Assembly: GCF_014202975.1 (NCBI RefSeq)
Contig: NZ_JACHHZ010000003.1
Span: 434,001-498,000 of the forward strand
Source: Povalibacter uvarum
GTDB lineage: Bacteria > Pseudomonadota > Gammaproteobacteria > Steroidobacterales > Steroidobacteraceae
Reading direction: 5' to 3'
Length of the DNA: 64,000 nucleotides
The notes under the pieces were generated by a model. The model had not been told where the DNA came from and did not search any database. It saw only the letters and a list, made by a program, of their open reading frames with translations. Positions 1 through 64,000 of this stretch are shown here, piece after piece; position 1 is the first letter of the stretch; every line of letters starts with the position of its first letter. Position numbers and translations under genes: made by a program.

Positions 1-746
1 GCTTCTACGGCGGCGTGCGGACGATGGAGGACCAGGTGGCGATCCTCAAATGCGCTTCGCACGATTTCCCTGTGTTCTCGCAGGAGCTTCGGGGATTGCG
101 TGTCCTGGCATTGCAGGGAGGCAACTTCCCCGGCGTGCTGACGCGATCGAAACCGGTTCGCTCTCTGGCCGATCTGCAGGGCATGCGGCTGAGGACCCAG
201 AGCGAAACCATCGACGTGCTGCGCCGCCTCGGTGCCGACCCTGTCGACATGCCCATGAGCGAGGTGTACTCGGCGCTGGCGAAAGGCGTGATCGACGGCG
301 TCGTTGCGCCCGCGGATACGCTGAAGGCGCTGCATCTCGCGGAAGTTGGCTCGTACTTCACCGAGCTGCGCATCAGTCGCGGCTCGTATCCGGCACGAGC
401 GATGTCTCTCAGGGCGTGGGACAAGCTGCCTGCCGATCTTCAGGCCGTACTGATCGAAAGCCAGCCGGTATGGGAGCGCGCCTTGATGGACGAAGTCATG
501 CGCGGCCAGGAAGCGGGCTATCAGTTTGGTCGCGAGAAGGGTGTCGAGCTGATCCCGATCAGCGCGGAAGACCAACGGCATTTCGATGAGGTGGCGCAGC
601 AGAGTGCCGCGCATCGTGCGCAGTCGCTCAGCAAGTACGGGATCGACGGGGAAGCCATCCTTCATCGAATCCAGGAGCTCGTGCACGAGCGGGCAGACGG
701 CAAAGTGCTGTCGTGCGACGGTGCTCTCGTCGGGGAGGGCGTCTGA
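1..746 (+). CDS. TRAP transporter substrate-binding protein (DctP family), C-terminal part
   Basis: Partial gene: the frame is open to the window edge, so the N-terminus and signal peptide are missing. About 248 residues remain. The visible part has the DctP/TAXI-like layout 'PVRSLADLQGMRLRT', then 'GADPVDMPMSEVYSALAKGVIDGV' and 'SYPARAMSLRAWDKLPADLQAVL', which are the ligand-binding lobe and hinge segments typical of periplasmic TRAP receptors for organic acids. Its stop overlaps the ATG of the next gene (TGATG), so the receptor and the CoA-transferase genes are translationally coupled. This suggests the imported acid is the substrate that gets CoA-activated. The transporter's membrane subunits (DctQ/DctM) are not in the window; they may lie upstream. 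Confidence 0.85.
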   Translation, partial: FYGGVRTMEDQVAILKCASHDFPVFSQELRGLRVLALQGGNFPGVLTRSKPVRSLADLQGMRLRTQSETIDVLRRLGADPVDMPMSEVYSALAKGVIDGVVAPADTLKALHLAEVGSYFTELRISRGSYPARAMSLRAWDKLPADLQAVLIESQPVWERALMDEVMRGQEAGYQFGREKGVELIPISAEDQRHFDEVAQQSAAHRAQSLSKYGIDGEAILHRIQELVHERADGKVLSCDGALVGEGV

Positions 747-1948
747 TGAAGCCGCTCGCCGGTGTCCGGATCGCGGATTTCAGCTGGGTCGGAGCGGGTC
801 CGCGCGCGACGAAGGATCTCGCCGACTACGGCGCGACCGTCATCAAGGTCGAATCGCGCCAACGACTGGACCTCGGTCGCGTCAGTCCCCCATTCAAGAA
901 CGGCGTGCAGCATCCGGATGGATCGGCGTTCTTTGCGATCAGCAATACCAGCAAGCGCAGTGTGACGATCAATCTCGCCGACCCTCGCGGGGTCGCCGTT
1001 GCGAAGCGGCTGATCGAGTGGTCCGACGTCGTCGTCGAGAACTTCGGCAAGGGCTACATGGAACGCATTGGTCTGTCGTACGAGACGTTGCAAGGCATCC
1101 GTCCCGGCATCATTCAGGTCAGCGTCAGTGTCGCGGGTCGCACTGGGCCCAATGCGAATCTGCGCGGCTACGGAAATTCCGCGGCGGCGCTGTCAGGCCT
1201 CGCGGCGCTTTCAGGCTGGCCCGATCGTCCTCCGCACATGCCGCCGTTCGCCTATGGCGATGTCGTTGCGCCGATCTTCGCGACGATCGCGGTACTGGCC
1301 GCAATCGAGCATCGACGACAGACCGGGCACGGTCAGCATGTCGACGTTTCACAGGTCGAGCCGCTAGTTCATGTGCTGGCGGATCGATTCGTGGAGCGGC
1401 AGCTGACGGGCGAGGCACGCAAGCCGGGCAATCGCGCCTCAGGAATTGCGCCGCACGGCATTTATCCCTGTCGCGGAGACGATAAATGGTGCGCGATCGC
1501 CGTGCGCAGCGACGCCGAATGGTCGCGATTGTGCGAGGCGATGAACAGCCCGGGATCAGCGAGCGATCCTCGATTCAGCTCGATGGCCTCACGCAAGGCG
1601 AACGAAGATGAGCTTGATCGTGTCGTCGCGGCGTGGAGCTTGGATCGCGACAAGCACGAGCTCGCTGAGCTTCTCGCAAGCCAGGGAGTTCCCGCGGAGG
1701 CCGTCCAGAACGGTCGCGAAGTTTTCACCGATCCCGAACTCGCGGCCGTCGGTCACTACATCCGAACCCCACATGCTGTTCTCGGCGAATGCGAGATGCC
1801 CGGCCCGCCAGTGCGCTTTTCGAGCAGCGAAGTGGCTATGGGTCCCTCGCCGCTGCTTGGCGAGCACAATCGTGAAGTGTTCGTCGATCTCCTGGGGCTC
1901 AGCGAGCAGGAAGTCGCCGATCTCGTCACAGCGGGCGCGTTGAGTTGA
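746..1948 (+). CDS. CaiB/BaiF (type III) CoA-transferase, paralogue 1, catalytic Asp apparently lost
   Basis: 400 residues, usual family length. Opens with 'MKPLAGVRIADFSWVGAGP', then 'DYGATVIKVES' and 'VVVENFGKGYMERIGLSYE', the standard N-terminal signature of type III CoA-transferases, which move CoA between carboxylic acids. The start is the ATG overlapping the upstream stop. In the family the nucleophile is an Asp in a segment of the form G-[YHF]-D-x-x-x-Q-A-x-S-G. Here that segment reads 'RGYGNSAAALSGL', so residue 143 is Gly where Asp is expected. The three downstream paralogues keep an Asp at this place. It may be an inactive partner subunit, or a subfamily with other chemistry. Family assignment is firm; substrate is unknown. 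Confidence 0.9.
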   Translation: MKPLAGVRIADFSWVGAGPRATKDLADYGATVIKVESRQRLDLGRVSPPFKNGVQHPDGSAFFAISNTSKRSVTINLADPRGVAVAKRLIEWSDVVVENFGKGYMERIGLSYETLQGIRPGIIQVSVSVAGRTGPNANLRGYGNSAAALSGLAALSGWPDRPPHMPPFAYGDVVAPIFATIAVLAAIEHRRQTGHGQHVDVSQVEPLVHVLADRFVERQLTGEARKPGNRASGIAPHGIYPCRGDDKWCAIAVRSDAEWSRLCEAMNSPGSASDPRFSSMASRKANEDELDRVVAAWSLDRDKHELAELLASQGVPAEAVQNGREVFTDPELAAVGHYIRTPHAVLGECEMPGPPVRFSSSEVAMGPSPLLGEHNREVFVDLLGLSEQEVADLVTAGALS

Positions 1949-1955
1949 GGGCCGC

Positions 1956-3014
1956 GTGATGCTGTCACATCTGAAGGTCATTGATCTGGCTGTCGGCCTC
2001 GGCGACTACACGGGCCGATTGCTAGCGGAGCTGGGGGCGCATGTCGTCAGAGTGGAGCAGCGTGCGTGCGCTGCCGAGCACGCAGTCGACATCGCGTGGA
2101 ACATCAGCAAGACGCGCGTGACCCTCGACCTGGAATCAGCGAGCGGCCGGGAGCAGTTGCTCAGCATGGCGGCGGACGTCGACATCGTGATTCGCAACGC
2201 GGTCGACAAGCCAGTCGATCACGCAGCGCTCGAGCGACGCAATCCGCGCGTTGTCGATGTGGTTGTTGCGCCTTTCGATCCTGCGGGCCCCAACGCGGCT
2301 CGGCCCGCGACGGACCTGACGCTGATGGCGCGATCGGGTCTCGCGAATATCGTCGGCGATCCTGATCGCGCTCCGATGACGCTGCCTGGAGAGCAGGCCT
2401 ATGCGCTGGCGGGCGCGCATGGCGTAGTTGCCGCACTTACAGCATTGCACGCGCGAGCTGCGACCGGGCGCGGTGAGTTGGTGACGATCTCTGCCTTTCA
2501 GGCTGCAGTGCTGGCCAATTACCGGGAGCCGGTAATGTGGCAGTTCGCGCAGCGGATCGGCAAGCGCACGGGGAATCTGCTGGTGCGCGGAAAATCGGGA
2601 GTGCGACAGGTCTGGCGATGCCGGGATGGTTACGTGACCTGGTCGTTCGTCGACAACCCCGCGATGATGCGATCACTCGTAAAAGTAATGAACGAGCAGG
2701 GCGTGAAGTCCTTGCTCGACGATATCGAATGGGCATCGACGCTCATCGCCGATTCGCCGCGCGAGACCGTGGAAGCCTGGGAAAGGATCGTCGAAGAGTT
2801 CTTCTCGCGGCATACCCGCAATGACCTCGCGCGATGGTCGGTCGAGCGGGGATTCGGTCTGTCGCAGATTGACGGGATCGACGACGTGCTCGCGAGCGAA
2901 CAGCTCCGGGAGCGCTCCATGTGGCGGACGATCACCGATCCGCGCAGCGGCAAGGCACTGAAAATTCCCGGGCCGCTCTTCGTGACCTCCGGGTCGGGAA
3001 GGAATGCTTCATGA
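1956..3014 (+). CDS. CaiB/BaiF (type III) CoA-transferase, paralogue 2 (short)
   Basis: About 352 residues from GTG 1956 (or one fewer two from ATG 1959), shorter than the usual 390-420. N-terminus 'LSHLKVIDLAVGLGDYTGRLLAELGAHVVRVE' and 'GRGELVTISAFQAAVLANY' match the family. The catalytic-Asp segment is 'PATDLTLMARSGLANIVG', so the Asp is present. It begins 7 bases after the preceding stop and its own stop overlaps the next ATG (ATGA), so it belongs to the same operon. The N-terminal CoA-binding region is compact relative to its neighbours. Substrate unknown; the gene may act with one of its neighbours as a hetero-oligomer. Confidence 0.87.
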   Translation: MMLSHLKVIDLAVGLGDYTGRLLAELGAHVVRVEQRACAAEHAVDIAWNISKTRVTLDLESASGREQLLSMAADVDIVIRNAVDKPVDHAALERRNPRVVDVVVAPFDPAGPNAARPATDLTLMARSGLANIVGDPDRAPMTLPGEQAYALAGAHGVVAALTALHARAATGRGELVTISAFQAAVLANYREPVMWQFAQRIGKRTGNLLVRGKSGVRQVWRCRDGYVTWSFVDNPAMMRSLVKVMNEQGVKSLLDDIEWASTLIADSPRETVEAWERIVEEFFSRHTRNDLARWSVERGFGLSQIDGIDDVLASEQLRERSMWRTITDPRSGKALKIPGPLFVTSGSGRNAS

Positions 3015-4231
3015 GCGCAGCGCTCGCGAATCTCAGGGTCGTCGATTTCTCCAAGTTCCTGCCCGGACCCTACTGCAGCTGGATGCTTGCGGATCTTGGT
3101 GCGCAAGTCGTTCGCATCGAGAACCCTCGTGAGCTGGCGAAGCAGGCACGTGTATTCGGCTGGGACAAACTGAGCGTCGAGCAGCGATCGGCGCTTCGGG
3201 CCAGCGATGTCTTCGCGCGAAACAAGCGCAGCGTCCTGATCGACCCCGGTGCGGTGGAAGCGCGGCAGGTCATCATCGATCTGGTTCGCAACGCGGATGT
3301 GCTACTCGAAGACTACCGGCCCGGCGTTCTGGCCGGGATGGGATTCGGATACGAGGAAATGGCGGCGGTGAATCCACGGCTGATCTACTGCTCGGTGACC
3401 CTTTGTGGACAGACCGGGCCTTACAGCAACAAGCCCGGTCACGATCCGATCGCGCTCGCTCTTTCGGGTGCGCTGTCGCGAATGGGGGATCGGCCCGAAC
3501 GGCCAGCGTTCACCGGCACTCCGGTCGCGGATCTCCTGACCGGTTCAAACGCCGTGATTGGAATCCTTGCGGCACTTCAGGCGCGCGTCACTACGGGGCG
3601 TGGCCAGCATGTCGACATCGCGATGTCGGATTCCGCGATGACACTCATCGCATCGACCATGGCGCGCAATCCCGATCTCTCGCGGCTCAAGCCGCGAGGG
3701 GAGGGGCGAGTCGATTGTGGGCTCTGGAAGACCAGGGACGGCCGGTACCTGTGCACGACGGACATGGAGCCGCGCTATTGGGAGCGCTTTTGCCGGACGG
3801 TCGGGCGCGAGGATTTCATCCCGGCGCAACTCGATGTGTCGCGGCGCGATGAAATCGTCAACGCGTTGTCCGCGATCTTCGCCACGCGAACGCTCAATGA
3901 ATGGCTGCAGATACTCGCTGAAGCCGACACGCAATTCGCACCGGTGTACGAGATCAGCGAAGCCCTGGAGGATCGGCACAATGTCGCTCGTGGAATGGTG
4001 CGCAATGTGCAATCGGCGAGCGGCACCGTTGTTCGGCAGATCGGTTCGCCGATCAAGCTGTCTGCTACTCCCGCGGCTGAGCCCGCCGCAGGCTGTCTGC
4101 CCGGGGCGGACACGAGAATCGTGCTCGAGGAGTTGGGCTATCACAAAGCAACGATCGATGCGCTGTTGCGCACAGGTGCCATCGCGGAAGCCGCGAATCA
4201 ACGCGCCACGGATTCTTCAGGTGATGCATGA
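3011..4231 (+). CDS. CaiB/BaiF (type III) CoA-transferase, paralogue 3
   Basis: 406 residues. The start is the ATG at 3011, which overlaps the upstream stop as ATGA; an earlier in-frame start would run deep into the previous gene. 'ANLRVVDFSKFLPGPYCSWMLADLGAQVVRIENP' and 'VLLEDYRPGVLAGMGFGYEEMAAVNPRLIYCSVT' are classic family motifs. The active-site segment 'KPGHDPIALALSGALSRMG' keeps the Asp. 'GRGQHVDIAMSDSAM' is the usual C-terminal portion of the interlocked-dimer core. This is a probable active CoA-transferase of the island; acceptor and donor acids cannot be read from sequence. Confidence 0.92.
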   Translation: MSAALANLRVVDFSKFLPGPYCSWMLADLGAQVVRIENPRELAKQARVFGWDKLSVEQRSALRASDVFARNKRSVLIDPGAVEARQVIIDLVRNADVLLEDYRPGVLAGMGFGYEEMAAVNPRLIYCSVTLCGQTGPYSNKPGHDPIALALSGALSRMGDRPERPAFTGTPVADLLTGSNAVIGILAALQARVTTGRGQHVDIAMSDSAMTLIASTMARNPDLSRLKPRGEGRVDCGLWKTRDGRYLCTTDMEPRYWERFCRTVGREDFIPAQLDVSRRDEIVNALSAIFATRTLNEWLQILAEADTQFAPVYEISEALEDRHNVARGMVRNVQSASGTVVRQIGSPIKLSATPAAEPAAGCLPGADTRIVLEELGYHKATIDALLRTGAIAEAANQRATDSSGDA

Positions 4232-5487
4232 GAAATGAAGCCAATCAGATGCAGCGTCCATTGGAAGGACTGCGTGTCGTCGATCTGACGCGGGCGCTGG
4301 CGGGCCCGTATGCGACGCTGCTGCTGGCGGGACTGGGTGCTGAAGTCATCAAAGTCGAGGATCCCAAGGGCGGTGATCTGGCGCGTGAGAACAGTCCTTA
4401 CGTCGGTCGCGATGGTCTGAGCGTGGGTCGCAAGTATCAGGATGATCTCTCCGTCTCCCATCTCACGCGATCGCGCGGCAAGCGAGGCGTGACTCTGAAT
4501 CTGAAGCATCCCGAAGCCCGCAAGGTATTCGCCGATCTCGTGCGCAAGAGCGACATCGTCGTCGAGAATTTCACGAGCGGCACCGCGGAGCGGCTCGGCG
4601 TAGGCTACGAGGACGCGCGTGCGGCAAATCCCTCGGTCATCTACTGCTCGCTGAGCGGCTTCGGCGCCACGATCAAGGGGCAGGAAGGCAGTCGCGCGAT
4701 GGATGTTCTGATCCAGGCGCTGAGCGGCGCGATGTACACGAGTGGTGCTGAAGATGAGCCGCCCGTGAGAATCGGATTGCCGATCGCCGATGTGCTTACT
4801 CCCATCTTCGCTGTCGTCGGCATTCTCGCGGCCGTTCATCACAGGGTGCGAACGGGCCAGGGTCAGCATGTCGATGTTTCGATGCTGGGCGCGCTGACGT
4901 CGCTGGTTGCCGTCGAGAACTGGGCCGCAATGCAAGCGGTCGGCATGCTCACTCGAACGGGGGCGACGTTGCAGCGCTTGTGCCCGTTCGGTCTGTTCGA
5001 GTGCGCCGATGGCTATATCGCGCTCGTTGCCGTGCAGGATCCGCTCGCTCATTCGCTGTATCGGGCGATGGGACAACCGGAGATGGTGGCCGATCCGCGC
5101 TTTGCGACGCGTAACGCCCGAGTGGCGAATGCGACGGTGCTCGAGGAGCGGATTCTCGCCTGGACCCGACGACATCCGATGAAAGAGGTGATTGCGCGGC
5201 TCGAGGCAGAGGACGTTCCAGTTGCCGAAGTCCGGCATCCTCAGGAGGCGCTCGCTGATTCACGTGTCGTGGATCGCAGCGAAACAGTAGTTGCGAGGCA
5301 TCCGTCCTACGAGGAGGGACCGGAGCTGCGAACGACGGGAGTGCCCATCGTCTTCTCCGCGGCGCGCACGGGATTCGACCCGGTGTTCCCGACAAGTATC
5401 GGTGAGCACAACACCGACGTGTTCCCACGATTGCTGGGGTACACGGACGCGGAGATCGAGCGGCTGAAACAGGCCGGCGTGATCTGA
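4228..5487 (+). CDS. CaiB/BaiF (type III) CoA-transferase, paralogue 4
   Basis: 419 residues. ATG 4228 overlaps the preceding stop (ATGA). Motifs: 'LEGLRVVDLTRALAGPYATLLLAGLGAEVIKVEDP', 'DIVVENFTSGTAERLGVGYEDARAANPSVIYCSLSGFG', active-site segment 'SRAMDVLIQALSGAMYTSG' with Asp present, and 'TGQGQHVDVSMLGALTSLV'. This is the most canonical of the four paralogues. The four genes differ clearly in sequence, so they are not a recent tandem duplication. The following dehydratase-like gene starts 12 bases downstream. Together they recall the fldA (CoA-transferase)-fldBC (dehydratase) arrangement, although the dehydratase here is non-canonical. Confidence 0.92.
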   Translation: MRNEANQMQRPLEGLRVVDLTRALAGPYATLLLAGLGAEVIKVEDPKGGDLARENSPYVGRDGLSVGRKYQDDLSVSHLTRSRGKRGVTLNLKHPEARKVFADLVRKSDIVVENFTSGTAERLGVGYEDARAANPSVIYCSLSGFGATIKGQEGSRAMDVLIQALSGAMYTSGAEDEPPVRIGLPIADVLTPIFAVVGILAAVHHRVRTGQGQHVDVSMLGALTSLVAVENWAAMQAVGMLTRTGATLQRLCPFGLFECADGYIALVAVQDPLAHSLYRAMGQPEMVADPRFATRNARVANATVLEERILAWTRRHPMKEVIARLEAEDVPVAEVRHPQEALADSRVVDRSETVVARHPSYEEGPELRTTGVPIVFSAARTGFDPVFPTSIGEHNTDVFPRLLGYTDAEIERLKQAGVI

Positions 5488-5499
5488 GGCGCCGGCGAC

Positions 5500-7956
5500 G
5501 TGGTTCAGGAGATTCTTCAGCGGTTCATCGATGCATATCGTCAGCCAGGCGAGGTCGCGGATGGTCAGCGACTCACCGGCCGCCGGATCGCAAGAGTTCT
5601 CGGCGTTGACGTTCCGCACGAAGTGATCGCTGCGGCGGGCTTCGTGCCCATCCGGTTGGCAGCGGATCGTGCGATGGCGACGCCGCGCGCCGATGCGCTG
5701 ATGGGGACAACTGAGCTCAGTCCGCGCAGCCGATCGTTACTGGAAGCGTTGCTGCAAGTGCCCGCGTCGGATCTCATCGTGATCTCGCACGCGGAGGCTC
5801 AGTTTCCGCAGTTGTTCGCGATCCTGAGAGAGGCCGCCTCGCTGAACGAGGCCCCGATGGGGCCGGTGCAGTTCCTCGATCTCAAGCATCTGCCGCGGGC
5901 CTCGACTGAGCGATACAACAGATTGCGGCTCGGCGAATGGCGCACGTCGCTCGACAGGTTCTCGGGAAGTGCCAGTGGCGATGATGCGCTCCGGCAGGCG
6001 CTTTCCGAAGCCGACGAGCATCGGCAGCAACTGAAGCACGTGATGACGCTGCGTGCCGGCGAATGCCGGCTCAACGGCGCGGAAGCACTTGCGATCATCG
6101 GCAGTGCGGCGATCCTTCCAGAGGCGGAGCATCTGGAGCTCTTGCGTCAACTCATTTCGCGGTCGTCCGCGTTGAGTGTGAGAACCGGCCGTCGTGTTTT
6201 CGTCACCGGAAGCAGTCACGAAGACAGCTCGATCTACGAGCGACTGGAGTCCTGTGGGTTGCTCGTCGTCGGCGAGGATCACGACTGGGGAGACCCGTGG
6301 TACGTGCGCGACGTGACTCACACCGGCGATCCTCTGAGCACTCTCGTATCTCCGACCCGTCACGTTCCCATGGTCGGGCAATCAGTCACTCAGCGGACCC
6401 GATCGCTCTCGACAGGAATCGCTCGTGTGCGGCCAGAACTGGTTGTGCACGTCTGTATGCCAGGAGACGAGGCGGCACCGTGGGATACGAACACAGTTCG
6501 AAGCGCCTGCGACCGGGCTGGCGTCCCGTTGCTCGTGCTGGAGCCGTCGCATTTCGACGGTGAAGGTGCGCTGCAAGCGGAAGTTCGTCGGTTTCTCGAG
6601 CCGAAGCGCCAGGACGTGAAGCCGGGCCCGCACCTACAGTCCGCCTCGGCAAAGAAGTCTTCGCCCGCGACAGGCGAGCGGAGTCGAAAGTCCCTGCAGT
6701 CAGTCGCTGCTTTCGGGGACTATCAGCGGACCTGGTTCGCTGACCTGCGTCGCCGGGTCGATGCCGGCGAACCGCTTGCAGTCGTGAATGCGAATGCGCC
6801 GCAGGAGATCCTGCGTGCGCTGGATATTCCTTTCGTAGTGAATCAATGGTGGGCGTCCATCGTAGCAGCCAAGCAGCAGAGCAGGCGTTACCTCGACCTG
6901 TTGCGGGAAAGAGGCTTCCCGGTGGAAATCGACGCCTACAGTTCGCAAGGGCTCGCAGCCGTTTTCGACGCCGATCCCGAGGATGCGCCCTGGGGCGGTT
7001 TGCCGACGCCGACGTTCCTGCAGGCCATCAATGGCACGGACGGCGCGGCGAGGTTGTTCGAGGCGTGGGCGCAGGCATCTGGAGCGGAGCTGTTCCTGTT
7101 CGAGCGAACGATCGACGCGCGCTGGTCGCTGTTCCAGCGCTGGTGGGAGTCGTTGCCGACGCAGTGGAATGAGGTGCTGGAGCCGGAGCGACTCGACCTG
7201 CTCGTCGCCGAGATGCGGGAGCTGATCGCGAATCTGGAACGTCGTACAGGGCGCACGTTCTCGCACGGGAAGTTCGCCCACGTGATGACGCTGGTGAACG
7301 AGCAGGAGGAATACTACCGGCGTACTCGCGACCTGATCGCGCGGACTGTTCCGGCGCCGGCAGGAATCGCCGACACCATGCCCGCGACGATGACGCCGCA
7401 GTGGCATCGCGGCACGGAGTGGGCTCGCGATGCCGCCCGCGCCTTCTACGAAGAGGTGGCTGGACGCGTCCAGCGCGGAGAGGCAGCGTGCGCGAATGAA
7501 CGCGTACGGCTCATGTGGGTGGGGCGTGGCATGTGGAGCGAGATGGGGTTCTATCAGCGTTGGGAAGCGTCGCACGGCGCAGTGTTCGTCTGGTCGATGT
7601 ATCTGGCGTTGGCAGCGGACGGCTATATCCGAACGTTCGATGGAGGCCGGGATCCGTTGCGAGCGCTCGCTGCTCGTGTCGTGACGATGGGGGATGAGTT
7701 GCGCATGCCGACTTGGGCAGCCGCATGGCACGTCAACGAGGCGCGGACACACAGCGTCGATGGAGCGGTGGCGCTGGCGGATGCGGATCCTTTCGTCCTT
7801 CGCGCGCTCGAACAGTCCGGCATACCTGTGCTCGCCTTGCCGCTCGACAACTTCAACAAGGAAGGCGCCGATCGGGATGCGATCGAACGGTCGGTGACTC
7901 AGTTCATCGAGGGGCCGGTGGAGGCGAGGGCAAGAATGCGGGCTGCCGCCGGATAG
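5500..7956 (+). CDS. Fused two-half 2-hydroxyacyl-CoA dehydratase-like protein lacking most Fe-S cysteines
   Basis: 818 residues from a GTG start. Residues ~1-367 resemble one dehydratase/benzoyl-CoA-reductase subunit ('VDVPHEVIAAAGFVPIRL', 'HVCMPGDEAAPWDTNTV', 'GVPLLVLEPSHFDGEGALQ'). Residues ~405-818 resemble a second ('APQEILRALDIPFVVNQWW', 'ERGFPVEIDAYSS', 'AINGTDGAARLFEAW', 'GIPVLALPLDNFNKEGADR'). A Pro/Ser/Lys-rich linker (~368-404) joins them. Canonical heterodimers carry three cluster-binding Cys per subunit. By eye the equivalents here are roughly Glu72, His97 and Cys319 in the first half, and Asp478, Thr513 and a non-Cys near 760 in the second. Only five Cys exist in total (189, 252, 319, 337, 664). 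No FldI/HgdC-type activating ATPase is present in the window. Family is fairly sure; chemistry is open. Confidence 0.75.
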   Translation: MVQEILQRFIDAYRQPGEVADGQRLTGRRIARVLGVDVPHEVIAAAGFVPIRLAADRAMATPRADALMGTTELSPRSRSLLEALLQVPASDLIVISHAEAQFPQLFAILREAASLNEAPMGPVQFLDLKHLPRASTERYNRLRLGEWRTSLDRFSGSASGDDALRQALSEADEHRQQLKHVMTLRAGECRLNGAEALAIIGSAAILPEAEHLELLRQLISRSSALSVRTGRRVFVTGSSHEDSSIYERLESCGLLVVGEDHDWGDPWYVRDVTHTGDPLSTLVSPTRHVPMVGQSVTQRTRSLSTGIARVRPELVVHVCMPGDEAAPWDTNTVRSACDRAGVPLLVLEPSHFDGEGALQAEVRRFLEPKRQDVKPGPHLQSASAKKSSPATGERSRKSLQSVAAFGDYQRTWFADLRRRVDAGEPLAVVNANAPQEILRALDIPFVVNQWWASIVAAKQQSRRYLDLLRERGFPVEIDAYSSQGLAAVFDADPEDAPWGGLPTPTFLQAINGTDGAARLFEAWAQASGAELFLFERTIDARWSLFQRWWESLPTQWNEVLEPERLDLLVAEMRELIANLERRTGRTFSHGKFAHVMTLVNEQEEYYRRTRDLIARTVPAPAGIADTMPATMTPQWHRGTEWARDAARAFYEEVAGRVQRGEAACANERVRLMWVGRGMWSEMGFYQRWEASHGAVFVWSMYLALAADGYIRTFDGGRDPLRALAARVVTMGDELRMPTWAAAWHVNEARTHSVDGAVALADADPFVLRALEQSGIPVLALPLDNFNKEGADRDAIERSVTQFIEGPVEARARMRAAAG

Positions 7957-7967
7957 GCCGGCCAGCT

Positions 7968-8023
7968 GCGTTAGGCCGAAAGGCCCGGATCGCTAACGCG
8001 ATGACGTCCGGCTGAAGCCGGAC
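7968..8023. terminator. Two stem-loops between convergent operons
   Basis: First structure: GCGTTAG (7968-7974) pairs with CTAACGC (7993-7999), with GGCC-GAAA-GGCC (7974-7985) nested inside. Second: GTCCGGC (8006-8012), loop TGAA, GCCGGAC (8017-8023). They sit between the ends of the dehydratase-like gene (+) and the P450 gene (-), so a bidirectional transcription end is likely. There is no T-tract, so a REP-like palindrome is the alternative. Confidence 0.45.
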
Positions 8024-8044
8024 CCACAATCCGATCGGACGATC

Positions 8045-9250
8045 TTACGCTCGCGTCATCCGCAGAGGAACGCAGATCGGCCCCAGTTCCGGCATGCCGC
8101 TCATGTGCAGATCGCCGCAGAGCTCGAAATGACTCGTCTGTCGCAGCAATTCTTCGAGTGCAACGTTGAGCTGCTGCCGCGCGAGCGGAATGCCCGCGCA
8201 GGTGTGTGGACCGCGCCCGAAAGCCAGATGCTGCTTGATGTTCGGTCGGCGCAACTGGAATTTATCCGGGTCGGGGAACACCGTTTCATCGCGATTCGCT
8301 GACGCATAGACCAGAGCGATGGCCTCGCCCGGGCATATCTTGCGGCCGTGAAGCTCGACTTCGTGTGCGGCGGAGCGTGCGAATCCGCGGTAGGGCGTGT
8401 AGAGACGCAGAAACTCCTCGATCGCATCCGGAATCAGCGACGGATCCGCGCGCAGTTGCTTCTGCAGTGCCGGATCGCGCGAGAGATGGACCGCGATACT
8501 TCCCATCACGATCGGTGGCGCGACGAGGCCGACTACCAGGACCTGTCGCACGCAGCCCGCGAGAAGTACATCGGGGAAGGGCTCGCCATTCGCGTCGCGT
8601 TCCGCCAGCAGTGAGCTCGTCGGGTCCATCATCGGATCACGCGGCTCGCGGCGTCGCTCCTCGATGACTTCGGCGGCCATGCGGGCGAGGTGCTCGGCAG
8701 CCACCGCAACGCTCGACTTGTCGAAAGCTTCCCAGGCTTTGACGTACGCCTTCGCTGTATTCCACAGGACGCTCGTCTGATCCTGCGTCAGGCCCATCCA
8801 TTCGCCGAAGACATATGCGGGCAGCGGGCTGGCGAAGTGTTCGACCAGATCGCCTTCACCGCGAGCGACGAGATCGCGCATCAGTGTCGACGCAATCCGT
8901 CGCGTGGCGGGCTCGATCATCGCGACGCGCTTCGCGCTCAATGCGCGATCGATCGCGCGCCGGTAGGGTGTGTGCTCGGGCGGATTCAGATGCAACGGCG
9001 GCCGCCGGCCGGTCGTGGACGATCCGGGTACGACGTTGCGCACCGAGGTGATGTACGTCTGCGGTTCCATCAGGATGCGGTGGATGTCGTCGTATCGCGT
9101 TACGGCCCAGAAGCCATCGAAGGCTGTGCTGTGGGCCACCGGACAGCGCGAGCGCAGCTGCGCGAACTCCTGGTGCTCGCTGTCGAACGTCTCCGGCAGC
9201 GTCGGATCGTATTCGTTGAGCGATTTGTGGCTTTCGGGCGAGTTCGACAT
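8045..9250 (-). CDS. Cytochrome P450, with atypical I-helix
   Basis: 401 residues. The ATG at 9250 is preceded by GGAG at good spacing; an upstream in-frame extension of 30 residues looks non-coding. Haem-binding loop 'FGRGPHTCAG' gives Cys351; the K-helix ExxR is Glu279-Phe-Leu-Arg282; 'RRPPLHLNPPEHTPYRRAI' is the C-helix region of soluble class I bacterial P450s. The I-helix reads 'VVGLVAPPIVMGS' (240-252), where most P450s have [AG]Gx[DE]T. The acid-alcohol pair for O2 activation is therefore missing (Val243, Ala244, Pro245). No ferredoxin or reductase is nearby. It is last in the operon MFS-PrpD-P450, 134 bases after prpD, and probably hydroxylates the substrate of that operon. Confidence 0.92.
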   Translation of the reverse strand: MSNSPESHKSLNEYDPTLPETFDSEHQEFAQLRSRCPVAHSTAFDGFWAVTRYDDIHRILMEPQTYITSVRNVVPGSSTTGRRPPLHLNPPEHTPYRRAIDRALSAKRVAMIEPATRRIASTLMRDLVARGEGDLVEHFASPLPAYVFGEWMGLTQDQTSVLWNTAKAYVKAWEAFDKSSVAVAAEHLARMAAEVIEERRREPRDPMMDPTSSLLAERDANGEPFPDVLLAGCVRQVLVVGLVAPPIVMGSIAVHLSRDPALQKQLRADPSLIPDAIEEFLRLYTPYRGFARSAAHEVELHGRKICPGEAIALVYASANRDETVFPDPDKFQLRRPNIKQHLAFGRGPHTCAGIPLARQQLNVALEELLRQTSHFELCGDLHMSGMPELGPICVPLRMTRA

Positions 9251-9384
9251 GAATGCTCCACTGCATCCGCATCGGCCGTCCGATGCAGTGCCGAAGAAAT
9301 CATATGCGCTGGGCTGCGCGGCGGGTAACAGCCGTTCCATCTACCAGCGATAAGCCCGGCTGATGGCCACGGGCGAGGCCGCGT

Positions 9385-10758
9385 TCAGCGCAACAGAGGC
9401 ATAAGTTCAGTGCCGACATCGGTCAGCTCCTCGAGGGACAGCGTTCTTTCGGCGAAGCGTCGTGCGGCGTCGGCACCGAGAGGGCGGGTGGCGAGGCCGG
9501 CGCATTCGGCGAACTTGTCGATCAGTGCCTGGCTGGACATTGGATGAGTCGGGCTTCCGAGCGGCGTCAGCACTTCCATTTCACGCTCGACCCCGCCGCG
9601 CGTGCGAATGCGAAGCCGGGCACCGATAGCGGTGCGAGGTGCAGCATCCGCACTGACGCTCGTTCTGGCAGCGAGCCTCAGGACTCGCTCATCCTCGAGA
9701 CATTCGGATCGGAAACTCTGCAAGCCGACGTGGCCATGGACCAGCGCCGTCGCGATGGTGAATGGAAGGCTGAATTTGGCGTCAATTGCTGTCGCCGGCC
9801 GGATCTTGCTGGGTCGAGGCTCCGCGAGCATGCGAAGCATCGGGCCGCCGTGAATCGTCACGTTCTCGATGTCTTCGACACGGACTGCTTCGCGGCATTT
9901 CAGCGCTGCCTCTATAGCTGCGTGCGTGCCGCGGCAGGAAGGCCAGGGTTTGAAGCTGATGTTTGCGATCTCGAAGACCTGGCCGAGATCCCGGGTGAGT
10001 TTGTCGGCGTCGTATTGACCGCGCGCGAAGGCAGCGAAGAAGCCTGCACGACCTTCGAGAGGTTCATCGAAACCCCGAATACCTCGCTGGGCGAGCAGAG
10101 CCGCCGTTACGCCCGCGCGCGCCGCGAAGGCATCACGAACGGCGCGAATGACGGATTGCGGGCTGTAGATGATCTCGTTGCTGCAAGTGGCCTGGCAAAG
10201 CGCCAGTGACAGGGCATCACGGACCTGCTGTTCGTCGAGGCGAAGAATTTTCGCTGCAGCCGCAGTCGCGCCGAAGGCAGCGAGGATTGGCGGCGGATAC
10301 CAGCCGAACTCTGCGATAGAGACCTTGAGCGCAAGTGAAAGCCGGACGGCGACGTCGCAGCCCACGGCAACAGCGGCGATGAGCTCCTTCCCGCTGACCG
10401 GGCCAAACGCTTCGGCCAGCGCGAGCGCTGCTGGCACAGTGGGCGCGTTCGGATGGACGAGCGCGATGTCATGTGAGTCTTCGTAGTCCAGCGCGTGTGC
10501 CAGGGCGCCGTTGACCAGCGCGGCCGCTTCGACTGGTACTTTGCGAGATTCGCCGAGGAGCGTGGATTGTTCGCGGCCGCCTTGCTCGGTCGCAAGATCG
10601 ATGAAGGCACGACAGCCTTCACCGAGGCTGCTTGCCGCCAGCGAAACGCCCAGTGCATCCAGAATGCACTGCTTGGTCTTCTCGATCGCGTCCGGCGGCA
10701 GATCGTCGTAGCGCGTTCTCGCGGTGAAGGACGCGATCTGCGCCGACAGGCCGCTCAC
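9385..10758 (-). CDS. MmgE/PrpD family protein
   Basis: 457 residues, normal family length. GTG start at 10758 overlaps the stop of the upstream MFS gene (GTGA), so the two are coupled. The family hallmark 'GALAHALDYEDSHDIALVHPNAPTVPAALALAEAFG' is present, as are 'SIAEFGWYPPPILAAFGATAAAAKIL' and 'NISFKPWPSCRGTHAAIEAAL'. Characterised members are 2-methylcitrate dehydratase and iminodisuccinate epimerase; many stand-alone copies act in other organic-acid pathways. There are no 2-methylcitrate synthase or prpB genes here, so a role in propionate metabolism is unlikely. It more likely acts as a lyase/hydro-lyase or isomerase on the substrate imported by the neighbouring MFS protein. Confidence 0.88.
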   Translation of the reverse strand: MSGLSAQIASFTARTRYDDLPPDAIEKTKQCILDALGVSLAASSLGEGCRAFIDLATEQGGREQSTLLGESRKVPVEAAALVNGALAHALDYEDSHDIALVHPNAPTVPAALALAEAFGPVSGKELIAAVAVGCDVAVRLSLALKVSIAEFGWYPPPILAAFGATAAAAKILRLDEQQVRDALSLALCQATCSNEIIYSPQSVIRAVRDAFAARAGVTAALLAQRGIRGFDEPLEGRAGFFAAFARGQYDADKLTRDLGQVFEIANISFKPWPSCRGTHAAIEAALKCREAVRVEDIENVTIHGGPMLRMLAEPRPSKIRPATAIDAKFSLPFTIATALVHGHVGLQSFRSECLEDERVLRLAARTSVSADAAPRTAIGARLRIRTRGGVEREMEVLTPLGSPTHPMSSQALIDKFAECAGLATRPLGADAARRFAERTLSLEELTDVGTELMPLLR

Positions 10759-12101
10759 CGTGAAGCGGCCTCGGCGTCCGGTGTCAGTCCGCCGCGCTCG
10801 CCGCCTGATCGCTCACTGCGGGCAGCCATGCGGAAGCGGAGCAGAAGAACGGCGCATGCGCCGAGTACGAGAACGGCGGCGATCGCATAGACGGGCAGAT
10901 CAAAAGAGCCGGTGCGTGCACGAACCCAGCCGACTGCGACGGGCACCACGAGTCCGGCGATGTTGCCGCACATGTTGATGATGCCCATGCCGGCAGCGAG
11001 CGTCATCGGGTTGAGGAACGTCGGTGGGATGGTCCAGAAGGTGCTCTGGGCGCCGCCGAGAAAGAATCCCGCAAGAATGAGCAGGGACAGTGCCGCAACA
11101 CCATCCGGCAATGGCGTCAGCGCGAGCAACACGCCTGACGCCAGTGCGGCCAGCGCGACGTGCAGATACCGCTCCTGCTTGCGATCGGAGTGCCATGCAT
11201 TGACCAGCATGCCGGCGCCGATCGCGACCCACGGAAGCGCACTCAGTACGCCGACTTCCAGATCGCTGCTGCCGCTGGAAAGATGACGAATGGCTTGCGG
11301 CAGCCAGTAAAGAAGGCCTTGCGCACCAGCCATGAGCGCGAACCAGCATGCGGTCGCGGCCCACAGTTGACCGCTGCCGATCAGCCGCCAGCCGCAAGCG
11401 TGCTGCTGTTGCTGTGGCATCTGTTCCTTCGAGATTTCTGTCTCGATCCAGTTGCGTTCGTCCGCAGTGAGCCACTGTGCATCGCGCGGACGATCCGTAA
11501 ACAGCCACAGCACTGCGATGCCGAGCACGACCGTCGGCATGCCTTCGATCAGGAACATCCAGCGCCAGCCAGCCATATCGAGCGGGTTGTCGATGCTCAT
11601 CAGCCATCCGGACAACGGACCACCGACGACGACGGAAATCGGCACTGCGAGCATCACGTTGGAAATGGCGCCAGCACGGTAGCGCTTCGGAATCCAGCTC
11701 GCGAGATAGAACATGAGACCCGGTGCGTAGCCACCTTCGGCGATGCCGAGTACCACGCGCAGTGCGTAGAACATCTCCTTCGAATGCACGAATGCCATTG
11801 CGGTCGCGGCCAGTCCCCACACGAGGGAGATCGTGAACAGCCATCGCCGCATGCCGATCCGCTGCAACAGCCACAGGCTCGGAAGCTGGATCAGGATGTA
11901 GCCGACGAAGAACAGACTGACGCCGAATCCGTAGGTCTCGGGCGTGAGACCGAGCGCCTCGTTCATCTGCAGCGCAGCGAAGCTGACGTTGGCGCGATCG
12001 ATCGTGCTCAGGAACAGCAGCACGAGCAGCGGAACGACGAGTCGCACCCGGATCTTCCGGATGATCTGGTCATCCCGGACCCCAGCAGCGGTTTCGTTCA
12101 T
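10755..12101 (-). CDS. MFS transporter, anion:cation symporter (ACS) family
   Basis: 448 residues from ATG 12101, which has a GGGGGA purine tract upstream. An in-frame extension to 12236 would cover the LysR operator region and is rejected. About 12 hydrophobic segments. 'TIDRANVSFAALQMNEALGLTPETYGFGVSLFFVGYILIQLPS' and 'GIAEGGYAPGLMFYLASWIPKRYRAGAISNVMLAVPISVVVGGPLSGWL' are hallmarks of the ACS subfamily (4-hydroxyphenylacetate, phthalate, tartrate, glucarate carriers). First gene of the MFS-PrpD-P450 operon, divergent from the LysR gene. Probably imports an organic or aromatic acid in symport with protons. Confidence 0.9.
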   Translation of the reverse strand: MNETAAGVRDDQIIRKIRVRLVVPLLVLLFLSTIDRANVSFAALQMNEALGLTPETYGFGVSLFFVGYILIQLPSLWLLQRIGMRRWLFTISLVWGLAATAMAFVHSKEMFYALRVVLGIAEGGYAPGLMFYLASWIPKRYRAGAISNVMLAVPISVVVGGPLSGWLMSIDNPLDMAGWRWMFLIEGMPTVVLGIAVLWLFTDRPRDAQWLTADERNWIETEISKEQMPQQQQHACGWRLIGSGQLWAATACWFALMAGAQGLLYWLPQAIRHLSSGSSDLEVGVLSALPWVAIGAGMLVNAWHSDRKQERYLHVALAALASGVLLALTPLPDGVAALSLLILAGFFLGGAQSTFWTIPPTFLNPMTLAAGMGIINMCGNIAGLVVPVAVGWVRARTGSFDLPVYAIAAVLVLGACAVLLLRFRMAARSERSGGERGGLTPDAEAASR

Positions 12102-12233
12102 CGAGCGGATTCCCCCGGACTGCATCGAGCATTCACGCGTGTGTTCGGCAACGCGTTGTTGTCGTGCCGGGTGCGCCTGAGCGATAGTAGCGACCGTCCG
12201 GACGTTTCGGAAACACGTTTCTATGCCTGCCTG

Positions 12234-12250
12234 CATAAGCCTCTCTTATG
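12234..12250. promoter_or_regulatory. LysR-type operator (T-N11-A box)
   Basis: CATAAG-N5-CTTATG, a perfect 6-5-6 inverted repeat whose inner 15 bases ATAAG-N5-CTTAT fit the T-N11-A consensus of LysR-type regulators. It lies in the 190-bp gap between the divergent MFS operon and the LysR gene. It covers a possible ATG at 12248, which argues that the LysR protein starts at GTG 12293 instead. Confidence 0.7.
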
Positions 12251-12292
12251 ACCGCTGCCCGGGCGCGATGGGAGCGGCCGAGGTTTCACATC

Positions 12293-13186
12293 GTGGATAG
12301 CCGCCGACTGCGCTATTTCGTCCAGATCGTGGACAGCGGCAGCATCACGCGCGCGGCAGCAGTGACCGGAGTTGCGCAGCCCGCGCTCAGCCAGCAGCTC
12401 GCCGTGCTGGAGAACGAACTCAAAGTGAAGCTGCTGGAGCGATCCGTTTCGGGCGTCACGCCGACACGCGCCGGGAGCATTCTTTACGCACGGGCACAGA
12501 CGATCCTGCGGCAGTTCGACGAGCTTCGCGATGCGGTGCACCGAGAAGTTCAGCCTCTGTCCGGGGCGGTCAGTCTCGGGATGTCGCCGACGATGGTGCC
12601 GCGTTTTGCACTGCCGCTGATCGAGAAGGTATGTACGCAGCACCCGGAGATGCATCTGCAGATCCGTGAAGAAGGCAGCGCCATGCTGAACGACCTGCTC
12701 GTCAAGGGTCGCATCGAACTGTCGATCTCGCCGACACGCCCTGATGGGGAGGCGATCGTCGGTGAGGAAATCCTGTGCGAGCAGCTGATCCTGATGTATC
12801 CGGCAGCGTGGGTGATTCCAGATGACGCGTCGCTTGCCGACCTGGCGGCGCTGCCGTGGGTCGTCCCGCGGCAGCCGAATTCCATTCGCACCATCGTCGA
12901 TGCGGTCTTTGCAGCCGCGAGCCTCGCGCCGCGCGTCGCGGTGGAGCTCGATTCACTGCAGAACGTGATGGAAACCGTCCGTCGCGGATTGGGGGTCGGT
13001 GCGATGGTGGCGGGTGTGATTGCCGAGGACCTGGCCGCCGGAACCCTCAAAGCGCGCAAGCTCGGCGATGCGCCGCCGATGCGGCCGATGTTCCTCTGTC
13101 ACCGCCGCAGTCCGACCCTGACACCCGCTGCGCGCTTCGTCTACGACATCCTGCGCGAGATCGGAGCGGAGCTTCGCGGGGAGTAA
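12293..13186 (+). CDS. LysR-family transcriptional regulator
   Basis: 297 residues. The N-terminal winged helix-turn-helix is 'DSRRLRYFVQIVDSGSITRAAAVTGVAQPALSQQLAVLENELKVKLLERS', followed by an effector-binding domain ('GAVSLGMSPTMVPRFALPLIEKVCTQHPEMHLQIREEGS'). GTG 12293 is chosen because family members begin just before 'DxRxLRYF', because GAGG lies upstream, and because the alternative ATG 12248 sits inside the predicted operator. It is of the NAC/CbL-like group often controlling aromatic or nitrogen catabolism. It is transcribed away from the MFS-PrpD-P450 operon, which it probably controls together with its own gene. Confidence 0.92.
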   Translation: MDSRRLRYFVQIVDSGSITRAAAVTGVAQPALSQQLAVLENELKVKLLERSVSGVTPTRAGSILYARAQTILRQFDELRDAVHREVQPLSGAVSLGMSPTMVPRFALPLIEKVCTQHPEMHLQIREEGSAMLNDLLVKGRIELSISPTRPDGEAIVGEEILCEQLILMYPAAWVIPDDASLADLAALPWVVPRQPNSIRTIVDAVFAAASLAPRVAVELDSLQNVMETVRRGLGVGAMVAGVIAEDLAAGTLKARKLGDAPPMRPMFLCHRRSPTLTPAARFVYDILREIGAELRGE

Positions 13187-13201
13187 TCGCCCGCCCCCGT
13201 C

Positions 13202-13271
13202 GTCATTCCCGCGAAAGCGGGAATCCAAGTCTCTTCCGATGAAGATGGACTCCCGCTTTCGCGGGAGTGAC
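13202..13271. repeat. dRS3-like palindromic repeat, copy 1 (paired arms)
   Basis: Left unit at 13205-13224 is ATTCCC-N8-GGGAAT; right unit at 13249-13268 is ACTCCC-N8-GGGAGT. The two units are inverted relative to each other (GTCATTCCC...GGGAGTGAC), making a ~70-bp imperfect palindrome made of two hairpins. Located just after the LysR stop. Related copies are at 55503, 57205 and 61486. Confidence 0.85.
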
Positions 13272-13355
13272 GTGCGGCCGCTGGTCACGCTCCGCGAAAT
13301 AGTTTACAAAGCGAACCATTCGCACTGATAACCGCGCGGCGTCGAGGGGGGGAAC

Positions 13356-14384
13356 ATGCGTCTGACGCGCATGCCGATCGAGATCACGACCCTGCTGTAC
13401 CTGGCAACCTACGTGCCGTACATGATGATCACCAGGGCGTTGTCGACCACACCGAACGCCGGGCTCGGAAGGCCGTTGAGCGGCCTGGAGACGTTGCCGG
13501 CTACGCTCATCATCAGCACGGTGATGCTCGCGGCCTTCGTTTGGTTGTCAGGATGGTGGAAATCGGCGCACTACGTGACGGTTGGTGGTCTGCGGATTCC
13601 GTTCCCAACGCGGTGGACTGCCATTGCCGGTGTGGGCACGAGCCTGCTGCTCTTTACGGTGCCGCTGTCGCTGACGTTCGAAGGCGTCAGTATTCCTTTC
13701 ATTCAGCTGGTGATGCGGGGTGATGTGCTGATCATTGCGCCGCTGGTGGATCTGATCGCGGGGCGCAGAGTGCGCTGGTATTCGTGGGTGGCGCTGGCGA
13801 TGGTCTGTGTCGCGCTGGGCCTGACGTTGTGGGAGCGGGGCGGCCTGTACATGCCATCGCTCGCGATTCTCGCGGTCGTGCTCTATACGATCGGCTATTT
13901 CATGCGCCTCGCGGTCATGACCAAGGTGGCGAAGAACGATGACGAGAATGCGCTGAAAGGGTACTTCGTCGAAGAGAAGATCGTCGCAATGCCGCTGGCA
14001 ATCCTGGGGCTGGCGCTGGTCACGATGACACCGTTCGCGAATCAGGGAGCGGAGCTGCGCTGGGGATTCGTGGATGTCTGGACCAGCGATGCGCTGCCGA
14101 TCCTGGCGCTGCTGTCGTTCGTGTTTCTTGGTATCGCGATCTTCGCGGCGCTGATTCTGCTCGATCCCCGCGAGAACACGTTCTGCGTGCCGTTCGAGCG
14201 CGCCGCGAGCATCCTGTCGGGAACGATCGCGGCGTTCCTGCTTGCTTACCTGTTCGGCCAGCCGTTCCCGACACGGATGGAGCTGATCGGCATGGTGCTG
14301 CTCATCGCGGCGATCGCCCTGCTGTCACTGGCGCCGAGATGGGAGAGGGCAGAGCTGTTGAAAGCGGCGCCGGCACAGCGATAG
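13356..14384 (+). CDS. Integral membrane protein, EamA/DMT-like
   Basis: 342 residues with about ten hydrophobic helices. ATG 13356 follows a strong but unusual ribosome-binding site containing seven consecutive G (13346-13352). 'LTFEGVSIPFIQLVMRGDVLIIAPLVDLIAGRRVRWYSWVALAMVCVALGLTLWE' resembles the drug/metabolite-transporter (EamA) fold, where a conserved transmembrane pair is followed by a charged loop. The charged segment 'KVAKNDDENALKGYFVEEKIV' marks the central cytoplasmic loop. No substrate can be assigned. It stands alone, and its end faces the OmpA-like gene tail to tail one base away. Confidence 0.72.
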   Translation: MRLTRMPIEITTLLYLATYVPYMMITRALSTTPNAGLGRPLSGLETLPATLIISTVMLAAFVWLSGWWKSAHYVTVGGLRIPFPTRWTAIAGVGTSLLLFTVPLSLTFEGVSIPFIQLVMRGDVLIIAPLVDLIAGRRVRWYSWVALAMVCVALGLTLWERGGLYMPSLAILAVVLYTIGYFMRLAVMTKVAKNDDENALKGYFVEEKIVAMPLAILGLALVTMTPFANQGAELRWGFVDVWTSDALPILALLSFVFLGIAIFAALILLDPRENTFCVPFERAASILSGTIAAFLLAYLFGQPFPTRMELIGMVLLIAAIALLSLAPRWERAELLKAAPAQR

Positions 14385-14385
14385 C

Positions 14386-15183
14386 TCACGGCTCGATGCG
14401 GATCTCTACCCGGCGTCGAGCGGCTTCGGTGAGGCCATCGTCTGCGTGCGCCGTACCCGCGTCGCCTTTCCATTCGAGCTTGAGCGCACTCGTGGAAACG
14501 CCGAGACGCCGGAACGCCTCGGCGACCATTTCCGCGCGTGCACGGGCGATCGCGATGTCTTCGCGGATCGACTGGCCTGAGATCTCGATGGGATGCGTAG
14601 CGGCATAGCCGGAAATCAGCACTCGCCGCGGCTTGCTGGCCCTTGTGTAGAGCACTGCGCTTTCGATGATCGTCTCGGAGTACTGATAGACGAGAAAATC
14701 GCTGTTGAGCTCGAAGAGGATCGTGTACTCGCGGGGTTCGTAGGGAGGCGGAGGGAGAACGCGGGGTACGGAGCTGGGCTGCATCACGTTCGCGGGCAGT
14801 GCGAAGCGCCGACCGGGATGACCTTCGGCGGGAATCAGATACGGCTTGCAGGCCTGCGGCAATACCGACACGCTGACAGGCTCCAGAATCACACCGCCAC
14901 AGAGCTTCGGGTCCTGCTGTGATACGGCGCCCTCGACGAGGATCATCTGGCCGAGAATCGGCTTGAGACGCCCTGCGGTCACGTCGTAGCGGGTACCGGT
15001 CGAGGGATCGTCCACGAGCCAGCAGCCAGACTTTCTTCCCGCGTCGGTGTCGCGGTAGACGGGGCAACCGATGAACCGCTCGACCTGCGGCTGCACAGCC
15101 TTGTTTTCATCCGCCATCGCGACGTTGCAGAGCACCAGCAGCGTGACGATGCGCAGTGGCGAGAATGACGGTCGGTTAGTCAC
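14386..15183 (-). CDS. Secreted OmpA-like domain protein
   Basis: 265 residues. The start is taken as GTG 15183, which overlaps the cytochrome stop as GTGA; a longer upstream reading would lie wholly inside that gene. A signal peptide ends near 'LLVLCNVAMA/DENKA'. The N-terminal half has four Cys ('GCPVYRDTDAGRKSGCWLVDD', 'DPKLCGG', 'QACKPY') and looks like a small beta domain. Residues ~165-265 are OmpA/MotB-like: 'YTILFELNSDFL', 'ISGYAATHPIEISGQSIREDIAIARARAEMVAEAFRRLGV' and 'ARRRVEIRI'. Known OmpA-like domains bind peptidoglycan. Co-transcription with the di-haem cytochrome suggests joint periplasmic or envelope function. Confidence 0.78.
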   Translation of the reverse strand: MTNRPSFSPLRIVTLLVLCNVAMADENKAVQPQVERFIGCPVYRDTDAGRKSGCWLVDDPSTGTRYDVTAGRLKPILGQMILVEGAVSQQDPKLCGGVILEPVSVSVLPQACKPYLIPAEGHPGRRFALPANVMQPSSVPRVLPPPPYEPREYTILFELNSDFLVYQYSETIIESAVLYTRASKPRRVLISGYAATHPIEISGQSIREDIAIARARAEMVAEAFRRLGVSTSALKLEWKGDAGTAHADDGLTEAARRRVEIRIEP

Positions 15184-16742
15184 AGCACACTCATGAGGTT
15201 CACGAGATCCTGCTTCTCCTGCTCGGAGTAGCCGATGTTGTAGCGACGGTCGTAGAAGTCGATGATCTCGCGCAGCGTTGCGGCGGAGCCGTTGGAGAAG
15301 TACGGCGCACGCGCGGCGAGTCCCCGCATCTGCTGGATCGTGATCTTGCCGATGTCCATGCAGCGGCCTGTCGTCAGCGCGAATCCCGGATCCTGCGTGT
15401 AGACGATGCGGCCTAGATGTGGATGTGGCCGATGGCCGTCTTTGCACGTCAGCTTGAACAACGGCAGGTCAGGGGCGGGATTCGCGAACGGTTCATTCGT
15501 CGTGCCGAGGTCGACCTGGCCGGGGGCCACGTCGAGGCCGGTGCGCTGCATGTTGTGACAGAACGCGCAGGTGTTGCGGACGGGATTACCGAAGCCCATC
15601 GACGTAATGCCGGCCGCATCCCAGATGAGAAAAGTCCTGGTGGCAAAGCTCTCGGCGCCGCGTGCCACTGACTTCCGGAACTCGCGTTGTGCTGGATCCT
15701 CAGCTGGAGCAGCTGGCAAATCGCGCCAGGCCCTGAACTCACTCCAGATCGGTTGCACGCCGCCCTGAAGCGCTCCGGCTTCGAACTGCGCGAGAAATTC
15801 CGGCCCGCCCTGGGCGCCAGCGACCGCGAGACTTCCGCCGAATCGATCGTGACTCTGTGCACTGAAGATCGTGGCCTCGAAATCCAGGATCTGGCGCACC
15901 TGGTCGCTCGACGGCGTGCCGCTCACTTCCAGGTGAGTCCGCATTGCCTCGAGCGCCTGGAGCTTGAGCGTGCCGTTGCGGCCGTCCGACATGAGATTGC
16001 CGCTCATCGGCAGCGACGTCTCCGCATCGACGGGCAGAGGAAGCCCGTTCTTGGGTTCGAAGGGAAAGCCGACGGCTGTCAGGTATTTCACATTGGCGAC
16101 GGGGCGAGGGCGCCGATAGACGGAGATCGTGGGCGAGGGGCTCGCTAGACCGTAGCGCGGATGCGTGTTGCATCCGGTGGGGTCGCGAACGACTTCGATC
16201 GTGAACTGCGGCTCGATGACGGCTCCGTCCGCTGCCTGCGGCGGCCAGGGACGGAAAATCCGGAACAGGCCACGCTGCAGAAGGAGCGAGTGCGAAGCCT
16301 TGTCGCCCTGAGGCAGGTGGGGGCAATTCGAACCGTCGATCGCGGAGAACAGCGGATCCTTACCCTGGGTGGTCTCCCATTGGCGCCGGATCGTCTCGAC
16401 GGAGATGCTCATGCCATCCGCGGGCTGATGGCAACTGACGCAGGCACGTCCGTTCACGCCGAGCGGCGTGAAGAACGCGTGTCCCCGCGTGTCGACCGGA
16501 CCACCGAGGCTCAGCGTGGAGATCGAACCGAACTCATTCGCATGCGTCGCGCTTGCAGGGAATGGACGCCCATCCCCCGGCCGGACCCAGCGCTCATCGT
16601 CGTAGGCAGGTGCGTCCGCTGCGCGCGACTGGAGCCCGGCAAAGGCCGTACACGCGGCGATCGCGGTCGCGGCGAGGGTCGCATAGCGCGGGCCGGACAG
16701 CGCTCTGTTTCGTCGCCGTGAAGGCTGGCGCCGTTGCTTCAT
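15180..16742 (-). CDS. Di-haem cytochrome c peroxidase / MauG-like protein
   Basis: 520 residues from ATG 16742 (a GTG 24 bases upstream is an alternative). A twin-Arg-like basic N-terminus and hydrophobic stretch 'ATLAATAIAACTAFAGLQSRAADA' mark export. Two c-haem sites: Cys101-Val-Ser-Cys104-His105 and Cys392-Ala-Phe-Cys395-His396. The ending 'IQQMRGLAARAPYFSNGSAATLREIIDFYDRRYNIGYSEQEKQDLVNLMSVL' is the conserved C-terminal end of bacterial CCP/MauG proteins. The protein is longer than the ~330-residue CCPs because of inserts between the haem domains. It probably acts as a periplasmic peroxidase or oxidase. Coupled to the OmpA-like gene and divergent from a TonB receptor. Confidence 0.87.
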   Translation of the reverse strand: MKQRRQPSRRRNRALSGPRYATLAATAIAACTAFAGLQSRAADAPAYDDERWVRPGDGRPFPASATHANEFGSISTLSLGGPVDTRGHAFFTPLGVNGRACVSCHQPADGMSISVETIRRQWETTQGKDPLFSAIDGSNCPHLPQGDKASHSLLLQRGLFRIFRPWPPQAADGAVIEPQFTIEVVRDPTGCNTHPRYGLASPSPTISVYRRPRPVANVKYLTAVGFPFEPKNGLPLPVDAETSLPMSGNLMSDGRNGTLKLQALEAMRTHLEVSGTPSSDQVRQILDFEATIFSAQSHDRFGGSLAVAGAQGGPEFLAQFEAGALQGGVQPIWSEFRAWRDLPAAPAEDPAQREFRKSVARGAESFATRTFLIWDAAGITSMGFGNPVRNTCAFCHNMQRTGLDVAPGQVDLGTTNEPFANPAPDLPLFKLTCKDGHRPHPHLGRIVYTQDPGFALTTGRCMDIGKITIQQMRGLAARAPYFSNGSAATLREIIDFYDRRYNIGYSEQEKQDLVNLMSVL

Positions 16743-16993
16743 CACTGGTTCATTGATTCTATTCACGAATAGTTCGCATCGTCATCTATTTTGTATCGCG
16801 ACTGCAAGAATTCCCGGTGTTCGCAGCCATCAGTTCTTATTATTACGGGCAGATACAGACTCTGTTACCCGCACTTGCAGCGTCTCCCCTACAGTCCGCT
16901 CAGGTGGCAGCGCAGCGGTCGCGGACCATCGATAAAGAGCGGCGGTGGTCACAGCTGCACGCGGATCAGGTCGAAGAAAAGGGGGATGGGTTC

Positions 16994-19720
16994 ATGAAGT
17001 CGCATCGCTTGCGCAATCACGCGCGATTCGTTCGTACGGGTGCGGGGTCCTGTTCGGCAACACTACTCGGCGTCCTGCTCGCAGGCCAGAGCGCGAATGC
17101 GCAGGAGGCCGCAACACCCGCAGCCGGTGCGAGCGAGTTGACCGAGATCGTGGTCACTGGCAGCCGCATTCGCGGCACTGCCCCGGTGGGATCCGCGGTC
17201 GTGGCCGTCGGGCGGGCCGAGATCGACACTGCCGCCGTCGTCAATACGACGCAACTCATCCAGGAAGTGCCGCAGGTTTTCAACCTGGGCATTTCCGAGA
17301 ACTCGCGCGGTCAGTCCGGCGGCAACAGCAACATCACCCTGGGGTCGACGATCAATCTGCGCGGCCTGGGGCCGTTCGCGACATTGACTCTGATCGACGG
17401 GCACCGTGGCGTGCCGCAGGGCACGAGCGGTCTCGCGGTCGATCCTTCCACGATCCCGATGCTCGCTCTGGAGCGTGTGGAAATCGTTGCCGATGGCGCT
17501 TCGGCAATCTACGGATCGGATGCGGTAGCAGGCGTCGCGAACCTGATCCTGCGGCGCAACTTCGAGGGGTTCGAGATCCGTGGCCGCTATGGTGTTGCGG
17601 ACGAGGCCGATGAGAATCAGGTCGGCATGATCTATGGGCATACGTGGAGCAGCGGCCAGGTCACGATCGCCGCGGAGCACCAGTTTCGCTCGTCGCTGAA
17701 TGGGGAGGATCGCGACTTCTTCCGGGCGGATCTGCGCGATGAGGGGGGACGCGACTATCGATCGCGTCTGTGCCAGCCCGGAAACATCGTCGTCGGCTCA
17801 GGGGCTACAGCAGCGAGCTACGCGATCCCTGCTGGCGGTGTGACTGCGGGGAACGCTGCAGCGCTCGTCCCGGGAACTTTCAACCTTTGCGACCCGAACA
17901 CGTCGCAGGACCTGCTGCCGCAGCAGGAGCGCAACGGCTTCTCGCTGACGTTCGATCAGGACATCACCGAGAACTGGAGCCTGCATGCGAACGCATTCGG
18001 CACGAAGCGAGAATTCGAGAACCTGGTTGCATTCCAGACCGGCACACTGAGCGTCCCGACCACCAATGCGTTCTTCGTGGCGCCTCCCGGCGCGACCCTC
18101 GGGCTGTGCCCGGCGAGCGCGGGCGTTCCCGCGGGCACACGCTGCGAGACCGTGCAGTACTCGTTCCGCAACGATTCTCCGAAGCGGCTGAACACGGGCT
18201 TCTCCGAGTCCGCGCAGGCAACAGTCGGCACGACGATCGGGTTGCCGGCCGAGTGGCAGCTCAGCATCGACTACACCTACGGCCACAACGAAGACGAAGC
18301 GAACAATCCGCTGATTTCACAACCGCGGCTCGCAGCAGCGCTCGCGAGCAGCAACGCGTCGACGGCGTTGAATCCATTCGGGGGAGCGAACAGCGCTGCG
18401 GTTATTGACGATATTTTCTCGAACTTCCAGCTCGCGCAGGGTACGACGAACATGCACGTGATGGAGGCCGCTGTCGGCGGGCGCATTTTCGATCTGCCCG
18501 GCGGTGCCGTGCGCGTCGCCGCAGGCTACGAAGGCCAGCGCTACAACTACGCGACCGGGGTCAACAGCGTCTTCCGTCACTTCGAGCGGGATGTCGATTC
18601 GGGTTACCTCGAAGTCCTGTTGCCCATCGTCGGCTCGGGCAACGCAGTGACCGGAATCCGTTCTCTCACGCTCAATGTCGCTGGTCGCTACGACGACTAC
18701 AGCGATGTGGGCGACACGACCAATCCGAAGTATGGCCTCGATTGGAAGCCGATCGATTCCCTGACGTTCCGCGCAAGTTACGGCGAGTCGTTCCGTGCGC
18801 CCGGCATCGCTCAGATCTACGGCAATACGAATCGACTGTTCGTGCAGAACTATGCGGACCCGACGCTCGGCGGGGCCCTGCGAATCGGCGCGACGCTGTC
18901 CGGCGGCAATACGAATCTGCAGCCGGAAACGTCCGCGGCAACGACCTTCGGCGTCGAGTACGAACCGGACTTTTTTCCTGGCTTCAAGGGCGCGCTGACT
19001 TACTTCGACATCGACTATGACGGCCAGGTCGTGCAGTTCCTCTCGGACCTGACGATCCTCAACCGTGAGGCGGACTTCGCCGGCACGGGGATCATCGTGC
19101 GCAATCCGGACCCGGCGTTCATCGCCAATCTCGCGACGACGCTCGGCGTCACCGGTGTGCTGCCGCCTGTCGTCACGCTCTTCGTCGACGGTCGCTCATT
19201 CAATCTCGGATCGTCGACGATGCAGGGCTTCGATGCCCAGCTGTCGTATGCATGGCAGACGGACTCCATCGGCGACTTCAACGCGGCAGTGAACGGCAGC
19301 TATCTGACGAAGTACGAGTACGCGATTGCGCCGAGCGCTCAGCCTCAGGACCTGCTGGACGTCATCTACAATCCGCTGCGATTCAAGGCTCGCGGCAGTC
19401 TGAACTGGCACATCGGGGGACTGAATTCGCAGATCACGGTCAGCCATATCGGCGCGTACACCAACAATCTCTCGCCGGTGAAGCGCAATGTGGACAGCTT
19501 CACGTCTCTCGACCTGTACGTGGGCTACAGCTTCGCGGACATGTTCGGTGGAACGTGGCTCGAGGATCTCACCGTCGCGCTGGATGTGACGAATGCGCTC
19601 GACGAGGAGCCGCCGTTCGTCGATGTGGCGCAGAGTCCGAACGGCGGCGGCGGTTTCGATCCGACGTTGGTCAATCCGCTGGGTCGCGTGATCGGATTCT
19701 CGGTCAGTGCACGATTCTGA
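16994..19720 (+). CDS. TonB-dependent outer-membrane receptor
   Basis: 908 residues. ATG 16994 follows a GGGGGATGGG purine tract; earlier in-frame codons lack a signal peptide. Signal peptide ends near 'GQSANA/QEA'. A TonB-box-like 'ELTEIVVTGSRIRG' precedes the plug ('STINLRGLGPFATLTLIDGHRGVPQGT', 'IPMLALERVEIVADGASAIYGSDAVAGVANLILRRNF'). A 22-strand-type barrel ends 'VIGFSVSARF' with the terminal Phe needed for outer-membrane insertion. This type imports large or scarce substrates such as oligosaccharides or metal chelates; the ligand cannot be read here. It is tail to tail with the aromatic-acid MFS gene (15 bases) and divergent from the di-haem cytochrome. Confidence 0.95.
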   Translation: MKSHRLRNHARFVRTGAGSCSATLLGVLLAGQSANAQEAATPAAGASELTEIVVTGSRIRGTAPVGSAVVAVGRAEIDTAAVVNTTQLIQEVPQVFNLGISENSRGQSGGNSNITLGSTINLRGLGPFATLTLIDGHRGVPQGTSGLAVDPSTIPMLALERVEIVADGASAIYGSDAVAGVANLILRRNFEGFEIRGRYGVADEADENQVGMIYGHTWSSGQVTIAAEHQFRSSLNGEDRDFFRADLRDEGGRDYRSRLCQPGNIVVGSGATAASYAIPAGGVTAGNAAALVPGTFNLCDPNTSQDLLPQQERNGFSLTFDQDITENWSLHANAFGTKREFENLVAFQTGTLSVPTTNAFFVAPPGATLGLCPASAGVPAGTRCETVQYSFRNDSPKRLNTGFSESAQATVGTTIGLPAEWQLSIDYTYGHNEDEANNPLISQPRLAAALASSNASTALNPFGGANSAAVIDDIFSNFQLAQGTTNMHVMEAAVGGRIFDLPGGAVRVAAGYEGQRYNYATGVNSVFRHFERDVDSGYLEVLLPIVGSGNAVTGIRSLTLNVAGRYDDYSDVGDTTNPKYGLDWKPIDSLTFRASYGESFRAPGIAQIYGNTNRLFVQNYADPTLGGALRIGATLSGGNTNLQPETSAATTFGVEYEPDFFPGFKGALTYFDIDYDGQVVQFLSDLTILNREADFAGTGIIVRNPDPAFIANLATTLGVTGVLPPVVTLFVDGRSFNLGSSTMQGFDAQLSYAWQTDSIGDFNAAVNGSYLTKYEYAIAPSAQPQDLLDVIYNPLRFKARGSLNWHIGGLNSQITVSHIGAYTNNLSPVKRNVDSFTSLDLYVGYSFADMFGGTWLEDLTVALDVTNALDEEPPFVDVAQSPNGGGGFDPTLVNPLGRVIGFSVSARF

Positions 19721-19735
19721 CCGGGAATCCCGGCG

Positions 19736-20935
19736 TCACGCGGTCCGACGGAAGAAGCTGAGAAAGAAGACGGCTACGCAGGCGACGGCTGCGACGGGTG
19801 CCATGTATTGCACGACGTTCGCAGCTGTTGCTCCTCCGCCAAGAAGGAAGCCCGCCAGCAGCGGGCCCGCGATCGATCCCACGCGTCCGACAGCGATGCT
19901 CGCTCCAGAGCCTGTGCCCCGCATGATCGTCGGGTAGTACTGAGCTGCGACTCCATAGAGCGCGTAGTTGGCGCCGAGAAGCAGAAAGCCCGCGGCGCCG
20001 CTGAGTGCGAGCAGCGGGCCAAGGGAATGAGCGCTGCTCATCGCAATCAGAACCACGATGAGCAAGGCATAGGAGCCCGCTAACGGCCACCGTGGACCAA
20101 ACTGATCCACGAGTCTCGCGATCAGCAGCGCGCCCACCACACTGGCGAAATTGAACGCGAGCGCTGCCTGCGGAGCAACAGCGGGATCGAGGCCGGCTCC
20201 GATCACGAGTGTCGTGAGCCAGCCCAGGAACAGGTAGAGGATCAGGAGCGTCGGCAGGAACGCCAGCCACAGGAGCAGAGAAGGAAGGGCTCGTCCATCG
20301 CCGAAGAGGGCGTGCAGGATCGGCACGCGGTTGTCGGCTGTGCGTTCGCTGTGCCTAAGCGTCTCCTGCATGAGGAAATGCAGTGCAGCGGCGACGATCA
20401 ATGGCAGCACGCCTCCGATGACGAAGATGATGCGCCAGTCGAAATCCGGCGCCAGCACCTGCGTGAGCAACGCCGACAAGCCTCCGCCCAACGGCATGCC
20501 GCAGAACATGGATGCCGCTGTCGATGCGCGTTTGTCAGGTGAGCTGATCTCCGCCGCGACCGCCATCATGTTGGGGAGCGCGGCGCCGAAGCCGAGACCC
20601 GCGGCCAGCCGTGCGCCGAGCAGTGTGGGAAAGCTCCAGGCAGCCGCAGTCAGCAGCGTGAATACGCTGAAGATGAGCACGGAGCAGATGAAGACAGGCT
20701 TTCGCCCCATACGATCCGCCAGCCAGCCGCCAAAGCTCGCGCCGATGACGAGACCGAAGTTGCTGATTCCCAGCGCCCATCCCAGCTGCGCCTTCGTCAA
20801 TCCGAAGTACGGTGCGAGCTTCGGTGCGGCGACGCCCATCGCCTGGATGTCGAACCCTTCGAGGACGGCGACAGCGAAGCAAAGGCCGATGGTAAGTGCG
20901 GCGTTCGGACGTGCCGTCGCGGTTGACTCGCTCAT
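19736..20935 (-). CDS. MFS transporter, aromatic acid:H+ symporter (AAHS/PcaK-like)
   Basis: 399 residues, twelve transmembrane segments. 'VAVLEGFDIQAMGVAAPKLAPYFGLTKAQLGWALGISNFGLVIGASFGGWLADRMGRKPVF' contains the AAHS signature 'DG[FY]D' equivalent (GFD) and the GxLaDRxGRK loop. Known members carry 4-hydroxybenzoate, protocatechuate, vanillate, or hydroxycinnamates. It is last in the minus-strand run TetR-FadB-feruloyl-CoA synthase-MFS, 62 bases after the synthase start side. Uptake of the phenylpropanoid acid that the synthase activates is the likely role. Confidence 0.9.
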   Translation of the reverse strand: MSESTATARPNAALTIGLCFAVAVLEGFDIQAMGVAAPKLAPYFGLTKAQLGWALGISNFGLVIGASFGGWLADRMGRKPVFICSVLIFSVFTLLTAAAWSFPTLLGARLAAGLGFGAALPNMMAVAAEISSPDKRASTAASMFCGMPLGGGLSALLTQVLAPDFDWRIIFVIGGVLPLIVAAALHFLMQETLRHSERTADNRVPILHALFGDGRALPSLLLWLAFLPTLLILYLFLGWLTTLVIGAGLDPAVAPQAALAFNFASVVGALLIARLVDQFGPRWPLAGSYALLIVVLIAMSSAHSLGPLLALSGAAGFLLLGANYALYGVAAQYYPTIMRGTGSGASIAVGRVGSIAGPLLAGFLLGGGATAANVVQYMAPVAAVACVAVFFLSFFRRTA

Positions 20936-20997
20936 GCATTCCCCCCGTGTCGTTGCGCATCAGTGTACGCAACTCGTTATGGTGGCTTCAGCGGATT

Positions 20998-22836
20998 CTA
21001 TCGTTGCCGGATTCGAATGACTGTTGCCGGCGGATCGGCGTGATACATGAGCTCGACCGAAGCCGAGCGATGGCGCAGCAGTGCCTTCTGGTTGATCGAA
21101 CCCTTGTCAGTGATCTCGCCGCCATCCAGCGATGGAGCGGAGGCGAGCAGCACGGCGCGCCGGATGTTCATGGAGCTGGCGGGAAAGCGCGTCGCATGGG
21201 CTTCGAGACGCTGCTGGAGCAGGTTGAGCAGCGGTGTGTGAGCCGCAAGCCAGTCGTACCCGGGCGAGTGCGACAGCGAGAGCTCGCGCGAGCAAGCCGC
21301 CAGGTCGGGAATCAGCAACGCAGTGAGGAACTCGCGGTCGAGCCCGGCGATGCCCACATCCTGGACCAGCGGCGAGAGCGCCGCGATCAACGTTGCTCGT
21401 AGCGGTCCGACACTCACCCACGTGCCGCTGGCGAGTTTGAAGTCCTCGGCAATGCGGCCATCGAAGAGAAGTCCCTTGCGCGGGTCTGTCGGATCGATCG
21501 GTCTCACGGCGTCGCCGAGCCTATAGAAGCCTTCCTCGTCAAACGCGGCAGCGGTCAGATCAGGGCGGCGCCAGTATCCCCGCGTCACGCTCGGGCTCTT
21601 CACACGAATCTCGAGCTTGCCGTCGATCGGCGTGAGTTTCACGAGATTGCCTCTTGCGGGCAGCCCGATCACGCCCGCGCGCGACATGGCGGGCGTCGTG
21701 AAGGTGACGGACGGACCGGTTTCCGTTGCGCCGAGTCCGGACAGCATCGGGATCCTGAAGCCGCGTTCAGCGATCGAGATCTCATCGAGCGTGTCGAGCG
21801 TGTGCTGGGACAGCGATGCGCCAGCGAAGAAGTAAGCCTGCAGGCGGCGGAAGAATTTTTTCCGCAGCGACGCGTCCTCCTTGAGCTGTACGGCAAGCGC
21901 GTCGAAGCCCTTCGGCACGTTGAAGTAGACAGTCGGCGATACCTCGCGCAGATTTCGAATCGTCGTCGCGAATCCGCCCGGCGTCGGCTTGCCGTCGTCG
22001 ATGTAGAACGAGCCGCCGTTCAACAGCACGAGGCCAACATTGTGGCTGCCGCCGAACGTATGGTTCCACGGCAGCCAATCGACGATGACCGGTGGGTCGT
22101 TCGCGAGAAAGGGGAGCGCCTGGCGCACCATCACCGCGTTGCTGCAGAGCATGCGCTCGGTGATGATCACGGCCTTCGGCTCGCCGGTCGATCCCGAGGT
22201 CAGCAGGAATTTCACGACGCTGTCAGGGCCTGTCCTGGAATGCGCGTCTGCGAGTTCCTTGCCGGGCATTGTTTCGAGTGCCTCGAGCGTCAGCGCGTCG
22301 CGGTCGCCGATCTTGTCCGTATCGGCAAGCAACAATACGTCGGAAGGCGCCACCTGCGTTACCGCGCGGGCGAAAGTCGCACTGTCGAATGCGGCGACAA
22401 GGCCCGGTGTGAGCAGCCCGAAGACGTAGCGCAACTTGGCAAGTTCGCCCGAAGACAGCGAATAGGAGGGTGAGACGGCGCAACAGGGAATGCCGGCCCA
22501 CGCTGCTGCAAATGCGAGAACGAGATGCTCGATGCTGTTTCCAGAGAGGATTGCGATCGGGCGTTCCGCGGATAGACCACGTCCGAGGAGTCCCGCGGCG
22601 ACTCGCTGAACCCGACCGAGCATTTCCCGGTAAGTCAGCGCTTGCCAATCGCCGTCATTGAAACGACGAGCGATGAGGATGCGGTCTGGCGCCGTCTTTG
22701 CCCAGTGCCCGAGCATATCCATGGAGCGCGCGGGAGACGCATCGATCGGTTCGCGAGGCCGCAGCAGCATGGAACCATCCGCGCGATGCTCGACATCGGC
22801 ATCGAACGGATCGGGTGTCCATGGGCTCGCGCTCAT
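20998..22836 (-). CDS. fcs: Feruloyl-CoA synthase-like acyl-CoA ligase (AMP-forming)
   Basis: 612 residues. ATG 22836 overlaps the FadB-like stop as ATGA; an upstream in-frame start at 22854 is less likely. ANL superfamily motifs: P-loop-like 'FLLTSGSTGEPKAVIIT', 'DWLPWNHTFGGSHNVGLVLLNGG', 'SGLGATETGPSVTFTTP', 'YRLGDAV' and 'LLFDGRIAEDFKLASGTWVSVGPLR'. The last two resemble feruloyl-CoA synthases more than general fatty-acyl ligases. The C-terminal 'GGEITDKGSINQKALLRHR' contains the catalytic Lys region. The enzyme would form feruloyl- or related cinnamoyl-CoA from acid, ATP and CoA. Chain length and substrate are inferred from resemblance. Confidence 0.85.
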   Translation of the reverse strand: MSASPWTPDPFDADVEHRADGSMLLRPREPIDASPARSMDMLGHWAKTAPDRILIARRFNDGDWQALTYREMLGRVQRVAAGLLGRGLSAERPIAILSGNSIEHLVLAFAAAWAGIPCCAVSPSYSLSSGELAKLRYVFGLLTPGLVAAFDSATFARAVTQVAPSDVLLLADTDKIGDRDALTLEALETMPGKELADAHSRTGPDSVVKFLLTSGSTGEPKAVIITERMLCSNAVMVRQALPFLANDPPVIVDWLPWNHTFGGSHNVGLVLLNGGSFYIDDGKPTPGGFATTIRNLREVSPTVYFNVPKGFDALAVQLKEDASLRKKFFRRLQAYFFAGASLSQHTLDTLDEISIAERGFRIPMLSGLGATETGPSVTFTTPAMSRAGVIGLPARGNLVKLTPIDGKLEIRVKSPSVTRGYWRRPDLTAAAFDEEGFYRLGDAVRPIDPTDPRKGLLFDGRIAEDFKLASGTWVSVGPLRATLIAALSPLVQDVGIAGLDREFLTALLIPDLAACSRELSLSHSPGYDWLAAHTPLLNLLQQRLEAHATRFPASSMNIRRAVLLASAPSLDGGEITDKGSINQKALLRHRSASVELMYHADPPATVIRIRQR

Positions 22837-24941
22837 GTGCGTTCGGCCTGCCATTGCGCGATGGTCTTGCCTTCGCGCACGAGCTGGTCGAGCAGCGCGG
22901 CCGGCTGCCAGTGCATCGGGCCAAACTGCTTCTGATACTTCAGTATTCCGTCGCGCAGCCGCTCGAGGGTGATCGTGTCCGCGTAGAGGAGGGGGCCACC
23001 GCGATAGCGCGGAAACCCGTAGCCGGCGATCCAGACCACATCGACATCGGATGCACGCAGGGCGACTCCTTCTTCGAGAATCCGGATACCTTCATTCAGC
23101 AAGGGATAGAGACAGCGTTCGACGATTTCCTGGCTCGTATGCTGCCGCTGTTCGATGCCGAGCTTCGCGGCGCGCGCGCGCAGGATTGCGATCGCGTCGG
23201 GATCGTCGAACCTCGTGCGATTGCCCGCCTCGTAGCGATAGTAGCCTTTGCCGGTCTTCTGGCCGAGGCGTCCGGCCTCGTGGAGGGCAAAGTCAGCCTG
23301 GTAGTACGTCGGGTCCGGTGGATACTGGCTCGCATTCGCCGTGTGAACGTTCACGCCAACGTCGATGCCCGCCATGTCGAATACGCTGAGGATGCCCATG
23401 GCCATGCCCCATTCCTCGAGCGCGGTGTCGACCTGGCGCGGGGTTGCGCCTTCCAGCACGATGCGTTCAGCTTCACGTGCATAGCCTTCCATCATGCGAT
23501 TTCCGATGAAGCCGTAGCAGACCTTCGCGAGCACCGGAGTCTTGCGAAGCGGCTTCGACAGATCCATGACAGTCCGGATCGTGCCCGGCGACGTCTTTGC
23601 CGTGCGCACCACTTCGAGCAGCGGCATCACATTCGCGGGCGAAAAGAAATGCATGCCGATCACGTCCTCAGGGCGTGATGTAGCGGCGGCGATCACGTCG
23701 ATGTCGAGCGTTGACGTGTTGGTGGCCAGCACCGCGCCCGGTTTCGCGAGCTTGTCGAGAGTGGAGAAGATCTTCCTCTTGAGATCCATGTTCTCGAAGA
23801 CGGCTTCGATGATCACGTCGGCATCGCGAAGGTCTTCGTAGGCGAGCGATCCGCGGATCAGGCCCAGGCGTTGTGCTTTCTCTTCCACCGTCAGTCGGCC
23901 ACGCTGCACGAGGCCAGCGTACGTCTTGTCGAGTCCCTTGAGACCGCGATCGAGCGCCTCCTGCGTCGAATCCAGCAGCGTGACCGGGATACCGGCATTC
24001 GCGAAGCAGATGGCGATGCCGCTGCCCATCGTTCCCGCGCCGATGACGGCCGCGGACTTGATCGGGCGCGAGGACGCGTCGGCAAGCCCTGGAATCCGGC
24101 GAGTCTCGCGTTCCGCGAAGAAGGCATACACCGCGCCGCGCGACTCATCGGTCTGCTTGCAACCGTTCACGAGCCGGGTCTCGAGCTCCAGCCCATCCTT
24201 CAGCGACAGCTGCGCGGAGGCGCTGACCGCTTCGACTGCAACGAGGCCGGCGTTCCGATTCGGATACTTCTTCCTCGCTTCATCTTTCATGCGAGCGATG
24301 ATCTCGGCCGTTGCGGTGGCTGCGTCGACTGCCATTTCGCCGGTCCGTCGAGGGCCGCGTCCGGCCGCCAGCAGATCCCGCGTGTACTCTATCGCGCCAG
24401 CCTGCAGGTCGCCGTCGATGACGGCATCGAGAAAGCCTATGGTTTGCGCCTGCGACGTATCAACTGGACGGGCAGAGAGAATGAAATCGAGCGCCTTCTC
24501 CACGCCGATCAATCTCGGCATGCGCTGTGTGCCGCCGGCGCCCGGAATGATGCCGAGCGTCACTTCGGGCATACCGAAGCGCGTTCCGGGTGCGGCGACA
24601 CGATAGTGGCCGGCGAGAGCGATCTCGAGACCGCCGCCCATCACCGTGCCATGCATCGCAACGACGACGGGAATCGGCAGGTTCTCCCAGCCGTTGAACA
24701 GCTCCCTGTACTCCTCTTCCCGTGGCGGTCCGGAGAATTCCCCGATATCAGCGCCCGAGAAGAACGTCGAACCGTCGCAGCGAAGAAGTACGGCCTTGAT
24801 CCCGGATATTGCGCGAATCTGCTCCAGCGCCTGCCGCAGGTCGGCGCGCACGGCGGCGGTGATCGTATTGACGGGGGGATTGTTGACAGTGACGACAGCG
24901 ATGTCGCCATCCTGTCGCAGCGAAACGGTGCGGGTGCTCAA
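22833..24941 (-). CDS. Bifunctional enoyl-CoA hydratase / 3-hydroxyacyl-CoA dehydrogenase (FadB/FadJ-like)
   Basis: 702 residues. Start is TTG 24941 with AGAGGA upstream. Residues ~1-190 form a crotonase domain ('SGADIGEFSG', 'GTVMGGGLEIALAGHYRVAAPGTRFGMPEVTLGIIPGAGGTQRMPRLIG' with both catalytic Glu). Residues ~295-480 form an NAD-binding dehydrogenase ('SAAVIGAGTMGSGIAICFANAGIPVTLLD', 'IGMHFFSPANVMPLLEVV'). Two C-terminal helical domains follow. It would hydrate an enoyl-CoA and oxidise the 3-hydroxy product. Sitting between TetR and feruloyl-CoA synthase, opposite a thiolase, it fits beta-oxidative side-chain shortening of cinnamates. Confidence 0.92.
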   Translation of the reverse strand: MSTRTVSLRQDGDIAVVTVNNPPVNTITAAVRADLRQALEQIRAISGIKAVLLRCDGSTFFSGADIGEFSGPPREEEYRELFNGWENLPIPVVVAMHGTVMGGGLEIALAGHYRVAAPGTRFGMPEVTLGIIPGAGGTQRMPRLIGVEKALDFILSARPVDTSQAQTIGFLDAVIDGDLQAGAIEYTRDLLAAGRGPRRTGEMAVDAATATAEIIARMKDEARKKYPNRNAGLVAVEAVSASAQLSLKDGLELETRLVNGCKQTDESRGAVYAFFAERETRRIPGLADASSRPIKSAAVIGAGTMGSGIAICFANAGIPVTLLDSTQEALDRGLKGLDKTYAGLVQRGRLTVEEKAQRLGLIRGSLAYEDLRDADVIIEAVFENMDLKRKIFSTLDKLAKPGAVLATNTSTLDIDVIAAATSRPEDVIGMHFFSPANVMPLLEVVRTAKTSPGTIRTVMDLSKPLRKTPVLAKVCYGFIGNRMMEGYAREAERIVLEGATPRQVDTALEEWGMAMGILSVFDMAGIDVGVNVHTANASQYPPDPTYYQADFALHEAGRLGQKTGKGYYRYEAGNRTRFDDPDAIAILRARAAKLGIEQRQHTSQEIVERCLYPLLNEGIRILEEGVALRASDVDVVWIAGYGFPRYRGGPLLYADTITLERLRDGILKYQKQFGPMHWQPAALLDQLVREGKTIAQWQAERT

Positions 24942-24965
24942 AGCGAAATCCTCTTCGTTAAACGG

Positions 24966-25619
24966 TTACGCCGACTGGAGCAGATCATTAGCGGCTGCGG
25001 CACTGAGTCGCGCTGCCTGGGCATTGGCAATACCCATGGCGCGAAGCAATCCGGCGGCCATGTTGGCGGCGACGGCGTGCGGCGGCGTAACGAGACGTTC
25101 TTCGAGAACGTGGCGCAGCACGATGACGATGACGCCCATCACGAGCAGGACACCGCTCTCCAGATCGACATGACGAAAGCGTTGGCTGCGGATGCCGTTA
25201 TGCACGACATCGCGCAGGCCGCGGTTGATCGGAGCATCGACCATCGTTGCGCCTGAGTTCAGTCGCCACAGTACGCGCGCGCTGTCGGGATGCTCGATTG
25301 CAAAGTGCGCGAATACACACAGGGCGCGCGCCAGGTGTTCAGCGGGATCGTCGATGTCCTTGTTTGCATCGTTGACGGCCTGTTCGACTTGTCGGCGAAC
25401 TGCAGCTGCGATCTCGCGCGCGAACACATCTTTGTCCGTGAAGTGGTTGTAGAAGCTGCCTTTCGCAACCTCCGCGGCTTCGACGATCTCGTCGACGCTC
25501 ACGCCATCGACGTCGCGTGCCGCGAACAGCGCTCTGCCGGCACTCAGCAGTGCTTCGCGAGTGCGCGCGCGGCGGCGATCGGTGAGGCGGCGGGAGGGAC
25601 CGGCCTTGGGCTGCGCCAC
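24966..25619 (-). CDS. TetR/AcrR-family regulator
   Basis: 217 residues from GTG 25619. HTH: 'RARTREALLSAGRALFAARDVDGVSVDEIVEAAEVAKGSFYNHFTDKDVFAREIA' with the typical 'GSFYNHF' recognition region. The remainder is an all-helical ligand-binding domain ('LARALCVFAHFAIEHPDSARVLWRL'). Head of the minus-strand catabolic operon and divergent from the thiolase gene, with a 16-bp palindrome between them. It probably represses both sides and responds to an aryl- or acyl-CoA, by analogy with other TetR regulators of CoA-dependent catabolism. Confidence 0.9.
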   Translation of the reverse strand: MAQPKAGPSRRLTDRRRARTREALLSAGRALFAARDVDGVSVDEIVEAAEVAKGSFYNHFTDKDVFAREIAAAVRRQVEQAVNDANKDIDDPAEHLARALCVFAHFAIEHPDSARVLWRLNSGATMVDAPINRGLRDVVHNGIRSQRFRHVDLESGVLLVMGVIVIVLRHVLEERLVTPPHAVAANMAAGLLRAMGIANAQAARLSAAAANDLLQSA

Positions 25620-25664
25620 GGTATGACTGCTCCAGTTCTGTCGAATTGACTACATCGTACAATA

Positions 25665-25680
25665 ATGACTAAATGGTCAT
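25665..25680. promoter_or_regulatory. Palindromic operator, likely TetR site
   Basis: ATGAC-TAAATG-GTCAT: perfect 5-bp arms around a 6-base centre, in the 89-bp gap between TetR (start 25619) and the thiolase (start 25709). A -10-like TACAAT lies at 25658-25663, just beside it. The position fits autoregulation and control of both transcripts. Confidence 0.6.
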
Positions 25681-25708
25681 AAAGGTGTTTTTCGCCAGGA
25701 CCGCATCC

Positions 25709-26929
25709 ATGACTCGTTTCGCCGATGTCGAGATTCCATACGGGGCTTACTGGTCGACGCCGTTCGCGAAATGGCAGGGCGCATTGCAGCACCTGCACAG
25801 CGTGCGGCTCGCCGCGCACGTAGCCAAGTCGGAGCTGGCGAAGCGACAGATCGAAACCGCACAGTTCGATTTCGGCGTGCTCGGTATCACGCAGGTGCAA
25901 TACCAGTCGTTCCAGGGCGCGATATGGCCCCTATATGAAATCGGTATGACTCACGTGGCCGGGCCGCAGTTGTCGCAGGTTTGTTCGACCGGTCCGCGCA
26001 TCGTGCTGACTGCCGCCGCCGAGATTCAGTTGGGAATGGCGACTACTGCGCTGGTGCTGGGCGCGGATCGGACATCGAACGGTGCGCATATTTACTATCC
26101 GGCGCCGGCGGGATTCGGTGGAATGGGGCAGTCGGAAGACCAGGTGACTTACAATTTCTCGCACGACGTCAACGGCGGGCATTCGATGCTGCAGACGGCC
26201 GAGAATGTCGCGAAGAAGTACGGCGTCTCGACGCAGGAGCAGCACGATGTCGTCCTGCGGCGCTACGAGCAGTATCAGCAGGCACTGAAGGACGATCAGG
26301 CCTTCCAGCGGCGCTACATGACGCTGCCGTTCTCCGTGCCGAAGTACAACTTCAAAGGCGAGGCCGGCGTACTCACTGCGGATGAGGGCGTGTTTCCGAC
26401 GAGCGTCGAGGGCCTGGCGCGGCTGAAGCCGGTCTTGCCGGGTGGCACCGTGACGTTCGGCAGTCAGACACATCCCGCCGACGGCAACTGCGGCATGGTG
26501 ATAACGACGCCGGAGAAGGCGCGGCAGCTCAGCCGTGATCCGTCGATCCGCGTTCGTATTCTCGGGTTCGGCCAGGCTCGTGCCGATCTCGCGCACATGC
26601 CCGAAGCGCCCGTGCCCGCGACGAAGCGCGCTCTCGAGAACGCGGGCGTCTCGATCCGCGATATCAAGGCTGTCAAATCGCACAACCCGTTCGCAGTGAA
26701 CGACATCGTGTTCGCGCGCGAGATGGGCTTCCCCCTTGAGAAGATGAACAACTACGGCTGCTCGCTCGTATGGGGTCATCCGCACGCAGCCACTGGTCTT
26801 CGCGCAATCATCGAACTGATCGAGGAACTCGCGCTGCAAGGAGGCGGCGTCGGTCTGTTCCAGGGCTGCGCAGCGGGCGACTCGTCAATGGCAGCGGTGA
26901 TCGCGGTCGACGACCGTAGCTCGAAGTAG
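25709..26929 (+). CDS. Thiolase family protein (acyl-CoA acetyltransferase)
   Basis: 406 residues. ATG 25709 has AGGA 8 bases upstream; an ATG at 25673 in the operator gives only a nonconserved extension. 'QLSQVCSTGPRIVLTAAAEIQLGMATTALVLGADRTSNG' carries the nucleophilic Cys. 'KSHNPFAVNDIVFAREMG' and 'NNYGCSLVWGHPHAATGLRAIIELIEEL' supply the GHP histidine. The second catalytic Cys region 'FQGCAAGDSSMAAVI' is near the C-terminus. It resembles SCP2/acetyl-CoA acetyltransferase-type thiolases. In context it could cleave an aryl-3-ketopropionyl-CoA into aroyl-CoA and acetyl-CoA. Confidence 0.9.
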   Translation: MTRFADVEIPYGAYWSTPFAKWQGALQHLHSVRLAAHVAKSELAKRQIETAQFDFGVLGITQVQYQSFQGAIWPLYEIGMTHVAGPQLSQVCSTGPRIVLTAAAEIQLGMATTALVLGADRTSNGAHIYYPAPAGFGGMGQSEDQVTYNFSHDVNGGHSMLQTAENVAKKYGVSTQEQHDVVLRRYEQYQQALKDDQAFQRRYMTLPFSVPKYNFKGEAGVLTADEGVFPTSVEGLARLKPVLPGGTVTFGSQTHPADGNCGMVITTPEKARQLSRDPSIRVRILGFGQARADLAHMPEAPVPATKRALENAGVSIRDIKAVKSHNPFAVNDIVFAREMGFPLEKMNNYGCSLVWGHPHAATGLRAIIELIEELALQGGGVGLFQGCAAGDSSMAAVIAVDDRSSK

Positions 26930-26954
26930 CGAGCAACGCGAACGGAACATTCAT

Positions 26955-29012
26955 GTGAGTGCTCAAAATATCGCTGGCCTCGATCGGCTGTTCCGGCCGC
27001 GCTCGATCGCTGTCGTCGGCGCATCCGCATCCGAATCCAAGGTCGGCTATCAGCTGGTCGATGCTCTTCGTGGTTTCGATGGCCAGGTCTTTCCCATCAA
27101 CCCCAAGGCGACGCAGATCGCGGGAAGGCAGTCGTATCCGCAGCTCAGTGCGTTACCTGTCGTTCCGGATCTCGTGCTCCTCGGGGTGCCGGCAAACGCA
27201 TGCGTTGATGCATTGACAGAGGCTGCGCGGATCGGTGTCGGCGGTGCGGTGATCGTGGGTGGCGGCTTTGCGGAGTCAGGCCCAGATGGCGCAGCACTGC
27301 AAGCCCAGATCGAACGCGTCTGCAAGGGCAGCAGCCTGCGACTTCTCGGGCCGAACACAAGTGGTTACACGCGACCGGGCACGGGTTGTCACGCGTGTTT
27401 CCTGCCGACTGTTCAGCAGTTCGCGGCTGGTCCGCTAAGTATCGTCGCGCAGAGCGGCGGTGTGAATCTCACATTGGCACTGCTCGCGCATCGTCAGCGG
27501 CTGGGCATCAGGCTGGCTGTCGGTCTTGGGAATGCAGTGGACGTCGATGCGGCCGATGTCATCGAGTATCTCGCGCACGACCCGCAGACGAAGATGATCG
27601 GTCTGCACCTGGAAGGAGTTGCGGAAGGTCGCAGGCTCTATGACGTGTTGTCGCACGCGACGACGCTGAAGCCCGTCATCGTGTTGCCCGTCGGTCGCGC
27701 CCAAGTTGCGGATTTTGCTCAGTCGCACACGGGCAATCTCATGGGGCAGCATGCTGTGACAGTGGCCGCGCTGCGCCAGGCCGGGGCGATTGTCGTCGAC
27801 GCGACGCAGTCCTTGGTCGACGCAGCGGTCGGCTTTCTGGGCGGACGAATCGCGCCGAAAGCGAATCCCGGTGTCGGTATCGTGACGGGGCAGGCAGGTC
27901 CCGGGCTCATCATTCTCGACGCGTTGCGCAGCGCCGCCGTGAATGTGCCGACACTCGCGCCAGCGACGGTTGCCGAAATATCGAAGCATCTGCCGCCCCT
28001 GACGTATTTGCAGAATCCCATCGATACGGGCCGGCCGTCGCCGCTGTTCGCGGACGTGATGGTCGCGGCCTCGCGGGACCCAGCCATCGATGCAATCATC
28101 ACGTTTGCGCTCGACGAGCCCGCTGCGATCGACGCAGTGGCTGTTTTCGAGCGCGCGCGTAAGGACATCAAGCAACCGCTGGTGTTCGCGACGCTGGGCC
28201 TGGAGGGGTCAGTCGACGTCACGCAGAACAAGCTGCAGTCGCGTGACATTCCCGCATTGGAATCGCCGGAGCGCGGCGCCGTGGCCGTGCGAGCACTTGT
28301 CGACGATGCGAAGGCGCAGTATCGACGGCTCATCACGACGAGAACCGTTGCGGCTGCCGGTCGGGTGATTGCCCGGGCGCTGGACGAAGCGTCAGCCAAG
28401 GCGTTGCTGGCAGAGTTCGGCATCCGTTCACCCCGCTCACGCTCGTGCAGGAACGAAGAAGAAGCGGTAACCGCCTTCGATCAGCTCGACAAGCCGGTCG
28501 TCGTAAAAGTCCTGGACCCGCGGATTGCGCACAAGACCGAAGTCGGCGGCGTGCATCTCGGCGTTCGCACAGCCGATCAGTTGAGCGCGGCACTGCAAAA
28601 GATCGATGCGATCCCGGGCGATATCAGCGACCGCGGCTACCTGATCGAGGAGATGGCATCGAGCGGCATCGATTTGATTCTGGGCGCTCGACGCGATCCG
28701 AGTTTCGGCGCGACAGTGCTGCTCGGCCTCGGAGGTACCGAGGCCGAGGCGCTCAAGGACGTGAGCATTCGTCTTGCGCCGCTCGACCGTGTCGACGTCG
28801 AAGAAATGCTGCGCGAACTGCGCGGCTCGGCGTTGCTGGATGGGTGGAGGGGCGCGCCGGCAGTCGACCGCGACGCAATCATCGACGCCGTCGTTGCGGT
28901 CGCGGATCTCATGGAAGCCGCTGCCGATCTGCGGGAGCTGGACATCAACCCCTTGCGATGCACATCGAAGGGTGTTCAGGCACTCGATGCGTTGATGATC
29001 TGGAGCGACTAG
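26955..29012 (+). CDS. ADP-forming acyl-CoA synthetase (acetyl-CoA synthetase/NDP-forming family)
   Basis: 685 residues from GTG 26955; an ATG two bases upstream is out of frame. CoA-binding Rossmann domain: 'LFRPRSIAVVGASASESKVGYQLVDALRGF'. Ligase domain with phosphohistidine loop 'SHTGNLMGQHAVTVAALRQAGAIVVD'. ATP-grasp domain from ~460: 'AKALLAEFGIRSPRSRSCRNEEEAVTAF', 'KPVVVKVLDPRIAHKTEVGGVHLGVRT', 'EMASSGIDLILGARRDPSFGATVLLGLGG', 'LRELDINPL'. Runs 25 bases after the thiolase. It can run in either direction: activating an acid, or releasing acid from the thiolase product while making ATP. Its 3' end meets the FAH gene tail to tail three bases away. Confidence 0.88.
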   Translation: MSAQNIAGLDRLFRPRSIAVVGASASESKVGYQLVDALRGFDGQVFPINPKATQIAGRQSYPQLSALPVVPDLVLLGVPANACVDALTEAARIGVGGAVIVGGGFAESGPDGAALQAQIERVCKGSSLRLLGPNTSGYTRPGTGCHACFLPTVQQFAAGPLSIVAQSGGVNLTLALLAHRQRLGIRLAVGLGNAVDVDAADVIEYLAHDPQTKMIGLHLEGVAEGRRLYDVLSHATTLKPVIVLPVGRAQVADFAQSHTGNLMGQHAVTVAALRQAGAIVVDATQSLVDAAVGFLGGRIAPKANPGVGIVTGQAGPGLIILDALRSAAVNVPTLAPATVAEISKHLPPLTYLQNPIDTGRPSPLFADVMVAASRDPAIDAIITFALDEPAAIDAVAVFERARKDIKQPLVFATLGLEGSVDVTQNKLQSRDIPALESPERGAVAVRALVDDAKAQYRRLITTRTVAAAGRVIARALDEASAKALLAEFGIRSPRSRSCRNEEEAVTAFDQLDKPVVVKVLDPRIAHKTEVGGVHLGVRTADQLSAALQKIDAIPGDISDRGYLIEEMASSGIDLILGARRDPSFGATVLLGLGGTEAEALKDVSIRLAPLDRVDVEEMLRELRGSALLDGWRGAPAVDRDAIIDAVVAVADLMEAAADLRELDINPLRCTSKGVQALDALMIWSD

Positions 29013-29015
29013 CGG

Positions 29016-29867
29016 CTACGAGACCTTGACGACGAGTTGGCCGAGGCCGGTGATCGTCGCGTTCACGGTATCGCCGGAACGAATCAGGCCGACTCCCGAA
29101 GGCGTTCCCGTGAAGATCACATCGCCCGGATGCAGTGTGTAGAACGACGAAGCGAACACGATGAGTTGCGGCACGCTCAGCACGAGATCACGCGTGTTGG
29201 CGCGCTGTCGGGGTTCGCCGTTGACTGACAGATCCAGGTCGAGCTGGCCGACATCGGCGATCTCGTCCGGGGTAGTGAGCCACGGACCAAGCACTGAATA
29301 GGTATCGCACGACTTGCGAATGCTGCGCTCTTCGGTGCCACGCAAGGTGATGTCCAGTCCGATGCAATAGCCGGCGACGTGACTCATGGCATCGCTCGAC
29401 GCGACTTTCGATGCGGTCTTGCCGATCACGACCGCGAGCTCGATTTCATGGTCCGTGCGACGGTCGGGCAGTGCCAGGCGAATGCCTTCGGAGGCACCGC
29501 ACATCGAGCTGCTGGCTTTGAGAAAGAGCCCGGTTTCCTGGATGCGGCGAAGCTGTTCTTTCGGAAATGTAGCGGCGTCCGCGGTCGCTTCGGCGATATG
29601 TGAAGCGTAGTTGACGGGCGCGGCAACCAGCTTCCCTGGATTCGCGATGGGCGAGAGCAGCGCTACGGAATCAAGGTCGATCGGGCTGGCGCTTGCGGCT
29701 TCGCGCTCGAGGGCTTCCTTCAGACCCGGGAGAGCATCGATGAATACGTCATGAGTCGGGAATGGATACCGCTGCGCGGGCAGCTGCGAAAGGACTGCCG
29801 TGACGTCGCGAATCTGTCCGCCTACGACGAGGCCGATGCGGTTCCGATCGAAGCGGCAGATGCGCAT
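29016..29867 (-). CDS. Fumarylacetoacetate hydrolase (FAH) family protein
   Basis: 283 residues. ATG 29867 has a perfect AGGAGG six bases upstream. N-terminal 'MRICRFDRNRIGLVVGGQIRDV' and the catalytic core 'GLFLKASSSMCGASEGIRLALPDRRTDHEIELAVVIGKTASKV', 'VAGYCIGLDITLRGTEERSIRKSCDTYSVLGPWLTT', 'PGDVIFTGTPSGVGLIRSGDTV'. The metal ligands are in the E-x-E pair of 'DHEIELAV' and the Asp of 'GLDIT'. Family members cleave C-C bonds in acylpyruvates or isomerise/decarboxylate ring-cleavage products (HpaG, MhpD/CatE-like). It may finish degradation of an aromatic intermediate; exact substrate unknown. Confidence 0.9.
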   Translation of the reverse strand: MRICRFDRNRIGLVVGGQIRDVTAVLSQLPAQRYPFPTHDVFIDALPGLKEALEREAASASPIDLDSVALLSPIANPGKLVAAPVNYASHIAEATADAATFPKEQLRRIQETGLFLKASSSMCGASEGIRLALPDRRTDHEIELAVVIGKTASKVASSDAMSHVAGYCIGLDITLRGTEERSIRKSCDTYSVLGPWLTTPDEIADVGQLDLDLSVNGEPRQRANTRDLVLSVPQLIVFASSFYTLHPGDVIFTGTPSGVGLIRSGDTVNATITGLGQLVVKVS

Positions 29868-29968
29868 GCGAGCCTCCTGAGCGATAGGCACGCATTCTAG
29901 CGATACGCGAGCAATGACTTCGTGATCTTTCGCGAAGGCCGGCGCGACAATGGTGATGGCTCGCGACG

Positions 29969-30778
29969 CTATAGCCCACGTTCGCGACGATAGCGTTCCA
30001 TTGCATTGTCGGCACGATCGATCTGTGAGCCGCTGCAGCTCGACGCGTTGCTCGTGCGTCGTCCATCCTTGTAGTACACGACGCAGCGATTCTCGCTGAA
30101 GATCACTTCGCCCACGCCGTTGCGACCCATGACGACCCGCGGCTGGCCGCTACCCGGATTTGAGCCGCTCCAGCCTCCGGAGTCGCGCCCGACGCGCCGC
30201 ACCGAAGACACCGCGTCGTTGAGTCCGATCGCGCGCAGGGATGAGTAGCGACCGGGGTCGAGCGTTTCGCAGCGACCGCGAAAGTCGGAATCGGAACAGA
30301 TTTCCCACCGGCCATAGCTGATGACGACGGACGATGCGCGGTCATTGAATCCGCGGCTTTTGAGATCCGACTCGTTGATGCTGATCGGCAGCGATTCACC
30401 TTTGAATCCATCGTCCTGAAACAGGAGCACCGCATCGCGGCCGTTATCGCGCCCGCTGTCGGGACGGATCGAGGAGATCTGATCGTTCAGTCCCATGGCG
30501 CCGAGCGACCCGTAGCGACCGGCATCCAGCGTGATGCAGCGGCCGCCAAAGTCGGCATCGGTGCAGACGAGCCAGCGGCCGCGATCGATGATGACCGACG
30601 AGGCCTGGTCGTTGAGACCGACGCCCTTCAGGTTCTGCACCTCGTCGCGAGTCCTGAACTCCTTGCCCTGAAAGTTGTTGTCCTGGAACAGGGAGATTTC
30701 GGCGAAAGATGCGGTGCTCGCAAGGAGCATGACCAATCCGGCGAATGGGATCACTTTCTGCGCTGGGCGATACGGCAC
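29969..30778 (-). CDS. Secreted beta/gamma-crystallin-like protein
   Basis: 269 residues. GTG 30778 follows GGAGGA at ideal spacing; upstream ORF extension is not protein-like. Signal peptide 'FAGLVMLLASTASFA/EISLF'. Two crystallin domains: Greek-key motifs begin 'EISLFQDNNFQGKEFRTRDEVQNL' and 'AVLLFQDDGFKGESLPISINESDL', each followed by a second motif ('WLVCTDADFGGRCITLDAGRYGSLGAMGLNDQISS', 'WEICSDSDFRGRCETLDPGRYSSLRAIGLNDAVSS'). 'LNDQxSS' segments are where many microbial members bind Ca2+. A 60-residue C-terminal tail with two Cys follows. Divergent from a large secreted hydrolase. Function unknown beyond likely Ca-stabilised extracytoplasmic protein. Confidence 0.87.
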   Translation of the reverse strand: MPYRPAQKVIPFAGLVMLLASTASFAEISLFQDNNFQGKEFRTRDEVQNLKGVGLNDQASSVIIDRGRWLVCTDADFGGRCITLDAGRYGSLGAMGLNDQISSIRPDSGRDNGRDAVLLFQDDGFKGESLPISINESDLKSRGFNDRASSVVISYGRWEICSDSDFRGRCETLDPGRYSSLRAIGLNDAVSSVRRVGRDSGGWSGSNPGSGQPRVVMGRNGVGEVIFSENRCVVYYKDGRRTSNASSCSGSQIDRADNAMERYRRERGL

Positions 30779-31020
30779 TTGAGTCCTCCGGGTTCCACAT
30801 CCTCGGGTGAGAGCATGCCAGAGCAATCTGACTGGCACCTGACTGCGCGGACCGCGGGCTCGTATACAAAGCGTTGTGGTCGTGCGCGATTGCAAAGTCG
30901 CCGACGGCGGAGTATGGATAGGTGCAAGTGCGCCGGCTCATGCTCATGGGTGCAGAGCGCACGTGATCTTCGCACGCCTGCAGTCCATGGCTGCAGGACA
31001 CACCAGAAGGGGGCCGGAAG
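30779..31020. other. Divergent promoter region, no gene
   Basis: 242 bases between the start of the crystallin-like gene (-) and the DUF6351-like hydrolase (+). Both genes carry strong ribosome-binding sites, so promoters for both strands should be here. I saw no convincing operator palindrome or RNA element. Confidence 0.5.
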
Positions 31021-33480
31021 ATGAAGAAGAATCGAGCGCGGACCGCCCGCGCCTGTAGCAATCCGCATCAATCACTGCGCGCGTGGCTGGCATCGGGGGT
31101 CGCAATTGTTGCGCTGGCCGTGACCGGCGTCGGCGATTCCCATGCAGGATCGAACGGGGGCGGATCGAATCATGGTCATCACGACCGGGACGATCGCGGC
31201 AAGGGGCATGATCGGGGCAAAGACGTCGAGCTGCGGGTCCTCTCGAGCCCGGCGCGTTATGTGTCCGGCGGCGATGCGCGGATCCAGGTGACCGCGGCGC
31301 CCGGCCTGCACAACAAGATTCAGCTCTATCTCAACGGCCAGCAGATCAAGCCGGTGCTGCATTCGAGCGGCCATCGTCTGGAAGGCATCGTCAGCGGATT
31401 GCGAGACGGCGAAAACTGGCTCGAGGTGTACGCGAAGGGCCGCTGGGAGCGTGATGCGATCAAGCTGACCAACTATCCGATCACCGGCCCGATGTTCTCG
31501 GGTCCGCAGCAGCACCCGTTTGTGTGCACGACGACGCAAAGCGCGGTCGGTCGTCAGCCGATCGTTGAGAGCGCGACACCTCCGGGTACGCGGGTCTTCG
31601 ATACAGCTGGCAACATCGTCGGTTACAGCCAGGATTGTTCGATCGAGACCTTCGTCACCTATCTCTATCGCACCACCGGCAATGCATGGGCTGCGTTGCC
31701 GACGAACGGCACGCGTCCCGCCGATATGTCGAACGTGACGTTGGCCGACGGCAGCGTCGTCGACTTCATCGTCCGGCGCGAAGTGGGATCGATCAATCGC
31801 TTCCTCTACAGCTTCGCGATGCTCGCACCCGCGGGTGAGAATCCGGCGAAACCCGATCTCAGCCGCTGGAATCGCAAGCTGCTCTACTGGTTCCAGGGCG
31901 GCGTCGCGATCGGTCACTCGCAGGGCACGGTGCACAGCGGTTCGCTCAACCCCGACATTCTGCGCCTCGGCTACGCGATCGTTCATTCGAGCGGCAACAA
32001 CACCGGTACGCACTACAACCTGCAGGTAGCGGGCGAGACGGCGATGATGACGAAGGAGCGCTTCATCGAACGCTATGGCGTTCCGTCCTACACCGTGGGT
32101 CTCGGCGGTTCAGGCGGCGCAATTCAGCAGTACATCCTCGGCCAGAATCAGCCGGGCATCCTCGACGCGCTGCTGCCGGTGCAGTCGTATCCCGACATGG
32201 TTACGCAGACGATCCACGTCGGCGATTGCGAACTGCTCGAGTACTACATGGACGCGACTGATCGCAACAATGCGAAATGGCGCGTGACCAAGAATCGCAG
32301 CTGGCTCGTGGGTTTCAACGCGGAGGAAGGATTCGACAAGGTCAACGATCCTCTGGCGCCGCTCAAGACCGCACTCGGTTATGGAACCGCAGTCGGGTCT
32401 ACGGAGTGCATACCCGCATGGCGCGGACTGTCGCCGCTTGCAATGAATCCGTGGTACGGCCAGGCAGCGAACCAGCAGAACTACGAACCGCAATCGGCGA
32501 TCGCTGCCATTCGCTGGACGCACTGGGACGATCTGCGAAACATCTATGGTGTCGACTCGACGGGTGCGGCGCGCCCGACGTGGGACAACGTCGGCGTGCA
32601 GTATGGCCTGCAGGCGCTGCATGACGGCAACATCACGTTCGAGGAATTCCTGCACCTGAACTGGAACATTGGCGGCTGGAAGCAGCCGAGCGAGATGGTG
32701 CAGGAAGGCTTCCCGTTCTTCGGGACATCGAATGCCGAGATCGCCAAGGCACTGAGTGTTCCCGGCTACTTCGATCCGTGGAGCCGCCGCAACATGAACG
32801 TGAGCCCGAGCCCAACAGAACCTGCGCCGCGTACCAGTGGCGACTTCAGTGCGATGCGCGCCGCATACACGTCCGGAATGGTGTTCAGCGGCGAGCTCGA
32901 ACGGCCGACCATCGACCATCGGCAGTACATGGAGCGTGAGCTCGACATGCACAACGTGCATCAGAGCTTCGCCGTGCGCAAACGTGTGATCGAGAAGATG
33001 GGCAACTCCGACATGCTCGTGATCTGGTTCACCGATACGATGCCGGGCGTGCCGAAGGCAAGCCAGTCGATGGACGCCATCGCCGTGATGGATGAGTGGG
33101 TCCGCAACATTCAGCGAAACCCGCACAAGGGAATTCGCGGCAACCGTCCGGCGCGTGCTGTCGACAGCTGCTTCGATGTGAGCGGACAGTTGATCTATGC
33201 GGGACGCGACGCCTGGAACGGTATTCTCGACGACAAGCCGGTGGGTCCGTGCACGCAACGCTTCCCGATCTACTCGACCTCGCGCATCGTGGCGGGAGCA
33301 CCGATCGAAGGCGGTATCTACAAGTGCGCACGCAAGTCGGTCGATCGGGCGGTGGCCGACGGCACCTACGTGCCGGCTTCGCCCACTGCTGAGCAGATCG
33401 AGAGCCTGAAGAAGATCTTCCCCGAAGGTGTCTGCGACTACAGCCGTCCCGATCAGGCTCGGCCGCGGCGATCGCACTGA
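31021..33480 (+). CDS. Large secreted alpha/beta-hydrolase-like protein (DUF6351-like)
   Basis: 819 residues. ATG 31021 after GGGGGCCGGAAG. Signal peptide 'LASGVAIVALAVTGVGDSHA/GS'. Next comes a low-complexity His/Asp/Gly/Lys segment (~43-68), then a beta-rich N-terminal domain ('ARIQVTAAPGLHNKIQLYLNGQQIKP'). The body has a nucleophile-elbow-like 'GLGGSGGAIQQYI' (Ser364) after 'GYAIVHSSGNNTGTHYN', several paired Cys ('GDCELLEYY', 'STECIPAW', 'SCFDVSG', 'GPCTQRF', 'YKCARK', 'GVCDYS') and 'NSDMLVIWFTDTMPGVPKASQ'. I recall this layout from the uncharacterised DUF6351 family; the esterase-like fold is inferred from the elbow. Substrate unknown. Confidence 0.75.
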   Translation: MKKNRARTARACSNPHQSLRAWLASGVAIVALAVTGVGDSHAGSNGGGSNHGHHDRDDRGKGHDRGKDVELRVLSSPARYVSGGDARIQVTAAPGLHNKIQLYLNGQQIKPVLHSSGHRLEGIVSGLRDGENWLEVYAKGRWERDAIKLTNYPITGPMFSGPQQHPFVCTTTQSAVGRQPIVESATPPGTRVFDTAGNIVGYSQDCSIETFVTYLYRTTGNAWAALPTNGTRPADMSNVTLADGSVVDFIVRREVGSINRFLYSFAMLAPAGENPAKPDLSRWNRKLLYWFQGGVAIGHSQGTVHSGSLNPDILRLGYAIVHSSGNNTGTHYNLQVAGETAMMTKERFIERYGVPSYTVGLGGSGGAIQQYILGQNQPGILDALLPVQSYPDMVTQTIHVGDCELLEYYMDATDRNNAKWRVTKNRSWLVGFNAEEGFDKVNDPLAPLKTALGYGTAVGSTECIPAWRGLSPLAMNPWYGQAANQQNYEPQSAIAAIRWTHWDDLRNIYGVDSTGAARPTWDNVGVQYGLQALHDGNITFEEFLHLNWNIGGWKQPSEMVQEGFPFFGTSNAEIAKALSVPGYFDPWSRRNMNVSPSPTEPAPRTSGDFSAMRAAYTSGMVFSGELERPTIDHRQYMERELDMHNVHQSFAVRKRVIEKMGNSDMLVIWFTDTMPGVPKASQSMDAIAVMDEWVRNIQRNPHKGIRGNRPARAVDSCFDVSGQLIYAGRDAWNGILDDKPVGPCTQRFPIYSTSRIVAGAPIEGGIYKCARKSVDRAVADGTYVPASPTAEQIESLKKIFPEGVCDYSRPDQARPRRSH

Positions 33481-33553
33481 TGCCAGCTGATTCATGGAGA
33501 ACGCGCTTCGTCGGTTGCCCGACGAAGCGCACTTCAGTCGAAGGGGAGACGAC

Positions 33554-34339
33554 ATGACACTCGCGTTCGACGGCGCCGCCTCGACCACAGCGCTTGCAGG
33601 AATTGCCGCTATCGCAGTCGTGACGTGGCTCGTCAGCCTCGTGAAGCGTGACGCAAGTATTGTGGACAGCGTCTGGTCCGTGCTGATCTGGACGGCCGGA
33701 GCTGTCTACTTCCATGCGGCCGATGACCCGGGCCAACGTGGCTGGTTGATGCTGGCTCTGCTATCGGTATGGGCATTGCGCCTGTGCGTCTATATCACTG
33801 CGCGCAACTGGGGCGAGCCAGAAGATCGTCGCTACCAGAAAATCCGTGCGCGCAATCAGCCGCATTTCGGCTTGAAGAGCCTCTTCATCGTGTTCCTGTT
33901 GCAGGGTGTGCTCGCGTGGATCGTCGCGTGGCCGATGATGGCGGTCGGTGCCGAGCCCGCGGAACTCTCGGCTCTGGATTGGCTGGGAGCAGCGCTGGCG
34001 GTCTTCGGTATTCTTTTCGAGGCGATTGCCGATTGGCAGATGGCTCGATTCAAAGCGCGGCGAGAGAGCGAAGGGCAAGTGATGGATCGGGGATTGTGGC
34101 GCTACTCGCGTCACCCGAACTACTTCGGTGAGACGTGCGCCTGGTGGGGTCTGTGGTTGCTCGCCCTTGCAGCGGGCGGATGGTGGACCATCGTGAGTCC
34201 ACTATTGATGACGGTGCTGCTGCTGAAAGTATCCGGCGTGGCGCTGCTGGAGCGCGACATCGGCACGCGGCGACCAGCGTACGCGCAGTACGTGAAGCAG
34301 ACCAATGCCTTCATCCCGGGACCGCCGCGCTCGGCCTGA
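33554..34339 (+). CDS. DUF1295 membrane protein (steroid 5-alpha-reductase/ICMT-like fold)
   Basis: 261 residues. ATG 33554 has GGGGAG upstream; a 20-residue in-frame extension is unlikely. Six to seven transmembrane helices. 'RNWGEPEDRRYQKIRAR' and the C-terminal 'GLWRYSRHPNYFGETCAWWGLWLLALA...SPLLMTVLLLKVSGVALLERDI' match the DUF1295 family, whose 'R-H-P-N-Y' motif is shared with the NADPH/cofactor-binding region of steroid reductases and isoprenylcysteine methyltransferases. It is an inner-membrane enzyme of unproven chemistry. No obvious operon partner. Confidence 0.88.
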   Translation: MTLAFDGAASTTALAGIAAIAVVTWLVSLVKRDASIVDSVWSVLIWTAGAVYFHAADDPGQRGWLMLALLSVWALRLCVYITARNWGEPEDRRYQKIRARNQPHFGLKSLFIVFLLQGVLAWIVAWPMMAVGAEPAELSALDWLGAALAVFGILFEAIADWQMARFKARRESEGQVMDRGLWRYSRHPNYFGETCAWWGLWLLALAAGGWWTIVSPLLMTVLLLKVSGVALLERDIGTRRPAYAQYVKQTNAFIPGPPRSA

Positions 34340-34364
34340 GAGGAGCTTGATTGGATCGGTGATG

Positions 34365-34562
34365 TCAGCGGGAGCGTTGCCGGCGCTCGATATGCAACAC
34401 TTTGGATGTCCAGTCGCGCGCCTTGTCTTTGCAGCGAGCGGCATCCGCTGCCCGTCCTTCCTGTTCGGCAGCGGTGGCACGCTGGGTCCACATGCGAACG
34501 CGCTCCCTAGCGGCTTCATGTCCGAGATGGAGTTCATCCGCTTCGAGCCGGTCTTGCTGCAT
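34365..34562 (-). CDS. Small hypothetical protein, helix-rich
   Basis: 65 residues: 'MQQDRLEADELHLGHEAA...', strongly charged, rich in Ala, Arg and Glu, predicted to form one or two long amphipathic helices. A purine-rich AAGGGA lies about 8 bases before the ATG. It is tail to tail with the DUF1295 gene. No family recognised. The regular heptad-like spacing argues for a real gene, but the plus strand of the same stretch is also open, so confidence is modest. Confidence 0.42.
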   Translation of the reverse strand: MQQDRLEADELHLGHEAARERVRMWTQRATAAEQEGRAADAARCKDKARDWTSKVLHIERRQRSR

Positions 34563-34914
34563 GAGAATTCCCTTCGTAATCGGTGGCCGGCACCTTACCC
34601 CGCGATCGTGACGAGAGCGAGTCAGGACATGAGATCGGCGGCGTAAGGCAAAGCGCTACACGGATGAATGAGATCTCTCGGGACTTCGTCCGATGCTGCT
34701 GATAGGGTTCAGTTGTTCGCCGCAACAGGTCTGGAGCCGCACATATATATGTAGGGGGAGTTGGCCAGCGCATGAGGCAAACCCTTACAGACCCGGGCGA
34801 CAAACGCCAATTTATTGGCACTGTGAAGCGGAAGGCTTGCCAGTTCGGCGCGGATGGCGATCATCGCGGCCGGTGCGCCAGCCATAAGGTGCTCAGCCAC
34901 AAGGCATTCGGTCG
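34563..34914. other. Non-coding stretch before the cyclase gene
   Basis: 352 bases without a convincing gene. The only structure that stands out is a 12-bp perfect AT-rich palindrome ACATATATATGT (34741-34752) followed by AGGGGGAG, in otherwise GC-rich DNA. It could be part of the promoter of the diguanylate cyclase gene, whose ATG lies 163 bases downstream. Confidence 0.4.
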
Positions 34915-36504
34915 ATGCTGAAGGACTACGTTCATCAGAGTCCCCTGGAAACGGGATTTCACAAACGAGTGCGCCGTCGTCGCTGGTTGAGCGTGACGGC
35001 CATCTTCCTCGTTTGCGGTCTCGTGTCGCTAATAGCGGGCGTCGTCGCACTGGCTCATCAGCTCGACGCGGCCCGGGTTTCCATTGCCGAGCGTGTCGAG
35101 ACCGGTGCCCGGATCCGCGAACTGCAGGCCATGATGGTGCTGCTGGTCGATGCGGAGACGGGACAGCGCGGCTACATGCTCACGCAGAAGCGTCGTTACC
35201 TCGAACCCTACGAGCATGCGGTGGTCAGCTTCCCCGCTGCGCTCAGCGCAACGCGACTGGCCGCGGTGCACGACGTCCATCTTTCCGAGCAGCTGCGAGA
35301 CATCGAGCGACTGGTCGATCGCAAGCTCACGGAGCTGGCGAAAACGATTCGCATGTACGACGAAGGTCATCGCGGCGACGCGTTGAGTCTCGTGCAGACC
35401 GATGAAGGTCAGCGCCTGATGGAGGAGGCCAGGGCGACCATCGTGGCGGCGATCGAGGAGCTGCGCGTACGACGCGAGGCTGCGGACAGACGCGTGCTCA
35501 GCGGAAGCACGGCGATTGCCCGCTGGGCGCTGGTGACGACGATCGCGCTGATTCTCTCCATCGGCTTCGCGGCGATGCAATTGCGGACGATGTATACCTC
35601 CGGAAAGCGTTCCGAGAAGGCTCTGCGAACGCAGACGTCGATTCTCAATCTCGTGATCGATGAGATTCCCGCCATCGTAGCGATCGTCGACGTCGACGGC
35701 CGCTATCGGCTCGTGAACAAGTCTTTCGAGCGCTGGCGCGGACGGACTCGCATGCACATCATCGGCAAGTCCATTCGCGAACTGTCGGGCGAAGAGGAGC
35801 ACGAGCGCAGTGCGCCCTGGATGCAGCGGGCACTCAAGGGTGAAACGGTCACGTTCGAGAAGGACTATCCCGACGCCAACATCAAGCACCTCTCGGTGAC
35901 GTACAGTCCGCTCGTGCTCGAGGGCGGAGAGATCGGCGGGGTCGTGGCCATCGGCCACGACGTGACCGAGCATCGCCAGGAGCGAAGCCGGCTGCAGAAC
36001 CTGAGCCAGCGCGACGCATTGACCGGGCTGCTCAATCGCAGCGGGTTCGAAGGCTATCTCGACAGCCGCGGTGGCGAAGGGGTGACGGGGCTCACGCTCA
36101 TGTACGTCGATCTCGATCACTTCAAGCCGGTCAACGATGTCCACGGTCATGCCGCCGGCGATGAAGTGCTGCGGGTCTTTGCTGATCGCATTCAGGGAAT
36201 GGTGCGGCCCTCGGACGCGGTTGCACGGCTCGGCGGCGATGAATTCGCGATCGCGCTGAGCGGCCTGCGTTCGGAAGCCGATGCGCACACGATCGCCAGC
36301 GACGTGATTGCCGCGGCCGAGCGGCCCATTCCGATAGGCGAGCAGAGTGTGGTCGTCAGCGCGAGCGTCGGTGTGTCGTTCGGTACGAGCGCCGATATCG
36401 ACTGGCGGTCCATGATCGAGCGGGCCGACGACATGCTGTATCGGGCGAAGAAATCGGGGCGCGGAAGGGTCAGCGGCCTCGGTTCGGAAGAGCCGCGGGC
36501 TTAG
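34915..36504 (+). CDS. CHASE3-PAS-GGDEF diguanylate cyclase
   Basis: 529 residues. TM1 at ~25-47 and TM2 at ~195-215 flank a periplasmic CHASE3-type helical sensor ('LVDAETGQRGYMLTQKRRYLEPYEHAV'). A PAS domain follows (~240-355: 'LNLVIDEIPAIVAIVDVDGRYRLVNKSFERW'), then GGDEF (~365-520). The catalytic motif is intact: Gly440-Gly-Asp-Glu-Phe444. The product-inhibition I-site RxxD is Arg431-Asp434, exactly five residues before GGDEF. No EAL domain. It should synthesise c-di-GMP with feedback control in response to an envelope signal. Followed 70 bases later by a sensor kinase gene. Confidence 0.93.
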   Translation: MLKDYVHQSPLETGFHKRVRRRRWLSVTAIFLVCGLVSLIAGVVALAHQLDAARVSIAERVETGARIRELQAMMVLLVDAETGQRGYMLTQKRRYLEPYEHAVVSFPAALSATRLAAVHDVHLSEQLRDIERLVDRKLTELAKTIRMYDEGHRGDALSLVQTDEGQRLMEEARATIVAAIEELRVRREAADRRVLSGSTAIARWALVTTIALILSIGFAAMQLRTMYTSGKRSEKALRTQTSILNLVIDEIPAIVAIVDVDGRYRLVNKSFERWRGRTRMHIIGKSIRELSGEEEHERSAPWMQRALKGETVTFEKDYPDANIKHLSVTYSPLVLEGGEIGGVVAIGHDVTEHRQERSRLQNLSQRDALTGLLNRSGFEGYLDSRGGEGVTGLTLMYVDLDHFKPVNDVHGHAAGDEVLRVFADRIQGMVRPSDAVARLGGDEFAIALSGLRSEADAHTIASDVIAAAERPIPIGEQSVVVSASVGVSFGTSADIDWRSMIERADDMLYRAKKSGRGRVSGLGSEEPRA

Positions 36505-36512
36505 CGCTCGCA

Positions 36513-36543
36513 GCGCTTAGCGCAACGCTGTCGCGTTAAGCGC
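36513..36543. terminator. Stem-loop after the diguanylate cyclase gene
   Basis: GCGCTTAGCGC (36513-36523) pairs with GCGTTAAGCGC (36533-36543) with one mismatch, loop of nine bases. It lies 8 bases after the stop and before the histidine kinase start. No T-run follows, so an intrinsic terminator is only possible. Confidence 0.4.
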
Positions 36544-36573
36544 GAACCGTACAAGTTCTGATTCCCCCTCGCA

Positions 36574-38823
36574 TTGCGAGAGCTAGGCTGTCGCGAACAA
36601 CAAGATACCGGCTCGCCAGTGTTCGCTGAAAATTCCACCGCGTGGGGGCGCGAAGGTACGCTCCATCCCCATCGCAGCCAGCGCTCGTGGCCGGTGACGG
36701 CAATCGCGCCGCTGGTCGTCTTCCTCCTGTGCGCGGCGCTGACGCTCTGGGTCATGCGGTCCGCCGGAGAGAGCACAGTCGCACTTGCCGAGCGCACCCT
36801 GAGCGAGCGTGCCACCCGGGTCGAGAAAGCCATCCTGCAGCGTCTGCTTGCTTGCGAAGCCGTGCTCTGGGCGGGGGCGGGCTTCATCGATACGACCTGG
36901 CCCACGACGCCGCAGCAGTGGAAGCAGTTCATGGATCCGCTGCAGCGGTCCTCCATTCCTTCGGGTGTGGAAGGCTTCGGTTTTTCCGCCGTGGTCGACC
37001 GGTTGGCGCCGGGCCAGCGAAGGGCTCTCGAAGAGGACAACTGGAAGGAAACTCCAGGCGCGCAACACGAACAAACCGCAATCCTGTTCCTCGAGCCTCA
37101 GACCGTACGCAACCGGCGAGCACTGGGATTCGACATGGCTGGCGAGGCCGTACGTCGCGAGGCCATGGAGCGCGCTCGCGATTCCGGAGCTGCGGCACTC
37201 ACGGGTCCGGTCACGCTCGTACAGGAGACGGAGATCGATAAGCAGCCGGGCTTCCTGCTGTACGTGCCTGTTTACCGGGAAGGCTCGTTCCTCGGCACGA
37301 TTCAGGATCGTCGAGCGGCATTCCTCGGCTATGTCTACAGCCCATTCCGGGCGAGGGATTTCCTCGAGACGGCCGTGCTGCCCGAGGCGCGAGGCGTCAG
37401 CATCGAAGTCATGGACAGCAAGTCCGGCGGCCGCATGCTTTACGACCAGGCTGAGTCCACCGGCAAGAACGCCGCAGCTCTCGTTCGCTCGCTGTGGGTC
37501 GGCGGCCATGAATGGACCCTGCGCGTGACGGCAACGCCGGAGCTCATGAAACAAAGCGAAAGGCTGTCGCAATGGCTTGTGCTGCTCATCGGCGCGATTA
37601 CGACGCTGCTTTGCACGGGACTGATGGTGGCGATGGCGCTGAGCCGCCAGCGTCTCGGCGAGCGTCTCGTTGCGGAGGAAAGGAGGATCGAGCAGGAGCA
37701 TGACGCTGCAACCATGCTCGATAACTCGCTCGAAGTATTCATCGTCATCAACGAGCGCGACGAAGTGCTCGAATGGAACAAGCAGGCTGTCCAGGTCTTT
37801 GGCTGGACGCGGGAGGAGGCGGCGGGCCGCTTGCTGGTCGACCTGATCGTGCCGGAGCGGTTCAAGCAGGGGCACGTGAACGCGATCAGGAATTTCCGAT
37901 CACGCGAGCACAATCTCCTCGGCAAACGTGTCGACATGCCGGCGGTGCGCAAGGACGGCACGGAGATCACAGTCGCCATCTCGATCGCGTCGGTGCTGCG
38001 AAGAGGCGAGAACGTCTTCTTTGCATCGTTGCGTGACATTACTGTCCGTCGGCAGCAGGAGGCGGAGGTCCGCAAGTTGAACGCAACGCTGGAGCAGCGT
38101 GTCGGTGAGCGCACCGTAGAGCTCGAGACCGCGAATCGGCAACTGCAGTCGGCTTATCGGGACCTGGAGGCCTTCACGCGCAGCGTGTCGCACGATCTGC
38201 GGGCGCCGCTTCGCACCATCAATGGATACAGCGCGCTGCTCGCGGAGGATATCGGGCCGACGCCTTCACCTGAGGTGCAACGCGATCTGGATGCCATCGC
38301 GCACACGACGCGCCGCATGGAGAACATCATCGACAGTCTGCTCCGCCTGGCGTCAATCGCTCAGCGAGGGATGCAGACGCAGGACGTGCATCTGGGGAGT
38401 CTGGTGGATCGTGTGCTCGAGGAGTTGAATCCGCCGCCGCATGCGTCGATTCGTGTCGCGCGCGACGAACTGGGATGTGTGAGGGCGGATCCGGGATTGT
38501 TGTCCGTTGCGCTGCGTAACCTGATCGCCAACGCCATCAAGTTCTCGCAGCACAAGGAACAGCCGATTCTGTGGATTGGGGCCGAGCAACACGGCCGGGA
38601 GCGCGTCTGCCACATCCGCGACAACGGCGTCGGATTCAACAATGCCTATGCCGACCGATTGTTCGGCGCATTCCAGCGACTGCATTCGGATCGGGAGTTC
38701 GAGGGGACAGGACTCGGCCTGACGATCGTGAAGTCCGTCATCGAAAAACACGGCGGGCGTATCTGGGCCGAAGCCGAGCAGGATCGCGGCGCGACATTTT
38801 TCTTTGCACTTCCCCTGTGCTGA
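36574..38823 (+). CDS. CHASE-PAS hybrid-less sensor histidine kinase
   Basis: 749 residues if TTG 36574 is used; GTG 36619 is an equally possible start, and neither has a good ribosome-binding site. TM1 ~42-62, then a CHASE periplasmic domain (~75-315: 'GFGFSAVVDRLAPGQRRALEED', 'FLEPQTVRNRRALGFDMAGEAVRREAMERARDSGAAALTGPVTLVQE'), TM2 ~328-352. A PAS domain covers ~365-490, and a coiled coil follows. HisKA has 'SVSHDLRAPLRTINGYSALL' with phospho-acceptor His540. HATPase has 'NLIANAIKFS', 'DNGVGFN', 'GTGLGLTIV'. The architecture resembles phytochrome-type/CHASE kinases. No cognate response regulator is adjacent, so its partner is elsewhere. Confidence 0.9.
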   Translation: MRELGCREQQDTGSPVFAENSTAWGREGTLHPHRSQRSWPVTAIAPLVVFLLCAALTLWVMRSAGESTVALAERTLSERATRVEKAILQRLLACEAVLWAGAGFIDTTWPTTPQQWKQFMDPLQRSSIPSGVEGFGFSAVVDRLAPGQRRALEEDNWKETPGAQHEQTAILFLEPQTVRNRRALGFDMAGEAVRREAMERARDSGAAALTGPVTLVQETEIDKQPGFLLYVPVYREGSFLGTIQDRRAAFLGYVYSPFRARDFLETAVLPEARGVSIEVMDSKSGGRMLYDQAESTGKNAAALVRSLWVGGHEWTLRVTATPELMKQSERLSQWLVLLIGAITTLLCTGLMVAMALSRQRLGERLVAEERRIEQEHDAATMLDNSLEVFIVINERDEVLEWNKQAVQVFGWTREEAAGRLLVDLIVPERFKQGHVNAIRNFRSREHNLLGKRVDMPAVRKDGTEITVAISIASVLRRGENVFFASLRDITVRRQQEAEVRKLNATLEQRVGERTVELETANRQLQSAYRDLEAFTRSVSHDLRAPLRTINGYSALLAEDIGPTPSPEVQRDLDAIAHTTRRMENIIDSLLRLASIAQRGMQTQDVHLGSLVDRVLEELNPPPHASIRVARDELGCVRADPGLLSVALRNLIANAIKFSQHKEQPILWIGAEQHGRERVCHIRDNGVGFNNAYADRLFGAFQRLHSDREFEGTGLGLTIVKSVIEKHGGRIWAEAEQDRGATFFFALPLC

Positions 38824-38938
38824 AAAGCAGGTGCGGCTGCGGACGTAGCGACTAAGGCCATTTCCGCATGGTCAACGCCGCGCGGACGGTGAACACTTCG
38901 CTGCGACAGGAGTCGCGCCAACCCGGCGGGAGGTTGTC

Positions 38939-39391
38939 ATGAAGGTAGGTGAATGCTGCAAGCGGGCAGTCGTCGCGATTGCGTCGAATGCCAGTGCGGG
39001 CGAGGCTGCCCGATTGATGCGGCGTGAGCACGTCGGCTTCCTGATCGTTCATCAGGACGCGGACGAACTGCAGAAACCCGTCGGCGTGCTGACGGATCGC
39101 GATCTCGTTCTCGCCGTCATGGCTCGCGATGTGAACCCCGATGCGGTGACGGTGGGGGATGTGATGACGCGCCAACCGCTGATTGCCAACGACGGCGACG
39201 ATCTCGGGGACATGTTGCAGGGAATGCGTCTGACGGGAGTGCGTCGCGTGCCGGTCGTGGACGGACGGGGTGCGCTCATCGGGGTGATCGCCATCGACGA
39301 CGCGATCGACATCATCACCGGGCTCATGTGCGACATCGCCGGCTCGATCAAGAGCGAGCAGAAGCATGAGTGGCGTGCGCGCCTGAGTTGA
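38939..39391 (+). CDS. CBS-domain pair protein
   Basis: 150 residues; GGGAGG lies five bases before ATG 38939. Two CBS motifs: 'KRAVVAIASNASAGEAARLMRREHVGFLIVHQDADELQKPVGVLTDRDLVLAVMA' and 'VMTRQPLIANDGDDLGDMLQGMRLTGVRRVPVVDGRGALIGVIAIDDAIDII'. CBS pairs bind adenine nucleotides or c-di-nucleotides and act as energy or signal sensors. Stand-alone proteins of this size are common next to sensor kinases; here one lies immediately upstream. Partner unknown. Confidence 0.92.
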   Translation: MKVGECCKRAVVAIASNASAGEAARLMRREHVGFLIVHQDADELQKPVGVLTDRDLVLAVMARDVNPDAVTVGDVMTRQPLIANDGDDLGDMLQGMRLTGVRRVPVVDGRGALIGVIAIDDAIDIITGLMCDIAGSIKSEQKHEWRARLS

Positions 39392-39712
39392 CGCGGATGA
39401 GGGTTGACGCTGGAGGCGGCTACCACCGCGGAGCACGAACTCATCGTGCCGGTAGCCAGGCAATCATGTCGGTTGCGTAGTAGAGCGGCAGCGCGTGTTG
39501 ATCCACCGGTGCGGAGCGCCGGCGATGTCGAGCGCGAGAACGTACGGACTCATCGGACCCTCCTCATGTGATGGTGAGAAGAAAGAAGTTCAATTGCCTA
39601 CACGACGCGGCTGGGAATGCGCGGTCGTAGAAGCGATTCAGCGCATGTCCTATGTATGTGAGGTCCAGTCGATTTCGATAATGATCGGATCAGCCGCTCA
39701 CCTCATACGCCC
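39392..39712. other. Intergenic stretch without recognised gene
   Basis: 321 bases after the CBS gene. I found no reading frame with a credible start, domain or ribosome-binding site, and no tRNA-like or repeat structure. Confidence 0.45.
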
Positions 39713-39907
39713 ATGCAGAAGATAATTCGTAGCAATTCACTGACAAAGCGGCTGTCGTTGATCGACGAAGAGGAAGAGATCTCCTCCAGCCCTTCCTACT
39801 TCGAATGGCGCGAGCGGACTGCCCGTCCGGCTGCGCCGCCGGTGATACGCGAGCCTCGGCCGCGTTCGCTGATTCGCCTGTTCCGGCGCATCGCGCGCAA
39901 GGATTGA
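39713..39907 (+). CDS. Small hypothetical basic protein
   Basis: 64 residues: an acidic patch 'DEEEE' near residue 19 and an Arg/Pro-rich C-terminal half ('PRPRSLIRLFRRIARKD'). The final dozen residues could form a basic amphipathic, membrane-surface helix. No clear ribosome-binding site and no family recognised. The composition resembles small stress-type or DUF1127-like proteins that end in a short Arg-rich helix, but I cannot assign it. It may be spurious. Confidence 0.35.
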   Translation: MQKIIRSNSLTKRLSLIDEEEEISSSPSYFEWRERTARPAAPPVIREPRPRSLIRLFRRIARKD

Positions 39908-40018
39908 GTCAACGACGCGAACGCATGTGGTGCTGCCCCTCTCGGCCAGTCACAGAGCCCCGATCATTACTCGAAGAGAGCAAGGCGTTGGGAACGCGCT
40001 TCCGCAAATTTCGAATCT

Positions 40019-41716
40019 CTATTCGTGATCGGCGGGCAACGCAGCAGAGCATCGACTGAAGAGATCGAGAGTTGCATCGTAGCTGTCGTTGCGGACCTCG
40101 GCCGCGCCGAGGATCGTGTGATACACGTTGTCGTGAGATGCGGGTTGCCTGGCCAACGAGCTGAGACAATCACGATCGAGGCGGCGTTCGCGTGCGTACT
40201 CGGGAGAGGTCCAGAAGAGCATCGGTACGTGCTTCTGAACATCGGGTGCGAATCGATACGGCATCCCATGAAGATAGATCCCCTGCTCGCCGAGGGATTC
40301 ACCGTGATCGGAAACGTAGAGCAGGGCGCCATCGACGTGCCCGGCAGCGTTGCTGAGTTTCGCGATCGCCTGCGAGAGAACGAAATCCGTATAGAGAATG
40401 GAATTGTCGTACGCGTTGACGATCTCCTGCGTGCTGCACCGTTGCAACTGGCTGGACTGGCAGACGGGCGTGAACTGCTCGAAGCGCTTCGGGTAGCGCG
40501 AAGCATAGGCAGGTCCATGGCTGCCGATCATATGCAGGACGAAGACCGTGTCGCGCGGGAGATTGCGTAACCTTTCCTCCAGCCCCTCGAGAAGAATTTC
40601 GTCATGACAGTAGTCTTCGCTGCAGAGGGAAGGGTCCTTTCTCTCTGCATAAGACACTTGAGTGGCTCTGGCGCAGACGCCCTTGCATCCAGCGTTGTTG
40701 TCGCGCCATTCGACATCGAAGCCGGCATCGGCCAGCACATCGAGCAGGTTCATGTAGCGAGGGGCGTCATCGACGCTGAATTCGGCGCGCGGCAGATGAG
40801 AGAACAGGCACGGGACGGAGACCGCTGTCGCTGTACCGCATGAGGTGACATCGTCGAAGTAGGTGACGCCGGACAGTTGTGACAGCCGCGGATTCGTAGG
40901 TCGATCGTAGCCGCCGAGCTGGAAGTTCTCCGCTCGCGCGGTTTCGCCGACGACGATCAGCAATGCCAGCGGCCGGGCGCGTGGCGCGGCGATGCGCCGC
41001 ACAGCACCGCTTACATTGATGGCGGGGCCCTGCGGTGTCTTGTACTCGGCGGTGACGAGTTGCAGTGCCGCGGAGATCGGAGCAACCGGCGCAAGCGTGA
41101 ACCGAATCGGCTTGTGCTCCCGAAAGTAGACCGCATAGCTCGATGAGGTCGCGAAGAGAGCAGCAACACTGGTCGCGACAATTGCCGAGATCGCGAACGT
41201 CCGCTGCCGCATCGCCTGCTTCCAGGAAAGAACGGGCAGTCGGATTTTCCAGATGAGGATTGCTGGCAGGACCCCCAGCAGCATCACCCAATGAGTCAGC
41301 TGGAGGCTGAGCAGGCCCTCCGCTTCGGCAATGTCCGTCTGCAGAACGTTGCGCATCATGTCCTTGTTCATGACAACGCCGTAATGCAGCGAGAAGAATG
41401 AGCTGAACGCGGCGACGAGGAAGAGGACGGAAGTTGCGGGAACCATCAGTCGTCGAGGCAACAGCAGCAACAGAAGTGCCTGCACGCACAGCACGAGCAC
41501 AAAGAGGCTTGCCATGAAGCCAACGGACGCGGCCGTGCCGTGCCACATCGCCTGCAGCGAGTCTTCCCAGAACCTTACGTTGTAGAAGAACAGCCACGTG
41601 AGGGAAACGATGAACGCGAAAAGGACGGCGGAAGGCAGTTCAATAGTGCCGCGCCGCTGCCGGCGCAGCGGATTCAACGCGGAGGCACTGGAACCTGCAT
41701 AGGCGGGTGTACTCAT
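40019..41716 (-). CDS. eptA: Phosphoethanolamine transferase (EptA/MCR-type)
   Basis: 565 residues. Five N-terminal transmembrane helices (~30-190), then a periplasmic sulfatase-fold domain. Catalytic motifs: 'VVGETARAENFQLGGYDRPTNP' (Glu258), 'TSCGTATAVSVPCLFSHL' (nucleophile Thr295), 'NAGCKGVC', 'FVLHMIGSHGPAYASRYP' and 'YVSDHGESLGEQGIYLHGMPYRFAP'. Six or more Cys form the disulfides typical of the family. It transfers phosphoethanolamine from phosphatidylethanolamine to lipid A, which lowers surface charge; in known bacteria this reduces binding of cationic peptides. No pmrAB-type regulator is adjacent. Confidence 0.93.
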   Translation of the reverse strand: MSTPAYAGSSASALNPLRRQRRGTIELPSAVLFAFIVSLTWLFFYNVRFWEDSLQAMWHGTAASVGFMASLFVLVLCVQALLLLLLPRRLMVPATSVLFLVAAFSSFFSLHYGVVMNKDMMRNVLQTDIAEAEGLLSLQLTHWVMLLGVLPAILIWKIRLPVLSWKQAMRQRTFAISAIVATSVAALFATSSSYAVYFREHKPIRFTLAPVAPISAALQLVTAEYKTPQGPAINVSGAVRRIAAPRARPLALLIVVGETARAENFQLGGYDRPTNPRLSQLSGVTYFDDVTSCGTATAVSVPCLFSHLPRAEFSVDDAPRYMNLLDVLADAGFDVEWRDNNAGCKGVCARATQVSYAERKDPSLCSEDYCHDEILLEGLEERLRNLPRDTVFVLHMIGSHGPAYASRYPKRFEQFTPVCQSSQLQRCSTQEIVNAYDNSILYTDFVLSQAIAKLSNAAGHVDGALLYVSDHGESLGEQGIYLHGMPYRFAPDVQKHVPMLFWTSPEYARERRLDRDCLSSLARQPASHDNVYHTILGAAEVRNDSYDATLDLFSRCSAALPADHE

Positions 41717-41786
41717 GCAACGGCGATATCTCTGGTGTCGCTCGTAAGACGATGCGACTCCTCAGAGTCAATCGCGGCAGGGACGG

Positions 41787-42746
41787 TCAGAACTCGAAGG
41801 CCGCCGTATCCGTCCGTCGCCCCAACGCAAGTGCCTCGAAAACGAGGTGTAGGGGCGCGAGATCCACATCGCACTCATTCGACGAGATCAGTTCGGCGAA
41901 CCGGGAATAGAGACGTGGGTACTCCTGGTTGTCGCCGACCTGTTGCGGAGTGCCATCGATCTCGAGCAATCGTCCGCCTTCGCGCAACGTCAGCGTTCCC
42001 GCATCAGTCGCGACTTCGATATCCCACTGCGGCTCTCCCGTGTAGAGAAAGTCGAAGGTCGCGGGCGCCGGCACGGAGCCGGCGTACACCAGGTTCAGTT
42101 CCGCGGCGATAGGGGCGGCACGATTCGAAGGAAAGCTCAGCGTCGCATCGCGCATCGTGAAGGGCTTTGGAAGGATGTGCGTGAGAATCGACAGTGCGTT
42201 GATGCCGGGATCGAAGACGCCGAAACCTTCGGATTCCAGAATCCAGTGTTGCCCCGGATGCCAGACGCGAATGTCTTCCTTCCACGTCGTGCGCACCGAT
42301 CGGATCTGTCGTCGCCCAAGCCATTCGCGCGCAACCTCGACACATGCTGCTTCACGCGAGTGCCAACTAGTGAAGAGCGCGCGACGAGCGACGTGGGCGG
42401 CTCGTGCCAGCTTCTCTACATCTCCAGGCGCGATGCCCGGAGGTTTTTCCAGCATCACATGGAGACCCGCCCGCAATGCATCGGTGGCGATCGAGCAGCG
42501 GTGCAGGGGAGGCGTACAGATCGAAACGGCATCGACTTCGATCGGCGCGCGCAACAGCGAGTCGAGATCCCGGAATCCGGGAATGCCCGGCAGCGAGCCT
42601 TCGTGGCTCACGGTCGCGGCGATCTGGAATCTCTCGTCTTTGCGCAGAGCCGGCGCGTGCTGATCCCGGGCGATCTTTCCGACGCCAATCAATGCGATAC
42701 GTGTCGGCTGCCTGCCTTGTACGCCGTGATTTCGTGCTGGTGCCAT
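41787..42746 (-). CDS. Gfo/Idh/MocA-family sugar 1-dehydrogenase (D-galactose/L-arabinose type)
   Basis: 319 residues from ATG 42746 (a TTG three bases upstream is in frame). Rossmann start 'TRIALIGVGKIARDQHAPAL', 'AVSICTPPLHRCSIATDALRAGLHVMLEKPPG', then 'LFTSWHSREAACVEVAREWLGRRQIRSVRTTWKEDIRVWHPGQHW...GVFDPGINALSILTHILPKPF', which closely resembles bacterial D-galactose 1-dehydrogenase, an enzyme that also oxidises L-arabinose. The product would be an aldonolactone. Divergent from the IlvD/Edd dehydratase gene, which acts on the hydrolysed aldonate. No lactonase gene is in the window. Confidence 0.85.
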   Translation of the reverse strand: MAPARNHGVQGRQPTRIALIGVGKIARDQHAPALRKDERFQIAATVSHEGSLPGIPGFRDLDSLLRAPIEVDAVSICTPPLHRCSIATDALRAGLHVMLEKPPGIAPGDVEKLARAAHVARRALFTSWHSREAACVEVAREWLGRRQIRSVRTTWKEDIRVWHPGQHWILESEGFGVFDPGINALSILTHILPKPFTMRDATLSFPSNRAAPIAAELNLVYAGSVPAPATFDFLYTGEPQWDIEVATDAGTLTLREGGRLLEIDGTPQQVGDNQEYPRLYSRFAELISSNECDVDLAPLHLVFEALALGRRTDTAAFEF

Positions 42747-42806
42747 CAATGTCGTCGCCCCTGCTGAAAGCCCTTACACTATTTACAGATGATTTATATG
42801 ATATAT

Positions 42807-42820
42807 AGTCTTTATAGACT
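42807..42820. promoter_or_regulatory. Inverted repeat in AT-rich divergent promoter
   Basis: AGTCT-TTAT-AGACT (42807-42820), a perfect 5-4-5 inverted repeat inside a strongly AT-rich stretch (about 42777-42822) between the sugar dehydrogenase and aldonate dehydratase genes. It is a plausible operator or promoter core for the divergent pair; the binding protein is unknown. Confidence 0.4.
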
Positions 42821-42898
42821 GGAACTCGGTCACGAGCAACACGGCCGGGCAGAAGATGCGAGCGGCAAGGCGTCTGAAGAGGACGCCGCGGAGCAAGA

Positions 42899-44698
42899 AT
42901 GACGGCCAGCAAGACGAGCAGGGGTTTGCGATCGCGAGCGTGGTTCGACAACCCGGGGAATCCGGATATGACCGCGCTGTATATCGAGCGATATCTCAAC
43001 TACGGCCTGTCGCTGGCCGAGTTGCAGAGCGATCGCCCGATCATCGGCATCGCGCAGACAGGCAGCGACCTGGCTCCGTGCAACCGCCATCACCTCGTGC
43101 TCGCGCAGCGGGTGAAAGAAGGGATCCGCGATGCCGGCGGCATCCCGATCGAGTTCCCGATTCATCCCATCCAGGAAACGGGCAAGCGGCCGACGGCGGG
43201 CCTCGATCGCAATCTCGCGTATCTCAGTCTCACTGAATTGCTGTTCGGCTATCCCATCGATGGCGTCGTGCTCACGATCGGATGTGACAAGACGACTCCC
43301 GCATGCCTCATGGCCGCGGCGACCGTCAACATTCCTGCGATCGCGTTGTCGGTCGGGCCGATGCTCAACGGCTGGCACAAGGGCGAGCGCGTCGGCTCGG
43401 GCACGATCGTCTGGAAAGCACGGCAGATGCTGGCTGCAGGCGAGATCGACTATCGCGGCTTCGTCGAACTGGTGGCTTCATCGGCGCCGTCGACCGGTTT
43501 CTGCAACACGATGGGTACTGCGACGACGATGAATTCGCTGACCGAAGCGCTCGGCATGTCGCTGCCCGGATCGGCGGCCATTCCCGCGCCATATCGCGAT
43601 CGGCAGGAGTGCGCGTGGCGTACGGGTCAGCAGATCGTGGAACTCGTGCAGGCCGATCGAAAGCCGTCCGACATTCTCACGCGCGAAGCATTCATCAATG
43701 CAATTCGCGTGAACTCGGCGATTGGCGGTTCGACCAACGCACCGATTCACTTGAATGCCATCGCCCGGCACATCGGCGTGAAGCTGGAGCTCGAGGACTG
43801 GGAAACGTATGGCCGTGATGTTCCCTTGCTGGTGAATCTTCAGCCTGCCGGTGAATACCTCGGCGAGGACTTCTATCAGGCCGGTGGTGTCCCTGCGGTC
43901 GTGGGCGAATTACTGCGCAAAGGACTCATCGAACGCAACGCACTCACGGTGAACGGCAAGACGATCGGCGAGAACTGCGCGGATGCGGGCTCGGCCAACG
44001 AGGCAGTGATTCGTCGATTCGACGATCCGCTGCGTCGCGCCGCCGGACTGACGGTGCTGCGAGGCAATCTCTTCGATTCCGCGGTGATGAAGACGAGCGT
44101 CATCTCGGAGGATTTCCGCGCTCGCTATTTGAGCGATCCCGCCGATCCGGAAGCTTTCGAAGGACGCGTCGTCGTTTTCGATGGACCAGAGGACTATCAC
44201 TCCAGAATCGACGATCCGTCGCTTGGCATCGACGACCGCACGTTGCTCGTCATTCGCGGTACGGGCCCGATCGGCTATCCCGGTGGCGCTGAGGTCGTGA
44301 ACATGCGGCCGCCCGCGGCTCTGATCCGCGCAGGCATCGATGCGTTGCCGTGCATCGGTGATGGCCGGCAGTCCGGTACTTCCGGATCGCCATCGATCCT
44401 CAACGCTGCACCGGAGGCGGCGGTGGGTGGCGGACTTGCAGTGCTTCGGACCGGCGATCGCGTTCGAGTGGACCTGAGGCGCCGAGAAGTGCGACTGCTC
44501 GCATCAGACGAAGAGATCGCACAGCGTCGCGATGAGCTCGCGCGCAACGGCGGTTTCGCATATCCCGCTGCGCAAACACCCTGGCAGGAGATTCATCGCG
44601 ATCTCACGGGCCAGTTCGACAGCGGAGCGGTACTGGAGCCCGCCGTGAAATATCAGCGCATCGCGCAGACGGCGGGGCTGCCCAGAGACAGTCATTGA
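42899..44698 (+). CDS. IlvD/Edd family dehydratase (aldonate dehydratase, arabonate/xylonate type)
   Basis: 599 residues. ATG 42899 with GGAG upstream. Fe-S ligand positions: '[12 protein letters not shown]', '[35 protein letters not shown]' and '[32 protein letters not shown]'. '[23 protein letters not shown]' and '[12 protein letters not shown]' are also typical. '[28 protein letters not shown]' is the N-terminus of the sugar-acid branch (arabonate, xylonate, galactonate) and not of branched-chain amino-acid IlvD. It would convert an aldonate to its 2-keto-3-deoxy acid. Head of the + operon with aldose epimerase and GH5-like genes. Confidence 0.92.
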
Positions 44699-44726
44699 TG
44701 TGAGTTCGAGGTCAGGGGGCAAGCAG

Positions 44727-45872
44727 ATGATGAGTATCCGGGGGATTTTCGTGGGGCTGGCGCTGTTGAGCGTCTGTCTTCAGAGCGCAGCGGTCGCCGG
44801 CAACGCAAGTCGCGCGAACTTCGGCAAGTTGCCGGACGGCCGCGCCGTCGAGGCTGTAACGCTCGAAGGCGACAAGGGTATTTCAGCGACGGTGATCAAC
44901 TACGGCGCAACGCTGCAGGCACTGGTTCTGCCGGATCGAAACGGCAATCGCGCCGATGTGATGCTCGGGTACAAGTCGCTCGATGGCTATCTGACCAAGC
45001 CCGAGTACTTCGGCTCGACCGTCGGGCGATTCGCGAATCGAATTGCCAACGGTCGGTTCAAGCTCGACGGCAAGGACTATCAGACCCCGCGCAACAACAA
45101 CGGTCACTCGCTGCACGGCGGCGACCGGGGTTTCGACAAGGTGCTGTGGGATATCGTCGAAGTGCGCAAGGGCAAGACCGCAAGCGTCACACTTCGATAT
45201 GTGAGTCCCGACGGCGATCAGGGGTATCCGGGAACTCTGACGGTCCTCGCGACGTATGCTCTGACGGGCAGCGAACTGTCCATCGAGTACAGCGCAACCA
45301 CCGATCGCGCCACGATCGTGAACATCACGAACCACGCATACTGGAATCTGGCGGGCGAGGGCGCACCGGGTGGCGCGATGGGCCACGTCCTCACGATTCC
45401 TGCCGAAAGCTACACGCCTGTCGATGCGGGCCTGATTCCAACCGGTGAGTTCCGGTCGGTCGCAGGCACTGTGTTCGACTTCCGCAAGCCGACTGAAGTT
45501 GGTGCGCGTGTGCGCGACAGCGATCCGCAGATCATGATGGGGCGCGGTTACGACCACAACTTCGTCATCGCGCGCGACGTTGCACGTGAGCCGCGTCTGC
45601 TGGCGCGCGTCGAAGAACCAAGCTCCGGTCGCGGATTCGAGCTGTGGTCGAACCAGCCCGGGCTGCAGTTCTATTCGGGCAACTTTCTCGACGCGAGCGT
45701 GGTGGGCAAGTCGCAGCGCGCCTATCGGCAAGGCGATGCAATCGTGCTCGAGCCGCAGATTTTCCCGGATACGCCGAATCAGCCGAAGCTGGGCTCGGCG
45801 CGGCTCGAACCAGGACAGACCTATCGCAACGTCATGGCCTATCGGTTGTTCACCGCGCAGCCGCGTCGCTGA
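44727..45872 (+). CDS. galM: Exported aldose 1-epimerase (GalM family)
   Basis: 381 residues from ATG 44727 (next codon is also ATG); AGGGGG lies upstream. Signal peptide 'GIFVGLALLSVCLQSAAVA/GN'. Mutarotase core: 'GATLQALVLPDRNGNRADVMLGYKSLDGYL', 'FGSTVGRFANRIANGRFKLDGKDY', 'NNGHSLHGGDRGFDKVLW', 'NITNHAYWNLAGEG' (catalytic His), 'GYDHNFVI', 'AIVLEPQIFPDTPNQP' (catalytic Glu). It interconverts sugar anomers in the periplasm, feeding the sugar dehydrogenase its preferred form. 28 bases after the dehydratase and 25 before the GH5-like gene. Confidence 0.93.
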   Translation: MMSIRGIFVGLALLSVCLQSAAVAGNASRANFGKLPDGRAVEAVTLEGDKGISATVINYGATLQALVLPDRNGNRADVMLGYKSLDGYLTKPEYFGSTVGRFANRIANGRFKLDGKDYQTPRNNNGHSLHGGDRGFDKVLWDIVEVRKGKTASVTLRYVSPDGDQGYPGTLTVLATYALTGSELSIEYSATTDRATIVNITNHAYWNLAGEGAPGGAMGHVLTIPAESYTPVDAGLIPTGEFRSVAGTVFDFRKPTEVGARVRDSDPQIMMGRGYDHNFVIARDVAREPRLLARVEEPSSGRGFELWSNQPGLQFYSGNFLDASVVGKSQRAYRQGDAIVLEPQIFPDTPNQPKLGSARLEPGQTYRNVMAYRLFTAQPRR

Positions 45873-45897
45873 CGGTTTCCTTCGCAAGGAGATTTCG

Positions 45898-47037
45898 ATG
45901 TTTCGTTTCACTTCTATCCTGATTGCCGCGGTGGCTCAGGCCGCGCTGTTGCTGGCAGCGCCAGTTTCCGCGGCGGAGCGCTGGTCGGCGGAGAAGGCCA
46001 ATGCCTGGTACGAGAAGCAGCCGTGGCTCGTGGGCAGCAACTACAACCCCGCGAGCGCCATCAATCAGCTCGAGATGTGGCAGGCCGACACGTTCGATCC
46101 AAAGAGCATCGACAAGGAACTGGGCTGGGCACACGCGCTCGGCATGAACACGATGCGCGTGTATCTGCACAACCTGCTGTGGGAGCAGGATGCGAAAGGC
46201 CTCAAGCAGCGGATGAACACGTTCCTCGAGATCTCCGCGAAGCACGGCATCAAGCCGATGTTCGTGCTGTTCGACAGCTGCTGGGATCCGGAGCCGAAAC
46301 TCGGTCCGCAGCATCCGCCGATTCCAGGTGTGCACAACTCTGGCTGGGTGCAGGCGCCGGGACGCGCACGGCTCGAAGATGCGTCTGGCTATCCGAAGCT
46401 CCGTGACTACGTGCGGGACGTCGTCGGAAGCTTCGCGAAGGACGAGCGCATCCTCGCCTGGGATGTGTGGAACGAGCCGGACAACGACGGTGGCGGCAAC
46501 TATCCGAAGCACGTCGGCAAACAGAAGTACGTCGAGCAGCTTCTGGGCCAGGTCTTCGATTGGGCGCGCAGCCAGAATCCCGTGCAGCCGCTCACCAGTG
46601 GTCTGTGGCAGCACGATGATTGGTCGTACGCGAAGCTGACGCCGATCGAACGCATCCAGATCGATCAGTCCGACGTCATTTCCTTCCACGACTACAACTG
46701 GCCCGAGACGTTCGATCGTCGCGTGAAGCAGTTGCAGGTGTATGGACGTCCGCTGCTCTGCACCGAATACATGGCGCGCGGCAATGGCTCCACGTTCGAT
46801 GGATCGCTGCCGCTCGGCAAGCGCTACAACGTTGCCATGATCAACTGGGGCTTCGTCGACGGCAGGAGTCAGACGCGTCTGCCGTGGGACTCATGGAAGA
46901 AGCCCTACACCGCCGATGAACCGACGATCTGGTTCCATGAGGTGCTGCGCGCGGACGGGACGCCTTATCGCAAGGCGGAGGCCGATCTGATCAAGCGCCT
47001 CACTTCGGCTCCGAAGGGAGTCGTTCCAACCGAGTAA
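45898..47037 (+). CDS. Secreted glycoside hydrolase, GH5/clan A-like
   Basis: 379 residues. ATG 45898 with AAGGAG six bases upstream. Signal peptide 'ILIAAVAQAALLLAAPVSA/AE'. TIM-barrel features: 'WLVGSNYNPASAINQLEMWQADTFDPKSIDKELGWAHALGMNTMRVYLHNLLWEQD', 'ILAWDVWNEPDNDGGGNYPKH' (acid/base Glu193), 'ISFHDYNWPETFDRRVKQLQVYGRPLLCTEYMARG' (nucleophile Glu290). The NEP motif and the second Glu before a strand end place it in clan GH-A. Beta-mannanase, galactanase or arabinan-active enzymes are all possible. Same operon as galM; followed by a TonB receptor 155 bases on. Confidence 0.87.
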   Translation: MFRFTSILIAAVAQAALLLAAPVSAAERWSAEKANAWYEKQPWLVGSNYNPASAINQLEMWQADTFDPKSIDKELGWAHALGMNTMRVYLHNLLWEQDAKGLKQRMNTFLEISAKHGIKPMFVLFDSCWDPEPKLGPQHPPIPGVHNSGWVQAPGRARLEDASGYPKLRDYVRDVVGSFAKDERILAWDVWNEPDNDGGGNYPKHVGKQKYVEQLLGQVFDWARSQNPVQPLTSGLWQHDDWSYAKLTPIERIQIDQSDVISFHDYNWPETFDRRVKQLQVYGRPLLCTEYMARGNGSTFDGSLPLGKRYNVAMINWGFVDGRSQTRLPWDSWKKPYTADEPTIWFHEVLRADGTPYRKAEADLIKRLTSAPKGVVPTE

Positions 47038-47117
47038 TCGCGACCTCCTGTTGCGTCACGGAAGCGTGGCGCGACCGGATTCGGCTGTATTGACCCGATT
47101 TATCAGACAAATAATAC

Positions 47118-47128
47118 TTGTAGGACCA
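47118..47128 (+). promoter_or_regulatory. FadR-type GntR box upstream of TonB receptor
   Basis: TTGTAGGACCA matches the FadR-subfamily consensus TNGTNNNACNA exactly. It is 65 bases before the receptor ATG. A FadR-type regulator is encoded convergently just downstream of the receptor, so control of this locus is plausible. A single short match can arise by chance. Confidence 0.4.
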
Positions 47129-47192
47129 CATCGCAGTGTTTGGGCATGTTCACAACCCGCGGCAGCGCGGCAATCAGTCACCAGGGGGAGTT

Positions 47193-49916
47193 ATGAGAAT
47201 GAAGAGTCAGCTATTGAGGTCGGCGTCAGCCGCCATCCTGCTGGGGTCCACCCAGCTCGCGTTCGCACAGGCCCAGGGCGAGGCCAACGTCGGCAGCGGC
47301 GAACTCGAAGAAGTGGTTGTCGTCGGTCTGCGCGCCAGTCTCGAAGCGGCGGCGGAGATCAAGCAGAACGCCGATCAGGTCGTCGACGCGATCGTCGCTG
47401 ACGACATCGGCAAGTTCCCGGACAACACCGTCGCTGCGGCGCTGCAGCGCGTGCCCGGCGTTCAGACAGTCACTGGTTTCAACAATGAGATCGTGAATCC
47501 GTTGATTCGCGGTATCGGCGACATTCTCACGACTGTCGATGGACGCGAGATGTTCACCGGCGTCGGCCGCGGCTTTGCGTTCCAGGATCTGCCGGCAGAA
47601 GCGCTTTCCCGCGCGAACGTCTACAAGTCGAATACCGCCAACCTGATCGAAGGCGGCGTGGCCGGCGTCATCGACCTGCGCCTGCACAAGCCGCTGAACT
47701 TCGCGCCGGGCTTGACGGCCGTTGCGAATGCGCGCGGCATCTACCCGGAAGAAGTCGAAGACTTCAACTACACGGTAGGCGCGCTCGTTTCGAACCGGGC
47801 GCTGACGGACGCCGGTGAGATCGGCTTTCTCATCGATGCGTCCTACTCGGATCAGCAGTTCAATCGTCCGATCTCGTTCAACTGCGATCCGCGCTCCGCG
47901 ACGAACGGTCCTCCGGGTGCAGCCGGCATCGTGCTGCCGACATGCGTCGGCGGCTTGAACGACTACGGTGAGTATCAGCGTCCGCAGGTGAACGGTGCGT
48001 TCCAGTGGAAGCTCAACGATGAGTGGGAAGTCTACGCGGACGCACTCTATGCAGGGTACGAGGCGGAGTTCGAAACGGACTTCATCTTCTCCGACATCTT
48101 CGGCGCGCAGAGCATCACGAATGGAACGGCGACGGAGGACTGCTTCCAGGCTCACGTCAATGGCGCGGGCTTTCTGGGTGGTCTGGCCGATCCGATCCAG
48201 AGTCTCTGCTACGGCAGCGGTGCTACGTTCAACAACGTCGCCGGCTTGACCAGCACTCAAGCGAAGACGGGCGATACGGACCAGTACATGTACGCGACAG
48301 GCGTCAAGTTCGGTTCCGGCGCGTTCAAGCTGGGTCTGGATGTGTCCTACGTCGAGTCGAAGAACTCGAACCGCAACATCATCGTCGACATCGGCAAGCA
48401 GATCCCGGTCGTGAATATCGTCATCAACGATGACAAGCACGGCACGACGGACATGCCTGGCAATCCGCTGGGCGACGCGAACGGGTTCCTGTTCGCCAAT
48501 AGCCTGTTCCAGGACATCAACACGGCTGATAGCTCGCTGTTCGCTACTGCCATCGATGGCAGCTACGACCTGGATGGGTTCATCTCGCAGCTGCAGTTTG
48601 GCGCGCGTTACGGTGATCGCGATGCCGACTTCCGCGCTATCGCGCCTGGTGGTCCGGGTGCGCCAGGCGGCAACCGCCAGACGCTGGTCGATTCTGTCGG
48701 GCTGCCTTCCAACTTCCTCGTCCGTTCGCCCGCGTCGATTCCGTTCATCAACGGCGGTGCGCACTGGATGACGCCGGATGCGGACTATCTCCGCAACAAC
48801 ACGGACACGCTGCGTGCGATCTACGGCGCGCCGGCAGGTGATCCGGCGTTCGATCCGTCGCGCAACTTCGATGCGACGGAAGAAACTCTCGCCGGCTACG
48901 TGCAGGCGAAGTACGAAACTACGATCGGCGACGTGGTGGTCGACGGCCTCATTGGCGCCCGCCTCACGAGCAACGATCGCACGGTTTCAGGCACCGGCCG
49001 CGTGAACGGCCAGTTGACGCCGCAGACGACGACAACGAGCGACACCGATGTTCTGCCGAACATCAGCGCTCGCGTGAAGCTGTCGCCCGAGTTGCAGCTG
49101 CGCTTCACTGCGGCGCGGACCCTGGCGCAGCCAGCATTCGCCGACCTGAATCCGGGTCTGTTCTACGACGTTCCGACGAATGCCAACATTCAGCCGAACG
49201 GCTCGGGCGGCAACCCGGATCTGAAGCCGCAGCAGTCAGATGCGTATGACGCGACAGTCGAGTACTACTTCGCGCAGAGCAGCTACGTTGCGGCGGCGCT
49301 GTACTACCGTGAAATCCAGGATCGCGTGGCCCTGTCCATCAGTCCTGAAGTCATCGATGGCATCACCTACAACATCACCCGGCCGCGCAATATCGGCGAG
49401 GCATCGTTGCAGGGCATCGAACTGTCGGCGCAGGCATTCTTCGACTTCCTGCCGGAGGGCTGGAACGGCTTCGGCGCCTTCGCCAACTACACGTACGCCG
49501 ATAGCGAGATCAAGACGCAAGGCGATCCGCTCGACGGTCATCCGCTGCTCGGAGTTTCGAAGAACAGCTACAACGTCGGCCTGCTCTATGAGAAGTACGG
49601 CATCACGAGCCGCCTGGTTTACACCTGGCGCGACAAGTTCAACGAAACCCAGTTCGGCTGCCTGCTCGGATCGCAGGGCGATGAGGCCGCGTACTGTGAC
49701 CCGGCGACGCGTCCGCCGGCCTTCAACAAGGTGAAGGCTTACGGTCGTCTGGATATGTCATTGGGCTATGACTTCAACGAGCACATCACCGTGAGCCTCG
49801 AAGGAACGAACCTCACGGGTTCGGACTACTACAGCTACTTCGATACGACAGTGTTCCCCCACGATATTCGTGTCGATGATCGCACCTACGGCATGAGTGT
49901 CCGGGTGAGGCTGTAA
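47193..49916 (+). CDS. TonB-dependent receptor (carbohydrate-locus type)
   Basis: 907 residues. ATG 47193 with AGGGGGAG just upstream. Signal peptide ends near 'GSTQLAFA/QAQ'. Plug: 'LEEVVVVGLRASLEAAAEIKQNADQVVDAIVADDIGKFPDNTVAAALQRVPGVQTVT', the arrangement common in TonB receptors of proteobacterial polysaccharide-utilisation loci. Long barrel with repeated aromatic-rich strands; ends 'RTYGMSVRVRL'. Following the GH5-like gene and preceding a FadR-type regulator, it probably takes up the oligosaccharides released by the secreted glycosidases. Distinct from the receptor at 17-19.7 kb. Confidence 0.95.
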   Translation: MRMKSQLLRSASAAILLGSTQLAFAQAQGEANVGSGELEEVVVVGLRASLEAAAEIKQNADQVVDAIVADDIGKFPDNTVAAALQRVPGVQTVTGFNNEIVNPLIRGIGDILTTVDGREMFTGVGRGFAFQDLPAEALSRANVYKSNTANLIEGGVAGVIDLRLHKPLNFAPGLTAVANARGIYPEEVEDFNYTVGALVSNRALTDAGEIGFLIDASYSDQQFNRPISFNCDPRSATNGPPGAAGIVLPTCVGGLNDYGEYQRPQVNGAFQWKLNDEWEVYADALYAGYEAEFETDFIFSDIFGAQSITNGTATEDCFQAHVNGAGFLGGLADPIQSLCYGSGATFNNVAGLTSTQAKTGDTDQYMYATGVKFGSGAFKLGLDVSYVESKNSNRNIIVDIGKQIPVVNIVINDDKHGTTDMPGNPLGDANGFLFANSLFQDINTADSSLFATAIDGSYDLDGFISQLQFGARYGDRDADFRAIAPGGPGAPGGNRQTLVDSVGLPSNFLVRSPASIPFINGGAHWMTPDADYLRNNTDTLRAIYGAPAGDPAFDPSRNFDATEETLAGYVQAKYETTIGDVVVDGLIGARLTSNDRTVSGTGRVNGQLTPQTTTTSDTDVLPNISARVKLSPELQLRFTAARTLAQPAFADLNPGLFYDVPTNANIQPNGSGGNPDLKPQQSDAYDATVEYYFAQSSYVAAALYYREIQDRVALSISPEVIDGITYNITRPRNIGEASLQGIELSAQAFFDFLPEGWNGFGAFANYTYADSEIKTQGDPLDGHPLLGVSKNSYNVGLLYEKYGITSRLVYTWRDKFNETQFGCLLGSQGDEAAYCDPATRPPAFNKVKAYGRLDMSLGYDFNEHITVSLEGTNLTGSDYYSYFDTTVFPHDIRVDDRTYGMSVRVRL

Positions 49917-49927
49917 GTAGAGGCTGC

Positions 49928-49955
49928 GCATCCCCCGTCGCAAGGCGGGGGATGC
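49928..49955. terminator. Strong stem-loop between TonB receptor and regulator
   Basis: GCATCCCCCG (49928-49937) pairs perfectly with CGGGGGATGC (49946-49955) around an 8-base loop. It lies 11 bases after the receptor stop and 38 before the convergent regulator's stop, so it can serve both genes. No T-run follows. Confidence 0.6.
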
Positions 49956-49992
49956 GGGGTCTCGAAAGGAGAGGTGACTCGAGAGCGCGCGT

Positions 49993-50826
49993 TCAGCGCG
50001 CTTTCTTTTTCTGGACGGGGGCGGGTGCGTCGACAGTGTCGATGAGATCCAGGACGTCGGCGATGATCTTCTTCATGGCGACGCGGGCAGCATCCGGCTG
50101 CCGGCGCACGATTGCATCACGCACGGCTGCGTGATCCGCGACGCTGGCTGATCGGCCCTTGATGCGATTGGTGAACTGAATCGATGTCCTGAGCGCAGTG
50201 GTGACGACGTCGCGCAATTGCACGAAGAACGGATTGTTCGAGCCGCGCAGGATCGCGACATGGAAAGCGATGTCGGCATCGAGAGTATTGTCGAACCCGG
50301 ATTCCGCTGCCTCCATCCGCGCCAGTCCGGCGTTGATTTCCTGAAGCTGAGCCTCGGTCGCGAACATGGCGGCAAGTCCCGCGGCCTCCGGCTCGATCGC
50401 AACGCGCAGCTGGCTGAATTGCTGCAGCAGATGAACCGAGAACTTTCGTTCCAGCATCCAGCGCAGGACATCCGTATCGAACAGGTTCCAGGAAGAGTTC
50501 GGTTGCACCACGGTTCCCTGGCGGGGGCGGGCGCTCAGCAGCCCCTTCGCAGTGAGCATCTTCACGGCTTCGCGAGTCACCGAGCGACTCACCTGATGCT
50601 GCTTCGCGAGCTCGGCTTCCGTGGGGAAGGTCTGCGAGTCGTAGGTGCCGATGACGATCGCCCGGCCGAGCGCGTCGAGCATTCCGTAGGTCAGGTTGCG
50701 CCCGAGCAGTTCGCGCATACCGCCGCCCGACGACAAGCCGAGCGGAGCCACCACCGAAATCTGATCCGCGGTCCTTGCTGAGCCCCGATTCTTCGTCTGT
50801 TTTCGACGTGTGGGGTTATTGATCAT
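49993..50826 (-). CDS. GntR/FadR-subfamily transcriptional regulator
   Basis: 277 residues from ATG 50826; ATG 50718 is an alternative. N-terminal HTH ~50-110: 'LTYGMLDALGRAIVIGTYDSQTFPTEAELAKQHQVSRSVTREAVKMLTAKGLLSARPRQGTVVQP'. All-helical FCD effector domain: 'SVHLLQQFSQLRVAIEPEAAGLAAMFATEAQL', 'DNTLDADIAFHVAILRGSNNPFFVQL', 'VADHAAVRDAIVRRQPDAARVAM', whose Asp and three His usually bind metal and a carboxylate ligand. Such regulators commonly respond to sugar acids or ketoacids, here possibly the aldonate or ketodeoxy acid. Ends in a lysine tail 'QKKKAR'. Confidence 0.93.
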   Translation of the reverse strand: MINNPTRRKQTKNRGSARTADQISVVAPLGLSSGGGMRELLGRNLTYGMLDALGRAIVIGTYDSQTFPTEAELAKQHQVSRSVTREAVKMLTAKGLLSARPRQGTVVQPNSSWNLFDTDVLRWMLERKFSVHLLQQFSQLRVAIEPEAAGLAAMFATEAQLQEINAGLARMEAAESGFDNTLDADIAFHVAILRGSNNPFFVQLRDVVTTALRTSIQFTNRIKGRSASVADHAAVRDAIVRRQPDAARVAMKKIIADVLDLIDTVDAPAPVQKKKAR

Positions 50827-51009
50827 ATAAAAGGACAATAGCATGGCCGGTGGCCAATTCAACGCGCCGGAGCGTGGTTTTGCCCCTGTTTTTCCGCAGG
50901 AAACCGGTTGGCCAGGGACGGTAAACGTTTGCATGCGGACATGCCTGCCAGCACCGCATCGGCTACGATGGGCGCCTCGCCAACCTTTGGCTCGAGGAAC
51001 CGATCGCCG

Positions 51010-51450
51010 ATGACTGCCGCGCTGACTTTCCAAACCCATGTCGAGGCCTTCGAATACGCCTGCGAACATCTCGACTGCTCGCTCAAGGACGGGCGTCCTG
51101 TATTGGCCGTGGTGCTCGCGGCGCAGGAGCGGATGTGCTGTGTGAAGATCGCGAATCGCGAGGACAAGAGCATTCCGAACGGCACGCTCAATGAGCTGCT
51201 CGCCCGCACCGACCTGGCGAACGTTTGTTTCAGCGCGATGCTTGCGGACAATGTGCCGCCGCTGCAGGTGGGTGACCTGGTGACCTACACGACCATGCCC
51301 GAGCTGGCCGCGATCGGTAAAACGACCGTAGCCGGCACGATCCTCGCGCGCGTCCATCCTCACTACACGAACAAGGGCGGTTGGCAGGTCTTCCCTGTGG
51401 AAAAGAAGAGCGCGGAAGCGCCGCCCGCAGCTCCCGTCGATCCAGCGTAA
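51010..51450 (+). CDS. Hypothetical protein
   Basis: 146 residues from ATG 51010; the longer upstream reading has poor composition. 'MTAALTFQTHVEAFEYACEHLDCSLKDGRPVLAVVLAAQ' and 'NELLARTDLANVCFSAMLADNVPPLQVGDLVTYTTMPELAAIGKTTVAGTILARVHPHY' give a compact alpha/beta protein with a low-complexity Ala/Pro/Lys tail. Three Cys including 'MCC'. No family recognised and no signal peptide. It is transcribed divergently from the FadR-type regulator. Confidence 0.7.
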   Translation: MTAALTFQTHVEAFEYACEHLDCSLKDGRPVLAVVLAAQERMCCVKIANREDKSIPNGTLNELLARTDLANVCFSAMLADNVPPLQVGDLVTYTTMPELAAIGKTTVAGTILARVHPHYTNKGGWQVFPVEKKSAEAPPAAPVDPA

Positions 51451-51460
51451 GGATCGCGAT

Positions 51461-52465
<1,005 letters not shown>

Positions 52466-52704
52466 TCAAGGGCGAGTGCAGCAGTTCACTCGAACTGCCG
52501 CGCCATGACAAGACGCAATGCGATCGATTCCGACGTTCGCGCGATCTGACGGTGAATTCCTGGCCGTCAGGCGTCGCCGCGACTACCAGCGGGACATTGA
52601 GTGTCCGCGAGAGCGTCCGAGCAGACTTCCGGCGGTGAGGTCAGCGAGGGAAGTCACGGCAGCCGCGAGCCAGCGATTCGCATGCGCGGGAGTGACAGAC
52701 TATC

Positions 52705-54339
52705 TCAGGGATAAACCTCGACCTCCCGCATCGACAGATTCCATCCGCCGGCGCGAGCCGAGCACTGAACGCGGACGTAGCGGGCGAGGCCCTGGAGGCC
52801 GACGATGTCGTCGACCGCGCCGTTGCCGGTGGTCGTGCTGTAGATATCGGTCCAGGTCTTCGCGTCATTCGACAACTGGATCTTGTACGCGGCACCGTAG
52901 CCTTCACCCCAGTTGAGTTTCACGCGCGAGATCGTGAAGCGCTGGCCGAGATCGACGTAGAGCCACTGAGTCGGGCTGCCATCCTTTGCGGCCCAACGCG
53001 TCGAGGTGTTTGCATCGACTGCGTTGGCGACGCCAAGCGCCGAGCTGTACGACGAGCTCGCGACGACGCGCTTCGTGCGGGCCACGTTCTTCTTCGCCGT
53101 TGCCGCGGCCATGATCGCGCCGAGTTCCTTCCAGCTCTTCGCTTCGGCAGGTCGCGAACCGCTCAGGAAGTCGCGCCCGTCACTGCCGGTTGCGACTGCC
53201 CAGATATCTATGAACTCGACCTGCAGCCCCTTGGAGATCGCGGGCGAGAGCCGCTCCGCCAGGTAGAGCGCGTAGTCGCCTTCGTCGACGGGCCCCCCTC
53301 CCTGGGTAGTCATGCCTGCATTGCCGGTGCCAGTCTCAGAGAGACCGAACGGCTTGTTGCGAGAAACCGCGAAAGCAATCGCTGCCGGAATGCCCCAGCC
53401 CCGCGTGGCGTTCCAGTAGTCGGACGCCGGGTAGTCCCAGCTGTGCTTGCGATTGGCGGCGTTCGCATACCACTGTTCGAGCGTCACGTTCTGGCGCGTC
53501 GTCCAGTCATGCCACGCAGAGCGGTCGGCGTTGCGCGTCGCGTTCCAGATGTTTGCGTAGGCTGTCGGTGCTATCACATCCACATAGGAATCGCCTGGAT
53601 AGGTGGCTTCTTCTGCGATCCCGAAATTGCCGTACGAAGCGCTCGGGCTCCACACGGTCTCGATCGCCATGCCGTTCGCTGCCGCGTAGTTGTGAGCAAG
53701 GGTTGCAACGTGGCGCCACGCGGAGATGTACGCGTCGCGGCTCGCCGTGCTGCGCGCCTGCCATCCGTACCAGTCGCCGTTCTGTTCCCAGCCGATGCGC
53801 AGGTAGATCTTCGCGAAGCCCGCTGCCTTGTACGCATCAAAGATGGCTGGCCAGACGCGATACGTTCCAGAGTCGTACTTGCCGGCGGCGATGTTCTTCA
53901 TCATCTGCACTGCGGCGGTTTCGCTGTACTTGCCATAGTTCGGATCGTCTGCAGGGAGGTTGAGTCGAAACGCAGTGGGCTCGTCTGTGAGTCCGACGCT
54001 GACTATCGGCGTAATGCCGGGACGCCCGGCTGAGTCGCGCCGGTTCAAGTGCTGCGCCGAAGTGAGCAGAGCGAGATTGTTCGCGTGCCAGCGTGCGCTG
54101 CTGCCCCATTGCGGTTCGCTCGCTGTCGCGCTCCAGATGGGATAGCGATAGTCGATGAACGAGGTGGTGGTATTCGGCAGCTGACTCACTTTCGAAACGA
54201 ACGAGTTGTGTCGCGGAACCGCTGAGCTCGCGACTGGATTGCCGATGTAGAAGCCCGTGCCTTGAAACTGCGTCTGCGCGTGAGCGGCACCCACGCTCAC
54301 GAAAGCCACGAGACCGAAAAAGCGGACGAGTCGATTCAA
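52705..54339 (-). CDS. Secreted GH26-like glycosidase with C-terminal F5/8-type (CBM32-like) domain
   Basis: 544 residues. Start is TTG 54339, which has GGGAG six bases upstream and gives a proper signal peptide ('FFGLVAFVSVGAAHA/QT'). Catalytic-like barrel: 'AKIYLRIGWEQNGDWYGW' (Glu185), close to the acid/base region of GH26 enzymes; 'AIETVWSPSASYGNFG'; 'KPFGLSETGTGNAG' (Glu335) as nucleophile candidate. Residues ~418-544 are an F5/8-C/CBM32-like domain ('SALGVANAVDANTSTRWAAKDGSPTQWLYVDLGQRFTISRVKLNWGEGYGAAYKIQLSNDAKTWTDIY'). GH26 members cut beta-mannans; this match is by motif only. Confidence 0.82.
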   Translation of the reverse strand: MNRLVRFFGLVAFVSVGAAHAQTQFQGTGFYIGNPVASSAVPRHNSFVSKVSQLPNTTTSFIDYRYPIWSATASEPQWGSSARWHANNLALLTSAQHLNRRDSAGRPGITPIVSVGLTDEPTAFRLNLPADDPNYGKYSETAAVQMMKNIAAGKYDSGTYRVWPAIFDAYKAAGFAKIYLRIGWEQNGDWYGWQARSTASRDAYISAWRHVATLAHNYAAANGMAIETVWSPSASYGNFGIAEEATYPGDSYVDVIAPTAYANIWNATRNADRSAWHDWTTRQNVTLEQWYANAANRKHSWDYPASDYWNATRGWGIPAAIAFAVSRNKPFGLSETGTGNAGMTTQGGGPVDEGDYALYLAERLSPAISKGLQVEFIDIWAVATGSDGRDFLSGSRPAEAKSWKELGAIMAAATAKKNVARTKRVVASSSYSSALGVANAVDANTSTRWAAKDGSPTQWLYVDLGQRFTISRVKLNWGEGYGAAYKIQLSNDAKTWTDIYSTTTGNGAVDDIVGLQGLARYVRVQCSARAGGWNLSMREVEVYP

Positions 54340-54827
54340 TGTCGTCTCCCTGTAATAGTGAGCCGATCCTTCGGCGGCAAGCATCCTGCGGCAGGGAAAT
54401 TAGAGGCTCGTGGGCACTGTTGTTATTAGCGCGACCTCCCAAATCCTGTGGGGAGAACAGCAACCGGAAGAGGGCGCGCTACGCTGTCTCGGGCGTGGGT
54501 CGATTGCCTGAATGTGACGCAGGTGAGAGCCGGTTCCGATATCGGGTGGCTTCATCGTGAGGGTATCCACGCGAACGCGCGCGGACGAGGAACTCCCCGC
54601 AAGACGATCCAGTACAGTGCACCGCGGTGGAGCGTAACCAAAGAGAGACATCAGACCGGTGCTGAGAAGACAAGGACTCGCCGCAATCTCTCCGCCACAT
54701 TCGAAGCTCCGATGAGTCTGTCGCAGTCGATTCTCGGTCCGGCGCACGCAGGGATGGACGACATCGTTGCCTCGATACATTCCCGCTGCCCGCGAGTTCA
54801 CGCGGCACAAACGTTACGGAGTGTTCC
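54340..54827. other. Divergent intergenic region, no gene seen
   Basis: 488 bases between the starts of the GH26-like gene (-) and the PagL-like gene (+). Frames here lack credible starts or homology. It must hold promoters for both genes, but I could not identify an operator or RNA element. Confidence 0.45.
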
Positions 54828-55473
54828 ATGAAAGAAATTCTGCTGCCGGTGGCAGCGTTGCTGTGCACGTCGGTTGGCAGCGCAGCGGCCGATGAACCTA
54901 TGCCCGCGGCGCCGAAGGAGTACGGCTGGTTCGGTGCCGTCGACGAAGCGGCTCGGACGATCAGCATGGACTATTTCGGTCCGCGCGATGATTTCGATGA
55001 GCAGTTTCGCGCGATCGATGTCGTCGCCTTGACGATGATGCATGGCTGGCGCGCTGAGAGCGGCTTCGAACTCCAGCTCGGTGGCGGCGTGCTTGTCGCC
55101 AACGGCACACGGCATGAGCCGTTCTCGATCGAATCAGTGCAGGACAGCGACGCGGTCGGGCTGCTGGGCGGCGGACTGGTCCGCTACAACCTGCCTGCGC
55201 TACCGATCGGTCACGCTTTCATCGACGCGTCGATCCAGTTTCTGTGGGCAGAGCGGCCGTTCCCCGCCGGGGGGCTCCGCGGTGAACGGGCTGGTGCGTT
55301 GGGGTGGCGGATTCGCCGTGCCGCTGGGTGCGTCTCATGCTGTCGAACTCGGCTACCGGCAGGCGCACGTATCGAACGGAGGAGATTCGAGCGTTTCCAA
55401 CCCCGCCTGGAATGGGGAGGGATTTTTCCTCGGCTGGCGAATGGTGGTGTCAGGGAACACCCATCACATGTAG
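54828..55473 (+). pseudogene. PagL-like lipid A deacylase (acyloxyacyl hydrolase), frameshifted at a G6 run
   Basis: ATG 54828 has GGAG six bases upstream; signal peptide 'LPVAALLCTSVGSAAA/DE'. The first frame reads an outer-membrane beta-barrel up to 'QFLWAERPFPAGG', then turns into non-conserved sequence. From the six-G run at 55269-55274, the +1 frame continues 'SAVNGLVRWGGGFAVPLGASHAVELGYRQAHVSNGGDSSVSNPAWNGEGFFLGWRM' to a stop at 55473. 'H-V-S-N...NP..NGEG' (His codon 55366) is the PagL catalytic region. Removing one G gives one intact ~214-residue protein. This is either a sequencing error, a real null mutation, or slippage. PagL removes a fatty acid from lipid A. Confidence 0.8.
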
Positions 55474-55502
55474 TGCAATGTGCGAACCTTTCCTCGTTCG
55501 TC

Positions 55503-55522
55503 ATTCCCTCGCACGCGGGAAT
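55503..55522. repeat. dRS3-like palindromic repeat, copy 2 (single unit)
   Basis: ATTCCC-N8-GGGAAT with flanks GTC/CCA as in the other copies, but without an inverted second unit downstream. It sits 30 bases after the PagL-like stop and before the metallo-hydrolase gene. Confidence 0.75.
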
Positions 55523-55671
55523 CCATCCCTTTGCACGTCGTTCGTCCCATCCCCGAACATTTCACCGCGCTCCAGCAGCACCCCGACGCATTCCGATTGA
55601 GCGGCTCAGCCGGCGGCCCTAGCGTAATTCCACTCGTATCCTGTTTGAGCGGACCAGCAAGGAGCATCGTC

Positions 55672-57177
55672 ATGCTGCAGCGAGTCATTCCTCTCCTGTT
55701 GATCGCGACATCCGTCGCGTACGCCGACAACTCTGAAACCGTCACTGAACGCTCACAGGCCCAGGCCCGTGCCGTCCTCGATCGCGCCGTCGATGCCATA
55801 GGGGGCGCGGAAGCGTTGCGTGCGATCGACACCGTGCGCCTGCAACTCGACGGCGAAACATGGCCGCGCATGCAGATGACGACACCCTATCCGCCGTTCG
55901 AAGGCGGCACGCTGCGCGAAACGCTGCTCGTCGATTTCAAGAACAACCGGCTGCGGCTCGAGCAACAGGCCGATGGCGCCGGCTTCGAGAACCACAACAC
56001 GATCGTGATCCAGGGTGGGCAGGGCACGAACTACGATCATCGCGCCCACACAGCGACGCCGATTCCATCAGCTCAGTCGAGCCAGCAGCAGTTCACGCAG
56101 TACTACCGTCGCATTCCGAACCTGCTGCTGCGACAGGCGATCGATCGCACCAACACGCTGCGTTACCTTGGGCCGGACACGTTCGACGGGAAGGCTCAGG
56201 AAGTGTTCACGTTCGTGATGCCGGACACGCAGCAGGTCGCGGTGTACGTCGACAAGGCGACGAACCTGGTGACGAAGTACGAACTGTTCTTCGTCGACAC
56301 GTTCGCCGGCGACGAGTCGTCGGAGATCATCTTCGGTGACTACGCAGCGGTCGGGAAGTATCGCGTGCCGCAGACGTGGACCAATCGGCTTGCGGGCGAA
56401 GTCAGCACGCGCGCGAAGCTTCGCGCCGAGATCAACCCGACTATCACGGCCGCCGCATTCGACGCACCGGCGGGTGAGTTCGCTCGCGTCGACGCGCTGC
56501 CGAACAATCTCGACGAGAACATCGAGCAGCTCGCCGATGGCGTCTACGTGATCCAGAACGTTGCGGGTCAGAACCAGAACACGCTCGCCGTCGCATTCAA
56601 GGATTTCGTACTGGCAGTCGAGGCGCCTGGCACAAGCGACGGCGCCGACCAGGTCATCGCTCGCATCAAGCAGACGATTCCCGGCAAGCCGATCCGTTAC
56701 GTCGCCACAACGCACCACCACGGTGATCACATCGGCGGCCTCCGCAGCTTCATCGCCGAAGGCGCAACGACGATCACCACGCCCGGCAACAAGAAGGTCG
56801 TGGAAGAGATGGCCGCCGCCCCGCAAGTCGACCGGCTCAGCAAGAATCCCCGCAAACCGGAAATCCTCCTGATCGAGAAGGGCAGGCGCGTCATCACCGA
56901 CGGCACTCAGACCGTCGAGCTGATCGACATCGGTCCGAATCCCCATGCGAAGGAACTCGTGATCGCCTACCTGCCGCAACAGAGGATCGTCTTCCAGGGA
57001 GATATGTTCTTCGTATCCCCCAACGATGCACCGCTCGGTCCGCCGCAAGCGAGCACGCTCGGGTTTGCGAAGGCGGTGAAGGAGAGAGGGCTGAAGGTAG
57101 AGAAGATCGCGAGCGTGCATGGACGCACGGCAACGATGGAGGAGTTTGAGAAGGCTGTGGCGGCGGGAGGCGAGTGA
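55672..57177 (+). CDS. Secreted metallo-beta-lactamase-fold hydrolase
   Basis: 501 residues. ATG 55672 has AAGGAG seven bases upstream; a 64-residue extension would read through the repeat and is rejected. Signal peptide 'VIPLLLIATSVAYA/DN'. Residues ~20-290 are a beta-rich lipoprotein-carrier-like region ('VDAIGGAEALRAIDTVRLQLDGETWPRM', 'FTFVMPDTQQVAVYVDKATNLVTKYEL'). The C-terminal part has the zinc motif His348-x-His350-x-Asp352-His353 ('THHHGDHIGGL'), 'NPHAKELVIAYLPQQRIVFQGDMFFV' and 'ASVHGR'. Resembles quinoprotein-relay/MBL hydrolases. Substrate unknown; possibly a periplasmic lactonase or esterase. Confidence 0.87.
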   Translation: MLQRVIPLLLIATSVAYADNSETVTERSQAQARAVLDRAVDAIGGAEALRAIDTVRLQLDGETWPRMQMTTPYPPFEGGTLRETLLVDFKNNRLRLEQQADGAGFENHNTIVIQGGQGTNYDHRAHTATPIPSAQSSQQQFTQYYRRIPNLLLRQAIDRTNTLRYLGPDTFDGKAQEVFTFVMPDTQQVAVYVDKATNLVTKYELFFVDTFAGDESSEIIFGDYAAVGKYRVPQTWTNRLAGEVSTRAKLRAEINPTITAAAFDAPAGEFARVDALPNNLDENIEQLADGVYVIQNVAGQNQNTLAVAFKDFVLAVEAPGTSDGADQVIARIKQTIPGKPIRYVATTHHHGDHIGGLRSFIAEGATTITTPGNKKVVEEMAAAPQVDRLSKNPRKPEILLIEKGRRVITDGTQTVELIDIGPNPHAKELVIAYLPQQRIVFQGDMFFVSPNDAPLGPPQASTLGFAKAVKERGLKVEKIASVHGRTATMEEFEKAVAAGGE

Positions 57178-57204
57178 CGAGTGACGAGAGTTCGAAGGAC
57201 CCCG

Positions 57205-57271
57205 GTCATTCCCGCGCAAGCGGGAATCCATCCGGGAAGCAGGCCGTCACTGCCGCTTGCGCGGGAGTGAC
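57205..57271. repeat. dRS3-like palindromic repeat, copy 3 (paired arms)
   Basis: Left unit ATTCCC-N8-GGGAAT at 57208-57227; right unit at 57249-57268 is inverted with one change (ACTGCC...GGGAGT). Outer ends GGTCATT...GAGTGACG match copy 1. Located between the convergent ends of the metallo-hydrolase and the small secreted protein. Confidence 0.82.
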
Positions 57272-57284
57272 GGCAAGTCGCTGG

Positions 57285-57590
57285 TCACTCCTTCTTGCCA
57301 GTCATTTCCTTCCGATACTTGTCCACCATCTCCGGGCTCACATCACTCGGATAGCACAACGGCCTCCGCCCACCCCCATTCTTGAGATACGCACTCGTTT
57401 TCCCGCATCGATTGCCGGCGCGGTTGGTGTTGTAAGGGCAGGCACAGCTGCCTTCGTAAGCCTCGATGCTCTTCTCGATGAGAATCCGCCGGATCTCCTC
57501 GTCGGACCTCTCAACGGATGTTTCGGCGCCGGTCGCCGTGCCCGTGCATAGGAAGCAGGAAAGCAGCGCTGTATAAAGGACTTGTCGCAT
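57285..57590 (-). CDS. Small secreted cysteine-rich protein, hypothetical
   Basis: 101 residues from ATG 57590 (TTG 57596 is in frame). Signal peptide 'VLYTALLSCFLCTGTATGA/ET'. Mature part: 'IRRILIEKSIEAYEGSCACPYNTNRAGNRCGKTSAYLKNGGGRRPLCYPSDVSPEMVDKYRKE', with four Cys in a C-x-C...C...C pattern that I have seen in conserved uncharacterised secreted proteins. It may be a small disulfide-stabilised periplasmic protein. No partner can be inferred. Confidence 0.75.
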   Translation of the reverse strand: MRQVLYTALLSCFLCTGTATGAETSVERSDEEIRRILIEKSIEAYEGSCACPYNTNRAGNRCGKTSAYLKNGGGRRPLCYPSDVSPEMVDKYRKEMTGKKE

Positions 57591-57782
57591 CCGCAAACAG
57601 TGCTGAGCGGCCGCCCTCCGTTCTTTGAAGCACTTCCCAGTCCACCGACTGAAACCGTGCTGAACTCCAGGCAGCGGGTGGTTGCGAGACGGAGTTCACA
57701 TGGCCTGCGCGGATGGACCTCGAGGCAACGAGCCTCAAAGAATAGAACTTCTGCTCAACGCGCTGATGCGCGAAGATGAGAC

Positions 57783-58730
57783 ATGAGCCAGAACCGCGAC
57801 GACTCCCCGCCGATTATCGCTGAGCGACGATCGCGCAAGCCCGTGCGTGAGGACGCCCAGCCTCTCTGGCCTCTGGTGCTCGCGGTGGGTGCAGGCCTGG
57901 CTATCGCAGCCCTGCTTGCCTGGTGGTTGATGGGTCGGTCGTCCAGTGATGGCGCATCGGGGATCGCGCCGCTCGAGTCCTCGGCACCAGAAGTTTTCCC
58001 GGAGGAACATGTCGAGCAGGAGTCCGTACCTGCGGCGCGCGATCCAGGGGCGGACGTTGGCATCGCGAAAGCGCCGTCAGCGCCTGCCGCTGAACCTGCG
58101 GCAAGCGCTGACCAAGCTGCGACGCCGGAGCGTGTTCCTGAAGTGACTCCCGAGAGTGCGGTCGGGGCATCTGAGGCGCCGGCGCAGGTGTCGGTGCAGT
58201 TCACGAGTCCGGACACACAAGTGCGGATCGAGTTGCGTGGACCGCTCGAGTCATCGCTACCTTTAGCGAGCAAAGTCGGTGACATCGTCACCGTTGCGCC
58301 GGGAACCTATCGAGTGATCGCTTCCGGCGGTCAGTTGGAGACGTTCGAGCAAGAGGTCACGCTCGACGGCGAGCGCCCTCTGGAATACACCGTCGAGTTG
58401 TGTGCGGAGCGAGAGCACGTTCGCGAGAATCTCGCCGGCCGAGTCGTCGAGGAGCGAGAGTGTGGAAGCACTGAGCAGTGCGAATCCATGTTCATGGTTC
58501 TGAGTGAGTACGCTGACCAATTAGTCCAGGATCGCGCCTTTCGAACAGAACAGTGCGCGAAGTGGCGCGACAGCGCGACGCCTGACGGTCAGTGGACGCT
58601 GGATATCAAGTGTGGTGGTGCGACGCTGGCGACGGCATGCCGCGTCGAGATTGGCGAAGGTGCCTGCACGTTCGCCGCGCCGCGCCGCAGCGTTCGCGGC
58701 GCGGAGTGTCCGCGAGCGGAACTCAAGTAG
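57783..58730 (+). CDS. Single-pass membrane protein with PEGA-like domain, hypothetical
   Basis: 315 residues from ATG 57783. Cytosolic N-terminus, one transmembrane helix ('LWPLVLAVGAGLAIAALLAWWLMG', ~28-51), then a Pro/Ala/Glu-rich linker (~55-135). A beta-sandwich-like segment 'VSVQFTSPDTQVRIELRGPLESSLPLASKVGDIVTVAPGTYRVIASGG' follows, resembling PEGA domains. The C-terminal part has six or more Cys ('RECGSTEQCESM', 'EQCAKW', 'DIKCGG', 'TACRVE', 'GACTF', 'AECPR') and is probably disulfide-bonded in the periplasm. Function unknown. Confidence 0.75.
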   Translation: MSQNRDDSPPIIAERRSRKPVREDAQPLWPLVLAVGAGLAIAALLAWWLMGRSSSDGASGIAPLESSAPEVFPEEHVEQESVPAARDPGADVGIAKAPSAPAAEPAASADQAATPERVPEVTPESAVGASEAPAQVSVQFTSPDTQVRIELRGPLESSLPLASKVGDIVTVAPGTYRVIASGGQLETFEQEVTLDGERPLEYTVELCAEREHVRENLAGRVVEERECGSTEQCESMFMVLSEYADQLVQDRAFRTEQCAKWRDSATPDGQWTLDIKCGGATLATACRVEIGEGACTFAAPRRSVRGAECPRAELK

Positions 58731-58819
58731 GGGTGAGGGCGCGAGATCGGAATCTCGAACGCGTGCGAATCAAGACGGCCGGGCGCAGAATCCCGCCAGA
58801 TCATCGAAGGAATCCGCTC

Positions 58820-59401
58820 ATGTCGCAGCTCTACCACGACGGTCATCGCACCCTCCAGCACCAGTTCGACTCCGTCCGCCTCGCGGACCGCCTCGAACAA
58901 GTCACCTGGCACACACGCATCACGGATGACGATCGCAAATTCATCGAGCAGCGCGACATGTTCTTCCTGGCAACAGCCGACAGCGAAGGGCGACCGAACT
59001 GTTCTTACAAGGGCGGCGATCCGGGTTTTGTGCGGGTACTCGACGAAGCGACGCTGGTTTTCCCGAGCTATGACGGCAACGGGATGTTCCTTTCGGCAGG
59101 CAACGTCAGCGTCAACGCACACGTAGGCATGCTGTTCATCGATTTCGAGGCGGGCAAGCGCCTGCGGCTGAATGGCAGTGCGACGCTGCAGGCCATCGAC
59201 GATCCGGCGATGTTTCCAGAAGCACAATTCCTGATCAGGGTGGCGGTGCGTGAAGTGTTTCCCAACTGCCCGCGCTATATCCACAAGTATCAGCTCGTGG
59301 AGCGATCCAAGTACGTACCGCGAAGCGGCATAGTGACGCCGGCGCCGGCGTGGAAATCATTCGATTGGGCGAAGGATGTGCTGCCGCGGGACGAGCGATG
59401 A
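58820..59401 (+). CDS. Pyridoxamine 5'-phosphate oxidase-fold protein
   Basis: 193 residues; ATG 58820 has GAAGGA upstream. 'RITDDDRKFIEQRDMFFLATADSEGRPNCSYKGGDPGFVRVLDEATLVFPSYDGNGMFLSAGNVSVNAHVGMLFIDFEAGKRLRLNGSATL' is the split-barrel FMN-binding fold, in the subgroup found near stress and general reductase genes. 'REVFPNCPRYIHKYQLVERSKYVP' closes the family motif. Known members act as FMN/F420-dependent oxidoreductases or haem/flavin-binding proteins. Its end is 8 bases from the convergent Lrp gene. Confidence 0.9.
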   Translation: MSQLYHDGHRTLQHQFDSVRLADRLEQVTWHTRITDDDRKFIEQRDMFFLATADSEGRPNCSYKGGDPGFVRVLDEATLVFPSYDGNGMFLSAGNVSVNAHVGMLFIDFEAGKRLRLNGSATLQAIDDPAMFPEAQFLIRVAVREVFPNCPRYIHKYQLVERSKYVPRSGIVTPAPAWKSFDWAKDVLPRDER

Positions 59402-59408
59402 GCGACAG

Positions 59409-59918
59409 CTATCGCCCGGTATCGTCGTCTCCGTCGATGCTCTGCAGCGGCTCCCCGAACCGCGCGTAGTCCAGCGGCAATCTCGTCGTGTACTTGATGG
59501 TCTCGAGCGCGAAGCTCGCGCTCACATCCAGGAACTCGCATTCCGCAATCAGCCTTTTGTACACCACGTCGTAGGTGTTGATGTCCGGGACGACGATACG
59601 CAGCAGGTAGTCGACGTCACCGCTCATGCGGTAGATCTCGGTGATCTCGGGAATCTGTCGCACCGTCTTCATGAACTTGTCGAACCAGGCGGCGCTGTGA
59701 CTGGCGGTCTTCACGGTCACGAAGACCGTCGTTCCGACGTTCACTGCTTTTGCGTCGAGCAGCGCGACGGTCCGCATGATGACGCCGTGCTGTTGCAGTC
59801 GCTGGATGCGGCGCCAGCACGCGGCTTTGGACAGGCCGACGCGGTCGGCGATGTCGGCGGCGGTCAGCGAGCCGTCGTGCTGCAGCAATTCGAGGATTCG
59901 GTGATCGATCTTGTCCAT
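59409..59918 (-). CDS. Lrp/AsnC-family transcriptional regulator
   Basis: 169 residues; ATG 59918. HTH 'MDKIDHRILELLQHDGSLTAADIADRVGLSKAACWRRIQRLQQHGVIMRTVALLDAKAVNVGTTVFVTVKT', then the RAM effector domain 'WFDKFMKTVRQIPEITEIYRMSGDVDYLLRIVVPDINTYDVVYKRLIAECEFLDVSASFALETIKYTTRLPLDY'. Lrp-like octamers sense amino acids or similar small molecules. Its promoter region has a 21-bp palindrome shared with the divergent DUF6356-yeiH operon, which it probably regulates along with itself. Confidence 0.94.
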   Translation of the reverse strand: MDKIDHRILELLQHDGSLTAADIADRVGLSKAACWRRIQRLQQHGVIMRTVALLDAKAVNVGTTVFVTVKTASHSAAWFDKFMKTVRQIPEITEIYRMSGDVDYLLRIVVPDINTYDVVYKRLIAECEFLDVSASFALETIKYTTRLPLDYARFGEPLQSIDGDDDTGR

Positions 59919-59958
59919 GGCAAGGGATCTGTACTGGCAATGCGCTGACGTGGCCGGT

Positions 59959-59979
59959 TGACGCAACATTGTTGCGTCA
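59959..59979. promoter_or_regulatory. 21-bp palindrome in Lrp/yeiH divergent region
   Basis: Arms TGACGCAACA (59959-59968) and TGTTGCGTCA (59970-59979) around a central T; the arms are perfect reverse complements. It lies 41 bases from the Lrp start codon and 124 from the DUF6356 start. The site's symmetry suits an Lrp dimer or another symmetric regulator. Confidence 0.65.
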
Positions 59980-60102
59980 TGCCGCCGTCCTGTCCATGAC
60001 TTCGCAATCCTGTCGCGCGGGGGTTCGGCTACGCTGAAACGCGTACACATGCGGCATTGCCAGCCGGATGCGTGCATACGTCACATCTCCAGGAACCGCG
60101 AC

Positions 60103-60375
60103 ATGACGCAGCTTCGGCAATTGTTCAGCGAGCATCCGGCCTCGGTCGGGGAGAGCTATCTGACCCATCTGCTGCAGGCAAGCACGTTTGCGTTGCGAAT
60201 GGTCGGTGCGGGGCTGGCTTGTCTGGTGCATGCCCTCCTGCCGTTCCTGTTCGTGCATACAGGGAGCGACTGCATCTCCCGCCTGCATCAGGAAATGATG
60301 GCCCGCCGGCGCGCCCGCGACGACGGATTCCGGCGTCTGCCTGATCAACGTCCCACGGCTTCTCCCGCGCCGTGA
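60103..60375 (+). CDS. DUF6356 family small membrane protein
   Basis: 90 residues. ATG 60103 has CAGGA upstream; the longer reading from 60049 has no support. 'LFSEHPASVGESYLTHLLQASTFALRMVGAGLACLVHALLPFLFVHTGSDCISRLHQEMMARR' is the DUF6356 core, with one hydrophobic hairpin and the 'VHALLPF.F' segment. Its stop overlaps the following yeiH start. Homologues of this short family often lie next to other integral membrane genes. Function unknown. Confidence 0.85.
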   Translation: MTQLRQLFSEHPASVGESYLTHLLQASTFALRMVGAGLACLVHALLPFLFVHTGSDCISRLHQEMMARRRARDDGFRRLPDQRPTASPAP

Positions 60376-61478
60376 TGTTCCCCGCGGGAGTCCTGCCCGT
60401 TGGCTGGCGGCTCCGGGCGCACGGCATCCTGCTTGCTCTTGCTCTCGCGCTGGCGGCGAGTTTCGCGGCTCACTATCTCGGGGCTTTGCGATCCGGTGAT
60501 TCGCCGCTGTTTCTCAGTCCGGTGTTCTGCGCGATCATCCTCGGCATGGCGTGGCGCAATTGCGTCGGCGTGAGCGCCGGCGTCAATGAAGGCGTCCAAT
60601 GGATCACGCAGACGTTGCTGCGCGTCGGCATTGCGCTGGTCGGATTGCGATTGACGCTGCACGGACTCACGACTCTCGGTCTGCTGGCGATTCCCGTTGT
60701 CGTGGGATGCATTCTTACTGCGTTGGGTGCCAGCTACCTCCTCGGGCGGTGGTTGAACATTGCTTCACCGTTGCGTTCGCTCATCGCCGTCGGCACAGCG
60801 GTTTGCGGCTGCACCGCGGTCGTTGCGGTTTCACCGGCTGTGCGTGCGAAGCCGGAGGAAACCGGACTTGCGCTGACATGCGTCGTGCTCTTCGGATCGC
60901 TGGGAATGCTGGTCTATCCCTGGCTTGCGCACACGTTGTTCAGCGCAGAAGGGCAGGCAGCAGGCATTTTTCTCGGCACGTCGATCCACGATACATCGCA
61001 GGTGATCGGCGCCTCACTCATTTACTCGCAGCAATTCGGCGCGCCGGAGACGGTCGCGACAGCGGGCTTCACGAAGCTGCTGCGCAATTTGTCGCTGCTG
61101 GTGCTGGTACCGGTTCTGTGCACGCTCTACCGCGAACGAACCGAGCGTGCCGACAAGCCGAAGAAGCACTTCGCGAACTGGCGAACCGCGCTGCCGTCGT
61201 TCCTCATCTGGTTCATGTTGCTCGCCGTTGCGAGGACGGTCGGCGATGCAGTGTTCGTCGACTCATCGCTGGCGGATGCGTGGCGGGGAGCGGTATCCGT
61301 CGGGCTTTCGGCGTCAGAGCTGTTTCTCGTGTGTGGCATGGCGGCCGTCGGACTGAGTGTGTCGCTCAAGCATGTCCAGCAGCTTGGGTGGCGTGCGCCG
61401 CTGGCGGCGCTCCTCGTTGCACTGTCGGTCGCGGTGGTGAGTCTGGGGTTGACAGCGGGTGTGGGCGCGCTGTCGTAG
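60372..61478 (+). CDS. yeiH: YeiH/UPF0324-family membrane protein (putative sulfate exporter)
   Basis: 368 residues; GTG 60372 overlaps the previous stop (GTGA), with ATG 60375 as alternative. Nine to ten transmembrane helices. 'LSPVFCAIILGMAWRNCVGVSAGVNEGVQWITQTLLRVGIALVGLRLTL', 'SPLRSLIAVGTAVCGCTAVVAVSPAVRAKPEETGLALTCVVLFGSLGMLVYPWL', 'GIFLGTSIHDTSQVIGASLIYSQQFG' and 'RVGFTKLLRNLSLL' type segments are hallmarks of the YeiH family. Family function (sulfate or other anion export) is predicted only. The Lrp-family neighbour and shared operator suggest amino-acid or sulfur-linked control. Confidence 0.92.
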   Translation: MMFPAGVLPVGWRLRAHGILLALALALAASFAAHYLGALRSGDSPLFLSPVFCAIILGMAWRNCVGVSAGVNEGVQWITQTLLRVGIALVGLRLTLHGLTTLGLLAIPVVVGCILTALGASYLLGRWLNIASPLRSLIAVGTAVCGCTAVVAVSPAVRAKPEETGLALTCVVLFGSLGMLVYPWLAHTLFSAEGQAAGIFLGTSIHDTSQVIGASLIYSQQFGAPETVATAGFTKLLRNLSLLVLVPVLCTLYRERTERADKPKKHFANWRTALPSFLIWFMLLAVARTVGDAVFVDSSLADAWRGAVSVGLSASELFLVCGMAAVGLSVSLKHVQQLGWRAPLAALLVALSVAVVSLGLTAGVGALS

Positions 61479-61485
61479 AGCGTCA

Positions 61486-61553
61486 GTCACTCCCGCGCAG
61501 GCGGGAGTCCATGTCTTGGAACCCGGATGGATTCCTGCGTGCGCGGGAATGAC
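61486..61553. repeat. dRS3-like palindromic repeat, copy 4 (paired arms)
   Basis: Left unit ACTCCC-N8-GGGAGT at 61489-61508; right unit ATTCCT-N8-GGGAAT-like at 61531-61550. Outer ends GTCACTCCC...GGGAATGAC are inverted to each other. It is the mirror of copy 1, with the unit order reversed. Lies between the convergent yeiH and dipeptidase genes. Confidence 0.82.
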
Positions 61554-61570
61554 GATGCACGCGGATTCGG

Positions 61571-62698
61571 TTATCCCTTCCACACCTCTGCAAACAGCCG
61601 CGCAAAGTTCCCTCCGAGAACCTTGTCGATCCTCTTCTGCGACCACCCGCGAGCGCCCAGATCATTCGCGAGCGTCAGGAATCGCAGCGGATCGTTGTAT
61701 TGCGGCACCAGATTGAACACATCCGCTGCTTCGCCCGGCGCGGCAATGCCTGCCTTCTGACGTTCTTCGAAGAACTTGCGCTGGTATTCCGCGTACTGCG
61801 CATCGAGCTTCACCGCTGACAATACGCCGTCCGTGCCGAGACCGACATGGTCTTCGCCGCAAACGTTCACTGCATGTTCGAGATGCCGGATCAGGTCCTC
61901 GGCCTGAGGCTGTCCGGAGGCTCGCAGGAACGGCATGAAGTAGATGCCCGCGACGCCGCCGCGGTCCGCGAGTGCTTTCAGTTCGCGGTCATGCGTGTTG
62001 CGCGGCACGTCGACCAGCGCACGACAGCCCGTATGCGTGATGGCCATCGGCGACTTGCATGCCGCGATGCCCTCACTGATGGTGCGCGGACCGGCATGAC
62101 TCAGATCCACGAGAATGTTCAATCGATTGAGCTCGGCGATCAGTTCGCGACCGAGTGAGCTCAGGCCGCCATCCGCGGGTTCGAGACAGCCATCGCCCAT
62201 GACATTGCGACGGTTGTAGACGGGCTGGACGATGCGAACGCCGAGCCCATGGAACGTAGGGAGGCGCGACAGGTCCGCATCCAGCATCGTCGTGTCCTGG
62301 AACCCGTAGATCAGGCCCATCCGGCCCGTCGACTTCGCGGTCTGCAAATCGCGGCCGGTGAGCACTTTCAGGAACACGTCGGGATGCGCTCCGATCTCAC
62401 GCTCGCACCAGCCGATGCCAGCGACGGTTTCCTCGAACTTGCGAGGACCGTTGCCGACGCTGTTCACGGTTACGTTGATCGCCGTGACGCCCGAAGCTTT
62501 GACATCTGCGATTGCGCGGGCAGACAGCGGCGCATCCGGACCCGCGGAGGGATCGAACTCACCGGGACCGCCCAGTCCATCGATGACGACGGCGCGAGAA
62601 TAAGCATTCTTCGAGTACGACCGCCGGGTTGCTGCGCCAGCCGCGGTGGCGAGACTGAGTGCCATGGCCGAACCGATGAACGTGCGTCGATCGAGCAT
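61571..62698 (-). CDS. Exported M19-type (membrane) dipeptidase-like protein, atypical metal site
   Basis: 375 residues; ATG 62698 has GGGAGG upstream. Tat-like signal 'LDRRTFIGSAMALSLATAAGAA'. M19 features: 'LGVRIVQPVYNRRNVMGDGCLEPADGGLSSLGRELIAELNRLNILVDLSHAGPRTISEGI', 'PMAITHTGCRALVDVPRNTHDRELKALADRGGVAGIYFMPFLR', 'DHVGLGTDGV'. The distal His ligands (SHAG, THTG) are present. The proximal HxD of the usual 'DGHNDxP' is replaced by 'DGLGGPG', and the bridging-Glu region reads 'YGFQD'. It is probably a subfamily with a different metal site or substrate and not a classic renal-type dipeptidase. Confidence 0.85.
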   Translation of the reverse strand: MLDRRTFIGSAMALSLATAAGAATRRSYSKNAYSRAVVIDGLGGPGEFDPSAGPDAPLSARAIADVKASGVTAINVTVNSVGNGPRKFEETVAGIGWCEREIGAHPDVFLKVLTGRDLQTAKSTGRMGLIYGFQDTTMLDADLSRLPTFHGLGVRIVQPVYNRRNVMGDGCLEPADGGLSSLGRELIAELNRLNILVDLSHAGPRTISEGIAACKSPMAITHTGCRALVDVPRNTHDRELKALADRGGVAGIYFMPFLRASGQPQAEDLIRHLEHAVNVCGEDHVGLGTDGVLSAVKLDAQYAEYQRKFFEERQKAGIAAPGEAADVFNLVPQYNDPLRFLTLANDLGARGWSQKRIDKVLGGNFARLFAEVWKG

Positions 62699-62779
62699 TC
62701 CGAATGCCTCCCGCGGTAAGTGACGTGCAGAGATTAGCTCCAAAGCTTCGCCGTCGTGAAGGCCGGGATGTCGCGAGGC

Positions 62780-64000
62780 TCAGTGCGAGTCGCTGGATGA
62801 AGGTGGCGTACCGGTTGCGGGTTCGAGACTCACGAAGAACGTCGAGCCTTCACCGGGAACGCTGTCGGCCCAGACCCGGCCGTGCATTCTCTGAACGGCC
62901 TTGCGGACGAGCGCGAGGCCGATGCCTGTTCCTTCATAGCCCGATGCATGGAGGCGCTGGAAGATCTCGAAGATCTTCTCGCGGTATTCGGAATCGAAGC
63001 CGATGCCGTTGTCGCTGATCCTGAGCAGATACGCTCCGTTTTCGATGGCGGACTCGATGCGGATGCGCGGCGTGACGCCGTCGCGCGAGAACTTCAGTGC
63101 GTTCTCGAGCAGGTTTCTGAGCACGATCGCCAGTCCTTCGCGATCCGCCATCACGGGGACATCGCACAACGCGACATCGACGTTCGCATCGGCCTGCCGG
63201 AGAGAGTCCGCCATCGTCCGCAATACATCGTCGACGATCTCTGCGCAGTCGATCGCCGCCACGCATTGCTCACGATGCTCGAGCCTGGAGTAGTTCAGCA
63301 GGCCTTCGATGAGGGCTGCCATGCGGATCGAGCCCTGTCGCGCCCGATCGATGAGTCGCAGCTCATTGTCTGTAAGCCGATCGCGCGCGCTTTCCTGCAG
63401 CAGGGCGTTGAAGCCATCGATGGCGCGCAAAGGTGCCTTCAGGTCGTGCGCGACTGCATACGCGAAGTTCTGCGACTCACGATAGGCTTCCGTGAGTTGC
63501 TGGGTTCGCTCCGCCACGCGCAGTTCGAGATCGTCGACCAGTTCGCGATAGCGGGTTTCGCTGTCGCGCAATGACTGCTCCAGTTCCTTGAACGTAGTGA
63601 TGTCCACATGCGAACCCAGCATGCGCGACATCCGGCCCGCATCGTCGTGGAGCATCCCGCCTTGCGCGAGGATCCATCTGTAAGAGCCGTCGCGATGCTG
63701 CAGGCGCTGTTCGCTGACGTATTCGCCCACCGGGTCCTTCAGGTATTCGTCGAGCGCCGCAGTGACTCTGGCACGATCCTCGGGATGCAGGCGCTTGTTC
63801 CATTCCTCGAAGCTGTCAGCCATCTCGTGCTCGCCATAGCCGAGCTGTCGTTTCCACTCGGGAGAGAAGCGCACGGCGTTGGTCCGCACGTCCCATTCCC
63901 AGAGTCCCACTCCGCCTGCACGCGCGGTCAGTTCGATCATTCGTTCGAGCTCGCCGCGACGCTGTTCTAGCGTGTCGAAGCGCTCGCGGGACTTCTTCAA
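62780..64000 (-). CDS. PAS sensor histidine kinase, 5' part beyond window
   Basis: At least 406 residues; the frame is open to the window end, so the N-terminus is missing. A coiled-coil start precedes a PAS/PAC domain ('GVGLWEWDVRTNAVRFSPEWKRQLGYGEHEM...DGSYRWILAQGGMLHDDAGRMSRMLGSHVDIT'). After a coiled coil, HisKA 'NFAYAVAHDLKAPLRAIDGFNALL' carries the phospho-His. HATPase: 'VLRNLLENALKFS', 'RISDNGIGFDSEYREKIFEIFQRLHASGYEGTGIGLALVRKAVQRMHGRVWADS'. The C-terminus is Pro/Ser-rich. It may have more sensor domains upstream. No response regulator is in view. Confidence 0.92.
   Translation of the reverse strand: MKKSRERFDTLEQRRGELERMIELTARAGGVGLWEWDVRTNAVRFSPEWKRQLGYGEHEMADSFEEWNKRLHPEDRARVTAALDEYLKDPVGEYVSEQRLQHRDGSYRWILAQGGMLHDDAGRMSRMLGSHVDITTFKELEQSLRDSETRYRELVDDLELRVAERTQQLTEAYRESQNFAYAVAHDLKAPLRAIDGFNALLQESARDRLTDNELRLIDRARQGSIRMAALIEGLLNYSRLEHREQCVAAIDCAEIVDDVLRTMADSLRQADANVDVALCDVPVMADREGLAIVLRNLLENALKFSRDGVTPRIRIESAIENGAYLLRISDNGIGFDSEYREKIFEIFQRLHASGYEGTGIGLALVRKAVQRMHGRVWADSVPGEGSTFFVSLEPATGTPPSSSDSH

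Follow-up and report, generated by a model that had tools for sequence, protein, structure and literature searches.

A divergent gene cluster of Povalibacter uvarum predicted to shorten hydroxycinnamates by CoA-dependent beta-oxidation, with a probable route to gentisate

Gene content and protein families of the cluster

The analysed stretch of 64,000 nucleotides (the window) contains a divergent cluster of six genes. The leftward run, on the minus strand, encodes a TetR-family regulator (24966–25619; TetR_N 9.2e-13), a FadB-like fused enoyl-CoA hydratase/3-hydroxyacyl-CoA dehydrogenase (22833–24941; ECH_1 1.8e-33, 3HCDH_N 1.8e-63, 3HCDH 1.8e-32), an AMP-forming aryl-propenoate CoA ligase of the feruloyl-CoA synthase type (PRK12582; 20998–22854; AMP-binding 9.6e-46) and an MFS carrier of the aromatic acid:H+ symporter (AAHS) type, nearest to MhpT (19736–20935; MFS_1 1.3e-42). 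Consecutive genes of this run are spaced by a 24-base gap, a 22-base overlap and a 62-base gap. The rightward run, on the plus strand, encodes a thiolase (25709–26929; Thiolase_N 4.3e-22, Thiolase_C 8.2e-21) and, after a 25-base gap, an ADP(NDP)-forming acyl-CoA synthetase (26955–29012; ATP-grasp_5 1.3e-59, with CoA_binding_2 and Succ_CoA_lig). A palindrome, AATGACTAAATGGTCAT, occupies positions 25664–25680. The gene list of an earlier sequence-only reading was borne out, as the five enzyme and carrier genes and the regulator are full-length open frames with strong Pfam matches. Two flanking genes considered as parts of the module were dropped: the TonB receptor gene (16817–19720) and the FAH gene (29016–29891) are replaced by different genes on the flanks of the cluster in a congener, and the FAH protein is only 41% identical, over 152 residues, to the fumarylpyruvate-hydrolase-like protein of that congener.

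Family membership was judged by curated NCBIfam cut-offs, and scores are given as bits against the cut-off. The ligase scored below the PRK12582 cut-off (687.6 against 777) and has the motif TSGSTGEPK and INQK at the C-terminus. The feruloyl-CoA synthase annotation was found on 9 of 25 ligase relatives (plasmid proteins, among the matches listed). The carrier remained below the cut-offs of MhpT (390.5 against 410), the 3-(3-hydroxyphenyl)propionate transporter, of TIGR00895 (264 against 418.6) and of PcaK (172.5 against 770). The FadB-like protein aligned with 6ium_B over residues 10–693 (581 bits) and contains Glu106 (GGGLE), Glu126 (GMPE) and MHFFSP at 430. In the thiolase, Cys92, His325 (HNPFA), GHP at 356 and Cys387 were identified, the two cysteines and the histidine being invariant in seven of seven aligned sequences, including the window's own; the alignment also makes 25709 a more likely start than 25673. 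The best NCBIfam match of the synthetase reached 412 bits against a cut-off of 1200, and its three domains together with SHTG at residue 257 fit the NDP-forming acyl-CoA synthetase superfamily. The motifs of the FadB-like protein, thiolase and synthetase are presumably the catalytic motifs expected of their families.

The ligase, hydratase, 3-hydroxyacyl-CoA dehydrogenase and thiolase functions are thus all encoded in one cluster, which gives good support to a CoA-dependent, beta-oxidative module for arylpropenoates. The common bacterial ferulate route uses an Ech/HCHL enzyme that gives vanillin. The proposal that two carbons are removed here by beta-oxidation instead was upheld, as no HCHL was found above the cut-off among the 10 ECH matches scanned. 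The scan covered the matched stretches of 10 of the 14 ECH matches of the genome, the other four being the FadB-like protein of the window and three with frames of 699–890 aa. Among the matches listed (up to 25 families, E 1e-40) the p-hydroxycinnamoyl-CoA hydratase/lyase model had one match only (154 bits, cut-off 276). This model was also not among the best 25 of the 87 families matched by the FadB-like protein. The reported lack of a vanillin dehydrogenase holds for the cluster only. The substrate proposed for the thiolase is a 3-oxo-3-arylpropanoyl-CoA, giving an aroyl-CoA and acetyl-CoA. A ligase relative was located near the thiolase, within flanks of up to 9 kb, at 12 of 80 named loci. 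At three loci (L025–L027) thiolase relatives lie near a phenylalanine-aminomutase-like gene, and at L027 the benzoyl-CoA reductase subunits B and C, both above cut-off, are encoded nearby; such neighbours fit the expectation for an aroyl-CoA-forming enzyme.

Conservation, control regions and lower-pathway genes

A single congener (G024) was found to carry the cluster, with all six genes in identical order and 63–80% identity (76% for the TetR protein and 73% for the carrier). In this genome, three genes encoding a flavin monooxygenase, a gentisate dioxygenase (TIGR02272, 546 bits, cut-off 442) and a FAH/fumarylpyruvate-hydrolase-like protein lie between the thiolase and synthetase genes, and the resulting row diverges from the TetR, FadB, ligase and MFS genes. 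In G043, of the same order and another family, monooxygenase, dioxygenase, FAH, synthetase and isomerase genes lie beside the thiolase gene. A dioxygenase (1e-10) together with a close monooxygenase (E < 1e-100) was detected in exactly three of the nine genomes searched (G000, G024 and G043) and was missing from five of the eight genomes of the order that have the thiolase. Neither the thiolase nor the dioxygenase or monooxygenase is present in another congener, G048.

The ring genes of the genome to which the window belongs lie apart from the cluster. A FAH and a flavin monooxygenase gene are located at C3:394–396 kb, the latter 38 kb outside the window, and isomerase, FAH and gentisate dioxygenase genes at C4:38–40 kb. 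The gentisate 1,2-dioxygenase (C4:39–40 kb) passes the TIGR02272 cut-off (544.6 against 442.1 bits), and both FAH genes are 78–79% identical to the fumarylpyruvate-hydrolase-like gene of the congener. The candidate monooxygenase at C3:395 kb is 74% identical to that of the congener and 49% identical to haloarchaeal proteins whose genes adjoin gentisate genes, and it scores below every curated cut-off. Inspection by eye of the called genes that flank the cluster and the two lower-pathway sites revealed no dedicated gentisyl-CoA thioesterase.

The TetR protein is likely to repress both divergent transcripts, and the palindrome is its putative operator, a reading drawn from the sequence: AATGACTAAATGGTCAT corresponds to AATGACTAAATAGTCAT in the TetR/thiolase gap of the congener. 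With up to two mismatches, the pattern AATGACTAAATNGTCAT was matched twice in the 6.3 Mb genome, only the window copy being exact, and its backward control gave no matches in the same genome. The regulator belongs to the TetR family and does not fit the MarR-type HcaR control of the A. fabrum type. Both lower-pathway promoters, at the C3 and C4 sites, contain CTGTAAG-N5-CTTAC, which has no further occurrence in the genome; this pattern was derived from those same two promoters, equal sharing was observed in 5 of 2346 promoter pairs and the backward control also gave two matches. Joint TetR control of the upper and lower genes was considered and found unsupported, as the TetR operator has no second exact copy and the lower promoters bear this different repeat, a putative operator of their own.

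The synthetase clade, the proposed pathway and its alternatives

The synthetase falls into a clade with 100/99 support. The 15 further members sampled, which range from haloarchaea to actinobacteria, all lie near gentisate genes. A synthetase match was obtained in 16 plasmid regions, of which 13 contain dioxygenase and FAH homologues; in the three without them (L129, L144 and L145) the synthetase match is at 32–36%. A relative of the monooxygenase occurs in only 3 of the 13 gentisate-linked plasmid regions (L125, L126 and L139). When the surroundings of monooxygenase relatives were retrieved in five cases, three (L127, L128 and L129) showed no dioxygenase, one of them resembling a Streptomyces biosynthetic locus.

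The comparative data suggest, with a probability of about 0.6, that a plant-derived hydroxycinnamate is shortened by CoA-dependent beta-oxidation and its ring then opened via gentisate, not via vanillin and vanillate. The substrate, possibly m- or p-hydroxycinnamate, would enter through the MFS carrier, with the upper module under TetR control, and would be converted to its CoA ester by the ligase at the expense of ATP. Hydration and oxidation of the side chain would both be carried out by the FadB-like protein, and thiolase cleavage would release hydroxybenzoyl-CoA and acetyl-CoA. The flavin monooxygenase encoded 38 kb outside the window would then hydroxylate the ring, probably at the level of the CoA ester, to gentisyl-CoA; for the para isomer an NIH-type shift would have to be caused by the hydroxylase. 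CoA would most likely be released by the synthetase from gentisyl-CoA or hydroxybenzoyl-CoA (with ADP and Pi, giving the acid, CoA and ATP), by which part of the activation cost would be recovered. Gentisate dioxygenase, maleylpyruvate isomerase and fumarylpyruvate hydrolase would finally yield fumarate and pyruvate.

The energy-conserving, CoA-releasing role proposed for the synthetase is plausible on these comparative grounds. An activating role is a less probable reading, though with appreciable odds: the enzyme may be a second, FerA-like CoA ligase for hydroxycinnamate or hydroxybenzoate, or a partner completing the CoA ester after an adenylating ligase, as proposed in salicylate degradation. 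Two points were overlooked in the sequence-only reading: FerA-type feruloyl-CoA synthetases contain CoA_binding_2 (PF13380), a domain common to them and the window synthetase (PMC5863372), and a metagenomic feruloyl-CoA synthetase keeps the His phosphorylated in ADP-forming acetyl-CoA synthetase (PMC6388921), so the window enzyme could activate instead of recover. In the actinobacterial clusters the synthetase relative sits between a monooxygenase and an AMP-binding gene, and the neighbours scanned there are salicylyl-CoA 5-hydroxylase-like (L135 and L136) and DHB-AMP-ligase-like (L136), which also favours activation. Moreover, in seven haloarchaeal gentisate regions an annotated thioesterase offers another candidate for CoA release; it adjoins the synthetase in six of them and lies about 4.6 kb away in Natrinema. 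Against activation, an AMP-forming ligase is already present in this cluster and in those of Rhizobium and the actinobacteria, and no thioesterase is annotated in the latter two, in plasmid gene tables that are incomplete; in Massilia a thioesterase is found at the far end of the cluster.

Several observations speak against the gentisate reading: the ring genes are unlinked to the cluster and have a different putative operator, five of the eight thiolase-bearing genomes of the order are without the dioxygenase and close monooxygenase, the monooxygenase passes no curated cut-off and has relatives in few of the gentisate-linked plasmid regions, and a protocatechuate dioxygenase is encoded as well. 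In addition, Pseudarthrobacter Sphe3 cured of the plasmid with its synthetase/gentisate cluster is described as degrading 4-hydroxybenzoate at similar rates (PMC10815724), so that this plasmid cluster is dispensable for 4-hydroxybenzoate.

Only tentatively, and with rather low odds, can the recovery reading be extended to the whole clade in haloarchaea, actinobacteria and proteobacteria, whose members would then be gentisyl-CoA (aroyl-CoA) synthetases that regain ATP in CoA-dependent gentisate pathways. In the present genome such an enzyme would allow hydroxycinnamate beta-oxidation to run into gentisate cleavage with no free hydroxybenzoate in between. In the p-coumarate case, C1 of 4-hydroxybenzoyl-CoA would be the position hydroxylated by the monooxygenase, and the CoA-thioester group would migrate (NIH shift).

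It is unlikely that ferulate or p-coumarate is converted to vanilloyl-CoA or 4-hydroxybenzoyl-CoA and the free acid then degraded by way of protocatechuate and PcaGH. In favour of this are the type of the ligase, that of feruloyl-CoA synthase, and a protocatechuate 3,4-dioxygenase (PcaH; TIGR02422, 319 bits, cut-off 296) encoded as an alternative sink; A. fabrum is described as handling ferulate by such a route (PMC7797058). The ferulate substrate and vanilloyl-CoA product of the sequence-only reading are nevertheless unsupported: a genome search for VanA_C, which covered this profile and not LigM-type demethylases, gave no match at E 0.001 (the control was positive in 4 of 14 named genomes), no HCHL stood above cut-off among the scanned ECH proteins, and both the synthetase clade and the gentisate genes inside the congener's cluster indicate gentisate. 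Service to ordinary fatty or other non-aromatic acids is highly improbable, for although fatty acid oxidation commonly employs FadB-like and thiolase folds, the cluster is without an acyl-CoA dehydrogenase, the carrier is of aromatic and the ligase of feruloyl type, and the thiolase and synthetase relatives have aromatic neighbours.

Comparison with known systems

If the gentisate reading is true, lignin-derived hydroxycinnamates have a second fate, gentisate and not protocatechuate, and the automatic label 'feruloyl-CoA synthase' is a poor pointer to substrate. In a review of the CoA-dependent gentisate route the last step is given as hydrolysis (PMC4600096), by which the thioester energy is lost; a synthetase accompanying gentisate genes in bacteria and archaea allows a direct test of whether such energy is recovered when aromatics are degraded aerobically. 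The literature searched, with subscription journals mostly outside it, contained no description of hydroxycinnamate beta-oxidation combined with gentisate in the text available.

The ferulate pathway described for Agrobacterium fabrum SpG8-1b (Atu1415–Atu1421) runs through a feruloyl-CoA synthase, a hydratase, a dehydrogenase and a beta-keto-thiolase, the sequence of steps also proposed for the window (PMC7797058), with separate hydratase and dehydrogenase, MarR/GntR control and a path from vanillate to protocatechuate; the window differs in its fused FadB, TetR control, ADP-forming synthetase and gentisate link. The module of Aromatoleum aromaticum EbN1 (EbN1_C30520-70, with TetR-like PprR; PMC9765128), likened by description, is also a TetR-controlled phenylpropanoid beta-oxidation and leads to 4-hydroxybenzoyl-CoA, but it has the saturated substrate 3-(4-hydroxyphenyl)propanoate, ABC transport and a presumptive reductive dehydroxylation to benzoyl-CoA. 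SYK-6 FerA resembles the window synthetase by domain family only (PF13380; PMC5863372); its FerB-type partner route gives vanillin with no thiolase step, and a VceA-type vanilloyl acetate route is described for the same strain (PMC11837543).

The salicylate route of WA46, likened by description (PMC4600096), also enters gentisate through CoA esters, and plasmid clusters resembling it hold a relative of the window synthetase; its substrate is salicylate and side-chain beta-oxidation is absent. The Pseudarthrobacter ligase is DHB-AMP-ligase-like, and the scanned hydroxylases (L134, L135 and L136) belong to another subfamily than that of the window's genome. The haloarchaeal clusters (Halobaculum and Halorussus plasmids) share a monooxygenase with 49% identity and relatives of the gentisate dioxygenase and FAH, but their synthetase is split into two subunits, with a thioesterase annotated nearby, whereas that of the window is a single protein; homologues of the window thiolase or FadB were not found in those regions. 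Haloferax D1227 is described as passing through gentisate when it grows on cinnamate, 3-phenylpropionate or 3-hydroxybenzoate (PMC4005966). Neither the beta-oxidation of phenylpropanoids, as in Agrobacterium and Aromatoleum, nor a CoA-dependent gentisate pathway is new in itself; the novelty would lie in their combination.

The beta-oxidative module and its putative operator

In the Povalibacter uvarum genome (G000; 6.32 Mb, 98% complete), in which the window occupies C3:434001-498000, the module at 19736-29012 is made of two divergent transcripts leaving an 89-base gap. Counted from the gap, the leftward one (- strand) encodes a TetR regulator, a FadB-like protein, an AMP-forming ligase and an MFS carrier, and the rightward one (+ strand) a thiolase and an ADP-forming synthetase. 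The gene content proposed for this region by the sequence-only reading was confirmed, as all named genes were present, with strong domain matches and catalytic motifs in place. The FadB-like protein aligned with 6ium_B over residues 10-693 (581 bits). The ligase (PRK12582, 687.6 bits against a curated cut-off of 777), the carrier (MhpT, 390.5 of 410 bits) and the synthetase scored below the curated cut-offs of their named families, so that these names hold at the family level only. No acyl-CoA dehydrogenase was found among the genes of the module, so the natural substrate should carry its double bond beforehand and be a cinnamate rather than a phenylpropionate.

A palindrome, AATGACTAAATGGTCAT, is located at 25664-25680, and the congener G024 has a counterpart, AATGACTAAATAGTCAT, between its TetR and thiolase genes. 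The search of the G000 genome with the pattern AATGACTAAATNGTCAT, allowing up to two mismatches, revealed two sites, the exact one in the window and one with two mismatches, and the backward control gave none under the same conditions. The palindrome is most simply predicted to be the TetR operator of this divergon alone.

Two other regions of the window attracted attention. The region 746-7956 contains a run of four CoA-transferase-like genes, two matching CaiB-type families (E < 1e-60) and two recognized by eye only, and a gene for a protein of 818 residues that matched no NCBIfam family at E < 1e-60. At 31021-33480, 2 kb from the module, a Tannase-like DUF6351 protein is encoded (646 bits; no NCBIfam match).

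Gentisate genes in related genomes and in the P. uvarum genome

Thiolase matches were detected in 8 of 196 genomes of the order (E < 1e-60) and in 2 of 14 genomes of the genus (E < 1e-100), the P. uvarum genome included in both counts, and the regions around the other seven thiolases of the order (L023-L029) were read. The G024 region (L023) retained all six module genes at 63-80% identity, with three extra genes between those for thiolase and synthetase. They encode a flavin monooxygenase, a gentisate 1,2-dioxygenase (TIGR02272, 546.3 bits, cut-off 442.1) and a fumarylacetoacetate-hydrolase family (FAH) protein resembling fumarylpyruvate hydrolase. In G043 (L024), from another family of the same order, the thiolase is adjoined by relatives of all three genes and of the synthetase; a MaiA-type isomerase (264 of 171 bits) is also encoded there.

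Nine genomes were searched with the G024 dioxygenase and monooxygenase. The dioxygenase (E < 1e-10) and the monooxygenase (E < 1e-100) were found only in G000, G024 and G043; weaker matches appeared in G024, G043 and G123, and neither search gave a match in G048, a congener lacking the thiolase. In G000, the window is preceded, at a distance of about 38 kb, by a FAH gene and then the monooxygenase (74% identical to that of G024), which together span C3:394.1-396.0 kb. A second site, at C4:37.7-40.1 kb, starts with the dioxygenase (73%), after which come FAH and MaiA-type isomerase genes. The earlier interpretation of the module, in which ferulate would be converted to vanilloyl-CoA or another aroyl-CoA, stands with respect to CoA-dependent beta-oxidative chemistry and is incomplete because the lower pathway sits outside the window; ferulate and vanilloyl-CoA themselves were unsupported.

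The promoters of both lower sites share CTGTAAG-N5-CTTAC, which occurs nowhere else in G000. This pattern was derived from the very promoters it scores, and its backward control also occurs twice; when 69 upstream regions of G000 were compared in 2346 pairs, 5 pairs had a repeat of that quality in common. It is thus likely, but not proven, that the two lower sites are controlled together, separately from the TetR site.

In the class, the monooxygenase was found in 2 of 369 genomes at E < 1e-60, own and congener. Its closest plasmid relatives, among the 30 of 37 records listed, were haloarchaeal (43-49% identity), and a Streptomyces relative showed 44%. The dioxygenase was present in two of the five regions fetched around monooxygenase relatives.

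The remaining thiolases of the order have other neighbors. In L025, L026 and L027, and likewise in two loci outside this group of seven, L099 and L103, the thiolase is accompanied by a phenylalanine-aminomutase-like gene (TIGR04475, 728.6 of 800 in L026) and a class III aminotransferase; a PRK12582-like ligase joins this group in L026, L027, L099 and L103 and is absent from L025. Benzoyl-CoA reductase subunits B and C, both above cut-off, are encoded in L027. The set in L025-L027 fits a thiolase forming aroyl-CoA from aroylacetyl-CoA, and these loci suggest a route from beta-phenylalanine to benzoyl-CoA. In L028 and L029, the thiolase is adjacent to a CoA-transferase and other genes.

The thiolase alignment, used in a single scan of GTDB contigs, gave 573 relatives, of which the best 80 were kept. 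Within flanks of up to 9 kb, a ligase relative (42-48% identity) was found at 12 of these 80 loci. FadB matches were found at five (30-32%) and synthetase matches at two (29% and 48%), and a single locus, L056 (the G043 contig of L024), had the gentisate set. Among the best 80 of 573 relatives, the thiolase therefore seldom has FadB-like, synthetase or gentisate genes as neighbors. The Marinobacterium lutimaris locus combines the thiolase with a hydratase, an SDR, an acyl-CoA dehydrogenase, a PRK12582-type ligase (760.2 of 777 bits) and, assigned by eye, a CoA-transferase and an electron-transfer flavoprotein. At L053:8263-19039 (Aromatoleum toluvorans) and similar loci among L043-L122, a thiolase relative opens a run encoding an AMP-forming ligase, caprolactamase/acetophenone-carboxylase-like alpha and beta subunits, an acyl-CoA dehydrogenase, a B12-binding protein and a methylmalonyl-CoA-mutase-like protein. 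Single-linkage clustering of 89 loci placed the alpha-like family in 43 and the mutase-like family in 34; we know of no pathway with this gene set. L115, with a thiolase 59% identical, comes from a contig labelled as a Klebsiella pneumoniae MAG, probably a mislabelled bin.

Association of the ADP-forming synthetase with gentisate clusters

Relatives of the synthetase (E < 1e-60) were found in 62 plasmid records. Sixteen plasmid regions were analyzed, 13 around synthetase matches (L133-L145) and L125, L126 and L129, the three of five monooxygenase-search regions holding a synthetase match; tblastn at 1e-12, and not annotation, served to identify homologues. Gentisate dioxygenase and FAH relatives were detected in 13 of the 16, from Massilia, Rhizobium, Rhodococcus, Pseudarthrobacter, Glutamicibacter, Streptomyces and seven haloarchaea, a spread in which several are kin of one another; three of the 13 (L125, L126 and L139) also hold a monooxygenase relative. 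At this threshold, the three regions without this pair were L129 (one synthetase subunit, 35% identity), L144 (Variovorax, 36%) and L145 (Paracoccus, 32-34%). The least similar synthetase accompanied by gentisate genes, in L143 (Haloarcula halophila), showed 36-37%, and identity by itself therefore separates the two groups only narrowly; L129 and L143 belong to one and the same plasmid.

In a 23-row tree, 16 gentisate-linked synthetases, including that of the window, whose label comes from its relatives and genome and not from immediate neighbors, fell on one side of a branch with support of 100/99, present in all 200 bootstrap trees. The seven non-member rows are a thin sampling, and four of them, from whole genomes, have no adjoining dioxygenase because these genomes have none or one elsewhere. 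The window synthetase was sister to that of the congener.

The Rhodococcus, Pseudarthrobacter and Rhizobium clusters encode a different monooxygenase, nearest to the salicylyl-CoA 5-hydroxylase model (374-437 of 1078 bits). The ligase is DHB-AMP-ligase-like in Pseudarthrobacter (593 of 724), and that of Rhizobium belongs to the benzoate-CoA-ligase family (522 of 375). The clusters look like a hydroxybenzoate-to-gentisyl-CoA type. Pseudarthrobacter Sphe3 cured of the plasmid with this cluster is described as still degrading 4-hydroxybenzoate at similar rates (PMC10815724), which makes the cluster dispensable for the degradation of 4-hydroxybenzoate. At the end of the Pseudarthrobacter monooxygenase/synthetase/ligase/gentisate cluster, an annotated adenylate kinase (L136:15425-15994) could convert the AMP from the ligase to ADP for an ATP-forming synthetase.

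On a Massilia putida plasmid (L133, L149), the synthetase, a cupin dioxygenase and FAH are followed by genes for beta-oxidation (dehydrogenase, hydratase, ligase, acyl-CoA dehydrogenase and ETF), with MaiA and FadB nearby; the part searched contained neither the monooxygenase of the window genome nor a window-type thiolase. Here too, beta-oxidation and gentisate genes appear to be joined.

Proposed pathway and comparison with known systems

In the pathway predicted from these genes, the ligase would convert a hydroxycinnamate, CoA and ATP to hydroxycinnamoyl-CoA, AMP and PPi, the FadB-like protein would catalyze hydration and NAD-linked oxidation, and thiolysis would yield hydroxybenzoyl-CoA and acetyl-CoA. 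Para-type hydroxylation by the monooxygenase would give gentisyl-CoA and, after CoA release, gentisate, to be cleaved via maleylpyruvate and fumarylpyruvate to fumarate and pyruvate. Two observations favour the synthetase as the CoA-releasing, ATP-forming enzyme: the module, like the Rhizobium and actinobacterial clusters, already encodes an AMP-forming ligase, and no gene in those plasmid regions is annotated as a thioesterase.

On balance, m- or p-hydroxycinnamate is the probable substrate, as the carrier leans to MhpT. m-Coumarate would give 3-hydroxybenzoyl-CoA, for which hydroxylation at C6 would suffice; p-coumarate would require an NIH shift, of the kind reported for 4-hydroxybenzoate in Haloarcula D1 (PMC4005966, PMC10815724). 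Ferulate is biochemically possible.

A search of the open-licence literature found nothing joining beta-oxidative and gentisate modules in a bacterium, and the ADP-forming synthetase of gentisate clusters was found nowhere assigned. The upper module belongs to a known kind, given the reported beta-oxidation of ferulate in Agrobacterium fabrum (PMC7797058) and of 3-(4-hydroxyphenyl)propanoate, under TetR control, in Aromatoleum aromaticum EbN1 (PMC9765128). Gentisate routes via CoA esters are described for salicylate degradation (PMC4600096, PMC13215587). Haloferax D1227 is reported to degrade cinnamate and 3-phenylpropionate through gentisate (PMC4005966), so the overall logic has a precedent in archaeal physiology.
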